Shown: in pieces, positions 1 to 53,903 of the stretch
How the letters are laid out: every line of letters starts with the position of its first letter
Numbering within the stretch: position 1 is the stretch's first letter
From: Prochlorococcus sp. AG-409-J16
GTDB lineage: Bacteria; Cyanobacteriota; Cyanobacteriia; PCC-6307; Cyanobiaceae
Assembly (NCBI GenBank): GCA_003215655.1
Contig: QCKB01000010.1
Span: 1 to 53,903 of the forward strand
Length of the DNA stretch: 53,903 bases
Reading direction: 5' to 3'
Position numbers and translations under genes: made by a program
The notes under the pieces: generated by a model
What the model saw: the letters and a program-made list of their open reading frames with translations, nothing else
Databases searched by the model: none
Told to the model about the DNA's origin: nothing

Positions 1-414
1 TATATAAAAGCTATTCAGGCTTATCACCTTGAGAAGGGAACAAATCCTACTTTGCCTGAGCATTTACGTGAATACGTATCAGTGATAGGCTGTGAAGTTA
101 ATGATTATAAAGCATGTAAATCTGGAAGACAAATTAATCCCTCAGGATATAGAAAATGGAATAGTCCCAGTGGTCTTTATGAAATTTCACTAGGGGAAGA
201 TGGAGATCACGCTTCGCTTATAAGCAATCCAAATAACCCTGATGGAGGTGGAGGGTTTGTCTCTTATCTTACTGCTTATCCTATGGGCGATTTTGCTAAT
301 AAAGGATTACCAATTTATGCTTGCTATAATTTAAGTACAGGTGCTTCAGCAGTTACAATTATGAAAGAACCTGGAGCAGATATAGTTAATGAAGGCAAGA
401 AGAAATGTAGATAA
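1..414 (+). CDS. Type IV major pilin-like protein, 5' end outside the window
   Basis: C-terminal part of a pilin; the frame is open to the first base, so leader and N-terminal helix lie upstream of the window. The first visible residues, YIKAIQAYHLEKG, align with the SYIKAAQSFYIEN region of the next pilin at 1095, followed by the same landmarks: a Y/V-rich stretch ending in C, 'WNSPSGLYEI', and a late cysteine in 'YACYNLSTGAS'. Such proteins are cleaved by prepilin peptidase and assembled into a surface or secretion fibre. It appears to be the first visible member of the tandem array. The C-terminal domain differs strongly from the other copies. Confidence 0.85.
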   Translation, partial: YIKAIQAYHLEKGTNPTLPEHLREYVSVIGCEVNDYKACKSGRQINPSGYRKWNSPSGLYEISLGEDGDHASLISNPNNPDGGGGFVSYLTAYPMGDFANKGLPIYACYNLSTGASAVTIMKEPGADIVNEGKKKCR

Positions 415-1094
415 GTTCTTTAAATCTAAGTTGAATCACAAAAAGTATGTGATCTAATTTAAGTGAATATCAATCGATTGCTTTTATGAAATCAAGCCTT
501 GATTTCGAACGTAGGAATAGGTCTATGTATTGCCATTAGCTTGGCTCGCTATTTGACGAATTAGGTAAATTGAGGGTGAAATAAAAAAAAAACCAGATTG
601 ATGATCAGGGGGGCAAGAGTTTGGCAAAAGTTTGAAAAGAAAGTCAAACTTTTGCCGAAATAGATTGGTATAACAGGGCGCCTATGTCTTACGTAAGTAG
701 CACTCGACGTGGCTGAAGTCAGTTGGTATGACAAGCTGGCAACGGTGAAAACTGGGTTGGACAAGAGTTGGTCAAAAATGAAAACGCTATTTTCAACTTT
801 CAAGAAAACCTAGGATGGTATTGGCTTTTCTCTGGATTCCAGATAGCTAGAAAATTGCTGTAATCACTTCTCTTTATCTCGAGATGGATGGAATAGAGGG
901 TATGGGGGACAATAATCGAAAGCCTTTTCAATGCTTATTGTTCTAACAGTTTTCACCCAAATCCCCGACGTTCCATGGGTCCGTTTTGAACCCTCAGTGG
1001 TGGGCAGGGGTCTTTGTTCAGCAGGTAGAGATTTTATTCGTTTAGCCCTTGAAACCTTGTTGAAAGAGTGCAGCGTGATCAAACTAAAGAAAGA
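415..1094 (+). repeat. Pilin-array spacer module (copy A)
   Basis: 680 bases without a supported gene. It holds the recurring array spacer: a 'ttggctcgctat' box near 540, a degenerate GC inverted repeat near 590-613 preceded by an A-run, a 'ggtatgac-ggcgtc' box, a 20-base segment near 688-707 resembling the antisense of the rpsD 3' end (VEYYSRKV), a 'ttttcaactttcaagaaaa' box near 792, and the conserved block 'cagcgtgatcaaact' just before the pilin start. Related copies precede the pilins at 4915 and 6905, with a shorter one at 5777. Open frames on the minus strand here are repeat shadows. Confidence 0.75.
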
Positions 1095-1652
1095 ATGGCA
1101 TTAAAAGTGAAAGATCGATTGATTCAATACCTTCTCTCGAGAAAAGAAGAGGAAGGATTCACCCTGGTTGAATTAATTGTTGTGGTGATGATTATAGGAA
1201 TACTTTCTTCTATCGCAATTCCAAGTTTTATGAGTGCAGGGAATAAAGCTAAGCAACAGGAGGCTTCAACTTTAATTTCTTCTTATATTAAAGCAGCACA
1301 ATCTTTCTACATAGAAAATAGTCGTCGAGCACAGAATGCAGGGGACCTTTCACAGTATGTCGTTGTTGTTGGATGTCAATGGGATGCTAGTGATAAAGGA
1401 ACTGAAATATGCAAATCAGACCCACCAGTGATAATGGGTAGAGACAATCCAGGAACAAGCCAGTGGAATAGCCCTAGTGGCCTTTATAATATTAGAATAG
1501 AAGCAATATCATCATCGTCTCAAAACTTCAAGGCCATACCATATTTTGATAACTTATATGGCGTCAATGGATGCATTAATTATGAAAAAGGCTCTACAAA
1601 AGTTATCCTATTAAATGATAAAGGTTTTAATGTTCCTAATGTAGACTGCTAG
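1095..1652 (+). CDS. Type IV major pilin-like protein (PilA family)
   Basis: Prepilin of 185 residues. Its basic 21-residue leader ends in EEEG, followed by the class III signal FTLVELIVVVMIIGILSSIA with Glu at mature position 5, so prepilin peptidase should cut after the Gly. The C-terminal half is variable, with cysteines and the array signature 'WNSPSGLYNI'. I chose ATG 1095 (purine stretch AAAGAAAGA before it); an in-frame GTG at 1068 would add nine residues that are conserved between copies but lacks a ribosome binding site. Known role of the family: pili for adhesion, DNA uptake or secretion. Expression as a single-gene unit is likely, given the spacer modules on both sides. Confidence 0.9.
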   Translation: MALKVKDRLIQYLLSRKEEEGFTLVELIVVVMIIGILSSIAIPSFMSAGNKAKQQEASTLISSYIKAAQSFYIENSRRAQNAGDLSQYVVVVGCQWDASDKGTEICKSDPPVIMGRDNPGTSQWNSPSGLYNIRIEAISSSSQNFKAIPYFDNLYGVNGCINYEKGSTKVILLNDKGFNVPNVDC

Positions 1653-1671
1653 AATTTCTTTGTAATTAATA

Positions 1672-1956
1672 ATGAAAAGTTGCTTAGTTAGAATTGCCGT
1701 ATTTATTGTCATTTGTATAGGGTTAGGAGTACCTCTAGAAGCTTATCTGGTCAGCAAAATAGGTAAGATCCCTCCATTATTTTCTTACCCTAATCAACCA
1801 ATAACCAAGGAAGAGTCTCTGAAGAGGTATGAAGCTAATAAATCACGTTTAGAGTGGTTAGAAGCTCGAAGAAATATTAGTGGACTTACGCCTCTTTATA
1901 CCATTCTTCCAGCGCTGCTTCTTACCTTCTTGTTCTTTAGTAGAAGCAAGAATTAA
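1672..1956 (+). CDS. Small two-helix membrane protein
   Basis: 94 residues starting with a hydrophobic helix (about residues 7-27, like an uncleaved signal) and ending with a second helix (about 76-90) before SRSKN. The charged middle part is rich in E, K and R. It lies 19 bases after the pilin at 1095 on the same strand and could be co-transcribed. I do not recognise a family. It has no partner after the other pilins, so a pilus role is only a guess. Confidence 0.6.
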   Translation: MKSCLVRIAVFIVICIGLGVPLEAYLVSKIGKIPPLFSYPNQPITKEESLKRYEANKSRLEWLEARRNISGLTPLYTILPALLLTFLFFSRSKN

Positions 1957-1999
1957 GAGGCAATAGTTCAATGATAATGATATTTGTTAGACAAAAAAA

Positions 2000-2066
2000 C
2001 CGCGCGCGCCCCCCTGATCATCAATCTGGGCCCCCCCCCCCCCCCCCAGATTGATAATCTGAGGGG
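2000..2066 (+). repeat. C17 homopolymer inside an inverted repeat
   Basis: An alternating CGCGCGCG run is followed by six C, then an arm (CTGATCATCAATCTGGG, ending 2030), then 17 consecutive C (2031-2047), then the opposite arm CAGATTGATAATCTGAGGGG. The arms pair imperfectly and match the post-pilin hairpins seen at 4394, 6378 and 7522. So this is a version of the array hairpin whose C tract has expanded. The tract is striking in AT-rich DNA. It could be unstable in length, fold as i-motif/G-quadruplex, or be a sequencing or assembly artefact. Confidence 0.8.
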
Positions 2067-2084
2067 TGAAAAAGTTTGAATAAA

Positions 2085-2236
2085 GTTTGAATGTAAAGCC
2101 CAAAGTGATTGTTATGCCTGGCCTCTTAATTCGGTAGGTCGAAAATATGTCGCTTTTGCCCTTGAAAGTTGTCTAAGGACAGCAGCGTAATCAGACTTAT
2201 GGAAAGAGTTACATCCCTTCTTCTTAGAAGATTTAT
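2085..2236 (+). pseudogene. Remnant of pilin upstream module and leader
   Basis: After the C17 hairpin come recognisable but decayed pieces of the pilin spacer: 'ttcggtaggtcgaaaatatgtcgctttt', then 'cagcagcgtaatcagactta' in place of the cagcgtgatcaaact block, then 'cttcttagaagatttattc', similar to the end of the leader-coding segment. No prepilin reading frame survives. It marks the place of a deleted or never completed pilin unit just before the small gene at 2239. Confidence 0.6.
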
Positions 2237-2238
2237 TC

Positions 2239-2436
2239 ATGAGAACAAAAATGTCACCTAGGAGGGCATTGCTTACTTCGGCAATAATGACTTCAGTCCC
2301 AACTTTTCTATTCTTTATTGCTTCTGAGAAGGTTTCATTCTATTGGCTCTCAATATCGTCAATACTCATTAATTGGATACTCATCCGTTGGCTTGATGAC
2401 CGTCAATGGTATAGAGAATGGAAGAGAAAGGAGTAA
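2239..2436 (+). CDS. Small membrane protein
   Basis: 65 residues with two likely membrane helices (about 9-27 and 32-50) and a charged tail ending WYREWKRKE. It starts exactly where the decayed pilin leader ends. Family not recognised. The length and composition resemble the many tiny membrane proteins of this genome, but coding support is modest. Confidence 0.45.
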   Translation: MRTKMSPRRALLTSAIMTSVPTFLFFIASEKVSFYWLSISSILINWILIRWLDDRQWYREWKRKE

Positions 2437-2592
2437 TAACTTCATAATAGCCCAGTAGTGTAAAGGGTTCTTGATTCAGCAATTAGAGAATATGTTCATT
2501 TGTCTTTAAGTTGTTGACGGAAGGATTTATTAGGAGGCCTAATGATGATTTTAGCTTTGAATTTCTATTGGTTGATATATATTTTCTTTATA

Positions 2593-4026
2593 TTATTGAA
2601 AGAAATTAGTTAGGTAATCACTTCCTTTAGATGTATAAAGGAAGTCCGTAGGAACCAATTCCCCATGCCAATCATAATATTTAGAAGTGATCTTAAAAAG
2701 AAAAGTAATAGGATGAATAGAATTCTCTTGATTACAATCGACTGAGATTAGGTTCGCATTTTTTAAATCAAGACAAAAGTTTTTGCACTCTTCACTTTGA
2801 TCTAATTCTATAAAGCCTTCATGATGGGAATAATCAAGAAGTTTCTTTAATAAGTCTTTGTCTATAGGGTCATTTTTTTTTGATACATTTAATCTGTCTC
2901 TGGTTACTATATTAGGTAATTTATATTGGGAAATTAAGCTACTCTGTAAGTTAATTAAATCATTAGCTCCCTTTAAGTTCAAAAGAACATCTATTGAACT
3001 TTCTTTTTTCAATTCTCGCCAGTTAGGTTTCTCAAGCAAGTTAAAACATGATCTAAAGATTACGTTGTCATTTAAATTTCTAGCATATGAGCTTGTGATT
3101 AGTTTTACGTTATCATTTAAATTTCTGGCGTATGAACTTGTGATCATTTTTATTATCTCCTCAGGATCATGTAATACTTCCCAAAGTTGTTGGAATGAAG
3201 AAATCAGCCTTTCTTTTGGATCACGATAAAAACCAAGGCGAAGAAGTTTCTTCCCAAAATGATTCAAATGTGAATTGCATATCTCTTGGTGATCTGTACC
3301 ATGTGATCTAAGAAATGTAAATTCTAATTGTTTATTATCTTTGCTTATCATATAATCAATTAGAGCTTTTTTGTAATTATGATTAGGAATATTGTAGTCT
3401 GCTAGAAAGTTAATTTGATCTTGGTATAAAGGGAAGCCCTTCCAAGAATTTGAGTTATATGCCATGCCATTTAGGTACCATTCCTTTATACATGACCATA
3501 TTGGATTGGCGAATCGAACTCCTCCTGTCTTTGGGATATGTATATACATAAGGTATTTAAGGTTAGATTCAAAATCTGATAGATATGATGGCACAAAAAT
3601 AACACCTTTTGGCAATCCTTCAAGGTTCTTGTAAGGAGAATAATTATTCCCCATACTTTGCATACTTTTTGTGAAATGTTCTATTTTTATATTATTTTTA
3701 TTTAAATATTTAAGGTGCAACTCATAAGATTTCTTTGCCGAGTTTGGTCTTTCAATTCTTGTATAAATGTCTCCAATACCGGTATAAATTTCATTTCTAT
3801 CTGGATCTAGTATTATTGAATTTTTATAAAAGTATAGAGCTTTGGCTAGTTGACCAATCTTTTTATGGCAAGAAGCAATTAATCTATATAAGCCTGGCTG
3901 GTTCGCTTTAATTTTTAATGCATGTGTATAGTTCTTTATTGATAATTCAATATTTCCAATACTCAAATAATGGGCTCCTAATGCCAAGTATTTTTGATTC
4001 TCATCCAGGTCTTTTTTTATTGTCAT
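2593..4026 (-). CDS. TPR protein with sulfotransferase-like domain
   Basis: 477 residues. Residues about 10-125 are tetratricopeptide repeats of normal 34-residue spacing. The second part carries a P-loop-like YIHIPKTGG (compare the PAPS 5'-phosphosulfate loop of sulfotransferases) and a later RDPKERLISSF (compare the 3'-phosphate-binding motif RDPxxRxxS). Predicted role by family: transfer of sulfate from PAPS to a glycan or other surface molecule, with the TPR as a docking part. The end, 'SIHPITFLFK...LVPTDFL', also occurs in the island gene at 41353. It sits opposite to the pilins and interrupts their array. An internal 15-residue tandem duplication is present (ITSSYARNLNDNV twice). Substrate unknown. 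Confidence 0.75.
   Translation of the reverse strand: MTIKKDLDENQKYLALGAHYLSIGNIELSIKNYTHALKIKANQPGLYRLIASCHKKIGQLAKALYFYKNSIILDPDRNEIYTGIGDIYTRIERPNSAKKSYELHLKYLNKNNIKIEHFTKSMQSMGNNYSPYKNLEGLPKGVIFVPSYLSDFESNLKYLMYIHIPKTGGVRFANPIWSCIKEWYLNGMAYNSNSWKGFPLYQDQINFLADYNIPNHNYKKALIDYMISKDNKQLEFTFLRSHGTDHQEICNSHLNHFGKKLLRLGFYRDPKERLISSFQQLWEVLHDPEEIIKMITSSYARNLNDNVKLITSSYARNLNDNVIFRSCFNLLEKPNWRELKKESSIDVLLNLKGANDLINLQSSLISQYKLPNIVTRDRLNVSKKNDPIDKDLLKKLLDYSHHEGFIELDQSEECKNFCLDLKNANLISVDCNQENSIHPITFLFKITSKYYDWHGELVPTDFLYTSKGSDYLTNFFQ
3061..3150 (-). repeat. 45-base in-frame tandem duplication
   Basis: Two copies of a 45-base unit (starting at 3061 and 3106) inside the TPR-sulfotransferase gene encode ITSSYARNLNDNV twice. 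The DNA copies have several substitutions yet the peptide is unchanged, so the duplication is not brand new and the peptide seems to be under constraint. Confidence 0.9.
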
Positions 4027-4105
4027 CGATGATGATGAACTTATCTATTGTAGTGCAATGTAATTGCAATTAATAGCAAGAGACATGAATTTTTTGTAAA
4101 ATAAT

Positions 4106-4204
4106 TCATTTGCTGACCTTGCTTCTTTCCCTGTAACTAATGAGTCCCATAATACTAGATTTCAATACTGCATCTACTACCAGGTTCCAGGCTAAGAAAT
4201 CCAT
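4106..4204 (-). CDS. 32-residue single-helix membrane peptide
   Basis: Begins MDFLAWNLVVDAVL and ends RERSKVSK: one short hydrophobic helix and a basic tail. I accept it as a gene because a homologue, MDFFAWHLVVDAVL..., exists 41 kb away at 45332-45424, also with intact frame, and most nucleotide differences keep the peptide similar. It lies 79 bases upstream of the TPR-sulfotransferase gene on the same strand. Function unknown. Confidence 0.6.
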   Translation of the reverse strand: MDFLAWNLVVDAVLKSSIMGLISYRERSKVSK

Positions 4205-4246
4205 AGTTATAACTCCTGCTTCTTGCTGTCAATACAAAGGTAATGG

Positions 4247-4323
4247 GCAGTCAAACTGGTTCCACTAAGGTTGTTGAGTCAAGTACTAAAGAGCGCTTGG
4301 TTACACCACCAAATTGCACTTAA
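4247..4323 (+). pseudogene. 3' fragment of a pilin gene
   Basis: 77 bases almost identical to the end of the pilin at 6905 (its bases 7374-7450), encoding the last 25 residues SQTGSTKVVES...TPPNCT plus stop. The match continues into the downstream spacer. No 5' part is present: the fragment begins directly after sequence belonging to the opposite-strand insertion. This suggests the TPR-sulfotransferase segment replaced the front of an existing pilin copy. Confidence 0.85.
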
Positions 4324-4393
4324 TTAAATTGCTAAATAATTCATATTGGGCTGGCTATCAAAAGAATTAGTGAAATTTATTGGCAAATAAAAT

Positions 4394-4416
4394 CCCCCAG
4401 ATTGAAGATTCGGGGG
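4394..4416 (+). repeat. Post-pilin GC hairpin
   Basis: CCCCC-AGATTGAAGATTC-GGGGG, a stem of five C:G pairs with a partly paired inner part, preceded by an A-run. There is no U-tract in the plus direction; in the minus direction the hairpin is followed by T-rich DNA. The same element follows pilins at 6322 and 7450. It may be a transcript-end or stability element. Confidence 0.6.
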
Positions 4417-4450
4417 TTGATAATGTTTGACAAGAAAGTCAAACTGACTG

Positions 4451-4495
4451 GTATGACTGGTATGACTGGTATGACTGGTATGACTGGTATGACTG
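4451..4495 (+). repeat. Five tandem 9-base repeats
   Basis: GGTATGACT repeated exactly five times, in the place where the other spacer copies carry one GGTATGACT just before GGCGTCTA. This is a recent replication-slippage expansion inside the spacer that leads to the pilin at 4915. A hairpin GTTTGAC...GTCAAAC lies directly before it. The spacer (4324-4914) contains no supported gene. Confidence 0.9.
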
Positions 4496-4914
4496 GGCGT
4501 CTAGACCTTGCGTGAGTAGTACTCTACGTGGCTCAGATCACTTGGTATCACTGAGCCTCAACGGTGAAATCAGGTTTGAACAAAGTTTGAATAAATTGAA
4601 AGTACCATTTTCAACTTTCAAGAAAATCGTGGCTGGTATTGGCTTTCCTCTTGATTCCATATAGCTAGAAAATTTCAGAAATCACTCTCCTTTCACCCGA
4701 GATTGATCGAATAAGGGGGTATAGGGGACAACGATTGAAAGCCTTTTCAGGACTGTTTGGTCTTGCAGCTTTAGGTTCAATTCCCACTGAACACGTTGTC
4801 CAGTGATGAAACCACTTTGCTGGAAAGGGTTCTTGATTTGCTAGCTCGTAAATATGTCGTTTTAACTCTTGAAATCTTGTTGAAACAGTGCAGCGTGATC
4901 AAACTGAAGAAAGA

Positions 4915-5388
4915 ATGGCATTCAAAGTGAAACAACGACTCATTCAATACCTGCTCTCGAGAAAAGAAGAGGAAGGATTCACGTTGGTTGAATTAATAGT
5001 TGTGGTAATGATTATTGGAATTCTTTCTGCTATTGCTATCCCAAGCTTTATTAATAATGTAGAGAAGGCAGAAGTCACAGGCGCTCAATTGTATTTACAT
5101 ACTGCAGTTAAGGAGTGCCAAATGAAAATAGCCTTTGGTGACCCAGATCCCACTTATACACTTCCGCCTAATACTACGAGGTTTCAATTTCCAGACAGTG
5201 GAGATGATGGTAAGTGTTTAAGTCCTCCATCAGGCAATATATTCACTGCGGCAAGAACTATTATGGGACAATCAGTTGCTGATTATGCTCTAAATATTAA
5301 TGTAGTTACTGGGGAAAAAAGTACTCAATTTAATGTACCTTCTTGGATTACTTGGAAAGGCATTTATTCACCAATACTACAAAAGTAA
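4915..5388 (+). CDS. Type IV major pilin-like protein, divergent C-terminus
   Basis: 157 residues. The leader, cleavage site and helix (EEEG / FTLVELIVVVMIIGILSAIA) are those of the array, and 161 bases around the start (4868-5028) are identical to the next pilin's 5730-5890. The rest differs completely: INNVEKAEVTGAQLYLHTAVKECQ, then a Pro/Gly-rich head with two visible cysteines and no WNSPSG signature, more like a general cyanobacterial PilA. Start chosen at ATG 4915; GTG 4888 is the alternative. Probably a structural pilin of different surface character. Confidence 0.88.
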   Translation: MAFKVKQRLIQYLLSRKEEEGFTLVELIVVVMIIGILSAIAIPSFINNVEKAEVTGAQLYLHTAVKECQMKIAFGDPDPTYTLPPNTTRFQFPDSGDDGKCLSPPSGNIFTAARTIMGQSVADYALNINVVTGEKSTQFNVPSWITWKGIYSPILQK

Positions 5389-5776
5389 TTTCGCTGATTA
5401 ATAAAGTTGAGACTTTCGCGGATTTACTATTAGATATTAATTAATTTTTCTTTTATGCGCTGGCTATAAGAAACCAAGTCTTGATTTGGAATGTTGAAAT
5501 GGGTCAATGTATTGCTCTTGGATTGGCTCGCTATCTAATGAACTATTTAATTTTGGGGCCAAATAACCTTCCCCCTCATTGATGGGCCGCAGGTAATGAT
5601 AAAAAGTCTTTTTAGGACTTCTTGCTCTAATAGCTTTCTGAAAGTCTCAATGGAGAGCAGGTTCAGTGAGTAAACATAGTATTAGATAGGGTTCTTGATT
5701 CATTAGGTGGAGATTTTGTTCATTTTGCCCTTGAAATCTTGTTGAAACAGTGCAGCGTGATCAAACTGAAGAAAGA
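5389..5776 (+). repeat. Short pilin spacer module
   Basis: 388 bases without a gene. It contains the post-pilin part ('aagtcttgatttggaatg' and 'ttggctcgctatct', as after the first pilin), and from about 5600 a shortened upstream module. The GC hairpin and the rpsD-derived box present in the other spacers are missing. Confidence 0.6.
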
Positions 5777-6322
5777 ATGGCATTCAAAGTGAAACAACGA
5801 CTCATTCAATACCTGCTCTCGAGAAAAGAAGAGGAAGGATTCACGTTGGTTGAATTAATAGTTGTGGTAATGATTATTGGAATTCTTTCTTCTATAGCAA
5901 TTCCAAGCTTTATGAATGCTGGAGATAAGGCTAAACAGCAAGAAGCTACTACTATTGTCTCTTCATATATAAAGGCAGCACAGGCTTATTACACTGAAAA
6001 TAGTTCTTTAGCAAAAGAAGCCGGTCATTTGGATAAGTATGTAAATGTCACTAACTGCAATGCCCCTAACCCTAATCCACAGAATTGCAAAAATAATGCT
6101 GGTACGCGGACTTCCGGAGATTCAAAAGAGTGGCATAGCCCTAGCGGCCACTTCCATGTGAAAATTAGATTTGATGATCTTAGGACTAAAATTACTGCTG
6201 AGCCTACAGGTGAATATTCCCAAAGAGGATATGGTGTAGCGGGTTGTTTTAATAAATCAAGTGGATCAACTAAAGTGATTTTATCTAATGAAAAAGGAAC
6301 ACTCCCTTCAAATGATTGTTGA
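5777..6322 (+). CDS. Type IV major pilin-like protein
   Basis: 181 residues with the array leader (ending EEEG), FTLVELIVVVMIIGILSSIA helix, then AKQQEATTIVSSYIKAAQAYYTEN and a cysteine-containing C-terminal domain with 'WHSPSGHFHV', a variant of the WNSPSG signature. DNA of start and helix is identical to the preceding copy, while the C-terminal half resembles the pilins at 1095 and 6905 at moderate level. ATG 5777 is preferred over GTG 5750. Prepilin peptidase substrate by motif. Confidence 0.9.
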   Translation: MAFKVKQRLIQYLLSRKEEEGFTLVELIVVVMIIGILSSIAIPSFMNAGDKAKQQEATTIVSSYIKAAQAYYTENSSLAKEAGHLDKYVNVTNCNAPNPNPQNCKNNAGTRTSGDSKEWHSPSGHFHVKIRFDDLRTKITAEPTGEYSQRGYGVAGCFNKSSGSTKVILSNEKGTLPSNDC

Positions 6323-6377
6323 ATTAAGCTTGGCTCGCTATCTAAAGAATTAGTTAAATTTAGCGGCTAAATAAAAA

Positions 6378-6401
6378 CCCCCAGATTGAAGATCCGGGGG
6401 G
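6378..6401 (+). repeat. Post-pilin GC hairpin
   Basis: CCCCCAGATTGAAGATCCGGGGGG: five C:G pairs, one mismatch, then four inner pairs around GAA. It is preceded by TAAATAAAAA, so a U-tract would follow only on the minus strand. Equivalent in position to 4394 and 7522. Confidence 0.6.
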
Positions 6402-6407
6402 TAAAAA

Positions 6408-6451
6408 GTTTGTCTAAAGTTTGTCTAAAGTTTGTCTAAAGTTTGTCTGAA
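6408..6451 (+). repeat. Four tandem 11-base repeats
   Basis: GTTTGTCTAAA three times plus GTTTGTCTGAA, directly after the post-pilin hairpin. Other spacers have a single GTTTGAC or GTTTGAATAAA here. The following 6452-6904 carries the standard upstream module with the rpsD-like box near 6493-6517; no gene is supported there. Confidence 0.9.
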
Positions 6452-6904
6452 TTGACAAACTTTCACTGAAAACCCTTGGTATGACTGGCCGTCTATACCT
6501 TACGTGAGTAGTACTCTACGTCGCTGAGATCGATTGATATGACTAGGTGACAACGGTGAAATCAGGGTTTGAATAAAGTTTGAATGATTTGAAAGTGCCA
6601 TTTTCAACTTTCAAGAAAACCAAGGCTGGCATTGGCTTTTCTCTTGATTCCATATAGCTAGAAAATTTCAGTAATCCCTCCTTTTTCTTTCGAGATGAAT
6701 GGAATGGAGGGTATGGGGGATAACGATCGAAAGCCTTTTCAGGGCTATTTGACTCACAGTTTTGGCTCAATTCCCACTGGACACGTTGTCCAGTGATGAA
6801 ACCCCTTTGTTGGACTGGGTTCTCGATTCGGCAGGTGGGAAATATGTCGCTTTCACCCTTGAAATCTTGTTGAAAGAGTGCTGCGTGATCAAACTGAAGA
6901 AAGA

Positions 6905-7450
6905 ATGGCAGTGAAAGTGAAACAACGACTCATTCAATACCTGCTTTCAAGGAAAGAAGAGGAAGGATTCACGTTGGTGGAATTAATAGTTGTGGTGATG
7001 ATTATTGGAATTCTGTCTTCTATCGCAATCCCAAGTTTTATGAGTGCAGGAGATAAAGCCAAACAAAAAGAGGCTTCAGTCGCTTTGTCTGCTTATGTCA
7101 GAGCTGCTCAGGCTTATTACACAGAGAACAGTCAAAATGCTGTTCATGCAGGTCATTTGGCTAATTACGTTAGTGTTATCGCCTGTGCAAATGCATCCAA
7201 TCCAAGTGGATGCAAAGATTCACCACCTGTCAACCTAGAAAATACGCAAGCAACTAGTTGGAATACACCTAGTGGTCTTTATGCGATAGGCATAATTAGT
7301 TCAAATTCTCAGGTGCAATTCACGGCCAACCCATCAGAAGGGTTTAATGGTTATGGAGTATCGGCATGTTTTAGCAGTCAAACTGGTTCCACTAAGGTTG
7401 TTGAGTCAAGCACTAAAGAGCGCTTGGTTACACCACCAAATTGCACTTAA
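6905..7450 (+). CDS. Type IV major pilin-like protein
   Basis: 181 residues: basic leader ending EEEG, FTLVELIVVVMIIGILSSIA with Glu5, then AKQKEASVALSAYVRAAQAYYTEN and a variable domain with cysteines, 'WNTPSGLYAI' and the end TPPNCT. Its 3' end is duplicated as a fragment at 4247. It is the last pilin before the convergent rpsD, separated by a spacer that carries the hairpin at 7522. Start ATG 6905; GTG 6878 is in frame upstream. Confidence 0.9.
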   Translation: MAVKVKQRLIQYLLSRKEEEGFTLVELIVVVMIIGILSSIAIPSFMSAGDKAKQKEASVALSAYVRAAQAYYTENSQNAVHAGHLANYVSVIACANASNPSGCKDSPPVNLENTQATSWNTPSGLYAIGIISSNSQVQFTANPSEGFNGYGVSACFSSQTGSTKVVESSTKERLVTPPNCT

Positions 7451-7521
7451 TTAAATTGCTAAATAATTCATATTTGGCTCGCTATCTAAAGAATTAGTTA
7501 AATTTAGCGGCTAAATACCCC

Positions 7522-7544
7522 CCCCCAGACTGATGATCTGGGGG
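7522..7544 (+). terminator. Hairpin between convergent pilin and rpsD
   Basis: CCCCCAGA-ctgatga-TCTGGGGG gives a perfect 8-base-pair stem, within a run of nine C. It lies between the last pilin (plus) and rpsD (minus), and could end transcripts from both sides although no clear U-run follows on the plus strand. It is the best-formed member of the array hairpin family. Confidence 0.55.
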
Positions 7545-7603
7545 TGAAAATGTTTGACAAGAAAGTCAAGCTTTTGCCGAAATCGATTGGTATGACTGGG
7601 CGT

Positions 7604-8212
7604 CTATACCTTACGTGAGTAGTACTCAACCACTAGAAGTTCATTGATTTCAAGAGCTACCCACTCTCGCTCACATTTCCCAGTTACCTTCGCAGAGAGT
7701 TTGGATTTATCAAGCTCTAGGTGAGGCGGTACGTTCGCAAGTCCTGGGAATTCAAGGTTCCCTTCAGCGAGTTTTTTGCTGCCTTTTCGCTCGCGAATTG
7801 ATACGACGTCTCCTGATTTGCATTGATAACTTGCAATGTCGAGAACACGTCCATTAACCGTTACATGCCCATGGTTTACGAGTTGTCGTGCTCCTGGAAC
7901 AGTAGGGCCAAAGCCAACTCGGAAACAAACGTTATCGAGCCTATTTTCCAGCAGTTTAAGAAGGTTTGTACCAGTTGAGCCTTCTTGAGCACGTGCTTTT
8001 TTTACATACCGAATTAGCTGTCGTTCAGAAATACCGTAGTTGAATCTGAGTTTTTGTTTTTCTTCAAGACGGATCGCATATTCAGAGCGCTTGCGACGGG
8101 CTTGGCCGTGCTGACCTGGCGGATGAGACCTTTTCGCGGCCTTCCGGGTGAGACCTGGGAGGTCTCCCAAGCGCCGCGTGATCCTCAATCGAGGTCCGCG
8201 GTATCTAGACAT
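7604..8212 (-). CDS. rpsD: 30S ribosomal protein S4
   Basis: 202 residues, full family length. It starts [20 protein letters not shown] and continues with the S4 domain ([34 protein letters not shown]). S4 nucleates assembly of the 30S body by binding the 5' domain of 16S rRNA. A longer frame upstream to 8296 exists, but the MSRYRG start at 8212 is the conserved one. Its last codons (VEYYSRKV, stop) and the following bases are the probable source of the box repeated in each pilin spacer. Confidence 0.97.
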
Positions 8213-8287
8213 AAGTATTAGAGATGAGAGGATAGATAGTGATGAGAATCGCCATTTTTGACCCCAAAGATTAGGCCGACGAATCTT

Positions 8288-8554
8288 ATGCACCAATCTT
8301 CTACTTTAGCTTCAAGCCTTCTTGCAAGGTTTAATCAAGCTTTGGGGAGATTTCTTTTAGGGGTGATTGTTTTTTATCGACAATGGCTCTCTCCATTTTT
8401 CGGACCTAGATGCCGTTTTATTCCTAGTTGCAGCGCATATGGCATTGAGGCCATAAATAGACATGGTCCTTGGAGGGGAGGGTGGCTTACTTTTAAAAGA
8501 CTATTGCGGTGCCACCCGTTTACTCCTTGCGGGTGTGATCCAGTCCCAGACTGA
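8288..8554 (+). CDS. yidD: Membrane protein insertion efficiency factor YidD
   Basis: 88 residues with the family pattern: amphipathic start, [27 protein letters not shown] and the cysteine-rich end [15 protein letters not shown]. YidD assists YidC-dependent insertion of membrane proteins and sits at the inner membrane face. ATG 8288 is chosen; an in-frame TTG at 8258 is less likely. It is divergent from rpsD and overlaps the next gene by one base, giving a yidD-glutaredoxin-murE operon. Confidence 0.93.
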
Positions 8555-8895
8555 TGAATAATGCATCCCTTTTTCTTTATAGCCGGACGGGTTGTTGTCT
8601 TTGCGAAGGCCTTGAGCAGAAGCTTCGAGATTTAAGGTTGCAAGATTTTGATCCGCCTCTTGAACTTGTTGTTATTGATATTGATGCTGGTGGCCTTTCA
8701 GAGGTTGATAGGGCTAGATATGACCTCGAGGTACCTGTATTGGAATTTCGATTCAATCAACAGATGAAAAAAATTGTTTTACCTAGAGTTTCACCACGGT
8801 TGAAGGGGCAAGGCTTATCTCGATGGATTCAAGACGCTATTACTAGTGCAGCAGTCCGCAATAGATCAGATTTTTATAAGAGTGATTATTTATGA
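8554..8895 (+). CDS. Glutaredoxin-like (thioredoxin-fold) protein
   Basis: 113 residues. [19 protein letters not shown] carries a CxxC redox motif (CCLC) at the start of a thioredoxin fold, followed by VVIDIDA and the cis-Pro-like VPVLEF. This matches the glutaredoxin/DUF836 group; the partner is unknown. It overlaps yidD by one base and murE by four, so translation is probably coupled. Confidence 0.85.
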
Positions 8896-10418
8896 GAAAG
8901 ACGCTTCATTCCTTGCTTCAAGAAGTTGGTTTGGAGATACCTCGTGGATTAGTAAATCCAGAGATTAAGGCGATTAGTTGCGATTCTCGCATTGTTCCAA
9001 ATGGGAGTTTGTTTCTAGGGTTGCCTGGCGAAATGGTTGATGGAGGCATCTTTTGGGCCAAGGCTCTTTCGGCTGGAGCCTTGGCTGCAGTAATTGGATC
9101 TAAAGCGGCTGCAGAGATTCCGCCTGGCTCGCAAGATCCTGTAGTTGTAGTTTCAGATTCAGTAGCTGCATGGATAGGAAAAATCGCAGCTGCTTTCTGG
9201 GAAGACCCTTCTTCTCAGATGGACTTGATAGGGGTAACTGGTACAAATGGAAAAACCACTACTTCATATCTGATTGAATTTTTAGGTAATTCCGTTGGAT
9301 TGCCATCTGCATTATTTGGCACTTTGGTTGATCGTTGGCCTGGTTACAGCACTGTTGCTACCCATACCACTGGGTTCGCAGATTCATTACAAGCTCGACT
9401 TGCGTCAGCTTTGAAATGTGGAGCGCGATTGGCGGCGATGGAGGTTAGCTCCCATGCCTTAGTTCAACAGAGAGTGGTGGGGTGCCGTTTCTCTGGAGCT
9501 GTATTTACAAATTTGTCTCAGGATCATCTTGACTACCACTCTTCTATGGATGAATACTTCGAGGCAAAGGCGCTGTTATTTAAAAGTCCGTATCTAGAAC
9601 ATGGATGTAAATCCGTAGTTATCAATATCGATGACCCTTGGGGATTAAAGCTATCTAAAAGATTGGATGGTAAGTGTTGGCGAAGTTCTTTATCAGAGTC
9701 GATTATCAAATCTGGGGAGGCAGAATTGTCAATAACTGAATTGGAAATGACATCACAAGGAATACAGGGACTTTTGAAAACTCCTCTTGGAGAAGGCAGA
9801 TTTTCTACACCATTAATTGGACGATTCAACTTAATGAATCTTCTTCAAGCAGTTGGTGTTTTAAATCAGCATGGTTTGCCTTTAAATCAGTTGCTCGAAG
9901 CGATAACTGATTTTCCAGGAGTACCTGGACGAATGGAGCGAGTCAGGATTGATGATGATGCGTTATTTAATCAATTACCGACTGTGTTGGTAGATTATGC
10001 ACATACACCTGATGGATTAGAGAATGCCTTAAAGGCGTTAAAACCATTTACTTCAGGTGATTTAATTTGTGTATTTGGATGCGGAGGAGATCGTGATCGT
10101 GGTAAACGCCCCAGGATGGGTGCAATTGCCTCTAAATATTCTGACAGAGTAGTTATTACATCAGATAACCCTAGGAATGAGGACCCTCAAATAATTATTG
10201 AACAAGTAATATCTGGGATTCCTTCTAGTGAATCTATAGACGTTGAATTAGAAAGAGCTCATGCGATTGAGCTTGCGATTTCCCAAGCTTCAAAGAATGA
10301 TGTTGTATTAGTTGCAGGCAAGGGACATGAGGATTACCAAATATTTGGAGATTTAAAAGTTCATTTTGATGATCGAGAGGAGGTTAGACGAGCATTGATG
10401 AATAGGATAAATAGTTAA
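8892..10418 (+). CDS. murE: UDP-MurNAc-L-Ala-D-Glu:meso-DAP ligase
   Basis: 508 residues, the usual length. It has the Mur ligase ATP loop [13 protein letters not shown] (about 114-126), the central domain with '[18 protein letters not shown]', and the C-terminal substrate motif DNPR (about residue 425, '[10 protein letters not shown]'), the signature of DAP- rather than lysine-adding MurE. It adds meso-diaminopimelate to the peptidoglycan precursor in the cytoplasm. The ATGA overlap with the glutaredoxin-like gene supports an operon. Confidence 0.96.
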
Positions 10419-10431
10419 TCTATTTGAGAAA

Positions 10432-11745
10432 TTATGCCTTTATTATTTCTGATAGAGCAATAATCAGTTGATTAATCTCATTCTCTTCACTCGTTATATG
10501 TAGGCAAGCTCTAAGGCAAATTGGAGACTCTATGTCTCTTAGCCATAGCTCTTTTCTGCCTAGAAGATTAACAATATCTTTGGTAGAATGATTCTCAGGT
10601 AACATAAAACTTACAAGACCTGAAGGAGGCTCTCCTTTTAGTAATGGCTGTATTCCATCAATTGAGTTTAGTTTTTTCCAAAGGTTTGCACTTAATTTGA
10701 GGATCTTGGAAAGCCTTTCGTAAGTATCTCCTTCCTTATTTAAAAGATTTAAGGAATTACGAAGTCCTGCTAGTAGTGGGATGCAAGATGTAGCAACTTC
10801 AAAGCGCCTACTGTCTTTATGGAATTTATTAGGTTGATCGAAAAGGGAATGGCCTTCTTTATAGAGACTTCGCCAGCCTATAAGCGTAGGTTTGGATTCT
10901 TGCAGAATCCGATTTGAAAGCACCATCCCACCAAGGCCTTCAGGACCGCAGGCCCATTTGTGCCCTGTAAAAGCATATATATCTGCAACATTTGCGACAT
11001 CTTTTAAAGGGATTTGAGCGAAGCTTTGAGCTGCATCAACAAGGAGATAGGGTTTTTTGGGATGACTTTTAATAAGTTCAGAGATGTTATTTATAGGTAT
11101 CAATTGCCCTGTGTTCCAAAGGACATGTGAGATAACTATTAAGCATGTTTTTTGATGTAAATGCTTTCCTATTAACTCAATAAAACTATTTTCAGTATCC
11201 TTTCGATTATCTTTTCCTTCACGTAGGTGACTTTGTATTGGCAAAATATCTATATTTATCTCTTTTCGACGTGCAATTTCTTTGCAGCCTGCAATTACAC
11301 CAGGATGTTCACAGTCACTTATCAGGAAATGTTCTCCAGCGCAAAAAGGCAGGCCCCAGAGAGGTAAAATGCAACCACTGGTAACGTTTTCAGTTAGACC
11401 AACCCTGTTAGGGCTTACACCGCATTCTTTGGCAAGTTGGTTTCTGGTAGCTTGAATTTCAGAAGCAACATAGGGCCAAACTTTGTTAGTGAACGGACCA
11501 AGTTCTTGGATTTTTTGCCAACTAGCTGTTATTGCATCAAGAGAGCTTGTTGGGAGAGGCCCTTGCCCTCCATAGTTGAAGTAAGTTTTAGATGCCAGTG
11601 CAGGCATTAAAGATCTTAGAGAATCCACCTCTTTGGCTTGGAAGTTTCCTGTTAAGGCTAAAGAGATATGAGTACTTATAGACTGATAAACGTAAAAATA
11701 TTCAGTTTTTAGGACTTCTTCTTGCGAAAAGTTTTGGATTCCCAA
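10432..11745 (-). CDS. Class V aminotransferase, cysteine-desulfurase-like
   Basis: 437 residues, PLP fold type I. Visible: YFNYGGQGPLP near the start, TENVTSG, SDCEHPG, SHVLWNTGQ, the PLP aspartate in LLVDAAQSFAQ, and the Schiff-base lysine in AFTGHKWACGPEG. It groups with SufS/CsdB- and isopenicillin N epimerase-like proteins. Which substrate it uses cannot be read from sequence. The true start may be nearer MPALASKTYFN (ATG 11607), since residues 1-46 are not family-like. Convergent with murE, 13 bases apart. Confidence 0.85.
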   Translation of the reverse strand: MGIQNFSQEEVLKTEYFYVYQSISTHISLALTGNFQAKEVDSLRSLMPALASKTYFNYGGQGPLPTSSLDAITASWQKIQELGPFTNKVWPYVASEIQATRNQLAKECGVSPNRVGLTENVTSGCILPLWGLPFCAGEHFLISDCEHPGVIAGCKEIARRKEINIDILPIQSHLREGKDNRKDTENSFIELIGKHLHQKTCLIVISHVLWNTGQLIPINNISELIKSHPKKPYLLVDAAQSFAQIPLKDVANVADIYAFTGHKWACGPEGLGGMVLSNRILQESKPTLIGWRSLYKEGHSLFDQPNKFHKDSRRFEVATSCIPLLAGLRNSLNLLNKEGDTYERLSKILKLSANLWKKLNSIDGIQPLLKGEPPSGLVSFMLPENHSTKDIVNLLGRKELWLRDIESPICLRACLHITSEENEINQLIIALSEIIKA

Positions 11746-11814
11746 TTTTGAGCATGCTATTATAATAAGTAATTAGAATTAGATTCATAAACTGGAAATC
11801 TAGTTTTTTAGATC

Positions 11815-12030
11815 ATGATTGCTAAAGATAAGATTGATCTATATGAAATGTATAGGTCATCTATTTATTTCTCTATAAAGAATCATCCTAGGACACGATC
11901 TATGTGGAGGAAACTTTTTTGGACCACGGTTAAAAACTCTAATGAATACAAAGTAGGCTGTATTGATATTTATTCAGAGAATTGGCCGGAATTGTTTAGA
12001 GCTGTCGTTAAAAATAAGTATGTAGATTAG
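11815..12030 (+). CDS. Hypothetical protein
   Basis: 71 residues, basic and aromatic (MYRSSIYFSIKNHPRTRSMWRKLFWTTVK), no membrane helix or known motif. It is divergent from the aminotransferase gene and convergent with the HEATH protein. Coding status rests only on frame length and position. Confidence 0.4.
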   Translation: MIAKDKIDLYEMYRSSIYFSIKNHPRTRSMWRKLFWTTVKNSNEYKVGCIDIYSENWPELFRAVVKNKYVD

Positions 12031-12080
12031 AAGTCTTTATTGACTGATGTCTGAGTTCAATTGGATTTATTTGAATTAAT

Positions 12081-12548
12081 TTAAAAGCAATATTTTCTTA
12101 AGGCATCCCTCACAATTTTTGGCCTGTCTTCCATCCAGTATGCTTCATATTCTTTTTCCCGATTACCTGAAACTTTTATTGAACCTTCAAGAGCATCTTT
12201 TTTGAATGGATGAAGCTTCATTTTTTTTCTTTCAACCATTTCCAGAACTTCTCCTTCATTGCACATTTGGGCAACATGAGTAGCCTCATGCCTAAGTGCT
12301 CTTCTTATATGCATATGAGTATGAGAATAGCTCTCGTCTGAATGATTTCTGGGTATAAAGTATCCTCCAATGATTTTTGCGTTCTGAGTGCAAATAACTA
12401 ATGTCTTATTTCTTTTATCTAGAAAGCCAAAAAATTGTTTGCCATATCTACATATTGCAGCATTTTCCTGGACTAAAAAACCAGCTTTGTATACAAGCTC
12501 TATGATTTCTTTGTCGATTTTTTTTAAGAAAAAAATAAATTCAAGCAT
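12081..12548 (-). CDS. Small HExxH metallopeptidase-like protein
   Basis: 155 residues with RRALRHEATHVAQMC near residue 87, an HExxH zinc motif. A later acidic residue cluster (EKEYEAYWMEDR) matches the way short gluzincin/SprT-like families supply the third ligand. The N-terminal half contains 'KTLVICTQNAKIIGGYFIPR', a beta-rich part. No signal peptide is evident, so a cytoplasmic protein is likely. The family is not recognised beyond the motif, and activity is inferred. Confidence 0.7.
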   Translation of the reverse strand: MLEFIFFLKKIDKEIIELVYKAGFLVQENAAICRYGKQFFGFLDKRNKTLVICTQNAKIIGGYFIPRNHSDESYSHTHMHIRRALRHEATHVAQMCNEGEVLEMVERKKMKLHPFKKDALEGSIKVSGNREKEYEAYWMEDRPKIVRDALRKYCF

Positions 12549-12604
12549 TAAAATCTAGACCTGAATAGTTTCAATTAATTTTGTTTTAAATGATACGATA
12601 TTTT

Positions 12605-12751
12605 CTAGAGAGTATGATTACTTGATTCGCTCTTTATTATTCTTTCCCTTAAATTTGGGCTTCTTAATACTGCATTGGCAAGGTCTTTGGCCAATTCTTC
12701 CTTGATAGATGTCATTGCCGCTTCAAGAGTGGAGATTTCTTGCTCTTCCAT
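12605..12751 (-). CDS. Small helical protein
   Basis: 48 residues, MEEQEISTLEAAMTSIKEEL then AKDLANAVLRSPNLRERIIK. It is strongly amphipathic and charged, without membrane segment. Start ATG 12751, stop TAG 12605. Composition and codon pattern are protein-like over the whole frame. It follows the NifU-type gene on the same strand by about 110 bases. Function unknown. Confidence 0.6.
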   Translation of the reverse strand: MEEQEISTLEAAMTSIKEELAKDLANAVLRSPNLRERIIKSESSNHTL

Positions 12752-12862
12752 GTCGGTATTTTTACTTCAGAAACGATTATGCCTAAATTTCTACGATCAT
12801 CATGATTACTTAAGAGTATTTGCAGGAACTCCTTGTTGTTTTGATTAATTCGATGCTCTTGA

Positions 12863-13108
12863 CTAAAGAACTTGAATGACTTCGCTTACTTCTGGGATTG
12901 CCTCCCTCAATTTCCTTTCTATACCCATTTTAAGAGTCATGGTACTGCTAGGACAAGTTCCGCAGGCGCCTTGGAGACGGACTTTTACTACTGGCCCATC
13001 AATTTCTACGATTTCTACATTCCCTCCATCAGCTAGTAGGAATGGTCTTAGCTCATCTAGAACGGTCTCAACATTTTCATTGGTTAGCGCCATCGTTTCG
13101 TTTCCCAT
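12863..13108 (-). CDS. NifU-like Fe-S scaffold protein
   Basis: 81 residues comprising only the NifU C-terminal domain: [17 protein letters not shown]...[24 protein letters not shown], with the CxxC (CGTC) that binds a [4Fe-4S] cluster between two subunits. In cyanobacteria this short NfuA/NifU-like form is the general scaffold for photosystem I clusters. A second ATG at 13093 (MALTNENV) is possible. Divergent from mqo. Confidence 0.92.
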
Positions 13109-13184
13109 TGAAGCTTTCTATATAGACTTGCTCCTAGCCTAGAGAATTGAACCATATCCTGACCATAGGGATTGCCGAGAATTT

Positions 13185-14675
13185 GTGATTGTTTCCGATT
13201 CACTATGCTCTGATTCTCGATATGACGTTGTCCTTGTAGGGGCAGGCATCATGAGCGCGACTTTGGCGATATTGCTTCATGAGCTGGATCCAGGCTTGCG
13301 TTTACTTCTTGTTGAACGGCTTGAAGAGCCTGGGCTTGAAAGCAGCTCTGCTGTTAATAATGCAGGAACCGGACATGCTGCCAATTGTGAGCTCAATTAC
13401 ACCCCAATGCAGTCAGATGGGACGTTGTCTATAGCTAAAGCAATTGCAATCAATGCTTCATTTGAAAGAACTTTGGAGTTTTGGTCGTCATTGACAGAGG
13501 AAGGGAAGATTGACCCAGAACAATTTCTTCATCTTGTACCTCATATCAGTTTCGTTTGGGGGGAGGCTCATATTGATTTTTTGAGGAAGCGCTTTGAGAA
13601 ATTAAGAGAATTTCAAGCTTTTTCAGAAATGAAGTGGAGTAATGATTTAAGCGAACTTAATGAGTGGATGCCTTTAGTCATGAGTGGTCGTAGCTCTAGA
13701 CAATTATGCGCGGCAACAAAGGTTGATCGAGGAACTGATATCGACTTTGGAGCACTTACTAATGCTTATATCGACTCATTACTTGCAACAAGTTCTATAG
13801 AGTTTAGGAAAGGCTTTGCAGTAATTGATTTGAATAGACAAGGCAGTTCAGGTTGGCGCTTAACACTTAAGGATCAGCATTCAAGCAAGGATGTCTATTC
13901 AAAGTTTGTTTTTCTTGGAGCAGGAGGCGGGGCTTTACCCCTTTTACAGAAATCGGGGATTCCAGAAGCATCTTTATATGGAGGGTTTCCAGTTAGTGGG
14001 AAGTGGTTGGTTTGCTCTGATGAGGCTTTGACCTCAAGGCATTACGCGAAGGTTTATGGGAAGGCTAAGGTGGGCTCCCCTCCTATGTCAGTCCCTCATC
14101 TTGATAGTCGATGGATCAAGGGGAACAGGTCTTTGCTTTTTGGTCCTTATGCTGGTTTTAGCAGTAAGTTTTTAAAGAAAGGATCAAGATGGGATCTTTT
14201 GAATTCTGTCAGCCCTTCAAATATTGGATCAATGTTTCAAGTAGGAATTAATAATTTTGATCTAATTACTTATCTTTTTGGCCAGATTAGACAGACTCAT
14301 GTTGAAAGATTCAATGCTTTAAAGGAGTTTTTACCAAAAGCTAATTCCAAAGATTGGAAACTTTCAGTTGCAGGTCAACGTGTTCAGATTATTAAACGGA
14401 CTACTAAGGGTGGGGTTTTGCAGATGGGAACAGAAGTTGTTACATCAGCTGATGGGTCTTTAGCCGCATTATTGGGAGCTTCTCCTGGTGCAAGTACTTC
14501 TGTTGAAATCATGCTTGAAGTCTTGCGGCGCTGTTGGAGTGATCGTTTGGCAACCGACCAGTGGCAGAAGAGATTGTCCACTCTCTTTCCTAGTTATGGA
14601 AAGGACCTTAATGCAGATAGTGACCTTTTTATAAAGGTACGGCAGCGAAGTGATTCAATCCTTAGGCTGGTATGA
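13185..14675 (+). CDS. mqo: Malate:quinone oxidoreductase
   Basis: 496 residues. FAD-binding YDVVLVGAGIMSATLA near residue 13, then the Mqo signatures NNAGTGHAANCELNYTP and FLGAGGGALPLLQKSGIPE and the long substrate domain. It oxidises malate to oxaloacetate and passes electrons to membrane quinone, a peripheral membrane enzyme. Start is GTG 13185. Divergent from the NifU-like gene with 76 bases between, where both promoters must lie. Confidence 0.95.
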   Translation: MIVSDSLCSDSRYDVVLVGAGIMSATLAILLHELDPGLRLLLVERLEEPGLESSSAVNNAGTGHAANCELNYTPMQSDGTLSIAKAIAINASFERTLEFWSSLTEEGKIDPEQFLHLVPHISFVWGEAHIDFLRKRFEKLREFQAFSEMKWSNDLSELNEWMPLVMSGRSSRQLCAATKVDRGTDIDFGALTNAYIDSLLATSSIEFRKGFAVIDLNRQGSSGWRLTLKDQHSSKDVYSKFVFLGAGGGALPLLQKSGIPEASLYGGFPVSGKWLVCSDEALTSRHYAKVYGKAKVGSPPMSVPHLDSRWIKGNRSLLFGPYAGFSSKFLKKGSRWDLLNSVSPSNIGSMFQVGINNFDLITYLFGQIRQTHVERFNALKEFLPKANSKDWKLSVAGQRVQIIKRTTKGGVLQMGTEVVTSADGSLAALLGASPGASTSVEIMLEVLRRCWSDRLATDQWQKRLSTLFPSYGKDLNADSDLFIKVRQRSDSILRLV

Positions 14676-14765
14676 GGAGTTGATAATTTCCTGATTAGAT
14701 AGATAGGCTGTCTATCTGGGAGACATCAACTCAGATCAAATTACCCAGGACGGAATAAGTAGCGC

Positions 14766-16574
14766 ATGACTAACGTTCCGGTTTCTCGATTGAGGAACTT
14801 TTGCATTATTGCTCATATTGACCATGGTAAGTCGACTTTGGCTGACAGGCTTTTGCAAGACACTGGAACTGTTTCAGGGAGGGAAATGCAAGAACAGTTC
14901 CTTGACAATATGGATCTTGAAAGGGAAAGAGGTATAACTATCAAGCTTCAAGCAGCAAGAATGAATTATAAGGCTGAAGATGGTGAGGATTATGTTCTGA
15001 ACCTTATAGATACCCCTGGGCATGTTGATTTTTCCTATGAGGTCAGCCGTTCATTGCAAGCTTGTGAGGGAGCACTACTTGTTGTTGATGCTAGCCAAGG
15101 TGTTGAGGCTCAAACTTTGGCAAATGTATATTTGGCCATTGAGAATGATTTGGAGATAATACCTGTTCTAAATAAGATTGATTTACCCGGAGCAGATCCA
15201 GAGAGAATAAAGTTAGAGATTGAGTCAATCATAGGTCTCGATGTATCTAAAGCTATAACATGTTCCGCGAAAACAGGCTTAGGTGTTCCTGAAATACTCC
15301 AAGCGGTAGTAGATAGGGTTCCACAGCCAAAGGATTTAATTAAGGAGCCAACAAAGGCTTTAATTTTTGATTCATATTATGATTCTTATAGGGGTGTGAT
15401 TGTCTATTATAGAGTCATAAGTGGCCGTATTAATTTGAAGGATAAGATCCTATTGATGGCTAGCAAAAAGAGTTATGAATTAGATGAAATTGGAGTTATG
15501 TCGCCTGACCAATGTCAGGTTGATGAGTTACATGCTGGAGAAGTTGGTTATTTGGCTGCTTCGATAAAAGCAGTCGCTGATGCAAGAGTTGGAGATACGA
15601 TTACATTGTTAAACTCACCAGCAGATAAGCCATTGCCAGGTTATACCGAGGCTAAGCCCATGGTTTTCTGTGGTTTATTTCCAACAGATGCAGATCAATA
15701 TCCAGATTTAAGAGAGGCATTGGATAAATTGCAACTATCAGATGCTGCTCTTAAATATGAACCAGAGACAAGTAGTGCTATGGGTTTTGGTTTCCGATGT
15801 GGCTTCCTGGGATTGCTTCATATGGAGATAGTTCAGGAAAGGCTTGAGAGGGAATATGATCTTGATTTAATAGTTACAGCCCCTTCAGTTATCTACAAGG
15901 TGAATATGCTAGATAGTGAAAGTTTGATGATAGATAACCCTGCAACATTACCTGATCCACAAAAGCGTGATTCCATAGAGGAGCCATACGTAAAAATGGA
16001 GATTTATACCCCTAATGAATACAATGGAACATTGATGGGACTTTGCCAAGATAGACGTGGAGAGTTCATTGATATGAAATACATCACTACTGATAGAGTT
16101 ACGTTAATATATGAGTTGCCACTGGCAGAGGTTGTAACTGACTTTTTCGATCAGATGAAGAGTCGAACAAAAGGATATGCATCAATGGAGTACCATCTTA
16201 TAGGATATAGACCTAATGATTTAGTTAGATTAGATGTTTTAATTAATTCTGAGAGAGCGGATCCACTTACAACGATTGTTCATAGGGATAAGTCTTACAA
16301 TGTAGGAAGGGGTTTGGTGGAAAAGTTAAAAGAGCTTATACCACGTCAACAGTTTAAAATTCCTCTTCAGGCTTCTATAGGAAGCAGGATTATAGCAAGC
16401 GAAAGTATTAGCGCAATGCGTAAAGATGTGCTTGCTAAATGTTATGGGGGTGATATATCAAGAAAGAAGAAACTATTGCAAAAGCAAGCTAAAGGTAAAA
16501 AGAGGATGAAAGCAATGGGGAAGGTTGAAGTGCCTCAAGAAGCTTTTATGGCCGTACTAAAGCTTAATCAATAG
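14766..16574 (+). CDS. lepA: Elongation factor 4 (LepA)
   Basis: 602 residues, typical length. G1 [10 protein letters not shown] (16-25), switch region RGITIKLQ, G3 [12 protein letters not shown]4 NKIDLP, and the LepA-specific C-terminal domain ([20 protein letters not shown]). This ribosome-dependent GTPase back-translocates or rescues stalled ribosomes. It follows mqo by 90 bases on the same strand. Confidence 0.97.
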
Positions 16575-16603
16575 AGATCAACCTATATTATTAGGTCGTA
16601 AGC

Positions 16604-16774
16604 TTAAACAATATGCTTCTGTAAGAGTATTAATTTCTCCGCGGGCAAAAGAATAGAGCTGCTTTCAGGTTTGTTTTGCTTTTGAATCTTATTCCATGCC
16701 ACAGAGATGATAATGAACAAACCTAATACAATAATTAGCTCACCTACTGTAAAGCCTTTGTCTTTGAGGTTCAT
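16604..16774 (-). CDS. 56-residue orphan prepilin-like protein
   Basis: Starts MNLKDKGFTVGELIIVLGLF: a short basic leader, Gly, then Phe with Glu at mature +5 and a hydrophobic helix, which is the prepilin-peptidase (class III) signal. The rest is only about 30 residues, ending LLQKHIV, so there is no pilin head domain. It might be a minor pilin reduced to its helix. It lies convergent to lepA and divergent from the ABC permease gene. I found no Cys pairs. Confidence 0.7.
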   Translation of the reverse strand: MNLKDKGFTVGELIIVLGLFIIISVAWNKIQKQNKPESSSILLPAEKLILLQKHIV

Positions 16775-16889
16775 GATTAAAATTTACACACTTCAATTTA
16801 AGCCTTTTTTGTGTATTTTCCTATTTTTTAAACAGTTTTATAGGATTTCTTTTCTAACTGTTGATTCTTAAATCAAGCAATGGGATCTT

Positions 16890-17732
16890 ATGAACATGGA
16901 AATTTCTTCTCGCATGGCCCGATGGGGGGCCTATATCGTTGCTTTTTATTTGTTGATTGCTTTAGTTACACCTATTTTTGTGGCCATAGGGATTTTGCCT
17001 CAGGCAAATGAAGGTTTAGGCAACCCAATTTATGACCCACCATCCTTTGCTCATTGGTGCGGTACTGATCGTCTAGGTCGTGATGTTTGTGTTCGCACTC
17101 TGGAGGGTAGTGGTGTAGCTCTTCAGGTTGTTTTTCTAGCAGTTACTTTGGCTGTATTGATTGGTGTCCCTATAGGGATCATTAGTGGTTATATAGGAGG
17201 CTCACTAGATAGGTTTTTGGTTCTAATTATGGATACTCTATATACAATCCCTGTCTTATTGCTTTCAGTTGTCCTTGCTTTTTTACTTGGTCGTGGCATC
17301 CCTAATGCAGCAGTCGCCCTTTGCGTTGTATACATCCCCCAGTATTTTCGAGTTGTTCGTAATCAAACTGCACAGGTTAAAGCTGAACTTTTTGTAGAAG
17401 CTGCAAGATCACTTGGTGCAGGGCCTTTGTGGATAATGCGTAAATATCTTCTGGGTAACGTGATTACATCAATTCCAGTACTTTTGACATTAAATGCTGC
17501 TGATGCTGTTTTGGTTTTAGGTGGGTTAGGCTTTTTGGGTTTAGGTTTGAAAGAGTCAGTCCCTGAATGGGGTAGTGATTTAAATATGGCTTTATCTGCA
17601 GTTCCTACTGGTATTTGGTGGACGGCTGTATATCCTGGACTTGCAATGTTTTTACTTGTCTTGGGTCTTTCTTTCCTTGGAGAGGGGCTGGAAGAATTAA
17701 TGAGCAATTCAAAGCTAATTAGTAATAAATAA
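16890..17732 (+). CDS. Peptide-type ABC transporter permease (DppC/OppC family)
   Basis: 280 residues with about six membrane helices. The N-terminal FAHWCGTDRLGRDV motif is typical for DppC/OppC, and the EAA loop is EAARSLGAGPLWIMRKYLL, which contacts the ATPase. Inner-membrane component for peptide or nickel uptake. No ATPase, binding protein or second permease gene is adjacent, so partners must be elsewhere. Alternative start MEISSR two codons later. Confidence 0.9.
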   Translation: MNMEISSRMARWGAYIVAFYLLIALVTPIFVAIGILPQANEGLGNPIYDPPSFAHWCGTDRLGRDVCVRTLEGSGVALQVVFLAVTLAVLIGVPIGIISGYIGGSLDRFLVLIMDTLYTIPVLLLSVVLAFLLGRGIPNAAVALCVVYIPQYFRVVRNQTAQVKAELFVEAARSLGAGPLWIMRKYLLGNVITSIPVLLTLNAADAVLVLGGLGFLGLGLKESVPEWGSDLNMALSAVPTGIWWTAVYPGLAMFLLVLGLSFLGEGLEELMSNSKLISNK

Positions 17733-17809
17733 AAGATATTTTTTTATTAGTAAAATAGGTAAAGAACTGATCAAAAAATTACCCCTAATTTTATAGAATG
17801 AAATTCAAC

Positions 17810-18499
17810 TTAATATTTCATTCTTATAGTTCTTGGCATTTTCTCAGTTATCTCGCCTTGATCATTGAGTTCTGGATAAGGTCTTCCTTGTTGTTTGCAC
17901 CAAAAAGCAACTTCGGGGTAGGCCCATTCAAATAGATATTTTTTATAAAGTGTTTTGCTTAACCCTTCTCCGTTTTTGGGAGCTATTCCAGCGGCTTGAC
18001 GTTGCCTCAGTGACTCAAATAACAATGTTGCGGCTGCTACAGAAACATTTAGAGATTGCACCATCCCTCTCATCGGAATAAAGATACTTTCATCTACTAA
18101 TGACTTCGCGCAATCACTAAGCCCCCATTTCTCGGTGCCTAAAACAAAGGCCGTAGGGCCACAAAAGTCACATTCACGATAGTCATGTGAATTGATATCT
18201 AGGCTTGTTCCATATAGTCGAAACCCCATTGATTTAAGTCTTTCCACTGCAGAATCAATGCTTTTATGTTTTCTAAGCTTTATCCATTTTTGACTGCCTT
18301 GTGCAGTGCTATTAAATGTAAGAGGTTTGCTTTCATTGCTTATTACATGAGCTTCGAGCGTCCCTACCGCATCGCAGCTCCGTAAGATTGCCGAAAGATT
18401 GTGAGCTTTTTCAACGTTTTCAAGCAAAACAGTCATATCTGCCATCCTGTAATTCAGAACAGCTTTTAGTCGTTCAAACCGTCTTGGGAGCAAAGGCAT
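17810..18499 (-). CDS. trmH: tRNA (guanosine-2'-O-)-methyltransferase TrmH family
   Basis: 229 residues. SPOUT motifs: HNLSAILRSCDAVG (motif 1), FVLGTEKWGLS (motif 2) and IPMRGMVQSLNVSVAAA (motif 3, knot), plus the C-terminal extension typical of TrmH acting on G18 of tRNA. ATG 18499 (MPLLPRRF) is the family start. Its start codon overlaps, in opposite direction, the start codon of the next gene (18498). Confidence 0.92.
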   Translation of the reverse strand: MPLLPRRFERLKAVLNYRMADMTVLLENVEKAHNLSAILRSCDAVGTLEAHVISNESKPLTFNSTAQGSQKWIKLRKHKSIDSAVERLKSMGFRLYGTSLDINSHDYRECDFCGPTAFVLGTEKWGLSDCAKSLVDESIFIPMRGMVQSLNVSVAAATLLFESLRQRQAAGIAPKNGEGLSKTLYKKYLFEWAYPEVAFWCKQQGRPYPELNDQGEITEKMPRTIRMKY

Positions 18500-18839
18500 G
18501 AACAAAAAGGCTTCTTTTGATCAAAGAGTATGGGAAATGGTTGCCCATATTCCATATGGCATGGTTGCAACTTATGGACAGATCGCAGATTTGTTATCCG
18601 CTTATGGGCATGCTAGGCAAGTTGGCTGGGCATTGGGGAGGCTAAAAGTTAACTCAAATGTCCTTTGGCATAGAATCGTAAATTCTAAAGGTAGAATTTT
18701 AAACAGACTTTCTAGAGAGGGATCTGATTGGTTGCAACGTGAACTTTTGATTGAAGAAGGAGTAAGTGTTGATGAAGAATTTAGGATTGATATTGGTAAA
18801 TATCTTTGGGAGCCAAAGATAGAATATTCGAATTATTAG
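18498..18839 (+). CDS. Alkyltransferase-like protein (MGMT fold)
   Basis: 113 residues, with FDQRVWEMVAHIPYGMVATYGQIA and HARQVGWALG as in the DNA-binding domain of O6-alkylguanine-DNA alkyltransferases. The catalytic PCHR is replaced by LWHRIVNSKGRI, so it is the Cys-less ATL type that binds O6-alkylguanine and hands lesions to nucleotide excision repair. It ends shortly after the domain. Its start region overlaps trmH head to head by two bases, so its promoter must lie inside trmH. Confidence 0.88.
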   Translation: MNKKASFDQRVWEMVAHIPYGMVATYGQIADLLSAYGHARQVGWALGRLKVNSNVLWHRIVNSKGRILNRLSREGSDWLQRELLIEEGVSVDEEFRIDIGKYLWEPKIEYSNY

Positions 18840-18918
18840 ATTGATAGGCAGTATTTATTTTGACAATCTAAAGTTAATTACACTCATGCCTTTAAATAAA
18901 TATAGGTAGTTTCTTCTT

Positions 18919-20250
18919 ATGAGAACCTTAGGGAATAAATCATTTGGGATTGCATCACGTCAGGCCGCGTGGGAGGTTTTGTTGTCTGTTGCCGCCGGAG
19001 CTTATGCAGATGCAGCTTTGGAAAGAACTTTTCGAAAATTCTCTCTATCTACAAAAGATCGTGGTTTGGTGAAGGAGATATCTTTCGGAGCAATTCGCAG
19101 GAGATTATGGCTAGATTCTTGGATTGATTTATTAGCAAAGGTTAAATCAAGTCAACAGCCTCCTCCTTTGAGATGGATTCTTCATATAGGCATATATCAA
19201 ATATTTCTTATGGACCGGATTCCTGATGCTGCAGCTGTAAACACTTCTGTTGAATTAATTAAATCAGGCGAATTAGCTCGTTTGGCACCTGTTGTTAATG
19301 GGGTTTTAAGAGCTGCTATTAGAGCAAAGGATTCTGGGATGAAATTGCCATTACCTAGCGATCCAGTTGGCCGATTAGCTAATGCACAATCGTTGCCATT
19401 TTGGCTAGCTAAAGATCTGATGCGTTGGCGAGGTACGTTAGGTGCAGAGGAAGTGGCTATTGCTTTTAATAAGGTTCCTGCATTGGATTTAAGGGTTAAT
19501 AGGTTATCTAGCTCTCCTGAAAGTCTGCATAATGCTTTTCAAGCTGTTGGCCTTAAGACTAGCTTGATTGAGGGAGCCCCAGATGGTTTGCAAATAGTAT
19601 CTTCTGCAGGCGACTTGCGTAATTTGCCTGGCTATAAAAACGGGGATTGGTGTGTGCAAGATAGATCTGCTCAGTGGGTTGCTCCACTTTTAGATGTTCA
19701 AAAGGGTGAAAGAGTTTTAGATGCTTGTGCTGCCCCAGGGGGGAAAACAACACATATTGCTGAGTTGATGGCTAATACTGGAGAGATATGGGCGGTAGAC
19801 CGTTCTTCTGTTCGATTAAAGAGTGTCGTAGATAATGTTCAACGACTGGGTGTAAAAACTATTAACTATTTGGCGGCTGATTCAACGAAACTTTTGGATT
19901 TAAAGCCTAATTGGAAAAGGTATTTTAATCGAATACTTTTAGACGCTCCTTGCTCAGGGCTAGGCACATTAGCTAGAAATCCAGATGCTAGGTGGCGAGT
20001 CACAAGAGATGATATAAATGGGCTTTTGGAATTACAATTTAAACTTTTAGAAGGTATCCTTCCATTATTGAAACCAGGAGGACGAATTGTGTATTCGACT
20101 TGTACTATTAATCCAAAGGAGAACTTTGATCAGACCGCTTTCTTCTTGTCAAGGCATTCTGAATTAAAGTTGTCTTATGAGAAGCAAACCTGGCCTAAAC
20201 AGAGTGGAGAAGGTGATGGTTTTTATGCTGCAGTATTAGATCTTGAATGA
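18919..20250 (+). CDS. rsmB: 16S rRNA (cytosine-967-C5)-methyltransferase
   Basis: 443 residues. N-terminal NusB-like RNA-binding domain (about 10-150), then the SAM domain: LDACAAPGGKTTHIAEL, DAPCSGLGTLARNPDARWR with Cys345, and STCTINPKEN with catalytic Cys395. Methylates C967 of 16S rRNA in the cytoplasm. Start ATG 18919, after the alkyltransferase-like gene. Convergent with the penicillin-binding protein gene with 11 bases between. Confidence 0.95.
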   Translation: MRTLGNKSFGIASRQAAWEVLLSVAAGAYADAALERTFRKFSLSTKDRGLVKEISFGAIRRRLWLDSWIDLLAKVKSSQQPPPLRWILHIGIYQIFLMDRIPDAAAVNTSVELIKSGELARLAPVVNGVLRAAIRAKDSGMKLPLPSDPVGRLANAQSLPFWLAKDLMRWRGTLGAEEVAIAFNKVPALDLRVNRLSSSPESLHNAFQAVGLKTSLIEGAPDGLQIVSSAGDLRNLPGYKNGDWCVQDRSAQWVAPLLDVQKGERVLDACAAPGGKTTHIAELMANTGEIWAVDRSSVRLKSVVDNVQRLGVKTINYLAADSTKLLDLKPNWKRYFNRILLDAPCSGLGTLARNPDARWRVTRDDINGLLELQFKLLEGILPLLKPGGRIVYSTCTINPKENFDQTAFFLSRHSELKLSYEKQTWPKQSGEGDGFYAAVLDLE

Positions 20251-20261
20251 AAATAAAATCT

Positions 20262-22241
20262 CTATTCAAGATATATTGGTGTTTTCTTTATTATTGGTGG
20301 TCTTGTTAAATCGTTCTGTTGATTAAGATTTAATATTTTATTTGACCTTTCTATAGAAGACTGTTCTGTACTTCTTAACTTATTCAGCTTTAGATTGCTT
20401 TCTTTATCGTTGAATTTCTTTCTATATGACGTCAAAGGCCTTTCGGGAAATTTTTTTGGTTCGATGTCTCCTTTGATTCTGTTCATGTATTCTTTCCACG
20501 CTTCTGCTGCTCTCCTGCTGCCATTATTCGTTTTTTTGTTATCATCATATCCAAACCAAATCCCAGTAGATAACTGTGGTATTGAACCTATGAACCAAAG
20601 ATCTCTTCCTCCTTCTGAGGTGCCAGTTTTGCCAGAAACCTCTCTATCCTTTAGTCCTGCGAATTTTCCTGTCCCTTCACTTACAACTCTTTTAAGCATC
20701 CAATTTAATGTGTCAGCCACATCCTTCGAAACTGCTTGAACTCCTTCGTCGATTGAGGTTTGATTTTTGAATAATAAAATATCATTTGGCCCTCTAATTT
20801 CCTCAAATGGACTAGGCCTTATATATTTACCTCTATTGGTAATCCCCGCATATGCACCTGTCATATCAAGAAGAGTTTGTTCGTATGCTCCTATTGCAAG
20901 AGGATAGTATTTTCCTAGTTTCTGCTGATTGCCGACTCCAAGCTTATTAGCAATCGATATAACTTGATCAAATCCAACTTGTTCTAAAAGTTGTACTGCT
21001 ACTGTATTTAATGATTTTGTCATTGCATCAGCAAGTGATACTTCTCCAAGGTATTTATTCCCGAAATTTTTAGGGCAATACCCTTCCCAGCATTTTGGAG
21101 AGTCTAAGAATCTATCTTCAGGTTTATAGCCTTTTGCAAGAGCAGCCGCATAAGGAAATAACTTGAATGTTGAACCAGGTGATCTTAGTGCTTGAGTTGC
21201 ACGATTGAATTGGGTCTCATTGAAATCTTTTCCCCCTATCATTGCTCTAATAAGGCCAGTCTTTGGATGAATAGAGACCAGAGACCCTTCTGTTCCCTCA
21301 GGGCTTAACTTTTTGATTATTTCTTGTGCTTCTTTTTGCCAGGAAAGATTAAGGCTCGTTCTTATTTTTAGGCCACCAACTTCTAACTGCTCTTTAGTTA
21401 GGTAAGCCGGTAATTGCTTTTCAGCCCAGGTAGTAAAAAAAGGTGCAACACTTTTAAAATATTTAGGGAGCGCTGGTTTAAGAAGAAGAGGGCTTTTTAC
21501 TGAATTGGAGAATTCGGTTTTGGATATATAACCTTCTTCATACATCCTTTGGAGAACAATAGATCTACGCTTTATTGCTAGTTCTGGGTTTACAAGTGGA
21601 GAATAGAAAGAAGGAGCAGGAGGGAGACCAGCAATAAGGGCTGCTTCAGCTAGCGATAAAAGTTTTGGAGTTTTCGAGAAATAAACCCAAGCTGCATCTG
21701 CAACTCCATAGGCACCAGAACCTAGGTAAACATTATTTAGATATTGTTCGAGAATATTTTGCTTGCTTAATTGTCTCTCTAATTTGTAAGCAAGAGCAGC
21801 TTCTTTAATTTTCCTAGTTAGAGTTTGATCTTGACTTAGGAAAACCGTGCGAGCAAGTTGTTGAGTAATAGTGCTAGCACCTTCTTGAACTGAACCTTTT
21901 CTTAGATTTGTTGAGATCGCTCTACTTATTCCCCAGATATCTACACCTTTGTGTTTATAAAACCGACGGTCTTCTGCTGCCACAAATGCTTGCTCAATAA
22001 GAGTGGGCATTTTCATTGATTCGATCTTTTCGCGCGTTGCTGGCCCAATCTTTTGGATTACTTCTCCATTCCTAGATAGCAAAGTGATTGTCCCTGGCCT
22101 GTTGAAACTTGCTATTCGTCGTGAGTCGGGCAATAGTGAGTCAATTGCTTTTATCAAAGACTTTTCTGCAATTGCTACCCCAGAGCCAATTGTTAAGGCA
22201 GTACTTGCAATAATTAGCCAGTGCCTAAGGCTTCGATTCAC
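20262..22241 (-). CDS. Bifunctional penicillin-binding protein 1 (class A)
   Basis: 659 residues: N-terminal membrane anchor, glycosyltransferase 51 domain (catalytic Glu90 in VAAEDRRFYKHKGVD, and EGASTITQQLAR at 120-131), then transpeptidase with STFK (357-360), SLN (410-412) and KTGT (538-541). Polymerises and cross-links peptidoglycan in the periplasm. The C-terminal tail after about 600 is charged and variable. Start is GTG 22241, overlapping the chlG stop by four bases, so it is probably co-transcribed with chlG. Confidence 0.95.
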   Translation of the reverse strand: MNRSLRHWLIIASTALTIGSGVAIAEKSLIKAIDSLLPDSRRIASFNRPGTITLLSRNGEVIQKIGPATREKIESMKMPTLIEQAFVAAEDRRFYKHKGVDIWGISRAISTNLRKGSVQEGASTITQQLARTVFLSQDQTLTRKIKEAALAYKLERQLSKQNILEQYLNNVYLGSGAYGVADAAWVYFSKTPKLLSLAEAALIAGLPPAPSFYSPLVNPELAIKRRSIVLQRMYEEGYISKTEFSNSVKSPLLLKPALPKYFKSVAPFFTTWAEKQLPAYLTKEQLEVGGLKIRTSLNLSWQKEAQEIIKKLSPEGTEGSLVSIHPKTGLIRAMIGGKDFNETQFNRATQALRSPGSTFKLFPYAAALAKGYKPEDRFLDSPKCWEGYCPKNFGNKYLGEVSLADAMTKSLNTVAVQLLEQVGFDQVISIANKLGVGNQQKLGKYYPLAIGAYEQTLLDMTGAYAGITNRGKYIRPSPFEEIRGPNDILLFKNQTSIDEGVQAVSKDVADTLNWMLKRVVSEGTGKFAGLKDREVSGKTGTSEGGRDLWFIGSIPQLSTGIWFGYDDNKKTNNGSRRAAEAWKEYMNRIKGDIEPKKFPERPLTSYRKKFNDKESNLKLNKLRSTEQSSIERSNKILNLNQQNDLTRPPIIKKTPIYLE

Positions 22242-23191
22242 AACCCCTGGCTAAGAGGGCTATGACCTATTGCTAGAGCGGTAACAAGCATTCCAAGAAT
22301 CAGGAAAGGTTGAGCACTAGCTTGATATTTAACATCAAAGGCCAATGGATCACGAAGTAGCCAGATATCTTGGAAAGTCATTTGGGGAATTATTAGTAAA
22401 ACAAGTACAACTGAGGCAAGATGTTGCCCAATTGCAATTAGAACTGCAACCATTGTAAGTTGAAAAATATTTATCATTCCGGCGCTAATCCAACTTGCAT
22501 TTCTTATTCCAAATACAACTGGTAAGGATTGAAGCCCTAGTTTTCGATCACCTTCTACACTTTTGAAGTCATTTATAACTGCAATGCCCAACCCAGCCAA
22601 GCTATAAGCAAGGGTCAAAAGTGCTGTAGTCCATGTGAGATGCCCAAAAAGAGCTTGGCCTGCCCACCAAGGCAATGCTATGTAGCTAGCTCCAAGAGCA
22701 TAATTACCGAGCCAGCCATTTTGTTTAAGTTTTAAGGGTGGAGCAGAATAAATAAAGCTAACAAATGATCCGCCTAGAGCCAGAAAAAAAACAACAGGAG
22801 AATTATGTTGAGCCCATATATCTAGGCCATAAGCAACGGCAAGACCTCCTAATAGTAATAACCAGATTTGAAGTTTTACTTGGGGAAGGGAAATTGCACC
22901 TGATGGGATTGGTCTATAGGGCTCATTAATGGCATCAATTTCTCTATCGTAGTAATCATTAATTGTCTGTGTATAGCCAGCTAATAAGGGCCCACTCATT
23001 ACCATGCAGGCAAGTGCAGCTAAAACGTCTGCTATTTCCCATTTGTAATTTCCACTAGCAGCAGCTCCGCATATCACTCCCCATAAAAGTGGTATCCAAG
23101 TTACTGGCTTCATTAATTGCAGTCGCAGCTTCCATATGTTGGAAGTTCCTGAGGCACCTTTTATGCCTAGGAGTTGACGGGCATCGCTCAC
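22238..23191 (-). CDS. chlG: Chlorophyll synthase
   Basis: 317 residues, UbiA-type prenyltransferase with about nine helices. First Asp-rich motif NDYYDREIDAINEP (78-91) and second NDFKSVEGDRKLGLQSLP. It esterifies chlorophyllide with phytyl/geranylgeranyl diphosphate in the thylakoid membrane. The upstream neighbour petP and downstream PBP gene lie on the same strand. Confidence 0.95.
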   Translation of the reverse strand: MSDARQLLGIKGASGTSNIWKLRLQLMKPVTWIPLLWGVICGAAASGNYKWEIADVLAALACMVMSGPLLAGYTQTINDYYDREIDAINEPYRPIPSGAISLPQVKLQIWLLLLGGLAVAYGLDIWAQHNSPVVFFLALGGSFVSFIYSAPPLKLKQNGWLGNYALGASYIALPWWAGQALFGHLTWTTALLTLAYSLAGLGIAVINDFKSVEGDRKLGLQSLPVVFGIRNASWISAGMINIFQLTMVAVLIAIGQHLASVVLVLLIIPQMTFQDIWLLRDPLAFDVKYQASAQPFLILGMLVTALAIGHSPLSQGL

Positions 23192-23200
23192 TTATAGACC

Positions 23201-23425
23201 TCAACTGCGAGTTATTTCGTTTTCAAAGAACCAGCTGGTTGTACCATCGCTGAGTTCAAGGACTACTCCTAGACCAGTACCATCAGTCATTTTGTAGTCA
23301 ACCACCTTGCCACGGGGATCATTCCTCAGGCTCTCAAAGAGAGTAGAAGGAATTCGATCAATTACACGATCGAGATCAACTTTGACCCTCGATCCGATTT
23401 TGCTGATTGTTCGAGCCTGGTTCAT
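23201..23425 (-). CDS. petP: PetP-like cytochrome b6f-associated protein (DUF2862)
   Basis: 74 residues from ATG 23425 (MNQARTISKIGSRVKV). SH3-like small domain with the family core GKVVDYKMTDGTGLGVVLEL and the end TTSWFFENEI. In cyanobacteria PetP binds the cytosolic side of cytochrome b6f. Nine bases before chlG on the same strand. Assignment is by motif similarity; function in this organism is inferred. Confidence 0.8.
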   Translation of the reverse strand: MNQARTISKIGSRVKVDLDRVIDRIPSTLFESLRNDPRGKVVDYKMTDGTGLGVVLELSDGTTSWFFENEITRS

Positions 23426-23476
23426 GGTCTGCAAGGCTTAGTAGGTGGCGCAACATTAACAGTCGCCTCTTTTTAA

Positions 23477-24265
23477 ATGGTCGCCCTTCGATTAATTCCT
23501 TGTCTAGATGTGGCTGAGGGGAGGGTGGTTAAAGGCGTAAATTTTGTTGGCCTCAGAGATGCTGGGGATCCAGTAGAGCTTGCATGTCGATATAGCTTGG
23601 CAGGAGCGGATGAATTGGTGTTTCTAGATATTGCAGCTAGTCATGAAGGTCGAGAGACTCTTGTCGAATTAGTTCGCCGTACTGCTGAGTCAGTAACTAT
23701 TCCATTTACCGTAGGAGGAGGTATAGGTTCTTTAAAAGGGATTAAAGAACTTCTTCGTGCAGGAGCAGATAAAGTCAGCCTTAACTCTTCTGCAGTAAGA
23801 AACCCCGACTTGATTAGGGAAGGGGCTAAGAAATTTGGGAGTCAGTGTATTGTCGTAGCAATTGATGCTAGAAGAAGAATTCAAGAGGATTTAGGATGGG
23901 ATGTTTATGTAAAAGGTGGCAGGGAAAATACGGGTATAGATGTTGTTAGTTGGGCTAAGGAAGTTTCAGACCTTGGAGCAGGGGAAATTCTATTGACCTC
24001 TATGGATGGGGATGGCACTCAGGCAGGCTATGACTTGGAACTTATAAAAACAGTTGCTGAAGTTGTTCCATTGCCTGTTATTGCTTCAGGTGGAGCTGGC
24101 TGCATTAAAGATATTATTGAAGCTTTCACTAGGGGTAAGGCCTCTGCAGCACTTTTAGCATCTTTACTCCACGATGGATTGTTAACAGTTGAAGAAATTA
24201 AATATGAATTGCTTAACCAAGGATTACCAGTTCGCCCCATTGATAATGAACAATCCTTTAGATGA
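23477..24265 (+). CDS. hisF: Imidazole glycerol phosphate synthase subunit HisF
   Basis: 262 residues, beta/alpha barrel. [20 protein letters not shown] holds the catalytic Asp11, TVGGGIGS the first phosphate site, VVAIDARR the second catalytic Asp near 130, and IASGGAG the second phosphate site. It makes IGP and AICAR with HisH. Divergent from petP. Confidence 0.97.
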
Positions 24266-24362
24266 TGTACGTATTTAGTTGTTTTCAAAACTCTCTTTTC
24301 TTTTAAGGTAAGAAGAAGAAAATCTTTGACTTTTCATTTCCAATCCTTAAGGAGATAAAACT

Positions 24363-25061
24363 ATGAAAGCAAAAGATCAGTTTCATATTTTAAATTTATT
24401 TAATGAAGTAGCGACTACATATGATCTGTTAAATGATCTTTTAAGTCTTGGCTTACATCGACTCTGGAAAAGGCAATTGCTTATGCTTTTAAAGCCTGCT
24501 TCAGGCGAAAATTGGATTGATATTTGTTGTGGGACCGGGGATCTTGCTATTTCGTTAGCTGGTTATGTGAGTCCAGGGGGCTCTGTACTTGGAATAGATT
24601 CTGCATCTGGCCCATTGGCTTTGGCTCGTCAGCGAGCAATTAAGAAATCTATAGAAGTTTCATGGTTTCAAACAGATGCTCTCAATACAGACTTGGAGGC
24701 AAACAAGTTTGATGGTGCTGTAATGGGGTATGGGTTGCGAAATCTTGAAGATCCTGGGGCTGGGTTGTTAGAGCTTCGGAGATTATTAAGGAAGGATGCT
24801 CGAGCAGGTGTTTTGGATTTCAATCGATTGCCGGATGGTTCTTTGGCAGAACGATTCCAAAAGCTTTACTTGCGAAAGGTTGTTGTACCAATAGCTTCGC
24901 AGTTTGGCTTGAGAGATCATTATGCGTATTTAGAGAAAAGCCTAAAGGTTTTCCCAGATGGGAAGAGCCAAGAAAAGTTGGCTTATCAGGCTGGTTTCAC
25001 GAGGGCTTCTCACCGCTCTCTTGCGGGGGGGCAAATGGGGATTTTGCTTCTTAGGAACTGA
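24363..25061 (+). CDS. menG: 2-phytyl-1,4-naphthoquinone methyltransferase (MenG/UbiE family)
   Basis: 232 residues, class I SAM fold: FNEVATTYDLLNDLLSLGLHRLWK, WIDICCGTGDLAISLAG (SAM loop), GYGLRNLEDP and GVLDFNRLP. Last step of phylloquinone synthesis for photosystem I in cyanobacteria. AAGGAGATAAA lies before the ATG. About 100 bases after hisF. Confidence 0.92.
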   Translation: MKAKDQFHILNLFNEVATTYDLLNDLLSLGLHRLWKRQLLMLLKPASGENWIDICCGTGDLAISLAGYVSPGGSVLGIDSASGPLALARQRAIKKSIEVSWFQTDALNTDLEANKFDGAVMGYGLRNLEDPGAGLLELRRLLRKDARAGVLDFNRLPDGSLAERFQKLYLRKVVVPIASQFGLRDHYAYLEKSLKVFPDGKSQEKLAYQAGFTRASHRSLAGGQMGILLLRN

Positions 25062-25141
25062 AGATGTTTATTCAACTTAAAGAAAGCCTTGCAAATTGAG
25101 CAAAGGATGGGTTATGAAGAAAACATTAAGAAGGATTGGTT

Positions 25142-25498
25142 GTGGCTTTTCCTTACCCTTCGATTCTGAGTTCGATAGAAGAGCTTTTAGTGGAAGTTCG
25201 GTCGATGGAAGGGGTGATATTGGTCAGTGAGTCCAGGAGAGCAAGCTTTGTTTCTTTCTCCGAGGTAGGAGCTCTCTTGAGTCGATTACGTCTTTACCCA
25301 GGAGGAGGCAAGGTGGCTGAGCTTTTGCGCACTTCTCTTTTTGATTCAGATATAAGCTCTACAGCAAAGCCAGTCCTTGTCTTGAAGGCTGATGGAACTT
25401 TTTGGCTGGGCTTAATGGATGTAGTCGGACAACTAACTCAGAAAGATAAAGAGATTGAGCATCTAAATCGATGTTTCAAACTTAATATTTTAGAATAG
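25142..25498 (+). CDS. Conserved-looking hypothetical protein
   Basis: 118 residues if GTG 25142 is used; AAGAAGGA lies seven bases before it, which makes it better than TTG 25136. There is no membrane helix. It contains EVGALLSRLRLYPGGGKVAELL and LVLKADGTFWLGLMDVVGQL, a compact globular composition. Cytoplasmic; function not recognised. Same direction as menG. Confidence 0.65.
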   Translation: MAFPYPSILSSIEELLVEVRSMEGVILVSESRRASFVSFSEVGALLSRLRLYPGGGKVAELLRTSLFDSDISSTAKPVLVLKADGTFWLGLMDVVGQLTQKDKEIEHLNRCFKLNILE

Positions 25499-25517
25499 CT
25501 CTTATTACAAAAGGATC

Positions 25518-25859
25518 ATGAGATTCCCTGCCATCCTAAGCAAGGTTATAAGCATTCTCTTCGCGTCAGTAATTTTTTTTCAAGCTCCTATAGTTTTAAG
25601 AGCTGAGGCGGGTTGGCTTGAGATACCCTCAGGCAATCAAGAGCAGTACTTTGTTAAGACAAATGTTATTAAAAATCTATCAATCATCGGAGTTGCAAAT
25701 AATGAATCAACGCTAAAAGCCCCGGTTACAGATCCTAATTTTAATGTAATGCGAAAAAGAGAAGATCTTAGTAGTAAATCAATAATATTAGTCGTAGGAA
25801 TCCTTTTAATGGCAGCAATAATCCCATATTTTACATGGATTGCAATTAACAGGAAATAG
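25518..25859 (+). CDS. Exported protein with C-terminal membrane helix
   Basis: 113 residues. Signal-like segment (about 8-29, ending near RAEAGW), a short periplasmic part, and a second helix IILVVGILLMAAIIPYFTW near the end. AAAGGATC lies before the ATG. Nineteen bases after the preceding gene, so probably in an operon with it. Family not recognised. Confidence 0.65.
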   Translation: MRFPAILSKVISILFASVIFFQAPIVLRAEAGWLEIPSGNQEQYFVKTNVIKNLSIIGVANNESTLKAPVTDPNFNVMRKREDLSSKSIILVVGILLMAAIIPYFTWIAINRK

Positions 25860-26076
25860 TGTAAGTGGTAGCAAAGATTAATTTTTTTTATGGATTAACT
25901 ACATTAAAATTCTTTGAATATAGAGCTCTTGTTTAATATATAAAATGGTTTGGATTGCGATTTCTCAGGAATTATCTACCGAATCAATCGAATCAATTAT
26001 TTATTTGAATTGTTAATTTGAGAATTTTAATTTCTATAGCTTCCTGAAAATATAGCTAAAGAGTTCTGATCAAAAC

Positions 26077-26280
26077 TTAGTCATCAAACTCAGGCTTTGG
26101 TTTTTTCTTCGTTTTACCAGCAAGAAGTTGATAGAGAGCATCTAGTGATGCATGCACCTCTTTTAATTCTGAAATTTCTGGGAGAAGGCCGTCTTCATTA
26201 AGCATTTGATGCATATCTCTAAGCTCTTGACGGATATAGCGCAAATGGGAGGAGACTTCTTCTCTTTTACTGGTTGACAT
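26077..26280 (-). CDS. Small helical protein
   Basis: 67 residues, mostly heptad-like helices (SSHLRYIRQELRDMHQML, then ELKEVHASLDALYQLLAG), with a basic then acidic tail KTKKKPKPEFDD. Likely a coiled coil. Unknown function. The 217 bases before it (25860-26076) show nothing recognisable. Confidence 0.6.
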   Translation of the reverse strand: MSTSKREEVSSHLRYIRQELRDMHQMLNEDGLLPEISELKEVHASLDALYQLLAGKTKKKPKPEFDD

Positions 26281-26382
26281 TATTTAAGCTATTTAAGAGA
26301 TAGATAGTTCTGAATACATTTTCTGACTTTTTCAGACCAATTGTCAACTTGTAATACTTTTGAGACTTTAGATTTCAGAACC

Positions 26383-26610
26383 TCATCGGATTTTTTGAAG
26401 AATAGGCTGCATTATTCCTCCGCCGAAGTCATCGTCATCTTTATCCTCTATGAACGAAATGGCTAAAAGGAGGGCTGATATAGGAAGAAGTAAAAACAAA
26501 AACGCTAGCTGAGCACCATTAAGGATGGGTTGGATGCCTGACCAAAATGACCAAAATGACCAAATGAGTACAAATGCCACAAACGAGGTTGATAGGTTTG
26601 ATGATCTCAA
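26383..26610 (-). CDS. Small membrane protein
   Basis: 75 residues with two hydrophobic helices (about 9-27 and 33-53) and an acidic loop EDKDDDDFGGG before the C-terminus. Aromatic-rich first helix (WSFWSFWSG). Unknown family. Confidence 0.55.
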   Translation of the reverse strand: MRSSNLSTSFVAFVLIWSFWSFWSGIQPILNGAQLAFLFLLLPISALLLAISFIEDKDDDDFGGGIMQPILQKIR

Positions 26611-26839
26611 AGCTTTTTTTGTTTCTTAGTCTGTAGAGAATCGCATAAGGAACACTTAAGTTGGGTTCGGTATGCACGAAAGGGAGCAGTCATGTAGTTA
26701 ATGAGCTTCTTTTGTGCATCAATCGTCATCAAAGAATATTGGCTGGGCTATCGTTGTGAGATTCAGGGGATATTCAAATTAAGGGAAGGCAATTGAATAC
26801 TTTAATGAGATTAAACTTACTTTTTGGTCTTTTGTATTT

Positions 26840-27172
26840 ATGAAAAGAGCTCTTTTGGGGATCTTTTTTGGGATCTTGATTCTTTGCAATCCCTTAGCCT
26901 TATTGGCTGAAGAGGGCTCTGTGTTTCAGAGGAATATGGACATATGGAATGAAAAAAGAGAATTAGCAAGCCAATATCTACTTAAGGCAGAGGTTTACTT
27001 CAAGGAAGGTAATGAATTGGAAGGATGTGCATCTCAGCAGAGAGCTAGTAGTTACGGAATAGAGGCTACAGAAGCCTTAATTAAAGCAATGGAACTAAAT
27101 GGGGCGCAAGAAGGGACTGATGATTTGGAGGCAGGATTGAATAAGTGGAGAGAATTGGGAGACTTTTGTTAG
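26840..27172 (+). CDS. Small secreted helical protein
   Basis: 110 residues. Signal peptide of about 23 residues (KRALLGIFFGILILCNPLALLAEE), then charged helices and two cysteines (Cys in ELEGCASQQ and the last residue of GDFC) that could form a disulfide in the periplasm. No family recognised. Confidence 0.65.
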   Translation: MKRALLGIFFGILILCNPLALLAEEGSVFQRNMDIWNEKRELASQYLLKAEVYFKEGNELEGCASQQRASSYGIEATEALIKAMELNGAQEGTDDLEAGLNKWRELGDFC

Positions 27173-27242
27173 TTAGGTATTTCAAGTAACCTTCAAGAAA
27201 ATTGTATTATCGTAAAGTAGAAGGCTTTTAATGGAGTAGCTG

Positions 27243-27425
27243 ATGTCCTATGAACCTGGAAGTCAAGAGTGTCGATTATTGATTGAGGCAAAAGAAAACC
27301 TTCTTAGTGCAATGAAATCCCTAAGTAAAATAGAAGATATTAAGTCAATACAGAGTCAACTAATGTCCATATATAACGAATTAGAGAAACTCCATGAAGT
27401 TAGGAGAGAAAAGGAGTCTAAGTAA
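27243..27425 (+). CDS. Small helical protein
   Basis: 60 residues, amphipathic helices (LLIEAKENLLSAMKSLSKIE, then QLMSIYNELEKLHEVRREKE), no membrane segment. Seventy bases after the secreted protein gene and on the same strand. Function unknown. Confidence 0.55.
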   Translation: MSYEPGSQECRLLIEAKENLLSAMKSLSKIEDIKSIQSQLMSIYNELEKLHEVRREKESK

Positions 27426-27506
27426 GATTAAACGATTCTTACTTTATATAGATTTGATTAGGTTGAAATTCAATTCAAAAAAGTTTTTATAAAGATTCTT
27501 AAGTGT

Positions 27507-27908
27507 TCAACTTCTAGAAAAACTCAAGAATTTACTGCCTTCATACTTATTAAATGTCAAGCTCCATATCCCATTACATGTATCGCGAAGCTCTGAAAGA
27601 AAATAGTCTTTATTTCCAGATTTTATCCACTCAGCTTTTATTAATGGGATTTTGTTTTGCATTTGATCCATTTGCACCTGAACTAATAGAAGACTTAGAT
27701 CACCAGCAGCTCTTTTTAAAGGGAGATCTTCACTTTGTTGGAAAATCCTTAACAAAAGATCTTTGGCGAGGCTTTCTCCTATCAGCCCAGGGTCTTCTCC
27801 TGGATTTATCTCAATACTTAATGATTTTCCTCCTAGAGGGAGAGCTCTTTTGCCACCTCGCTCTATTAAAGCAAGAGCGACTAAATAGGGATATTTATTA
27901 TTGCTCAT
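27507..27908 (-). CDS. Hypothetical protein
   Basis: 133 residues, no signal or membrane helix. 'YLVALALIERGGKRALPLGG' and 'PGEDPGLIGESLAKDLLLRI' look like a small alpha/beta domain. It follows the gene at 27919 by ten bases on the same strand, so the two form an operon. The frame on the opposite strand is taken as its shadow. Confidence 0.55.
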   Translation of the reverse strand: MSNNKYPYLVALALIERGGKRALPLGGKSLSIEINPGEDPGLIGESLAKDLLLRIFQQSEDLPLKRAAGDLSLLLVQVQMDQMQNKIPLIKAEWIKSGNKDYFLSELRDTCNGIWSLTFNKYEGSKFLSFSRS

Positions 27909-27918
27909 TATATGCTTG

Positions 27919-28110
27919 TTAAGCAGCCAGGATTCCGTTGTCTTCTTCTGTTAGTAACTCTGTAATTAATTGAGAAGTAATGACCTCTAGAGATTTTTGA
28001 TTATTCTTGCTACAGATAGGATCATCTTCAATATAGCAGTCATCTACAAAGTCATCAAAAGCAGTTTGCTGTGAATCCATCAGAGCCAAAGATAAATAGA
28101 TTGAACCCAT
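27919..28110 (-). CDS. Small acidic protein
   Basis: 63 residues, strongly acidic (DDFVDDCYIEDDPIC), with two cysteines, no membrane helix. First gene of a two-gene unit with 27507. A later start at MDSQQTAF is possible. Unknown function. Confidence 0.5.
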   Translation of the reverse strand: MGSIYLSLALMDSQQTAFDDFVDDCYIEDDPICSKNNQKSLEVITSQLITELLTEEDNGILAA

Positions 28111-28306
28111 GTCAACAGATTTATTGGAGTTGTCAACTCATGGTTAAAATAGAGGTATTGTTTTTACATTATTAATATTAAGGAATTTGGAATAGCTAAA
28201 TTAGACGAAAGTCTTTTTAGCAGCGGGATTCTAATTCTGAATAGTTGGCAAATGATATAGACATTTATTTGATAAGATAATAAATAAGTCTCAAGCAACA
28301 TAACTT

Positions 28307-28486
28307 ATGAAACCCTGGAAAGAAATTGTAGCTTCTCCAATTTGGTACATACCCGTTGGACTTCTCTGCATCTTTATCTCAATAGAAGGAATTCATTTAG
28401 CAAAGCACGATAAATACTGTAAGACAAAAGCTCAATGGATGCACGAATCTGGTCTTGAGTATGAAAGAGAGAGTGAAGCACAGTAA
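28307..28486 (+). CDS. 59-residue single-helix membrane protein
   Basis: ATG 28307 to TAA 28486: MKPWKEIVASPIWYIPVGLL, one hydrophobic helix (about 11-28), then a charged cytoplasmic-like tail with Lys, His and Glu. It is in protein-like codons throughout and stands alone in otherwise empty DNA. Function unknown. Confidence 0.6.
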   Translation: MKPWKEIVASPIWYIPVGLLCIFISIEGIHLAKHDKYCKTKAQWMHESGLEYERESEAQ

Positions 28487-28855
28487 TTAATCATATAATT
28501 TGAATTTTATAGATTTAATTATTAGATAAATAAATGCTCTTAGCTATTATGTAAATAATTTAATGGCTAATAATTAACGTTCCCAGATTAATTTTGCTTG
28601 TAATAGATATCGTTTCCATATAATAGCACTTCAATGGAATCGATATCTTGAAGTTATTAGTATCTTATGCTTGTACAAACCAATCAATCGAAGTTATCTT
28701 AGAAATATATAGTTCTCTTAAATTAATATGATAGGTCAGATCTAATCTATCTTTTATTGCGTAATCTTGAAGAAAGGCTTAAGGAAGCATGTTTTCTAGC
28801 TTGTCTAATCGAATATGAAGAAGTATTAGCATATAGGGATTAACGGTGTTTGTTT

Positions 28856-30235
28856 ATGACTCATGGTATCTCTTCTGACTTGCTTCAAAATCAAACATTC
28901 ATAAATCACACTAATAATAACTTAGCTGGAACAGAGACACTTACTTACTATATTCATGATGTGAGTAACTATTTTTACTCTGTAGGTGATGGTTATGCAA
29001 ATACTTACTACCATACAGCTACTGAGGAATCTTATATAGAGTCTGTCTTTTCCTCTATTGATCCAATTATAGATTTAGATTTTGAAAGAGTATATTCAGA
29101 TAATGGTTCCGATATAGATATTTATTGTCTTAGTTCTCATACATCTTGGGATTATGGGGTTGTTGGTCAGGTATGGGATCAGGGATGGGGGCAATATTCT
29201 TGGTGGGATGTTGGTTGGAAATATACAGGAAATTGGCAAAATGATAGGAATACAATAGTTCATGAGATTGGGCACGCTTTAGGTCTGTCGCATCCAGATA
29301 ATTCAGGTTTTAATCCAAATTATGATTCCTCAGATACAGTAATGTCATATAATCAAGGGCCTAGTGGCTGGAGTACAGCATGGACCGAATCAGATAAGAA
29401 TACACTTATTGAAATCTGGGGAGTAGAAGATGATAATGTTGTTCCAACAACTACAACATATAGTTATAATTCCTCTACATCAGTTACTTCAATAGTTCAA
29501 AATTGGTTTAGCTACTCTGCCTCTAATCAACAAACAGATGTTAACTCTTCAAATCTGAGCATTTCAACTATTAGTTGGTCAGACACAATTTCAATAAATC
29601 GAGTAATTAGAGCATCAGATGCAGGTGGATTGGTACAAGCTATGCAAGCAAATACAGCAACAAATAGAAATGCAGACCCAAAAGAAGGCTCGATAATCTT
29701 AGGTGGTAATGCCAACGACACTATTAGAGGACTTGCTTCTTGGGATGTTTTGGATGGGAGTGGGGGTAATGACTTAATACATGGAGGCAATGGAAAGGAT
29801 GTTATTACAGGCTCAACCGGTGAGGATGAACTACATGGAGATTTTGGATGGAACACTTATAGATCTGAAAAGGATGGCTATAAAGATTTAATTGCAATTA
29901 AGTCAGATCAATTTCTTTCTAATTGGATGTATGGGAAAGCCGGGAATAGTCCTAATGGAGAGAAAGCCGATTTTATTGAAGGATTAGATACTATCGATCA
30001 AATTAAGATTATTGGCGTTATGGACTCTGATTTAACTTATGCCAGCACCACCCATCGAGGAGTAGCTGGCATTGGTATTTATGCAGCAGGAACTTTAGAA
30101 GCCTTATATACAGCAGGTGACCTAAGTATTTCTCAACTGAGTTCTATGACATCTGGAGATTCATCGACAAGGGCTATGAACAATCAAGTTTGGAGTTATT
30201 GGGGGTCAGACTCTATACCTGATTTATTATCTTAA
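28856..30235 (+). CDS. Secreted zinc metalloprotease with calcium-binding repeats (serralysin-like)
   Basis: 459 residues from ATG 28856. Zinc site TIVHEIGHALGLSHPD, HExxHxxGxxH near residues 136-146, and a Met-turn-like DTVMSYN about 20 residues later, as in M10/metzincins. Near 275-325 there are hemolysin-type repeats: GGNANDTIRG, DGSGGNDLIHGGNGKD. There is no Sec signal peptide, fitting type I secretion via a C-terminal signal. Number of repeats is low. No type I exporter gene is nearby. Upstream 28487-28855 is AT-rich and holds nothing I can name. Confidence 0.88.
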   Translation: MTHGISSDLLQNQTFINHTNNNLAGTETLTYYIHDVSNYFYSVGDGYANTYYHTATEESYIESVFSSIDPIIDLDFERVYSDNGSDIDIYCLSSHTSWDYGVVGQVWDQGWGQYSWWDVGWKYTGNWQNDRNTIVHEIGHALGLSHPDNSGFNPNYDSSDTVMSYNQGPSGWSTAWTESDKNTLIEIWGVEDDNVVPTTTTYSYNSSTSVTSIVQNWFSYSASNQQTDVNSSNLSISTISWSDTISINRVIRASDAGGLVQAMQANTATNRNADPKEGSIILGGNANDTIRGLASWDVLDGSGGNDLIHGGNGKDVITGSTGEDELHGDFGWNTYRSEKDGYKDLIAIKSDQFLSNWMYGKAGNSPNGEKADFIEGLDTIDQIKIIGVMDSDLTYASTTHRGVAGIGIYAAGTLEALYTAGDLSISQLSSMTSGDSSTRAMNNQVWSYWGSDSIPDLLS

Positions 30236-30261
30236 ATTCAATACTATAGACATTTAGATTC

Positions 30262-30846
30262 TCATTTTATATTAACCGGCCAACTGCCTATATAAGAGTA
30301 AAAACTTTGCTCTTCATTTGTTTTATCTATGTTAAAGGCATTTAGTTGATAAATTTGCTTTTCAAGCTTTTGATTTATTTTAATGCTTAAAAGATAGTCT
30401 CTTTCGTTCTCCAAATCCTTTAAAGGATCAATTTTTATTAGATACTTATTTTTAATAATCTCTATATTCGCCTTTAACTCTTCAGAACAGATTGACCCGG
30501 TTTTGGATTTTAAATTTTTGATCACGCAAAACCTTAAGTATTTAGGGTCCTTTGATATGTTTAGATAGTATGGGAAATATATTTTTAGATTATTAATATT
30601 TTCTATACGTTCTTTTTTTAGAATCAATAAATTCATAGTGGTTTCCGAATTGTTATTATTTTTTTCTATAGTATAACTTAGCTTTTTGAATATCTTACTA
30701 TTTTCTTTAGTCGTGCTTGAATTATCTATTCCCTTTAAGTCGATAACACTACAAGCTGATAAGAAGATTGATGATAGGAATAAATTTATAAGTACAGGGA
30801 TAGTTTTGTTAAATCTTTTACGTCTTAAAATGTATCTGATTTTCAT
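30262..30846 (-). CDS. Putative lipoprotein
   Basis: 194 residues. Basic start, hydrophobic segment and lipobox LFLSSIFLSAC with the lipidation Cys near residue 32. The mature part is lysine- and asparagine-rich with 'FPYYLNISKDPKYLRFCVIK' and 'YLIKIDPLKDL', reminiscent of beta-rich secreted domains but not identifiable. Convergent with the metalloprotease gene, 26 bases apart. Confidence 0.65.
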   Translation of the reverse strand: MKIRYILRRKRFNKTIPVLINLFLSSIFLSACSVIDLKGIDNSSTTKENSKIFKKLSYTIEKNNNNSETTMNLLILKKERIENINNLKIYFPYYLNISKDPKYLRFCVIKNLKSKTGSICSEELKANIEIIKNKYLIKIDPLKDLENERDYLLSIKINQKLEKQIYQLNAFNIDKTNEEQSFYSYIGSWPVNIK

Positions 30847-30984
30847 GTTGAGCTTGCCTGAGGTTTTCCTGGATTTTAATCAGCATATAATATTTTGCTT
30901 TACTTTTTAATTTTATGAGATTCCAACTATCAAAGATCTCCAACTATGTACAAAAAATATGTTGTCTATTCTATCTCTCATTAT

Positions 30985-31194
30985 TTAATCCTGAGAATTC
31001 ATTAAGTAAAGAACTTCTAGCTCTTGCATTGATTCTGCAACCTTCCTCCTTAAAAAGATCAATGTTTTACTGTCCATATTTGATAAAGAAATCATCTCTT
31101 CAGATTGCTTGATCGCATGTTCAAGATTCTTGATTTTTAATTCTCTGATCTCCTTGTGTTTCTTGCACTGATCTAGTGTGTATGAGTCAATCAT
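30985..31194 (-). CDS. Small coiled-coil protein
   Basis: 69 residues of charged helix (ELKIKNLEHAIKQSEEMISL, then FLRRKVAESMQELEVLY). Its ATG overlaps the stop of the 38-residue gene upstream by four bases (ATGA), so it is the last gene of a three-gene operon with 31191 and 31310. Function unknown. Confidence 0.6.
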   Translation of the reverse strand: MIDSYTLDQCKKHKEIRELKIKNLEHAIKQSEEMISLSNMDSKTLIFLRRKVAESMQELEVLYLMNSQD

Positions 31195-31307
31195 CTTCTA
31201 TTACGATTCTGGGTGAAAATATCAGTAGTCAAGGCATTGAGAACTAAAAACAGAAGAGTCAATCCAATTATTGGGAGGAATATAAATAACGTATCTGAAT
31301 AATTCAT
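31191..31307 (-). CDS. 38-residue membrane peptide
   Basis: MNYSDTLFIFLPIIGLTLLF followed by VLNALTTDIFTQNRNRR: one long hydrophobic helix and a basic tail. It lies two bases after the gene at 31310 and overlaps the next by four, which is strong operon evidence for such a short frame. Possibly a small subunit of a membrane complex; unknown. Confidence 0.6.
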   Translation of the reverse strand: MNYSDTLFIFLPIIGLTLLFLVLNALTTDIFTQNRNRR

Positions 31308-31309
31308 TA

Positions 31310-31510
31310 CTAAAGCCTTGGAAGCTCTGGTGGTTGATTCTTTTTAAGCCTTCTGTATTCAGAATGAAGTGAACCTAGAAGCCAAGCCTCCTTCATGGTC
31401 GTTGCACCTTCATCGAGTAGTCGTACTTCCTCAATTGATAGAGTCCCTTTAAGTATTTTAAATTCTTCGCGCCATAAGGTTCCATCAGCTTCTTTCCAAT
31501 TGATACTCAT
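31310..31510 (-). CDS. Small hypothetical protein
   Basis: 66 residues, MSINWKEADGTLWREEFKIL with a helical, charged remainder and the end PPELPRL. First gene of the 31510-30985 operon. No known domain. Confidence 0.6.
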   Translation of the reverse strand: MSINWKEADGTLWREEFKILKGTLSIEEVRLLDEGATTMKEAWLLGSLHSEYRRLKKNQPPELPRL

Positions 31511-31825
31511 ACCTTAGTTCCCTCTTTCATTTCTCAAAAGATTTCCTAATAATGAACAATAACAATCTTTGACGCAATAAGAAATTTCTCTTATATCGCT
31601 TTTAGCGTTATAGGTATTGCGTACTCATCTCGAAGATTTATAAGTACGACTTTCTCTTTTCTCAAATCGATTGTGATGCAAGGGTTTTATGCTTCTGTAA
31701 CTCTTGTGCCTGGAGTTAATAAGACTTGTTTTCTGTATCTGTCCGTCACAATTTTCTAGCATTTACTCATGAACCAATTGGATATCATTTCAATTACTTC
31801 CAAAAGTACCTATTTAGGAGTAGAA

Positions 31826-31894
31826 CAGGACTACGACACTCCTCACACAAGTTTGTCGTTATGGGTGCTACTCGATGAGGGCACCTTTTTTTTT
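31826..31894 (+). ncRNA. Yfr1-motif small RNA with terminator (copy 1)
   Basis: Contains the exact 11-mer ACTCCTCACAC (31838-31848), which is the ultraconserved unpaired motif of the cyanobacterial RNA Yfr1. It could sit in a loop closed by CGACA (31834-31838) and TGTCG (31854-31858). A terminator follows: GGTGC-tactcgatgagg-... GCACC (31864-31885) and nine T. Length near 65 bases fits Yfr1 size. Unlike known Yfr1 it recurs in this window (39452). Transcription is inferred; a short frame across it on the plus strand is not a gene. 31511-31825 shows nothing else. Confidence 0.6.
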
Positions 31895-32029
31895 AACTTG
31901 CGAATAGCAGCTCTGCGTATAAATACCCATGACCGCGGCCTTAGGCTCTCTCGGATTTGGAAACTAGTAAACACTCGCTCTAAATTTTTAAGAGAACCTG
32001 CGGTTTAGAATATTTTATTAGCCTTAAAG

Positions 32030-32195
32030 CCTTTCAGTTCTTCGGGTACACGCCTCACTCATGAGAGCTGGACGGATGAATTTTCATTCACGGAAATAAG
32101 GCAAGCACTTCCATTAGACCTCCTTACCCTTATTCCGATTTTGTTGGTCGCCCAATCTTCAACCTCTGGGATTTATAGAAAAAAAGAGGGTTAAA
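32030..32195 (+). other. Start-less open stretch with inverted repeat
   Basis: An open frame from 32010 to about 32195 without any usable start codon reads ...HESWTDEFSFTEIRQALPL and continues hydrophobic to IYRKKEG. Within it CGGAAATAAGG and CCTTACCCTTATTCCG form an imperfect stem. It could be a broken small gene or a structured RNA; I cannot decide. Confidence 0.3.
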
Positions 32196-32255
32196 CCTTT
32201 TTAATTACTTAACCAGAGCACTCAATTAGTTATTATTTGAATTTATATATTCGTT

Positions 32256-32435
32256 TTAAACTCTTTTTGACAACAGTTTGAAAGCCCAGTACCCCAATAA
32301 GGCAATTATTACCCAATGGATAACTGTTCTAATCACCCAAAGAGAAAGCATAAGTACAAGAGCAGAAAGGACAACTCGTTTAGTGAGTGCCTTGGCTTCA
32401 TTAGTCATGAGTTCCCAGCGAGGGAGTAAAGACAT
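32256..32435 (-). CDS. Small membrane protein of a repeated island family (copy 1)
   Basis: 59 residues, MSLLPRWELMTNEAKALTKR then VVLSALVLMLSLWVIRTVIH and a second helix ending FKLLSKRV. Close homologues occur at 37777 and (shortened) 44957, on the opposite strand, which confirms coding and fixes the start at ATG 32435 rather than 32447. Two-helix membrane hairpin; function unknown. Confidence 0.75.
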   Translation of the reverse strand: MSLLPRWELMTNEAKALTKRVVLSALVLMLSLWVIRTVIHWVIIALLGYWAFKLLSKRV

Positions 32436-32717
32436 TTTTGACCCCATAAACCTTATACAGTTGTAACTGATTTATATTGATAAAGGCTTCATGTAGGTGT
32501 AGAAAAGATTATTGACACTCTTTACAGAAGATATTTTCTATGCATCCACTTTTATAAGTCAGTTGTTTCTTAAGACTTAGTCATTAGTATTTTCCTTCCA
32601 TAGGGCATTTAGGAGAATAGCAAAAAACCTAGAGGAAGTCTTCTTTAATCAAGTCTTTCATTCGGATCCAAGGAAAACCCCAATAGCATTTTTCTTTTCA
32701 ATTTCTGCAAAAGGACC

Positions 32718-32780
32718 CATAGAGTAGTAGAACAGAGGAATGCCTCTCCTCACAGTTTTAGAGCACCGCAAAGTTTCTCA
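32718..32780 (+). repeat. Degenerate Yfr1-motif module
   Basis: 'gtagtagaacagaggaatg' followed by CTCTCCTCACAG resembles the start of the RNA modules at 31826 and 39452 (agtagaacag...ACTCCTCAC), but the terminator is not preserved. It lies directly before the methyltransferase-like gene at 32790. The rest of 32436-32717 shows nothing I can name. Confidence 0.35.
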
Positions 32781-32789
32781 ATCAGCCAG

Positions 32790-33815
32790 ATGGAAAAAGA
32801 AACTAAGGACTTTTTAGAATTTATTGATAGAAAATTATCAACAGAATTCATATCTATTCAGGACTGGAAATCTTATTTAGAAAATTTACCTATTATTTAT
32901 CAGCAAGACATATCATTTCGATTACTCTTTAATTGGCATTATGACCTAAAATACTCTTGGGGAGAAGCAGCATCCAAAAATCCAAATCATAATTTAGAGA
33001 ACCCTTTGTTCTCTAAGCAAATTGAAATTATTGATAGGTTCTCCCATTCGTTGAACTCTAACTATCAAGTCAGAGAGTTAATTTATTTTCATGCAAGAGT
33101 TAATTTGAAAGGTAAAAAACTTTTAGAAGTAGGTGGAGTAAGTCCAAATCAACTTTTGTTTGATTTCTTAGGAGTATATGAATATACTAACATTGAATCG
33201 CCTGATTATATTAATGAAGAAGATGGAGTCAATTATTCAGACAAGTTTAAACAACACGATAGAAAAAAAACTATCTTCTGTAATGCAGAAGAGCTAAATT
33301 CAAAATTAGAAAAAGAATCTCAAGATTTAATTTTCTCTGTTGCTTGCTTTGAACATATATATGATTTAGACATGGCACTTCATTCTTGTTGGGAATGTCT
33401 TAGTAATAATTCATATCTATATTCCTATTTTGCGCCTATTTATTCTCAATTAGATCAAGGTGATCATGGCGTAATCCCTGAGCATAAATCATTTAAAGAA
33501 AAACCGATTGGCCTACATTTACTTTCACAATCAGATCAGCGAAAAAAGTTGATAGACGCAGGTATAACAAATCCAAAGGAAATTCAAAGTTTTCTGGGAA
33601 ATGTAAATTTTAATAGGATCCCTAATCGTCTGCATTATGAAGATTATGAGAGAATTTTGACTGAGTCACCTTTCTGGGTAATAGAATTAAAGCGATTAGA
33701 TTGGCTTAATATATTTAAAAAATATTCCCATCAAATCAAAGAGTTAAGGCAGTCAAACCCATCAGTAGGAAATGTAATGACAATGGGTTTTAGGACATTA
33801 TTATTTAAAATGTAA
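32790..33815 (+). CDS. SAM methyltransferase-like protein (paralog pair, copy 1)
   Basis: 341 residues. Rossmann signs: KKLLEVGGVSPNQLLFDFLG (loop I region), NIESPDYIN (acidic end of beta 2), and DLIFSVACFEHIYDLDMALH, the beta 4/helix element of Methyltransf_11-type enzymes. Specific parts shared with the copy at 36538: 'FAPIYSQLDQGDHGVIPEH' and 'RIPNRLHYEDYERILTESPF'. Probable cytoplasmic enzyme modifying a sugar, peptide or lipid precursor; substrate unknown. No TPR part. Confidence 0.7.
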   Translation: MEKETKDFLEFIDRKLSTEFISIQDWKSYLENLPIIYQQDISFRLLFNWHYDLKYSWGEAASKNPNHNLENPLFSKQIEIIDRFSHSLNSNYQVRELIYFHARVNLKGKKLLEVGGVSPNQLLFDFLGVYEYTNIESPDYINEEDGVNYSDKFKQHDRKKTIFCNAEELNSKLEKESQDLIFSVACFEHIYDLDMALHSCWECLSNNSYLYSYFAPIYSQLDQGDHGVIPEHKSFKEKPIGLHLLSQSDQRKKLIDAGITNPKEIQSFLGNVNFNRIPNRLHYEDYERILTESPFWVIELKRLDWLNIFKKYSHQIKELRQSNPSVGNVMTMGFRTLLFKM

Positions 33816-34016
33816 TTTCATTATGGACATAGTTATGTAAATTTCGTTATCAAGGAATATTTATAGTGATAAGAAGAATTCCTATCATAATCTCCACTTT
33901 TATACTTTGTTGACCCTAGAGCAATAGAATTCTTATCAGCATTTGATTCTCTCAACAAGTATTACTGGCTACAAGAAAAGCACTATATTTTATCTAATTG
34001 GTTGACAGGAAGGACT

Positions 34017-34052
34017 AAAAAAGGGAGCTGCTCGATGAAGGCGCCCTTTTTT
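34017..34052 (+). terminator. Rho-independent terminator
   Basis: AAAAAAGGGagc-tgctcgatgaag-gcgCCCTTTTTT: A/G-rich arm, loop containing CTCGATGA, C/T-rich arm ending in six T. The loop is the same as in the Yfr1-motif modules (ctactcgatgagg), so this is their 3' half without the 11-mer. It ends transcripts before the TPR gene at 34114. 33816-34016 otherwise shows nothing. Confidence 0.75.
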
Positions 34053-34113
34053 AGGTAGTTATTTTAACTAGAGGGACTAGATTGCTGGTCTGGATGTTTG
34101 CCAGTAATCCTTA

Positions 34114-36144
34114 ATGAAAGGAGACAATACTGCTAGGGATCTCTTTGCTTTAGCGATAGAAAAGTATCAGAAAGGGAAGTTTCCAGAAGCAATCGAAGCA
34201 TTCAATCAATCACTTGTACTAAAAGAAGATTGGGAGACCTACCAAGGACTTGGATTAGCGCTGTATCTCACATGGCAATACCAGCATGCAGTCGATGCAT
34301 TCGACAAATCACTTGTACTAAAAGAAGATTGGCACACCTACCAAGCACTTGGATGGGCGCTATATCACACAAAGCAATATCCAAGAGCAATAGACGCATT
34401 CGATAAATCACTAGTACTAAAAAAAGATTGGCAGACCTACCAAGGACTTGGATTAGCGCTGCATCTCACAGAGCAATACCAGCATGCCGTCGATGCATTG
34501 AATCAATCACTTGCTCTAAAAGAAGACGGGCAGTCCTACCAAGGCCTTGGATGGGCGCTGTTCAAAATGCAGCAATACCCATCAGCTATAGAAGCATTCA
34601 ATCAATCACTTGAAATGAAAGAACATTGGCAGTCCTACCAGGGACTTGGATTGGCGCTGTTTAACAGGAAGCAATATGAACCAGCAATTGATGCAATATT
34701 AAATTGGTGGAGGTCATCAGGCAGAATTGAAGAACAAGAACTTCTAGCGAAATGCCTTAGGAATGCATTTCATAATAAATATGGTGAACTAAGTAATTTC
34801 CTGTGTGCTTCTATCGCTGTTAATTCAGAAGATTTGAATAAATTGCTTGTAGCAAAAGAAGACAAGATGATTAATGAACTACACAAAAGTATAAAACAAA
34901 ATAAATTACCAAACCAAATCCTTAGAGTTTTTTCATTTGTGCTACAACAACAAGCAACAAGTAATACAACGATATCCAAAAATCACGAAAAAATACTTTC
35001 TAATTTTCGAACAGATAATGCTAATTTGATTCCTAGATTCGAAAAAAAACGAAAAGAAATTCTTGTTTTAGGAGTGAGTCATTCTATGCTTTTTGATGGA
35101 ATACCAGGAGTAAATGTTTTTACTTTAGGTGCAGGAACGATGTACAGCATCGGCAATCCAAACTCAAGAACAGGTCACTATAGAAGGATTAAATCAATAT
35201 TGATAGATCGAGACCCATCAGAAACAATCTTGGTCTTTAATTTTGGGGAGGTAGATCTTCGAATGCATATCAATAGAATAATCAAAAAAGAGAATAAATC
35301 TCTGCAAGCAATATGTGACGACGTTCTGAAAAGGTATCTTGAGTTTATTGATCAAATCAAGGAAAGAGGTTTCGATGTAATCATAAGCGGACCACACTGT
35401 GGAGGGGGTGATGCATTTACAGCATTCTCAATAACAGCGAGCATTACAGAAAGGAATAATGCATGCGCTTACATGAACGACAAACTTGCATCAGAGTGCA
35501 TGATTAGATCTATACCATTTATAACACTATTTGATCTTGCAGTTGATCAAACTACTTTAATAGAGAATACTTCCCTTTTTGAGGACTACTCTCATTTACT
35601 TAGACCGCCAAATATTATAGGAAAATCTATTCAATCCTTGCTTAAGGAAAGACTAGAACGAGCAATAGTGGAATTGGAATGTAAATCTTGTAAATCTATT
35701 AGATCAAATTACTACGGAAGTGAGATTAAAACTTTTTGTAGAATTCTTATTAGCAACATCCCAGGTTGGAAATCTGGTGCGAAATTTATGCCAAGAAAAG
35801 TGTACCAAAAACCTTCTGAGATTCAAGATCAGCGAATTTATCGAGCGATAATTGAATTACCTTTCCCAGTGCACCCCAAAGAGGTCGCGCTCTCGTTTAA
35901 TAAAAATCGTTTACATGTAAGAACGCATGTCCAGGCAATATTTGAAAATTACAACCCTGCAATTCAACTAAATGACAATGTTATATCTGCATTTAGGCAA
36001 AAAATACGCTGCACTAAAGATCAAAATTGCCATTATTTTCTTGAAAAAGATTCAACAAATAGACAATCACGTTTTTTTGCTATATCAATTTCACAGGCAC
36101 AATTTATTAAACTTAAGTCAATTTCAATAAGCAGATACATTTAA
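34114..36144 (+). CDS. 33-residue TPR array fused to an SGNH-hydrolase-like domain
   Basis: 676 residues. Residues 1-200 hold about six TPR-like units of 33 residues (e.g. AIEAFNQSLVLKEDW...GLGLALY), one residue shorter than normal TPR. After a linker, residues about 315-520 look SGNH/GDSL-like: LGVSHSMLFDGI (nucleophile Ser), LVFNFGEVDLRMHI (GE.D.R block) and DYSHLLRPP (His near the end). A C-terminal part of about 120 residues is unknown. Role inferred: esterase/acyltransferase on a surface polymer with the TPR for docking. The start region aligns with the TPR genes at 39622 and 41353. Confidence 0.7.
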   Translation: MKGDNTARDLFALAIEKYQKGKFPEAIEAFNQSLVLKEDWETYQGLGLALYLTWQYQHAVDAFDKSLVLKEDWHTYQALGWALYHTKQYPRAIDAFDKSLVLKKDWQTYQGLGLALHLTEQYQHAVDALNQSLALKEDGQSYQGLGWALFKMQQYPSAIEAFNQSLEMKEHWQSYQGLGLALFNRKQYEPAIDAILNWWRSSGRIEEQELLAKCLRNAFHNKYGELSNFLCASIAVNSEDLNKLLVAKEDKMINELHKSIKQNKLPNQILRVFSFVLQQQATSNTTISKNHEKILSNFRTDNANLIPRFEKKRKEILVLGVSHSMLFDGIPGVNVFTLGAGTMYSIGNPNSRTGHYRRIKSILIDRDPSETILVFNFGEVDLRMHINRIIKKENKSLQAICDDVLKRYLEFIDQIKERGFDVIISGPHCGGGDAFTAFSITASITERNNACAYMNDKLASECMIRSIPFITLFDLAVDQTTLIENTSLFEDYSHLLRPPNIIGKSIQSLLKERLERAIVELECKSCKSIRSNYYGSEIKTFCRILISNIPGWKSGAKFMPRKVYQKPSEIQDQRIYRAIIELPFPVHPKEVALSFNKNRLHVRTHVQAIFENYNPAIQLNDNVISAFRQKIRCTKDQNCHYFLEKDSTNRQSRFFAISISQAQFIKLKSISISRYI

Positions 36145-36217
36145 GTATTTCATTGAATCAAGGTGTTTTAGTCAATGGGAAAAGAAGAGATTGCTGTAGA
36201 TTGGGGGATTTCTGAGG

Positions 36218-36365
36218 TTGTCTAAAGACAGCTATATATCCATTGAATATTGATCCCAGCGATCTAGAAGTGAATGAAGAGTCAGAGCAGGAATGGTTGA
36301 AAAAATAAGTGCTTGACTCAAATGGCGTGATCGAGATACCCCGACCTTCTGAGAATTAATTTCAG
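36218..36365 (+). repeat. Island spacer module with peptide remnant (copy 1, decayed)
   Basis: Encodes PLNIDPSDLEVNEESEQEWLKK followed by stop, then a decayed version of the GC hairpin. Copies at 37608 and 44788 keep the same frame and stop (PLN.DPSDLELNQESE...KK). It looks like the 3' end of a former gene carried along as spacer. Confidence 0.6.
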
Positions 36366-36391
36366 GTCTTCCCAAATGTTCCATGAACAAG

Positions 36392-36460
36392 TAGACCAGA
36401 GCCACGACACTTCTGACAATAGTGTGTCGCTATGGGCGCCACTCGAAGAGAATGCTTTTA
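36392..36460 (+). repeat. Degenerate Yfr1-motif module
   Basis: 'agtagaccagagccACGACAC' then 'ttctgacaatagtgtGTCGC' then 'tatgggcgccactcgaagag': same layout as the RNA modules at 31826 and 39452, but the 11-mer is lost and the terminator arms no longer pair. It precedes the methyltransferase-like gene at 36538. Confidence 0.5.
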
Positions 36461-36537
36461 TCTGCTTGCAAAAAAAAGTTTATTGGTAGATAATAAAGAG
36501 TTAGAAGATTCGAGTATTTTAATTAAGTGAAAAGTCA

Positions 36538-37566
36538 ATGAAAGAAGAAACTTCGGATTTTCTAGATTTCATAAAAAAGGATCTTAACCCTCCTTTTATT
36601 CATTTAGATTCATATAATTATTATTTAAGAAAATTACCCTACATATATAACAATGACATCACCTTTAGGTTGCTCTTTGATTGGCATTTTAAACTCGATA
36701 ATCGTCATGGTTCTGCATGGTATCGACCAAGCGGAACTCATTTAAAAGATGAACTATTCGAACAACAAGTTGCCTTAATAAATGGTTGGGGTAAAAATAT
36801 GTATAATAGTTCTTATCAATACAGAGAGTTAATTCTTTTTCATGCTAGAGTTGATCTTCAAAACAAATGCCTTTTAGAGATTGGTGGTTCGACTCATAAT
36901 GATCTCATTTTTGAGACATTAAGAGTTCATCAATATATTAATATTGAGTCACCAGACTATATTGATGCTTCAGGAAATTCAACATATTCAGAGAAACATT
37001 TATCGCACCCGAACAGAAAAACTATATTCACAAATGCAGAAAAAATTAATTCATTCTTGGAAAGCAAATCTATAGACCATATCTTTTCTGTTGCTTGCTT
37101 TGAACATATATATGACCTGGAGGCTGCCTTAATTGGTAGCTACAATTGCTTAAAAGAACGTGGTACCCTTTATTCTTATTTTGCCCCAATTTATTCTTAC
37201 TTAGAAGATGGTGATCATGGAGTTATACCGGAACATAAGTTATTTGCAAATAAACCTATTGGATTGCACCTTCTTTCAAACATTGATCAGCGCAAGGAAT
37301 TGGTGGATGCTGGAATTTGCAATCCAACTGAGATTCAGGATGTCCTAGGCAGGATAAACTTTGACAGAATACCTAATAGACTCAAATATGAGGAATATGA
37401 AAAGATACTAACTGAGTCTCCTTTTCGTGTTATTGATCTAGAACGTTTGGATAATTTAAATCTTTCAAAAAAATATCCAAAAGTGTTTGATCAAGTTAGA
37501 AGATCTAACAAGAATGTTGGCAATATGATGACAGGAGGATTTAGAGTATTTCTGATAAAAGAATGA
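36538..37566 (+). CDS. SAM methyltransferase-like protein (paralog pair, copy 2)
   Basis: 342 residues, colinear with 32790: both start M(K/E)xET(S/K)DFL(D/E)FI and end MTxGFRxxL. Shows CLLEIGGSTHNDLIFETL, HIFSVACFEHIYDLEAAL and FAPIYSYLEDGDHGVIPEH. Both copies are intact, so both are probably in use. Whether they act on the same substrate is unknown. It lies between the TPR-SGNH gene and the spacer at 37602. Confidence 0.7.
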   Translation: MKEETSDFLDFIKKDLNPPFIHLDSYNYYLRKLPYIYNNDITFRLLFDWHFKLDNRHGSAWYRPSGTHLKDELFEQQVALINGWGKNMYNSSYQYRELILFHARVDLQNKCLLEIGGSTHNDLIFETLRVHQYINIESPDYIDASGNSTYSEKHLSHPNRKTIFTNAEKINSFLESKSIDHIFSVACFEHIYDLEAALIGSYNCLKERGTLYSYFAPIYSYLEDGDHGVIPEHKLFANKPIGLHLLSNIDQRKELVDAGICNPTEIQDVLGRINFDRIPNRLKYEEYEKILTESPFRVIDLERLDNLNLSKKYPKVFDQVRRSNKNVGNMMTGGFRVFLIKE

Positions 37567-37601
37567 GTTCGGTCCCTTTCTTAGTTTTTTGAAAAAAGGT
37601 T

Positions 37602-37740
37602 TTTTCACCATTGAATCTTGACCCCAGCGATCTAGAACTGAATCAGGAGTCAGAGCACGAACGGTCTAAAAAATAAGTGATTGTCTGAAAGGGCGGGATC
37701 GAAATACCCCGCCCTTCTTAATGGCTTACTGAAAGCAAAG
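37602..37740 (+). repeat. Island spacer module with peptide remnant and GC hairpin (copy 2)
   Basis: 37608-37676 encodes PLNLDPSDLELNQESEHE plus RSKK and stop. Then a 9-base-pair stem AAGGGCGGG-atcgaaata-CCCGCCCTT (37689-37716) followed by CTTAA. Over 120 bases nearly identical to 44782-44905. Both are followed by a copy of the small membrane-protein gene. The hairpin resembles a terminator without a full U-run. Confidence 0.75.
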
Positions 37741-37776
37741 AAATCCACTAAAAGAAAGGGCAATGAACGCGAATCC

Positions 37777-38076
37777 ATGCTTCTAAACCCTCGATGGGAA
37801 TACATGACTGATGTCGCGAAGGCAATGACCAAGCGGGTTGTACTTTCTGCCTTTGTTCTCCTCCTTTTCCTTTGGGGAATCAGAGCACTAATCCCTTGGG
37901 TAATAGTTACTTTGTTGGGTTGCTGGGTATTCAAGTGGTTATCGAAAAGTAATTTAGTTAGCTGCCTCAATCCAACGCAACTTGACACCGAACAACCAAG
38001 CAAGTACATTTGTTCTATAGGACATTTCTCACGCACAATCCGTCCTAATCAAATGGGCACCTGCATTTACCAGTGA
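37777..38076 (+). CDS. Small membrane protein of a repeated island family (copy 2)
   Basis: The conserved part is MLLNPRWEYMTDVAKAMTKR...FKWLSKS (58 residues, two helices), as in 32256 and 44957. Here the frame reads on for about 41 residues (NLVSCLNPTQLDTEQPSKYI...) into sequence that at 41150 is non-coding spacer, so the tail is probably a fusion caused by loss of the native stop. Start ATG 37777 by homology. Confidence 0.7.
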   Translation: MLLNPRWEYMTDVAKAMTKRVVLSAFVLLLFLWGIRALIPWVIVTLLGCWVFKWLSKSNLVSCLNPTQLDTEQPSKYICSIGHFSRTIRPNQMGTCIYQ

Positions 38077-38091
38077 GCGAGGTGCCTTTTT
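38056..38091 (+). terminator. Rho-independent terminator (spacer type 2)
   Basis: GGCACCT-gcatttaccagtgagcg-AGGTGCC followed by five T: a perfect 7-base-pair stem. It closes a 130-base spacer (from about 37960) that recurs at 41150-41288 with 'cctcaatcca' and 'tttgttctatagg' in common; this may be a second small RNA family. Confidence 0.85.
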
Positions 38092-38113
38092 GATGCCTTG
38101 AATCAATGAACGT

Positions 38114-38389
38114 ATGACTAATGAATTTGGAAGACCACTACCAACTTCCTCAGGATGGTTGATACACCCAGAAAGAAAGAGGGTGCTGTTTTTCATTCGT
38201 GATCCCAAGTCCTTGATGAGTATGCCAAAGGTCATTACCCAACTCTGGTATTCCACTGCGGACGGCATACCTACCCGAATCAAAAACACCAGAACGATGG
38301 AACTAGAAGATGCAACCGAAACGTGGAATGTGTTGCTGAGTAATGGTTGGGAGTTGGTTGAGCATCAGATCAATGAGGCTGCTGCTTAA
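38114..38389 (+). CDS. DUF1651-type protein
   Basis: 91 residues: GWLIHPERKRVLFFIRDPKS, then LWYSTADGIPTRIKNTRTM, EDATETWNVLLSNGWELVE. This matches the pattern of the DUF1651 family, found in marine picocyanobacteria and common in their variable islands. No membrane part. Function unknown. Confidence 0.7.
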   Translation: MTNEFGRPLPTSSGWLIHPERKRVLFFIRDPKSLMSMPKVITQLWYSTADGIPTRIKNTRTMELEDATETWNVLLSNGWELVEHQINEAAA

Positions 38390-38422
38390 ATAGGTTTATT
38401 CCAAGGCAACATTTCCTCTGTA

Positions 38423-38818
38423 ATGAACCTCAACTGCATTAGAAATACTTGTCTTAGTTTGTTATCACTTTTAATTATTTCTTATCCCCTAAAGATAGAT
38501 GCATTGTCACATGATTGGGTTGCAGTTCCAAAAAGTCAGTTTGGAGAGCAATTATGGGATAAAAACAGTGTTCAAAAAAACAAAGATGGGTCTCTAAGAG
38601 TATTCAGTAAATTTATCCCTAAAAGTACTACCAAAATTACACAAGATATCCTTTACACAATGGATATCAATTGTTCAGAAAACTCCTTCAGAGATGTTGC
38701 TATCGGTGCAAAGGAATTTAATGAGTTTAAAAACAAAGATTCTGAATGGAAAGACCCGAATGAGGACAAACTTATCCTGCGTGTAATCGATCAAGTATGT
38801 ACTTTTGGAAAAAATTAG
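38423..38818 (+). CDS. Small exported protein, surface-adhesin-E-like
   Basis: 131 residues. Signal peptide about 27 residues (LSLLSLLIISYPLKIDALSH), then a beta-rich domain: DWVAVPKSQFGEQLWDKNSVQKNKDGSLRVF... with Cys in 'DINCSENSF' and 'DQVCTFGKN' that could pair. The W...G..LWDKNSV..DG pattern is that of small periplasmic/surface-adhesin-E-type domains. Assignment tentative. Confidence 0.6.
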   Translation: MNLNCIRNTCLSLLSLLIISYPLKIDALSHDWVAVPKSQFGEQLWDKNSVQKNKDGSLRVFSKFIPKSTTKITQDILYTMDINCSENSFRDVAIGAKEFNEFKNKDSEWKDPNEDKLILRVIDQVCTFGKN

Positions 38819-38880
38819 TATATTGCTTTAATAATTAAGGATGTCTTTCTATTATCTTTTGAACTTTTCTCTAGCCCTAA

Positions 38881-39078
38881 AAAAGGACCTGCTGATCCTT
38901 TTTGGAACTAACTAAGAGTAAAAATCTCGCAAATTCACCAAATTGCTCTAATACTGAGGCGTTCTGGAACTTCTTGGAACGTCATGGTACATACAAAAAA
39001 CGGAGACGGTGTCCGTTAAGTAAGGACTAGATGCTCTTTCCTGGAAGCAACTTCGGGTTGTTTTGTGTTCTATTTTCT
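38881..39078 (+). repeat. att-like repeat, order A-core-B (left copy)
   Basis: Segment A (38881-39000, 'ggacctgctgatcctttttggaac' to 'acgtcatggtac') is about 80% like 46087-46208, which directly follows the tRNA-Ser 3' end. The core ACAAAAAACGGAGAcGGTG (38993-39011) matches 46201-46219, including the last tRNA bases, with one mismatch. Segment B (39011-39078, 'gtccgttaagtaaggactag', 'cttcgggtt') matches 46001-46070. The order is A-core-B here, but B-A-core at the tRNA: a hallmark of tandem integration remnants. Confidence 0.7.
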
Positions 39079-39156
39079 AGAATCCTTATTTTCCCAAGCA
39101 CCATATTTGCATGCAATCGATTGCACCGGGTACCCAATATAGGATCTCTAAAATAT

Positions 39157-39179
39157 AAAAAATAGGGGTGTTAACCCCT
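39157..39179 (-). terminator. Terminator of the AlpA-like pseudogene
   Basis: Read on the minus strand: AGGGGT-taac-ACCCCT then a TATTTTTT run. The stem has six pairs. It lies about 16 bases after the original stop of the AlpA-like gene. Confidence 0.7.
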
Positions 39180-39194
39180 TCCTTTCTCTACTCG

Positions 39195-39371
39195 TTATTG
39201 CATCCATTCTTGGATGTCTGATTCCAACCAGATAACAAGATTAGATCCTAATGGAATTTATTCAGGGAATTTACCTTCATTAATTCTGTCGTAGATAGTT
39301 GTTCTACTCATTCCTGTTCTATCAACTATTTCTGGAATGCGCAGAAAGCGTTCTCTGATGTCGATTTTCAT
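39195..39371 (-). pseudogene. AlpA-like HTH regulator with in-frame stop
   Basis: Reads MKIDIRERFLRIPEIVDRTG then MSRTTIYDRINEGKFPE, TAA (39258-39260), IPLGSNLVIWLESDIQEWMQ, stop. Both halves lie in one frame and together give a complete AlpA/excisionase-type winged HTH (consensus: LR..EV...TG.SR.TIY..I..G.FP...LG...V.W...EI..W). The nonsense codon cuts it after the DNA-recognition part. Such genes accompany prophages and integrative elements and control integrase genes. Supports a decayed mobile element here. Confidence 0.75.
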
Positions 39372-39449
39372 GGCTTCTAAAAAAGTAAAAGAAACTCCCA
39401 TCGCATCGTGCTTTTCCAGTTCACCAAAAGGTCTCATGAAGGATTGGAA

Positions 39450-39515
39450 CAGAACTACGACACTCCTCACACAAGTTTGTCGATATGGGTGCTACTCGAT
39501 GAGGGCACCTTTTTA
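39450..39515 (+). ncRNA. Yfr1-motif small RNA with terminator (copy 2)
   Basis: Nearly the same 65 bases as at 31826: AACTACG, ACTCCTCACAC (39462-39472), closing TGTCG, then GGTGC-tactcgatgagg-GCACC and TTTTT. It ends 107 bases before the TPR-methyltransferase gene at 39622. The identity in motif, stem and terminator while flanks differ suggests selection or recent copying. It runs antisense to the 5' flank of the AlpA-like pseudogene. Transcription inferred. Confidence 0.6.
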
Positions 39516-39621
39516 TGTGCTTCGTATCAACCTATTTTGACTAGGTTGACTATTTTGAATAGATAGATTATGAGTTCTTTTCATCATTCTCTAGTGACTT
39601 TCCGGGTTGGTAGTAATTTTT

Positions 39622-41109
39622 ATGAAACAACTCAATACTTCTAGAGATTTTTTTGGTTTAGCGATAGAAAAGTTACAGAGCAAAAAGTTTCAATCAGCAA
39701 TAGAAGCATTCAATAAATCCCTTGCTCTTCATGAGGATTGGGAGTCTTACAAAGGACTAGGATCGGCACTGTTCAATACACAGCAATACCAATCAGCAAT
39801 AGAAGCATTCAATAAATCTCTTGCACTAAAAGAAGACTGGCATTCTTACCAAAGACTTGGATCGTCGCTGTTCAATACACAGCAATACCAATCAGCAATA
39901 GAAGCATTCAATAAATCTCTTGCACTAAAAGAAGACTGGCATTCTTACCAAAGACTTGGATCGGCGCTGTTCAATACACAGCAATACCAATCAGCAATAG
40001 AAGCATTCAATAAATCTCTTGCACTAAAAGAAGACTGGCATTCTTACCAAAGACTTGGATCGTCGCTGTTCAATACACAGCAATACCAATCAGCAATAGA
40101 AGCATTCAATAAATCTCTTGCACTAAAAGAAGACTGGCATTCTTACCTAGGCCTTGGTTGGTCGCTGATAAAAACACAGCAACACAAGGAAGGACTAGAA
40201 CAATTTTATAGATCGTATGAATGTGAAGGTGACATAAATTGGAGTGTTTTACATGATCTTGGGAGTCAACTAATTAAGCAAAATCATCCTGACTTAGCAA
40301 TCGATTTCTTTCAAGGACTAATGAAAAAATACCCAGATGAACTTCTTACTGTTTGTAGTTTTGTCAGTATGGTCAAGAAGTTAAATCTGGTCTCAGAATA
40401 CCAGGATCTTTTTACCCAGTTAGAAATTAACCGATCCTGGGATTTAGTCGAGTTTTATGAAAAAAATATTAAAAACAAATTATTTTACTTTAAAGATGCA
40501 AATAGTATGCGATTTGCCAAAGACAGATTAGTTAATGCTAAATATGTAAATAATCGCAAGGAATTATGGTATGAAGCAATAAGAAATATGGAGGTAAATG
40601 ATGGATTAATTATGGAGTTTGGTGTTCGGAATGGCTATTCGATATCTTTTATTGCCAACATCCTTTCTCATGAAGAAGTGCATGGTTTTGATTCTTTCGA
40701 AGGACTTCCTGAAGAGTGGAGTTCAAAAACTGCCAAACCTAATGAACCGAGGGGGGGGTTGTCACGTGGAGGACATCTGCCTGCTGTACCAAAGAATGTT
40801 CGTTTACATAAAGGTTGGTTTGAAAATACGCTTCCATTATTTCTTCGATCGTACCCTGACAAGAATTCAAGTCTAATTCATATAGATTCTGATATCTATT
40901 CTTCTGCTAAGACTGTTCTATTCTTACTTGCAAAGACCATTATTCCTGGAACAATAATTATCTTTGATGAATATTATAACTATTCAGGATGGGAAGATCA
41001 TGAATTCAAGGCGTTTCAAGAATTTGTAAAAGAATACGCTTTAACTTATGAATACATTTCATATACACATGAACAAGTATCCATTCGTATCCTAAGTAAA
41101 AATAAATAG
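39622..41109 (+). CDS. 33-residue TPR array fused to a TylF-like methyltransferase
   Basis: 495 residues from ATG 39622 (MKQLNTSRDFFGLAIEKLQ). Residues about 20-190 are 33-residue TPR units, four of them almost identical (AIEAFNKSLALKEDWHSYQR). After a helical linker, the catalytic domain from about 320: LIMEFGVRNGYSISFIANIL (SAM loop), VHGFDSFEGLPEEW, SLIHIDSDIYSSAKTVL and IIIFDEYYNYSGWEDHE, as in TylF/macrocin O-methyltransferase-type enzymes acting on sugars. Same adaptor as 34114 and 41353 with another enzyme attached. Confidence 0.75.
   Translation: MKQLNTSRDFFGLAIEKLQSKKFQSAIEAFNKSLALHEDWESYKGLGSALFNTQQYQSAIEAFNKSLALKEDWHSYQRLGSSLFNTQQYQSAIEAFNKSLALKEDWHSYQRLGSALFNTQQYQSAIEAFNKSLALKEDWHSYQRLGSSLFNTQQYQSAIEAFNKSLALKEDWHSYLGLGWSLIKTQQHKEGLEQFYRSYECEGDINWSVLHDLGSQLIKQNHPDLAIDFFQGLMKKYPDELLTVCSFVSMVKKLNLVSEYQDLFTQLEINRSWDLVEFYEKNIKNKLFYFKDANSMRFAKDRLVNAKYVNNRKELWYEAIRNMEVNDGLIMEFGVRNGYSISFIANILSHEEVHGFDSFEGLPEEWSSKTAKPNEPRGGLSRGGHLPAVPKNVRLHKGWFENTLPLFLRSYPDKNSSLIHIDSDIYSSAKTVLFLLAKTIIPGTIIIFDEYYNYSGWEDHEFKAFQEFVKEYALTYEYISYTHEQVSIRILSKNK
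39691..40185 (+). repeat. Five 99-base tandem repeats (TPR units)
   Basis: Units start at 39691, 39790, 39889, 39988 and 40087, each 99 bases = 33 codons. Units 2-5 differ by only a few bases (e.g. tcgtcg versus tcggcg), so the array expanded recently and unit number should vary between strains. Confidence 0.95.
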
Positions 41110-41252
41110 AAAGATTATTATGGAGAAATATCTGCTTATAACAAAGCAATTGAGTTGATTGCCTCAATCCAGCGCGACTTGACGCCGAATAAGTCTATGA
41201 GTGCATTTGTTCTATAGGGCAAGTTCTTCGCGCAATCCGCCCTAACCAAATG

Positions 41253-41288
41253 GGCACCTGCATTTACCAGTGAGCAAGGTGCCTTTTT
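41253..41288 (+). terminator. Rho-independent terminator (spacer type 2)
   Basis: GGCACCT-gcatttaccagtgagca-AGGTGCC and five T, the same element as at 38056 with its whole 130-base leader (41155-41252). The sequence after it, 'atgtgcttgcctatcaac', matches that after the RNA module at 39450 ('atgtgcttcgtatcaacc'). Confidence 0.85.
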
Positions 41289-41352
41289 ATGTGCTTGCCT
41301 ATCAACAAAACAGATAAAGTAGACTGTCTAGTCTTATCGCCAGTAATTCTTG

Positions 41353-42951
41353 GTGAATGAATCAAATGCTGATAAGGATTTTTTTGCTCTAGGGACAGCA
41401 AAGTATAAAAGTGGAGATTATGAGGGGGCAATAAATTTTTATAGGAAATCAATCGCAACTAAGGAAGATTGGTATTCATACCACTGCCTAGCATGGGCAT
41501 TGTTTAGGCAAAATAACATGAAAGAATCGAGAATCATATTCGAAAAATCAATTTCTCTAAATGAATACTGGAATTCATATAATGGTCTTGGATGGGCGCT
41601 ATTTAATAGCACTCTTTTCTCAAAAGCAATAGATGCTTTTCGCAAATCTCTCAAACTTAAGGAAAACATCAATGCATTTCGAGGTCTTGGATGGTCGTTA
41701 TTTAGAACAAAGCAGTATTCTGAAGCAATAGTTGCCTTTAGAAAGACACTTCGATATGAAGGTAGTGATGAGAATGAAATACTTTCTATTTATAGGCAAC
41801 TTGCAGACTCATATGATTTAATTAACAAGAAAAGTAGTTCACTACGCACTTGGAACATATACTTTTCATATTCTGGACTTATAAATAAAATCGATCCTTT
41901 TATAGGATTGGAAAGAACTTACGAGCAGATTGAAAGTAATAAGTTAGAGCAAATAACATATAATTTTCTTGATAATGGATTTGAATTCTCTCCATCCTAT
42001 CAAATAGCAGATGATTCTTCTCTTAAAGAATGGAGACATATTTTATATTTACACATACCAAAATGTGCAGGAACTTCATTTGAGCAACCTTTGCGAATAC
42101 TTAGTAAATTATTATATAAATTGCAACCTAAAGGATTTACAAACGATTTAATTGACAATTATATTGTGCCAGAACCTATAAGATCTAAATATGAGGTTCA
42201 AGTATTACGAAAAAAGATAGAATTTTCCACTCCGAACAAAATTAAAAGCACCTTCATTAGTTGCCATGGCGTATCTTGGAACCCGTTAAGCTCCTCAATA
42301 AGTAAAGCAATAGAAAATGCTCCTAAAGTTCTTGTACTTTCTCGTAATCCAAAACAGAGGTTGTTATCTCAGGTAAGACATGAAGCATTTAACTATGAGT
42401 CAATTGATAAACTTATTGATTACATAGAAGAGAATACTTCAAAAAAGAATTCAGAGTTAAATAATATTATGTACAAGTACATATTTGACGTAGGTCTTAA
42501 TGCAATTGAATCAAAGACTGAACTGGAAAAGAGGCAAATTTTACCTAATGATTTAGACGATATGGCCTTTGTTGACATTTCAGATGTTTCAAGCAAAATG
42601 AAAATAAGGTCTGCTTACTTAAGCGCATCGCGATTGCCGAATGTTTTTCAATATTCTAAACTAAATGATTCATTGTCAAGAGGAAAAAAATTAGTTAAAC
42701 AGTTGAATGAAGACGAAATTAAATATGCATTCAACCGATGTATTGAATTAGGTTTTGTTGAAAAGGACGAAGCAATTGATTTTGATTGTCTTCATAAACG
42801 AACTCTTAGTAAAATAAATAACTTCTCTTTTGATAATGAACATATTTCTAATATCCACCCCCTCACATTTATCCTTTCTAAGGAATCAATAGGTTCTATA
42901 GTTCCAACTAAAATGTTCCTGGAAAATCCATCTATGTTTTATGAGAACTAA
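41353..42951 (+). CDS. 33-residue TPR array fused to a sulfotransferase-like domain
   Basis: 532 residues. GTG 41353 is chosen because the DNA around it ('gccagtaattcttg') aligns with that before ATG 34114. Residues about 10-135 are TPR units of 33 residues. Then ILYLHIPKCAGTSFEQP (near 231-247, P-loop-like) and VLVLSRNPKQRLLSQ (near 327-341, 3'-phosphate motif), as in sulfotransferases. The C-terminal 'NIHPLTFILSKESI' pattern is shared with the gene at 2593, so the two are distant paralogs with different TPR types. Substrate unknown. Confidence 0.72.
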   Translation: MNESNADKDFFALGTAKYKSGDYEGAINFYRKSIATKEDWYSYHCLAWALFRQNNMKESRIIFEKSISLNEYWNSYNGLGWALFNSTLFSKAIDAFRKSLKLKENINAFRGLGWSLFRTKQYSEAIVAFRKTLRYEGSDENEILSIYRQLADSYDLINKKSSSLRTWNIYFSYSGLINKIDPFIGLERTYEQIESNKLEQITYNFLDNGFEFSPSYQIADDSSLKEWRHILYLHIPKCAGTSFEQPLRILSKLLYKLQPKGFTNDLIDNYIVPEPIRSKYEVQVLRKKIEFSTPNKIKSTFISCHGVSWNPLSSSISKAIENAPKVLVLSRNPKQRLLSQVRHEAFNYESIDKLIDYIEENTSKKNSELNNIMYKYIFDVGLNAIESKTELEKRQILPNDLDDMAFVDISDVSSKMKIRSAYLSASRLPNVFQYSKLNDSLSRGKKLVKQLNEDEIKYAFNRCIELGFVEKDEAIDFDCLHKRTLSKINNFSFDNEHISNIHPLTFILSKESIGSIVPTKMFLENPSMFYEN

Positions 42952-42969
42952 CAACGTTAAAAAAGAAAG

Positions 42970-43285
42970 ACAAAAGCAAATCAAAAACCAGATCAATTCC
43001 GCAATCAGGTCCCCATTCAGAGCGTTGTGGATGTTCGTCCCATTACCACACTTCTTTAACCTGAGAATTCCAGAAAGGATCAGTCTTCAAAAATCACTTA
43101 ACAAACTTCTCAAACTGCTTTCCTCTGACTCCCGTATCAGGATCTAATGCTTCATAGAACTGATCTAAGGTGGCTAATTTTCCCTTTAGACGCAGATCAG
43201 TGTTCTTATTTTGACGCTTTCTCTTGAATTGTGTACTTGAGATTGAAGAAGCAATAGAGTTATTTTTTATGTACCCGGAAAGAGT
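42970..43285 (-). pseudogene. Fragment of a restriction/DEAD-box helicase gene
   Basis: The minus-strand frame reads LDQFYEALDPDTGVRGKQFE, KFVK, TGA, FLKTDPFWNSQVKEVW, TAA, WDEHPQRSEWGPDCGIDLVF, then breaks off next to the end of the sulfotransferase-like gene. This is the characteristic N-terminus (Mrr-like nuclease part, with G.D.GIDL) of large helicase/restriction proteins. Two in-frame stops and loss of nearly all the rest show a dead remnant. The plus-strand frame at 42941-43147 is its shadow. Confidence 0.75.
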
Positions 43286-43558
43286 CTAATCAATTATTAT
43301 TTCTTGATTTAATTTCTGCTGATTTAAAAAAGTTTAAAAATTGTCTATAGCTGATTTCACAAAATTACATCTCTAATAATGATTATTAAGCAATTTTCTC
43401 AGTAAGCTATATGCGCATTAACTGTACAAAGCTAGTACAGGGATATATCTTCCTTCAAATCACTTCCTAGACAATAGATCTCAGGATAATCACAAAAGTG
43501 ATGTTGCTCGTGATGAGTGAATACTCTTCTTACTCAAGCCGGTTTTGATGCATGAGAT

Positions 43559-43744
43559 TTGCAGATTGCACTTCAAGCAATCGGAGATGCAAAGCAACGA
43601 AGAAAAGATTCTGAAGAAGGTGAATACAAATTCTTTCTTGATAGAACATTAGTCTACGATGACAGAGATGCATTCATCTACAAACGAGCACCCAGCAAAT
43701 CAGGAATCTGGTATTTCCGTATATACGATCCCAAGAAAAAATAA
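43559..43744 (+). pseudogene. Possible integrase N-terminal remnant
   Basis: No good start (a TGA lies just upstream, only TTG 43559). Reads AIGDAKQRRKDSEEGEYKFF, then DRTLVYDDRDAFIYKRAPSK, SGIWYFRIYDPKKK, stop. The last part resembles the arm-binding start of tyrosine recombinases (…IYKR…SGIWYFRI…). No catalytic domain follows. Identification is tentative but fits the decayed integrative element. 43286-43558 shows nothing further. Confidence 0.35.
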
Positions 43745-43785
43745 CCTATCATTAATGTTCTATAATAAAGAAAAATTCAGGTTGT

Positions 43786-44706
43786 ATGAGAGTATTTCAT
43801 CATCATTTAGCTAAGACTGGTGGATCGACCATCAAAAAAATAGCTAAAGACCAATATCGAGAAAACTTTCATTATTTAACTCCATCCACTTCAACTGAAG
43901 AATTGAAAACATGGCTTAGCAAAAAGGATTTTTTTATTAGCTCATATACACTAAGTTTGGGTTATGAAAAAATCCAACTTCTTTTACTTGATAAAACAAT
44001 TAAAAGAATTATTGTTTCAAGAGACCCTATAGAAAGATTCAAAAGTTTTTGCGCAGCTGGTTATAGTAATATTCCCAAAGAAGATTTTACTAAAGGTCTT
44101 CCTTATTGGGGAAATGAAGCTGTTGTAACAGAACCTCTGAATGCAAGTTTATGGCTAAAATCCTCACTAAAATATATGGAACTGTTATTATTATATGGCA
44201 AAGAACGGGTGGCTCTAGGACAGTGGAATTTCAGTCTTTCATATCCAGTCTATTCTCAATGGTGGCTAGCTTCTTGTTCCTTAGCATATAATGCTGAAAA
44301 CAAACAATTTGAATATTGTGGAACAAACATTTATAACCATATATTGAAAACTAGAGAAGAGCTTCGTAGGCCTAATTCAAATAAGAGCTTGGAAGATTAT
44401 ATAGGATCATATCTACTAGATTTCTATTCTGCTTTTGGAACGACAGATAATATTATAGAGTTCGTAGAGTTACTAATTGCAATGGGTATTTTTGAAGATA
44501 ATATTGATGAAATACCTAGGGAACATAGAAGTACAGATGTGCAAAAAGATATGCCTGAACTATTTGAGATAGATGATTCATTAATAGCAGATTATTATTC
44601 TTTAATTCCAGAAGACTTCATGTTTCATTTTGCATGTAGAGAACTTGCAAAAGAACAGATGAGTTCGGTTGTCATGCCCCTCACAAATAACAAAATAAAT
44701 TCATAA
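43786..44706 (+). CDS. Sulfotransferase-like protein without TPR
   Basis: 306 residues. FHHHLAKTGGSTIKKIAK at the very start is P-loop-like (KTGGS), and RIIVSRDPIERFKSF near residue 80 matches the 3'-phosphate motif RDPxxRxxS. This fits sulfotransferase-family proteins acting on carbohydrates. The rest ('SLWLKSSLKYMELLLLYG', 'FVELLIAMGIF') is helical and specific. It stands alone in the island with its own upstream region. PAPS as donor is inferred from motifs only. Confidence 0.7.
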   Translation: MRVFHHHLAKTGGSTIKKIAKDQYRENFHYLTPSTSTEELKTWLSKKDFFISSYTLSLGYEKIQLLLLDKTIKRIIVSRDPIERFKSFCAAGYSNIPKEDFTKGLPYWGNEAVVTEPLNASLWLKSSLKYMELLLLYGKERVALGQWNFSLSYPVYSQWWLASCSLAYNAENKQFEYCGTNIYNHILKTREELRRPNSNKSLEDYIGSYLLDFYSAFGTTDNIIEFVELLIAMGIFEDNIDEIPREHRSTDVQKDMPELFEIDDSLIADYYSLIPEDFMFHFACRELAKEQMSSVVMPLTNNKINS

Positions 44707-44781
44707 AAGTTAAAAGGTTTTCTATTCAAAATTAATTAATTAATTATGCCAAAAAATCAGGTCATCTAAAAACAGGTGTTT

Positions 44782-44925
44782 ATCACCATTGAATCTTGCT
44801 CCCAGCGATCTAGAACTAAATCAGGAGTCAGAGCACGAACGGTCTAAAAAATAAGTGCTTGACTCAAAGGGCGGGATCGAAATACCCCGCCCTTCTTAAT
44901 GCCTTACTGAAATCCCTTAAATCCA
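44782..44925 (+). repeat. Island spacer module with peptide remnant and GC hairpin (copy 3)
   Basis: PLNLAPSDLELNQESEHE plus RSKK and stop, then the AAGGGCGGG / CCCGCCCTT hairpin (44867-44894), nearly identical to 37602-37740. Again followed directly by a copy of the small membrane protein gene. Confidence 0.75.
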
Positions 44926-44956
44926 ATAAAACGGAAGAGAAACAAACTCTGAATCC

Positions 44957-45097
44957 ATGTCTCTAATCCCTCGATGGGAATACATGACTGAAGACGCGAA
45001 GGCAATGACCAAGAGGGTTGTTCTTTCTGCGTTAGTTCTTCTGCTTTCCCTGTGGGTCATCAGAGCACTCATCCCTTGGGTAATCGGTAATCGCTAA
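44957..45097 (+). CDS. Small membrane protein of a repeated island family (copy 3, shortened)
   Basis: 46 residues, MSLIPRWEYMTEDAKAMTKR then VVLSALVLLLSLWVIRALIP, WVIGNR and stop. Compared with 37777 the second helix and FKWLSK end are cut by a small rearrangement (cggtaatcgctaa); the lost end is still recognisable as 'gaattcaagtggttatcg' out of frame at 45121. Could still make a one-helix peptide or be a pseudogene. Confidence 0.6.
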   Translation: MSLIPRWEYMTEDAKAMTKRVVLSALVLLLSLWVIRALIPWVIGNR

Positions 45098-45164
45098 TCG
45101 TTGCTTCGTTGAGTTGTTGGGAATTCAAGTGGTTATCGAAGTGCAGTTGAAATAATTAGACCGA

Positions 45165-45272
45165 CTAGGTCGTATGGAAATTGAAGAAAATTAATTCCAC
45201 GATTGTTTTACCTACAAATAGAACAAATAAACCTTCTGTAAAAAGTATCCATCCAATCGTAGAATTATTCAT
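45165..45272 (-). CDS. 35-residue membrane peptide
   Basis: MNNSTIGWILFTEGLFVLFV then GKTIVELIFFNFHTT: one hydrophobic helix. It is the last of four consecutive tiny minus-strand genes (45749 to 45165), 59 bases after the 30-residue gene. Composition is protein-like; no homologue in the window. Confidence 0.5.
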   Translation of the reverse strand: MNNSTIGWILFTEGLFVLFVGKTIVELIFFNFHTT

Positions 45273-45331
45273 CCCCAAGTTTCTATATCTACTAATCGTG
45301 TTGTCGTGTACCCGTCGGATGATGGCAAGCA

Positions 45332-45424
45332 TTATTTCTTACTTCTGTTCTTATAAACAATCCAACTCACAATCCCAGTAACTAATACTGCATCTACTAC
45401 GAGGTGCCAAGCAAAGAAATCCAT
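45332..45424 (-). CDS. 30-residue single-helix membrane peptide
   Basis: MDFFAWHLVVDAVLVTGIVS then WIVYKNRSKK: one helix and a basic end. A homologue with the same first 14-residue pattern lies at 4106-4204, which supports real coding. Third gene of the tiny-gene operon, 23 bases after the 39-residue gene. Confidence 0.65.
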   Translation of the reverse strand: MDFFAWHLVVDAVLVTGIVSWIVYKNRSKK

Positions 45425-45447
45425 AGTTAAAGCACCGTATTCATGGA

Positions 45448-45567
45448 TTACCAATCTGGATAGGCGAAATCATCTCCAACAGGTTCCTCATAAAAATCAC
45501 CTACCTTGATTCCCTTTTGGTAAGACGAAAGGAATGAAAGGAAGTGGCGAATCATTTCTTTGCTCAT
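45448..45567 (-). CDS. 39-residue soluble peptide
   Basis: MSKEMIRHFLSFLSSYQKGI then KVGDFYEEPVGDDFAYPDW. Soluble and acidic at the end. Its ATG overlaps the stop of the preceding gene by four bases (ATGA), a typical coupled start. Function unknown. Confidence 0.55.
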   Translation of the reverse strand: MSKEMIRHFLSFLSSYQKGIKVGDFYEEPVGDDFAYPDW

Positions 45568-45749
45568 CCTCCTGCTCCCTCTCTTAAACGATAGAAAGTT
45601 TCCTCGCACCTCACAACGACACCTTTGTATTCAGGTGGAAACGCTTTCATCCAAGTGGGGATTCCCATAGTCACGGGGAATCCTCCCTTGATATGAAAGA
45701 CAACCTCTTTCTTCTTTTCATCCAAGAAGTGTGGGGGAAGGTTCACCAT
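45564..45749 (-). CDS. Small hypothetical protein
   Basis: 61 residues, MVNLPPHFLDEKKKEVVFHI, KGGFPVTMGIPTWMKAFPPE, then VVVRCEETFYRLREGAGG. Soluble, beta-rich appearance. First gene of the four-gene run of tiny genes. Not recognised. Confidence 0.55.
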   Translation of the reverse strand: MVNLPPHFLDEKKKEVVFHIKGGFPVTMGIPTWMKAFPPEYKGVVVRCEETFYRLREGAGG

Positions 45750-45789
45750 GCCAACACTTTCTTATTAAGTATATTTTTTCATTTCACCA

Positions 45790-46000
45790 AAAATATACTT
45801 GTATAAACAACATTAAATGAAAGAATTAAATGCTTCTAAAAATACCCTACCACTCAAGTCAAAATACCCTACAATTTACCCTACCGTTTAAATTGCATTG
45901 CGTTGCCTTTGTGTGAATGTGTCTGAAAGGTTAAACCGCTAACATCCACTACAGAACAACCAATTTGAGATCGTGTGGTCCCGTGTGAATGAGTTTGAAC
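45790..46000 (+). other. Gene-free stretch with ACCCTAC repeats
   Basis: Between the tiny-gene operon and the tRNA flank. ATACCCTACC, ATACCCTACA and TTACCCTACC occur within about 45 bases (45841-45890), and TTTTCCCTAAC twice near 46060-46082. Spaced direct repeats next to an attachment region could be recombinase or excisionase binding sites; no gene is supported. Confidence 0.4.
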
Positions 46001-46208
46001 GTCCGTTAGGTAGGGACTACATGGTCCTTCCTGGAACCAACTTCGGGTTATTTTTTGGTCTTTTCCCTAACATTTTCCCTAACACCAAAATGGGACCTAC
46101 TGATCCTTTCTGGAACAAACTAATAGTAATAATCTCCTGAATTCGCCAAATTGCAGCAATAGTGGGACGTTCTGGTACTTCCTGGAACGTCATGGTACTC
46201 ACAAAAAA
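46001..46208 (+). repeat. att-like repeat, order B-A (right copy, at tRNA-Ser)
   Basis: B (46001-46070) and A (46087-46208) match the left copy at 38881-39078 in the opposite order, and A runs directly into the tRNA 3' end. The open frame on the minus strand through the tRNA is a shadow of this repeat. Confidence 0.7.
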
Positions 46209-46293
46209 CGGAGAGGGTGGGATTCGAACCCACGGACGGTTTCCCGTCAAACGATTTCGAGTCGTTCGCTTTCGACCACTCAGCCACCTCTCC
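46209..46293 (-). tRNA. tRNA-Ser (anticodon CGA)
   Basis: 85 bases. Acceptor GGAGAGG/CCTCTCC, anticodon arm AACGA-CTCGAAA-TCGTT with anticodon CGA, long variable arm GACGG-GAAA-CCGTC as in class II tRNAs, and T-loop GGTTCGAATCC. CCA is not encoded; TTTTTT follows the discriminator G. Its 3' end is part of the direct-repeat core (46201-46219), so it is the probable integration target of the island. Confidence 0.97.
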
Positions 46294-46460
46294 AGTTATA
46301 AATAGACAAATATAATTTTAACCATGTATTTACAACATTTACAAATTATGGAGTAAAGACTTATATATGTAGTACTTGATAATTTAATAATATATACCTC
46401 TCTTGCATTAGGCGAAATCTAAAGAAAACGAAATTTACTTTTCCTCTGAAAATCTTAATA

Positions 46461-47489
46461 TTATTTCCAACCTAGCTTTGCCATTAACCTTATTGCTTTT
46501 GAATTGAAATTACCAAGCTGGCTAATCGTCACACCATCTGGAGTAAATTGACCAAATTTCTTTACCTCTTTTGACTTGTTGTATCCAACCAATGGGTGCT
46601 CGAATGTTGGCCCAGCTAAGCCCATACTTCCATTTGGCGATGCTAGATATTCTAATAGAGCTATAGCCTCTTTCTTGTTTTTAGAATACCTAGATAAACC
46701 TCCAGCACTTACATTTACGTGTGCAGGATTTGGTGTAATAACATTTACCTTTTTAGCAAGTGCTTGATCACTCTTCCCATTAACACCTGCGAGCATTCGT
46801 GCAACATAATAATGATTTACTATTCCAACACCACAATTACCTTGTGCAACTGCTCTTATAAGTCCTATATCGCCTGGAAAGTATGGCTGGCTTACATTCC
46901 CAAGCATTCCTTTTAACCATAAACGAGTAGAAGTGTCTCCATTAAGGACTAATTGGTCTGCTACTAATGACTGATTATATGGACTATTCCGTTTTCGAAG
47001 ACAAACTTTTCCTTTAAGAGATGGTTTAGCTAAATCCTTATAAGTTTTAATTTCATTGGTAGGTACTATTTGAGGATTAATAACCATTACTCTTACACGT
47101 CTTGTTAGTGCGTACCACCTTCCTTTTGGATCTCTATATTCTTCAGGCACTACAGAATCTAACTTCTTGGAACGATATGACTGCAATAGACCAGCTTGTG
47201 CAGCATTATGAATCCTTGCTGCATCAACCAGCAAGATAATGTCTGCTTTAGAATTTTTCCCTTCTCTCTTTAGCCTCTCAACTAGAGATATACCTGTTGC
47301 TTCTATTAATCTGACCTTTATTCCAGTTTCCTCCGCAAAGCGTTTATATATCTGCCTGTCAGTATTGTAGTGTCTTCCAGAAAATACACGGACCTCTCTA
47401 GCTAGGATATTGTTGGGCTGACTCAAGCTAGTCCCAATAGCAAAAGAAAAAAGAAGAACTGGTTTTGCAAATTTTTCTACTAAAGCCAT
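46461..47489 (-). CDS. futA: Iron(III) ABC transporter substrate-binding protein (FutA/IdiA)
   Basis: 342 residues. Signal peptide about 30 residues (PVLLFSFAIGTSLS...LAREV), then VRVFSGRHYNTDRQIYKRFAEETGI, ADIILLVDAARIHNAA, GDIGLIRAVAQGNCGVGIVNHYYVARM with the paired tyrosines that bind ferric iron in this family, and NPAHVNVSAGGLSRYS. Periplasmic or thylakoid-side iron capture and protection. Expected to respond to iron limitation. Divergent from the piuC-like gene; no Fur box could be confirmed by eye. Confidence 0.93.
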   Translation of the reverse strand: MALVEKFAKPVLLFSFAIGTSLSQPNNILAREVRVFSGRHYNTDRQIYKRFAEETGIKVRLIEATGISLVERLKREGKNSKADIILLVDAARIHNAAQAGLLQSYRSKKLDSVVPEEYRDPKGRWYALTRRVRVMVINPQIVPTNEIKTYKDLAKPSLKGKVCLRKRNSPYNQSLVADQLVLNGDTSTRLWLKGMLGNVSQPYFPGDIGLIRAVAQGNCGVGIVNHYYVARMLAGVNGKSDQALAKKVNVITPNPAHVNVSAGGLSRYSKNKKEAIALLEYLASPNGSMGLAGPTFEHPLVGYNKSKEVKKFGQFTPDGVTISQLGNFNSKAIRLMAKLGWK

Positions 47490-47648
47490 TGCAGATAAGC
47501 AAACGAATAATAAGTACTTCAGACTATCTACGCTATAAGCAAAATTCTTTATTGTAAAAGGTCATCACGACTCTTTGTATCATTCTTTACCGATTCTATT
47601 TAGAGATTCAGTCTCGTCTTATTTATTTGTGTTCCTAATTTTAAAATC

Positions 47649-48317
47649 ATGGAGTATTTAGTACATCAATTGCTAGACGAACCAACGGTTAAAGAAATAA
47701 GAGAAATTCTTTTATCAGAAGAAGCTTCGATATGGAAAGATGGTAAAGAATCTGCAGGATCTCTTGCTTCCAAGGTTAAGAATAACTTTCAATTAGATAA
47801 GAATTCAATTAAAGGAACAGAATTGATTGACATAATTACTCGGAAGATTAGAAGTAATGAGTTAATAAAGAGCTTTACTTTGCCTAGAAAGCTACATGGT
47901 TTCATGTTTACACGTACAAGCCAGGGACAGGGTTATGGAACACATATTGATAATTCCTATATGACATCTGGTAGGAGTGACCTTTCTTTAACATTGTTTC
48001 TGAATGAGCCAGAAACCTACGAAGGTGGAGAGCTTTGTATACAAACAATGCAGGAAAGCAAAGAATTCAAGTTAGAGGCGGGTCAATGTTTAATTTATCC
48101 AAGTACAAATCTTCACTCTGTAAGAACTGTTTCCAAGGGAGAAAGATTGGCTTGTGTCGGATGGATTCAAAGTTATGTACGAAGTATTGAAGACAGAAAT
48201 TCACTCTTTACTCTTGATGCAGGGGCTCGAGGAATGCTATCAAAACATGGAAGATCTGATGAGCTTGATTTGGTTTATCAGGCCTATGGAAACCTATTAA
48301 GAAGATTGGGCGATTAG
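47649..48317 (+). CDS. Fe(II)/2-oxoglutarate-dependent hydroxylase, PiuC-like
   Basis: 222 residues. HGFMFTRTSQGQGYGTHIDN with His99 and Asp101, NLHSVRTVSKGERLACVGWIQS with His156 and Arg166: the 2-His-1-Asp iron site and 2-oxoglutarate Arg of the PKHD/PiuC family. In other bacteria piuC is linked with siderophore or iron receptors; here it stands opposite futA, about 160 bases apart, which suggests a common iron response. Confidence 0.9.
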   Translation: MEYLVHQLLDEPTVKEIREILLSEEASIWKDGKESAGSLASKVKNNFQLDKNSIKGTELIDIITRKIRSNELIKSFTLPRKLHGFMFTRTSQGQGYGTHIDNSYMTSGRSDLSLTLFLNEPETYEGGELCIQTMQESKEFKLEAGQCLIYPSTNLHSVRTVSKGERLACVGWIQSYVRSIEDRNSLFTLDAGARGMLSKHGRSDELDLVYQAYGNLLRRLGD

Positions 48318-48406
48318 AAGAGGCTTTTTATACAAGCTTTAGTTTCAAAAGATACATATGATTTCCAGAAAGGGGACCAATATAGTTGTATATAGATAAT
48401 TTAAAC

Positions 48407-48646
48407 ATGAGTAAAAAGTCACCTATAGCTATTTTCATGGCTGCTTCAGCGTTGCTAGCAACGAGTACTGTTGATCCAAGTATTGCAGGAGAAAAGAAAG
48501 GCTTTTTGGGAGGACTGAAGGAATGGTCTACAGATCAATCCATAGACGAGAAAAGCAAGTTGGATAAAGATGCAGCAGCAGCAGCAAAGAAAGCTAAGGA
48601 AGAGAATGTCTGCATCCCAATTGGTGAAGGAGAAAACTGTTGGTAG
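48407..48646 (+). CDS. Small exported protein
   Basis: 79 residues. Signal peptide KKSPIAIFMAASALLATSTV... cleaved near IAGEKK, then a charged alanine/lysine helix (DKDAAAAAKKAKEE) and a C-terminal CIPIGEGENCW with two cysteines. ATG 48407 is preferred over TTG 48386. Same direction as the piuC-like gene. Function unknown. Confidence 0.65.
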   Translation: MSKKSPIAIFMAASALLATSTVDPSIAGEKKGFLGGLKEWSTDQSIDEKSKLDKDAAAAAKKAKEENVCIPIGEGENCW

Positions 48647-48854
48647 TTATAGATCCAAGAAGGATTATTAGCCATGATTTTGATTCCTGGTTTTTATCTA
48701 CCAACATTTCTTCAACCATTCTAGATGTGAATTTTTACCTTTATTATCAGGCAAATATGCAATCAAATTTATTTGTAGAATAACAAAATTGTTCTTTCAT
48801 CTAGGATTATTGCTTTTTAAGTTTCATTTTTGAATATATAAGCATTAATTAAAT

Positions 48855-49958
48855 CTAGAAAGGGAACTTCTCACAAGAGTTTGAAACCATTTCTTTTACA
48901 CTCCAATCATGATGAGACCTTTCTTGGACTACGTGTCCTAATTTATCTGATATATTATAAAATTTATGCCCCAACCTTTTTGCAGTTATCATGATTGATG
49001 TTATGTCTCCTATTAAATAGAGATCTTTTTCACAGAACATGTCCCTCTCTAGACAAGCATTTTTTGTGTAGCTAATTTCTAAAGATCTCATTATCTTATC
49101 TAGAATCTGAGGTGAATAACATTCTTTCATTGATGGATGAGGAACATAAACATGAATTTTGCCAAGATATTTTGCAACTTTTTTAGCTAAGGTTATTGAT
49201 TCAAATAGTATATTTGGCATGCATTCTTCTTTTGAACCAACATGTATTAAATTAGTACTTTTGATGCTTCTTTCAATTGATAAGTTTTTTGTATTCCTTT
49301 CGATTGACATTCTAAAATCATTGTCTTCTATTATAGATAAACTTATCCCTTTTATCCCAAGGTTATCCCTGGTACAGATATAACTACCGAGATTCCTTCC
49401 CTTTCTCTTCAATATATTTGGGATTGCAAAGTATTTTGTAGTATCAACCTGACTATTGATTATGTCAAAACCATAGTTTTCGTCTTTTATTGTTATGCAC
49501 TGATGCCTAGGGAAAGTACAGCCTTCTTCTATAAAATTTATCTCATTAGAATCTATTGTGTAGGCTATAAGTTGCATTAATGGAGCTAACATATGTGGTA
49601 GAAATAATTCATCAACTGGACCGATCTTACTTTTTATAGTTTTGGCTATATTTGTTATAGATATACAATTGTTCAAACTTTTATCATTAGAGTAATCCAG
49701 AGCAGCATTAAAAATGCTAGTTTTTGGTATATTTTTTCTAGATATAGAATTGCTCAAACTTTTATTATTAGAGTACTTCGGATCAACATTAAAAATGCCA
49801 CTTATTGATATATGACGAAGGCCTAGTGAATTCATATGCTTTACAAATTCATTAGTGGTAATGAAAATACATTCATTACTTCCATTATATCTTTTCTCGA
49901 ATATGTTCAGGGCTATTAAAAATGTCCGCCAACTATGTGTATAAAATAAAGCTTTCAT
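48855..49958 (-). CDS. Unrecognised large protein, possibly a glycosyltransferase
   Basis: 367 residues, soluble. Starts KALFYTHSWRTFLIALNIFE and contains NEINFIEEGCTFPRHQ, GKIHVYVPHPSMKECY and LYLIGDITSIMITAKRLGHKF. The pattern EEG, later HP, and a final 'S..ltAk.lG' reminds me of polysialyl-/GT52-type transferases, but I cannot confirm it. It has an internal tandem duplication (GIFNVDPKYSNNKSLSNSIS / IFNAALDYSNDKSLNNCIS). Codon use is AT-rich, as in the neighbouring radical SAM gene, suggesting a common acquired origin. Confidence 0.55.
   Translation of the reverse strand: MKALFYTHSWRTFLIALNIFEKRYNGSNECIFITTNEFVKHMNSLGLRHISISGIFNVDPKYSNNKSLSNSISRKNIPKTSIFNAALDYSNDKSLNNCISITNIAKTIKSKIGPVDELFLPHMLAPLMQLIAYTIDSNEINFIEEGCTFPRHQCITIKDENYGFDIINSQVDTTKYFAIPNILKRKGRNLGSYICTRDNLGIKGISLSIIEDNDFRMSIERNTKNLSIERSIKSTNLIHVGSKEECMPNILFESITLAKKVAKYLGKIHVYVPHPSMKECYSPQILDKIMRSLEISYTKNACLERDMFCEKDLYLIGDITSIMITAKRLGHKFYNISDKLGHVVQERSHHDWSVKEMVSNSCEKFPF
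49641..49800 (-). repeat. 80-base in-frame tandem duplication
   Basis: Two units (49641-49721 and 49723-49800) within the gene at 48855, about 75% identical, encode the related segments starting IFN..(P/D).YSN(N/D)KSL(S/N)N. Both remain in frame. Confidence 0.8.
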
Positions 49959-50215
49959 TCAAAAGAGACGATCAATTATTAGTCTACTCTATGGTTAAAC
50001 TATGACAGCTAAGTATAAATACTATAGAATGGTTATCGTTGAGAATCGAATACAGCAAGAATTTCAGCTTATTTCCTTGTTTGTTTATTATATGACCTAA
50101 ACCAAATAATTTATCTTTATTAAAATATTATATTAGCAGTTGAAATTGATTTATTAAAATATTTACCTATACTTTATGTGTCGTTAAGTTTATAATAAAA
50201 CATATTGCTCTAAGC

Positions 50216-51205
50216 TTAAACAAAGCTAGATTTATTTCCTACTTCATTGCCTGTGTGGTTTGTTGTTGAACCAACATTCTTTCGTTCTTCTAAATTCGTC
50301 CAAACAAGAGCGTCTTGACATTTATACAATTGATCGCAGTCCATGCAATACTCTATATTCTTATAATCATTTAATTCATGTGCTTTGAGTAGTTCTTGAT
50401 TCAATTTCGAATCTAATACTTCCTGAATAGTCATAGTGTCTAGGTGTCCTAATACTGCCTTGCTATCAGAACCTAGTACAAAGCAGCATGGAACTACTGC
50501 AGCTTTTCTACCATTAATACCGCCTGCCCTAACAGTTAAATATTCTGCTTGGGGTCTTCCACAGGAACGCTTTTCCCCTTTAAATCGGTCAATAAGATTA
50601 TTGTTTAGTGGACTAGACCCAGCCCAGTTGTGTGCATGCCAAATCTCAACACCAATATTTGGTATGTGTGATGTAAGGCTTTTATAGATCTTTATTTGAC
50701 TCTCGATATCTATATCTGAGTTAAGGATTAAATGATAAACTGAGATTTTACAATTAGAGTTAATTGATTTAGCAATGCTAGCAGCATTCTCTATATTATT
50801 TATAACAGACTCTAGTGTATATTTTGTGCCCATATTTTTCTGATAGTCTTGTTCATTTGATCCAAGTATAGATACTCTGAGGGATGTTAAACCTGCTTTA
50901 AATAAATTACCCGCTGTTGTTTTAGTTAAATTTGAACCATTAGTAATAATCTGGGAGCGAATATTGCTTTCTGATAATATACTTACAAACTCATGTACAT
51001 TTGAATGTAGCAATGGCTCTCCAGAGCCTTGAAGAGCAACAGATCTACAGCCATGTAATTTAAGATCCTCAACTATTCTTTTAAACAGCTTTAAATCCAT
51101 ATATTGTAGAAACTCCTTTTCCCGTCCTTCAGATTGAGGACAACTCATACATTTATAATTGCATCCGCCAAATATCTCGACACTTGCTTCACATATCTTT
51201 TTCAT
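50216..51205 (-). CDS. Radical SAM protein with C-terminal cysteine cluster (SPASM-like)
   Basis: 329 residues. EIFGGCNYKCMSCPQSEG carries the CxxxCxxC of radical SAM enzymes at residue about 15. SVALQGSGEPLLHSNV is the GGE-like motif. The C-terminal PCCFVLGSD and CMDCDQLYKCQ supply cysteines for auxiliary clusters. Such enzymes modify peptides or sugars (e.g. MoaA/PqqE-like). No precursor peptide gene is obvious next to it. A decayed relative follows at 51358. Confidence 0.82.
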   Translation of the reverse strand: MKKICEASVEIFGGCNYKCMSCPQSEGREKEFLQYMDLKLFKRIVEDLKLHGCRSVALQGSGEPLLHSNVHEFVSILSESNIRSQIITNGSNLTKTTAGNLFKAGLTSLRVSILGSNEQDYQKNMGTKYTLESVINNIENAASIAKSINSNCKISVYHLILNSDIDIESQIKIYKSLTSHIPNIGVEIWHAHNWAGSSPLNNNLIDRFKGEKRSCGRPQAEYLTVRAGGINGRKAAVVPCCFVLGSDSKAVLGHLDTMTIQEVLDSKLNQELLKAHELNDYKNIEYCMDCDQLYKCQDALVWTNLEERKNVGSTTNHTGNEVGNKSSFV

Positions 51206-51357
51206 TTATGTGCTTCGATATTATGCGAATTATTTTTTACTTTAACTCACATCATGCGACTAAATCCCCTGTGGATTTATATAACTTTACAACTCGAGGT
51301 GATCTAAATTACTACTTTTCAAGCTAATAATATCGATAGTACTTCCTAATTTTAATA

Positions 51358-51934
51358 TTATTTAGTTTGAAGAGGTGTTCTATTTTTAAATAAAAGCATT
51401 TCATCGGCAACTTCGGTTAAATATGTTTGTGGATTACTATTTTACCTTTATAGACTAAGTCGGGAAAGTCTTTTTCAACATCTGCAACTTGCTCATTTCC
51501 ATCATATACTGAGATCAGGTTTCTGTAACAGTAGTCATCATGTTATATTTAGTTGCCAATTTTGCCTGCATAAAATCTCCATTTGTAATGATATCTAGAG
51601 TAGAATTGAGTGAAAACAATTTTTCATCTTTTTAGTATTTTTCTATTTTAAGGTGATTAAATGGTTCTCCAAAACCAGTTATAGAAGACTTTCTAGCATA
51701 ATTTTACTTATATAAGTTTTGGAATATATCTCCTGGTGAATTAGGATCTAGTAACGTATTAGTAGACTTAAATATATTTGGATCTGTTCCTGGGCAGAAG
51801 CTGCAAAACCTATTGCAGAGTAATGTAATAGTCAGTTCTAACTGTTGAAAGATAAAACCTCTGAGATCTTTAAGGTTATTATTCAATTCTTTTTTAATAT
51901 GTATTCCTTTGATTATGTAGTTTAAATCCTTCAC
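51358..51934 (-). pseudogene. Decayed radical SAM gene
   Basis: From ATG 51934: LELTITLLCNRFCSFCPGTD has CxxxCxxC. The frame stops after IFQNLYK (51704). Further on, shifted, come SITGFGEPFNHL (GGE-like motif), a stop, DITNGDFMQAKLATKYNM, a stop/frameshift, and ISVYDGNEQVADVEKDFPDL then KGKIVIHKHI, and finally EVADEMLLFKNRTPLQTK with stop at 51358. At least three breaks. It is not the same gene as 50216 and belongs to another radical SAM subgroup. Confidence 0.8.
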
Positions 51935-52797
51935 AGATTTATAGGAAAGCTCTATTTTTATAATACTAACTCAGAATTTTCCCATCTCGAGCTCTAGTTG
52001 GAAACAGATATACAGGCCTCTATTCAGAATCTGCTATGACAGTGCACGATAGATGCTCTTTCTTGTGTTATTAAATCTATCCATTTAATAAGTAAAGATA
52101 AAACTATTGAATTAATAATAAATAACACCTCTATATTCTATTAGTGTTAGAGTTTGTTTATTTGTATTAATCGTTGTTGCTGTATGTTCATTCTGGTAAT
52201 AATGCAAAAAATTAAAACCAATACTTTTGCTTTGAGTCCGAGATCATCTTTAAAATTTGCTTTTAACTGGATTAAGTATAACCATTAGAAATACTCTGGT
52301 CCCTATTGTATTTATTAGCTTATCCTTTGGCTCTTCGACAACCTATCTGGTAACAGCCTTCCTTGGGATCCTTGGCTCAGTGTCATGGGCTTTGATTTTC
52401 TTGTAGATGCTTTTTCTTGTATTGATGATTAGAAATCAGCCTTTAAACATTAATAATTGATTGCTTAAAGGGCATTATTGAAAGCCCTCTAGGTCCTATC
52501 GCTTGTAATGATTAAACTTGTCTTGATGAATAAAAGCTCTACTCTGGCTTAATCAATATTGGTTATAAAATAAATCAAATACCATTATATTAGTGATTTA
52601 GGTGTTTTTGTAAGCTTCTTGTTTTACCTATTTTTAATTTTGGATCTTATTTTAATTGCTACTCCATTGAAAGTATTTCTATTAAAAATTTGTATACGCC
52701 AAGGATTTAGCTTGAGACCATGACTATATGAATTGATTTTTGGTATTGCTTTCTTTATAAGTATTGAAAGGAGAAATACGTTCTTTTTTAAATTGAC
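51935..52797 (+). other. Long gene-poor region
   Basis: About 860 AT-rich bases. The only coding-like traces on the plus strand are MQKIKTNTFALSPRSSLKFA (from 52202, 28 residues) and, one frame on, 'TLVPIVFISLSFGSSTTYLV' and 'TAFLGILGSVSWALIFL' ending 52405, which could be one broken small membrane protein. Nothing else recognised. It probably also holds decayed DNA upstream of the radical SAM remnant. Confidence 0.4.
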
Positions 52798-52803
52798 AAA
52801 AAG

Positions 52804-52829
52804 AAAGCGCCCACATTTGTGGGCGCTTT
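52804..52829 (-). terminator. Strong terminator of the porin gene
   Basis: AAAGCGCCCAC-ATTT-GTGGGCGCTTT: a perfect 11-base-pair stem with a 4-base loop. On the minus strand it is followed by CTTTTTGTC, 30 bases after the porin stop. On the plus strand TTTT follows as well, so it may work in both directions. Confidence 0.92.
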
Positions 52830-52859
52830 TAGTTGACCTAAAAATTAGATTTAATTAGA

Positions 52860-53903
52860 TCAGAATCTGAATGTGGTGTTGACGATAGCGCCTGTTACAT
52901 CATCCTTCGAACCATCCTTTGGATCGCTCAAGCCAAAAATGGCAGGTGTAACTGAAACATTGTCAGATACCTTGAATGTGTAATAGGCCTCCCAGATGAA
53001 GTTGTCTTCTGCGCCATCATCGGCTCCGCCAACAATGTCAGTTGCGTACTGACGCTGTCCGAAAGCGATTCCAGCTTGGTTGCCATCAACAAAGGCATCT
53101 TTCCAAGACATACCAACCATCCAGTTGGATGTTTCCTCGGTAGATCCTGTTTTGCCGTCGTCATCAACGCTAGCAATGTCGTAACCAGCTGAGATTGCTG
53201 GAATTGCACCTGTGCTTTCAGGCTTCCAATAAGCCCTTAGACCCCAGGCATCTGTGTTGCCAGTGCGGTTCTTACCAGCTGTGGTTCCGAAACCTGCAGA
53301 TGGCTGACTATTGCCGGTCTTGTGTGAATAAGCAGCAGATACTTGCCAACGAGGGCTGCCGTATCCAACCTTAGTCAGGAACATACCTTTAGCACCATCG
53401 GTGAGGATACCGCCTGAGGTTGGGTCAGAACTTTCACCAGTGCTGCTGGATGCAGTGTAGTTAGTAGAAACTTCAAACCTAGGCTGACTACGGTCTTCTA
53501 CAGATTGGGTCCAGGCAGCACCAAAACCTTGTCCAGTACTTGCACCATAAACGGATCCGTTGCTACCAAGCTTGAACTCCTTAAGGATTGGCTTGTACAC
53601 AGAAGGTGCACTCGCAATCATGTAATAGTTCTCGATCTTGGCTCCAAGCCACATCTTGATGTTGTCACCAACAGGGAATTGATACCAAAGCTTGTCGACC
53701 TTAAGAGTGTCGTCATTGCTGTTGGCATGATTTACGTATACTCCGCTGGAATTCTTCAGGTTGCTAGGACCAAAGTTTCCTGTCTTGATGCGGGTATAAA
53801 GTAAATCCCTTCCAGTGAAACTAGAGTTTAGATTTAACTGGTAGGTGTAGTTGAAGGTGACTGCATCGTCATCGTCAGCATCGTCTTCATCAGTACCACC
53901 AAC
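52860..53903 (-). CDS. Som/OprB-type outer membrane porin, 5' end outside the window
   Basis: At least 347 residues visible, frame open to the window end. Beta-strand pattern: alternating aromatic/hydrophobic residues with Gly/Asp/Thr-rich loops (e.g. DDADDDDAVTFNYTYQLNLN, WMVGMSWKDAFVDG, NFIWEAYYTFKVSDNVSVTP), and the terminal aromatic strand IVNTTFRF needed for BAM-dependent assembly. 'DKLWYQFPVGDNIKMWLGAK' is typical for the picocyanobacterial porins with an N-terminal SLH domain (here outside). Codon choice is less AT-rich than neighbours, as for highly expressed genes. Porin mRNAs of this type are known Yfr1 targets in Prochlorococcus MED4. Confidence 0.88.
   Translation of the reverse strand, partial: VGGTDEDDADDDDAVTFNYTYQLNLNSSFTGRDLLYTRIKTGNFGPSNLKNSSGVYVNHANSNDDTLKVDKLWYQFPVGDNIKMWLGAKIENYYMIASAPSVYKPILKEFKLGSNGSVYGASTGQGFGAAWTQSVEDRSQPRFEVSTNYTASSSTGESSDPTSGGILTDGAKGMFLTKVGYGSPRWQVSAAYSHKTGNSQPSAGFGTTAGKNRTGNTDAWGLRAYWKPESTGAIPAISAGYDIASVDDDGKTGSTEETSNWMVGMSWKDAFVDGNQAGIAFGQRQYATDIVGGADDGAEDNFIWEAYYTFKVSDNVSVTPAIFGLSDPKDGSKDDVTGAIVNTTFRF

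Follow-up and report, generated by a model that had tools for sequence, protein, structure and literature searches.

Yfr10-type small RNA modules in the mobile DNA of a tRNA-Ser-associated island of Prochlorococcus

Integrative elements of Prochlorococcus that are directed to tRNA genes, tycheposons among them, use the 3′ end of a tRNA as their target, accrete there, carry cargo genes and lie in genomic islands. Multicopy RNAs sharing a unadecanucleotide, one of them island-located, were described from strain MED4 in 2008 (PMC2518516), and that paper and PMC6778093 present the Yfr10 type as multicopy and island-located; MED4 Yfr10 is reported as an expressed RNA of ~78 nt which increases in darkness. 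In PMC6778093 the Yfr1 motif lies between two stems, whereas that of Yfr10 lies in a loop on a stem; Yfr10 and Yfr2 of MED4 are shown there to interact, and Yfr1 represses a reporter with the PMM1121 5′UTR. A Yfr10-Yfr2 tandem is reported for HL strains including MED4, and Yfr10 is known to occur without synteny and in islands, for which the portions of the two papers at hand give no explanation (PMC6778093, PMC2518516).

The window, which is the whole of contig C10 (53,903 bases) from a genome of 1.84 Mb with a completeness of 99.96%, contains ACTCCTCACAC exactly at 31838-31848 and 39462-39472, and a third genomic copy of the 11-mer lies at C9:29814. The two copies in the window belong to modules with a common stem and terminator, as the preliminary description had stated. 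The modules and their remnants are listed below, with scores from a covariance model built from the modules of relatives together with A and E themselves.

31709-31820, + strand: decayed left arm of an element and promoter, upstream of module A (left-arm alignment)
31826-31890, + strand: module A, predicted intact Yfr10-type sRNA gene (11-mer; 90.4 bits)
32696-32758, + strand: remnant B, promoter-like stretch and partial motif CTCCTCAC (pairwise alignment with A)
34010-34050, + strand: remnant C, terminator hairpin only (25.3 bits, E 3e-4)
36397-36461, + strand: remnant D, decayed module with motif ACTTCTGACAA (44.7 bits, E 6e-9)
39450-39514, + strand: module E, predicted intact Yfr10-type sRNA gene (11-mer; 91.4 bits)

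Searched over the genome at E 0.01, the model found nothing beyond A, E, D and C. The decayed copy and the terminator-only form that had been placed at 36392 and 34017 were thus recovered as D and C, which are followed by a methyltransferase gene starting 77 nt downstream and a TPR gene 64 nt downstream, respectively. The model was without match at 32718, where another decayed module had been proposed, and a structured RNA at this position was rejected. Remnant B has neither hairpin nor terminator, and this was the weakest claim of the set since its similarity to module A is limited to the promoter region and a partial motif. Modules A and E align pairwise over 31788-31890 and 39413-39514, so that the repeated unit comprises promoter and RNA.

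Thirty homologous modules were aligned to set the structure, which consists of a 5-bp stem with a 15-nt motif-containing loop, followed by a 10-bp terminator hairpin. In the alignment 99.6% of the cells are paired and both sides have changed in 7 of the 15 pairs, which none of 500 shuffles reached, and sliding the partners destroys the covariation signal. Two of the five pairs of the motif stem covary, with 100% of the cells paired, although this first stem is biased because a stem pattern had been used to retrieve part of the alignment set; it varies as well in sequences obtained independently of the pattern (e.g. CGAGA/TCTCG). Stem and terminator hence covary across relatives, and the 11-mer does not stand there by chance without conserved structure. 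A near-identical module, detected by DNA similarity in 56 of 400 family genomes, also places the modules beyond chance, and together with the model scores this bears out that they are real, RNA-like and multicopy. The covariance model recognised modules in 74 of 251 genomes and 33 of 59 genera, with up to seven copies, where the weakest matches (E about 0.001-0.01) may include false ones; named relatives with the module are Prochlorococcus. Clusters are common (five in 18 kb in genome G078, four in 23 kb in G020). The 11-mer itself is present in 148 of 151 family genomes, mostly in one to four copies, and in the first 51 genomes it was counted 125 times against 59 for the reversed word. The assemblies are drafts and the loci are related by descent, so that such counts are not independent.

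With the Rfam Yfr1 model (RF01116) a single gene was identified in this genome. It scores 65.4 bits, lies at C9:29794-29850 and is flanked by genes that read as guaB and trxA. The window gave no match to the model above the Rfam gathering cut-off, and 30000-41000 gave none even with E values up to 5 allowed. The modules share the identical 11-mer with Yfr1, which is the one point for the earlier suggestion that they replace it. Since the genome has a normal, intact Yfr1 at guaB-trxA, this suggestion was rejected and is extremely improbable. Yfr1 presents its motif single-stranded between two stems and in one copy at guaB-trxA, and the modules have neither this shape nor this location. Of the earlier interpretation, the RNA-like modules, their mobile setting and porin as a plausible target are therefore retained, while replacement of Yfr1 is given up in view of the gene on C9.

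The modules instead fit the published Yfr10/Yfr12/Yfr18 type, distinct from the resident Yfr1, as judged from sequence and predicted fold. The unadecanucleotide ACUCCUCACAC is exact in A and E and is predicted to be exposed in a loop atop a stem. As in Yfr10, Yfr12 and Yfr18 of MED4, the exact 11-mer in a hairpin loop is combined with a terminator, several copies per genome and an island location, and a Yfr2 partner follows downstream, here in relatives of the strain (PMC2518516, PMC6778093). A Yfr2 homologue downstream of the sRNA, which is reported for HL strains but not as a requirement, is absent from the window copies. The window copies differ from the MED4 RNAs, as portrayed in the relevant passages of the two papers, in standing without adjacent Yfr2, in being partly decayed and in lying in elements that target tRNA-Ser and contain alpA and TPR cargo (PMC2518516, PMC6778093). 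The sRNA is accordingly of a kind already known, and the mobile setting is the new part.

Promoters were read by comparison, since no site usable for the modules emerged from a scan with the sigma-70 consensus. Module A retains the -10 TAGAAC of its relatives, whereas that of module E reads TGGAAC, by which its promoter should be weakened; the -35 TTGACA present in one class of relatives is absent from the window copies. Transcription of the modules is thus a prediction from these comparisons. They could also be non-functional relics of decayed elements, untranscribed or unneeded here because Yfr1 does the work, and the decay of B, C and D, the alpA pseudogene described below and the damaged -10 of E would agree with this. 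We consider it unlikely, as A and E are perfect in motif, stem and terminator (90 bits) beside decayed neighbours and A keeps TAGAAC.

Module E lies in an element of about 39.0-46.2 kb of the window, the parts of which are as follows.

38885-39011, - strand: right arm and tRNA-Ser 3′-end core, end of a neighbouring accreted element (similarity to 46089-46222)
39000-39102, + strand: conserved left end (core and left arm) of the E-carrying element (81% over 97 nt, E 6.5e-22)
39198-39371, - strand: alpA-type excisionase/regulator pseudogene (Phage_AlpA 67 bits)
39607-41109, + strand: cargo, TPR protein with methyltransferase domain (Pfam TPR_2, Methyltransf_24, TylF)
41350-42951, + strand: cargo, TPR protein with sulfotransferase domain (Pfam TPR_2, Sulfotransfer_2)
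46001-46086, + strand: second left-arm copy, few nt before the right arm (91%, E 1.3e-28)
46089-46222, - strand: right arm and att core overlapping the tRNA-Ser 3′ end
46208-46294, - strand: tRNA-Ser (cga), integration target

The 3′ end of tRNA-Ser(cga) is directly repeated at 38960-39011 (52 bp, 90%, E 4e-13), and 38885-39011 matches 46089-46222 over 127 bp at 84% identity. The alpA gene is interrupted by a stop and divergent from module E, an arrangement repeated in five further loci, and the first cargo gene begins 93 nt past the module. The second left arm directly before the right arm means that a deletion or an additional insertion took place in the history of the element, and this copy is perhaps a deletion derivative. 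Pfam recognised no recombinase among the window proteins submitted to it, so the element is non-autonomous or decayed at best and would be mobilised in trans; TTCCCTAGCA repeats, present in both arms, may be recombinase arm sites. Serine recombinase-like proteins were seen by eye near modules of relatives, at L152 763-1548 and, downstream of the module, in L074. The similarity of the region upstream of A to the left arm was reached by none of 300 shuffles (7 of 300 for the outer part alone), and an inner left arm lies at 36343-36385 upstream of remnant D. The decayed left arm of A suggests an island made up of elements accreted in tandem at tRNA-Ser, and the module genes would have come into it with small elements that had used the tRNA-Ser(cga) 3′ end for integration. 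Phage records gave no match to 9 kb of the island, nor did viral contigs to the module and left-arm patterns.

The left end is sharp in other genomes, where unrelated DNA is followed by ACGGAGAGGGTG, the tRNA 3′ end, and then by the conserved left arm. There are 20 such matches, some partial, in 16 of 251 genomes; 12 of them lead to a module in the same orientation, in 11 cases at 62-65 nt from the arm end. The spacing is ~350 nt in the window because the alpA gene intervenes. The relatives with modules at cassette ends are, by our reading of their names and genome sizes, low-light-type Prochlorococcus. Their cassettes measure 0.95-1.5 kb and larger, with L33, an ion channel and TPR proteins among the cargo. 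The minimal element of ~0.95 kb consists of the module and a 65-aa protein that reads, by eye, as ribosomal protein L33, and a minimal element of 1.5 kb has the module, a Yfr2-type RNA and an Ion_trans protein. The L33-like protein is the only recognisable one in the 0.95-kb elements (L164 9905-10880, L086 215-1185, L080 4705-5680), and an L33 gene carried by mobile DNA is unexpected. The Ion_trans protein of 259 aa regularly follows Yfr10(-Yfr2), at L169 8449-9225 and 10 further loci, often beside tRNA-Ser(cga). The elements resemble tycheposons in tRNA 3′-end target, accretion, cargo and island context, but are as small as 0.95 kb and have an sRNA at one end and no recognised recombinase.

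These sequence comparisons point to the module as a part of the conserved left end of an element family integrating at the tRNA-Ser(cga) 3′ end. They support the preliminary description where it put the modules in mobile DNA, for the most part upstream of accessory genes, and its term element-encoded is well supported by the conserved left end, the tRNA-Ser core and the minimal elements. With the RNA gene at the ends of small cassettes beside tRNA-Ser in relatives, it appears that mobile DNA carries a regulator of core physiology along. The fixed spacing to the left end in 11 loci, and a divergent alpA start at 78-93 nt from the module in six, would also suit a module that serves the life cycle of the element, as arm sites of a recombination end or as a regulator of alpA or integrase, and not host genes. 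This is quite improbable, considering that most modules in relatives, including Yfr10-Yfr2 pairs of other strains, lie away from any recognisable left end and that host RNAs offer predicted pairing sites.

About a third of the examined loci have a Yfr2-like sequence ~40-105 nt 3′ of the module, and Rfam identified 11 Cyano-1 (Yfr2-family) genes above cut-off in the 12 loci scanned. The gene downstream shares the strand of the module in 48 of 68 loci (p 0.0009, with loci that are not independent), while the orientation of the upstream gene is balanced, 36 to 36, and the gaps between module and TPR gene cluster at 60-93 nt. The modules might on these grounds be cis-acting expression units, with a promoter and a leaky terminator serving the cargo gene and the sRNA as a by-product or processed leader; a 270-nt Yfr10-Yfr2 precursor described in PMC2518516 implies that read-through occurs in MED4. 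The orientation bias may, however, reflect shared ancestry, the module is constant while the cargo changes, the Yfr2 terminator intervenes between module and ion channel in the Ion_trans elements, and the 11-mer in the loop is invariant in the alignment, the copies of which were chosen by the 11-mer. A unit acting in cis is for these reasons doubtful.

We regard the modules as probably being trans-acting Yfr10-type sRNAs that pair with Yfr2 and porin and were brought by tRNA-Ser elements. The transcript would be ~62 nt long, with a 5-bp stem displaying the CU-rich 11-mer in its loop and an intrinsic terminator after it. Two Yfr2-type genes, on C2 and C11, are present in this genome, and neither adjoins a window copy. 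Both encode RNAs with 5′ ends (GTGTGAGGGGT and TTGTGAGGAGT) complementary to the loop, with a predicted duplex of 10-11 bp. Co-folding with Yfr2a gave -9.8 kcal/mol for A and -10.9 kcal/mol for E, with none of 60 shuffles as good, and with Yfr2b -8.0 and -8.6 kcal/mol, with 4 of 60 as good. The energies for Yfr1 (-14.4 and -12.8) are stronger than those of modules A and E, and D and B co-folded with Yfr2 no better than shuffles. Pairing of the loop could sequester the Yfr2-family RNAs, and the sponge proposed previously is plausible, with Yfr2 as its partner, from the predicted duplexes.

A complete 470-aa porin gene on C11 starts with CGTGTGAGGAACAAATG, where the loop is predicted to pair over 9 nt of the Shine-Dalgarno region. 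A seed search for GTGTGAGGA-N1-14-ATG found two sites only in the genome and none in the reversed control, and the non-porin site is not the start of any ORF reaching 80 aa. Pairing of the loop with GTGTGAGGA-type sites over Shine-Dalgarno regions, as in this porin gene, would block translation. The 9-nt match leaves porin as a plausible predicted target, as had been envisaged, and comes from a single porin 5′ region. A second porin, the C-terminal part of an OprB at 52860-53903 on the - strand, is cut by the contig end without its 5′ region, which is a possible candidate target of Yfr1/Yfr10. Taking the loop complementarity together with the Yfr10-Yfr2 interaction and the Yfr1 repression in MED4, as given in PMC6778093, a trans-acting repressor and Yfr2 antagonist would be expected, and we infer that the modules pair in the cell and repress porin.

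A further, tentative possibility is that tiny tRNA-Ser cassettes with an sRNA, often Yfr10-Yfr2, as a fixed component of the left end join the host Yfr1/Yfr2 network as soon as they arrive and thereby favour the cassette, through porin or metabolic expression, or their own mobility. Carriage on the ends of small integrating cassettes would explain the scattered, multicopy and decaying distribution of Yfr10. If so carried, a regulator of central metabolism and porins would be exchanged horizontally, in a strain-dependent dose, in an abundant photosynthetic organism.

Elsewhere in the island, dispersed repeats consisting of a small-ORF 3′ end and terminator-like hairpins lie between cargo genes (37620-38090, 41200-41290 and 44790-44960), and its left part encodes an RTX-repeat protein with a metallopeptidase-like domain at 28850-30235 (Peptidase_M10, HemolysinCabind). 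At 1068-7450 there are four genes with a type IV pilin-like N-terminal methylation motif (N_methyl), the first and second of which are separated by a TPR gene.

What the first reader, a model, noticed from the sequence alone, without database searches (positions are those of the whole stretch)
38881..46293. Permuted att-like repeats pointing to serial integration at tRNA-Ser(CGA)
B-A-core at the tRNA (46001-46219) and A-core-B at 38881-39078, with the core overlapping the tRNA 3' end. This is the layout expected if two related elements integrated one after the other, as in tRNA-linked islands and the tycheposons described for Prochlorococcus. An AlpA-like pseudogene and a possible integrase stub lie in between; no intact integrase is present.
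Basis: partly seen in the sequence, partly recalled or inferred. Interest (0 to 1): 0.75.

Follow-up and report, generated by a model that had tools for sequence, protein, structure and literature searches.

The report
Stacked mini-cassettes at a tRNA-Ser gene
The repeats beside this Prochlorococcus-type tRNA-Ser gene are the end pieces of small mobile DNA cassettes that pile up at one site without an integrase of their own; related cassettes shuttle single genes and small regulatory RNAs between distant lineages.

Summary
A-core-B (38865-39079) and B-A-core-tRNA (46001-46219) are the only such repeats in the genome (E 6e-37 and 1e-13). The core, CGGAGAGGGTG, is the 3' end of a single-copy tRNA-Ser(CGA).

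Twenty related picocyanobacterial genomes (six named ones are Prochlorococcus) show what A and B are: the right and left attachment arms of discrete units, core-B-R-cargo-R-A-core. Units hold 0.1-2 kb, usually one gene, and no integrase. A-core-B is therefore a head-to-tail junction, and B-A-core a unit without cargo. A third arm type, C, ends at 45999 with a core that lost 9 nt, so at least three units are stacked, not two. A closed relative (G057) has the C-arm block against the tRNA and lacks the 219-bp unit.

One cassette moved whole, core to core (95-99% identical, flanks unrelated). In another, cargo is 99% identical but arms only 79-87%, so cargo is also swapped by ordinary recombination. 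Many cassettes carry Yfr10-like and Yfr2-motif (Cyano-1) sRNAs.

The kind (accreted integrase-less elements at a tRNA) is known; this cassette-scale, sRNA-carrying form looks like a new variant. No helper integrase with matching arms was found.

The parts
46208..46294 (-). tRNA-Ser(CGA), single-copy; its 3' end is the attachment core
46209..46219 (+). core CGGAGAGGGTG, intact copy inside the tRNA 3' end
46073..46198 (+). A (right) arm of the tRNA-proximal unit, with three YTGGNAC heptamers at 10-bp steps at 46172-46198
46061..46097 (+). repeat R (TTTTCCCTAACATTTTCCCTAACACCAAAATGGGACC), present once here; it stands at both ends of the cargo in most relatives' units
46001..46069 (+). B (left) arm of the tRNA-proximal unit
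46001..46219 (+). complete tRNA-proximal unit without cargo (B-R-A-core)
   Evidence: contiguous cargo-less counterparts in L044 and L045
45899..45999 (+). C arm: right end of the next unit to the left; the core that should follow has lost 9 nt (AAC/GTCC)
   Evidence: 86% to the L049 and 96% to the L040 left-of-core arms
45442..45997 (+). block that lies directly against the core and tRNA in the closed relative G057
   Evidence: 90.5% to L049 14589-15148
38865..38990 (+). A (right) arm of the outer unit
39001..39011 (+). core copy CGGAGACGGTG (one mismatch)
39011..39079 (+). B (left) arm of the middle segment
39012..46000 (+). middle segment, left arm B and right arm C; probably composite
39258..39470 (-). 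AlpA-like gene fragment with an in-frame stop
   Evidence: Pfam AlpA 33.5 bits over a 21-bit cut-off; open 105-aa relative in L045
39455..39523 (+). Yfr10-like sRNA candidate with exact ACTCCTCACAC motif at 39462
   Evidence: full-length but sub-threshold Rfam match, 21.9 of 43 bits
43559..43741 (+). stub of a tyrosine recombinase: N-terminal part only
39607..44706 (+). cargo of the middle segment: TPR-methyltransferase, TPR-sulfotransferase and a 306-aa protein without a Pfam family

Best explanation
This is an accretion array of integrase-less integrative units at the 3' end of tRNA-Ser(CGA). Each unit runs core - left arm B - cargo - right arm A - core; a tyrosine integrase supplied in trans recombines the unit's core with the core in the tRNA, keeps the tRNA intact and pushes older units outward (inferred). 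Tandem integration gives A-core-B, as at 38865-39079 (anatomy shown). The tRNA-proximal 219 bp is the same unit type without cargo; the 23-40 bp repeat R at both ends of the cargo in relatives suggests the cargo was lost by R-by-R recombination (inferred). In the window the left cores carry a mismatch or a 9-nt deletion and only integrase relics remain, so the array is probably fixed unless a helper enters (inferred).
For: Arm alignments from 20 relatives share the unit anatomy, with A-core meeting the tRNA in most and other flanks elsewhere. About 42 distinct left arms and 27 right arms surround the same core, with 10-bp arm periodicity (z 7.4 and 15). Breakpoints between genomes fall at cores 22 times in 152 against a random mean of 2.6, maximum 8 in 500. 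A 0.95-kb unit is 95-99% identical in all parts between G041 and G021, with flanks at 40-47%, while the neighbouring SBP gene is 73% identical. G057 has the C-arm block 2 bp from the core-tRNA and lacks the 219-bp unit. A P4-like integrase family sits beside tRNA-Ser(CGA) with this core in many picocyanobacteria. No integrase lies in the cargo units examined.
Against: No integrase with A/B-type arms was found, so the enzyme is inferred; integrase loci have arms of other sequence. In the ion-channel units cargo is 99% identical but B is 82-93% and A often 77-79%, so part of the traffic is recombination inside the arms, not whole-unit movement. The middle segment has mismatched arms (B and C), and the left end of the outer unit was not found. 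Six relatives are named Prochlorococcus records from single-cell-style (AG-) assemblies, where amplification chimeras are possible, though the same junction types recur in independent genomes and in a closed one.
Confidence: 0.82

Rival explanations
1. One reading: two related full elements (tycheposon-like) integrated one after the other and then decayed, leaving permuted att sites.
For: Tandem core-bounded structure at a tRNA; integrase and AlpA relics between the copies.
Against: The relatives' A/B units never carry an integrase in the cases read; cargo-less B-A units exist on their own elsewhere (L044, L045); a third arm type is present. The integrase stub belongs to a ~525-aa family not similar to the tRNA-Ser integrase set by the tests run.
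Confidence: 0.15
2. A simple tandem duplication of about 7.2 kb, later diverged.
For: Several repeat pairs share nearly the same spacing: 37592/44770, 37771/44951, 37901/45095 and 38865/46073, at 7178-7208 nt.
Against: The 918-bp and 932-bp stretches between those pairs show no similarity beyond shuffles (local score 37 against a shuffle maximum of 44; 24-30% identity at equal offset). B does not follow the spacing (6990). The 37592-type repeat is a multi-copy island element.
Confidence: 0.03
3. A and B are a dispersed repeat spread by homologous recombination, without site-specific integration.
For: Cargo exchange inside diverged arms and mosaic units; repeats R and the Yfr10-like block offer homology.
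Against: Ends coincide with the tRNA core and different arm families share that core; a whole unit with both arms moved between unrelated flanks; in the own genome the repeats occur nowhere away from this locus.
Confidence: 0.1

Closest known systems
Cis-mobilizable elements (CIMEs) and accretion at a shared att site
   Same: Elements without integration genes keep att ends and stack beside an integrated partner (PMC5704250); Dehalococcoides ssrA has tandem islands bounded by 20-bp repeats, 15 of them without an integration module (PMC3146451).
   Different: Those are described as decayed large elements. Here many units are about 0.1-2 kb with conserved arms, usually one gene or an sRNA, and repeats R around the cargo.
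Additive flexible genomic islands at tRNA genes (Actinomarinales, Methylophilaceae)
   Same: Cassettes insert at tRNA genes and leave repeats of the tRNA end (PMC7771536, PMC10872708); transfer of cassettes between genera is reported in Actinomarinales.
   Different: Arm structure, arm periodicity, cargo exchange inside arms and sRNA cargo are not described in the passages read.
Tycheposons (Hackl et al. 2023, Cell; paper not held)
   Same: Prochlorococcus islands built by tRNA-directed tyrosine recombinases, with cargo.
   Different: No intact recombinase in the window or in the relatives' A/B units; unit size is far below the 4-200 kb quoted in PMC10872708. That paper's own 'cryptic elements' (term seen in PMC10187409) could overlap with these units and could not be checked.
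Integron cassettes and CALINs
   Same: Works alike: small, mostly single-gene cassettes, arrays, helper recombinase in trans.
   Different: No integron integrase was seen; the core is a tRNA 3' end with integrase-type arms. attC sites were not searched for specifically.

Membership tests
CIME array by accretion | no integration or transfer genes in the element | tested here: met
   Window: only a stub and an AlpA fragment. Relatives' A/B units: no integrase among ORFs or the Pfam-scanned cargo. Transfer genes were not searched for beyond these scans.
CIME array by accretion | attL and attR retained | tested here: inconclusive
   Intact in many relatives; in the window the tRNA-side core is intact, the outer core has one mismatch and the third has lost 9 nt.
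CIME array by accretion | tandem arrangement at one target gene | tested here: met
   Core-to-core intervals of 66 bp to 7.4 kb beside tRNA-Ser(CGA) or on island contigs.
Tycheposon | tyrosine recombinase gene | tested here: not met
   Only an N-terminal stub in the window; no tRNA-Ser-type integrase in the genome.
Tycheposon | size of 4-200 kb | tested here: not met
   The 219-bp unit and the 0.9-2 kb A/B units are below it; the 7-kb middle segment would fit. Size range from PMC10872708.
Tycheposon | integration at one of the seven tRNA genes described | not testable with these tools
   The defining paper is not held; the list of tRNAs was not seen.
Integron cassette array | integron integrase and attC sites | tested here: inconclusive
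   The only PF00589 protein in the genome is the near-universal ~386-aa gene. attC was not searched for.
Additive flexible island | variable cassettes at a tRNA bounded by repeats of the tRNA end | tested here: met

The most novel reading that the evidence does not exclude
Low-light Prochlorococcus-type cells share a pool of integrase-less 'att cassettes' (about 0.1-2 kb) at tRNA-Ser(CGA). Each is a slot made of a core and two arms, moved in trans by passing tRNA-Ser integrases; R repeats let cargo be exchanged between slots, and Yfr10-like and Yfr2-type regulatory RNAs are regular passengers. This would be an integron-like gene-exchange system built on a tRNA, and would help explain why Yfr10 lacks conserved gene order.
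Probability: 0.4. Interest if true: 0.78.

Novelty: new variant of a known kind. Interest (0 to 1): 0.58.

Why it matters
Prochlorococcus gains and loses genes in islands, but how single genes are exchanged with so few recognisable mobile elements is unclear. If these units are mobilised in trans, one 11-bp core and two short arms are enough to make a gene or a regulatory sRNA mobile, and the helper need not reside in the cell. The case gives concrete junctions, arms and donor-recipient pairs on which that can be tested.

Tried and rejected
Exact core-B and A-arm patterns in viral contigs: no matches. A phage-database search near the tRNA returned matches on the tRNA itself. The tRNA-Ser integrase profile in viral contigs gave one distant relative only. 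Searching for a cognate integrase by arm motif: integrase loci have no YTGGNAC pairs except a neighbouring A arm in G015. The near-universal ~386-aa PF00589 protein was rejected as an island integrase, since about 60% identical copies occur in most genomes searched and its copy here sits among housekeeping genes on another contig. Tandem duplication rejected. First idea that the ~1-kb gap between B and A in relatives would hold an integrase: wrong, it holds cargo. First reading that the ion-channel unit moved whole was corrected: its arms are much more diverged than its cargo.

Full report
Observation. The window is a whole contig (G000:C10) of a 1.84-Mb, 18-contig genome; its nearest arm-bearing relatives with names are Prochlorococcus records. 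The tRNA-Ser(CGA) gene lies at 46208-46294 on the minus strand and is single-copy. A-core at 38865-39011 matches 46073-46219 (82%), and B at 39011-39079 matches 46001-46069 (83%), in permuted order. Nothing else in the genome resembles the 219-bp query better than chance. The shared core, CGGAGAGGGTG, is the end of the tRNA gene.

What A and B are. A search of 400 genomes of the family found 20 relatives with these arms. Their regions show a fixed plan. B always follows a core, A always ends in one, and between them lies cargo of about 0.7-1.8 kb: an ion channel, a DUF805 protein, a TPR protein, a membrane protein, or no long ORF. No integrase was seen there. A 23-40 bp repeat, R, flanks the cargo inside the arms in about ten of eleven units. 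Cargo-less B-A units exist in two relatives as well (L044, L045). The window's two sites follow: A-core-B is the junction of two neighbouring units, and B-A-core is an empty unit.

More than two units. Just left of 46001 lies a third arm type (C, 45899-45999), 96% identical to an arm that precedes a core in G012 and 86% to one in G057. In the window the core after it has lost 9 nt. In G057, a single-contig genome, the block matching 45442-45997 ends 2 bp before the core and tRNA: this is the site without the 219-bp unit. The middle segment (39012-46000) has arms B and C and is probably composite. The left end of the outer unit was not found.

Signs of site-specific integration. In 22 loci about 42 distinct left arms and 27 right arms surround the same core. 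Arms show 10-bp repeats (z 7.4 left, 15 right), as expected of integrase arm sites; a stronger 12-bp signal on the right comes from the TTTTCCCTARCA repeats. In the window, YTGGNAC pairs at 10-bp steps occur only in the A and B arms. Homology breakpoints between genomes fall on cores 22 times in 152, against 2.6 expected. A P4-like integrase family lies beside tRNA-Ser(CGA) with this core in many picocyanobacteria, so an enzyme of suitable specificity exists. The own genome has none, and none with A/B arms was found.

How units and cargo move. A 0.95-kb unit is 95-99% identical in all its parts between G041 and G021, with unrelated flanks on both sides, while the SBP gene beside the tRNA is 73% identical: whole-unit transfer is the simplest reading. 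The ion-channel cargo is 98% identical even at third codon positions between G026 and G036, whose recA genes are 77% identical, but its A arm is 79% and its B arm 87%. There the cargo, including non-coding sequence after the gene (99%), moved between diverged arms, most simply by homologous recombination near R or the sRNA block. So two processes are at work; only the first needs an integrase. The same channel gene also occurs outside A/B units in many genomes.

Small RNAs as passengers. A block after B contains the exact motif ACTCCTCACAC, shared by Yfr1 and Yfr10 (motif from own knowledge; PMC6778093 states that the two share a motif), followed by a hairpin and T-run with some compensatory changes. 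The window copy matches Rfam Yfr10 over its full length but well below threshold (21.9 of 43 bits), so 'Yfr10-like' is a proposal. In the ion-channel units a Cyano-1 RNA above threshold follows; it carries GGAAACA repeats that I recall as typical of Yfr2 (own knowledge; not confirmed in the library). Eight of eleven cargo-bearing A/B units have the Yfr10 motif and four also the Yfr2-type motif. The 0.95-kb unit that moved whole has no other obvious gene.

Relics in the window. The AlpA-like fragment has an in-frame stop compared with an open relative. The stub at 43559-43741 matches the N-terminal part of ~525-aa recombinases, a different group from the ~430-aa tRNA-Ser integrases.

Known kind. 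Accretion of elements that lost integration genes but kept att sites is established (PMC5704250; Dehalococcoides, PMC3146451), and tRNA-end cassettes in additive islands are described for marine bacteria (PMC7771536, PMC10872708). The new aspects, as far as the papers held show, are the cassette scale, the fixed arms with changing cargo, and the sRNA passengers. The defining tycheposon paper is not held, and its 'cryptic elements' may include some of these units.

Limits. Named relatives are AG- assemblies, which are typical of single-cell genomes, so chimeric junctions are possible; recurrence in independent genomes and in closed G057 argues against that as a general cause. Relatedness was judged from one or two genes. 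No experiment shows mobility.

Noticed in passing
window 31785-31910 and 39405-39530; L039-L054: Yfr10-like sRNA candidates: exact Yfr1/Yfr10 motif ACTCCTCACAC plus terminator hairpin, the only two sites in this genome to the wider 17-nt pattern and both in this island. Similar blocks occur in islands of many relatives, often inside the A/B units.
   Followed up: partly
L047 1380-1446, L048 14930-14996, L050 3224-3290, L042 4531-4597: Cyano-1 RNA (RF01701, above threshold) next to the Yfr10-like RNA inside the ion-channel units: a mobile sRNA pair.
   Followed up: partly
window 37592-37946 and 44770-45140; also 36240-36350 and 32263-32424: Multi-copy island repeat coding for a small membrane peptide (WEYMT..AMTKRVVLSA). 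Two copies have almost the same spacing (7178-7194) as the A repeats (7208), with unrelated DNA between; unexplained.
   Followed up: partly
L088-L116 (for example L090, L098, L103, L107, L113): A P4-like integrase family next to tRNA-Ser(CGA) across picocyanobacteria, with differing arms around one core.
   Followed up: partly
L050 8392-8485; L056 695-771: Tiny core-to-core intervals of 83 and 66 bp, apparently arms only.
   Followed up: no
L001 826-1986 (G000:C1): Near-universal ~386-aa tyrosine-recombinase-like gene among housekeeping genes, about 60% identical across genera; function unknown to me.
   Followed up: no
window 34114-36144 and 39607-41109: TPR proteins with near-identical 99-bp repeats (up to 94%) fused to other domains, a sign of recent repeat expansion.
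   Followed up: no
window 41133-41288 and 37936-38091: A further repeat pair (78-87%) ending in a terminator-like hairpin, spacing 3197.
   Followed up: no
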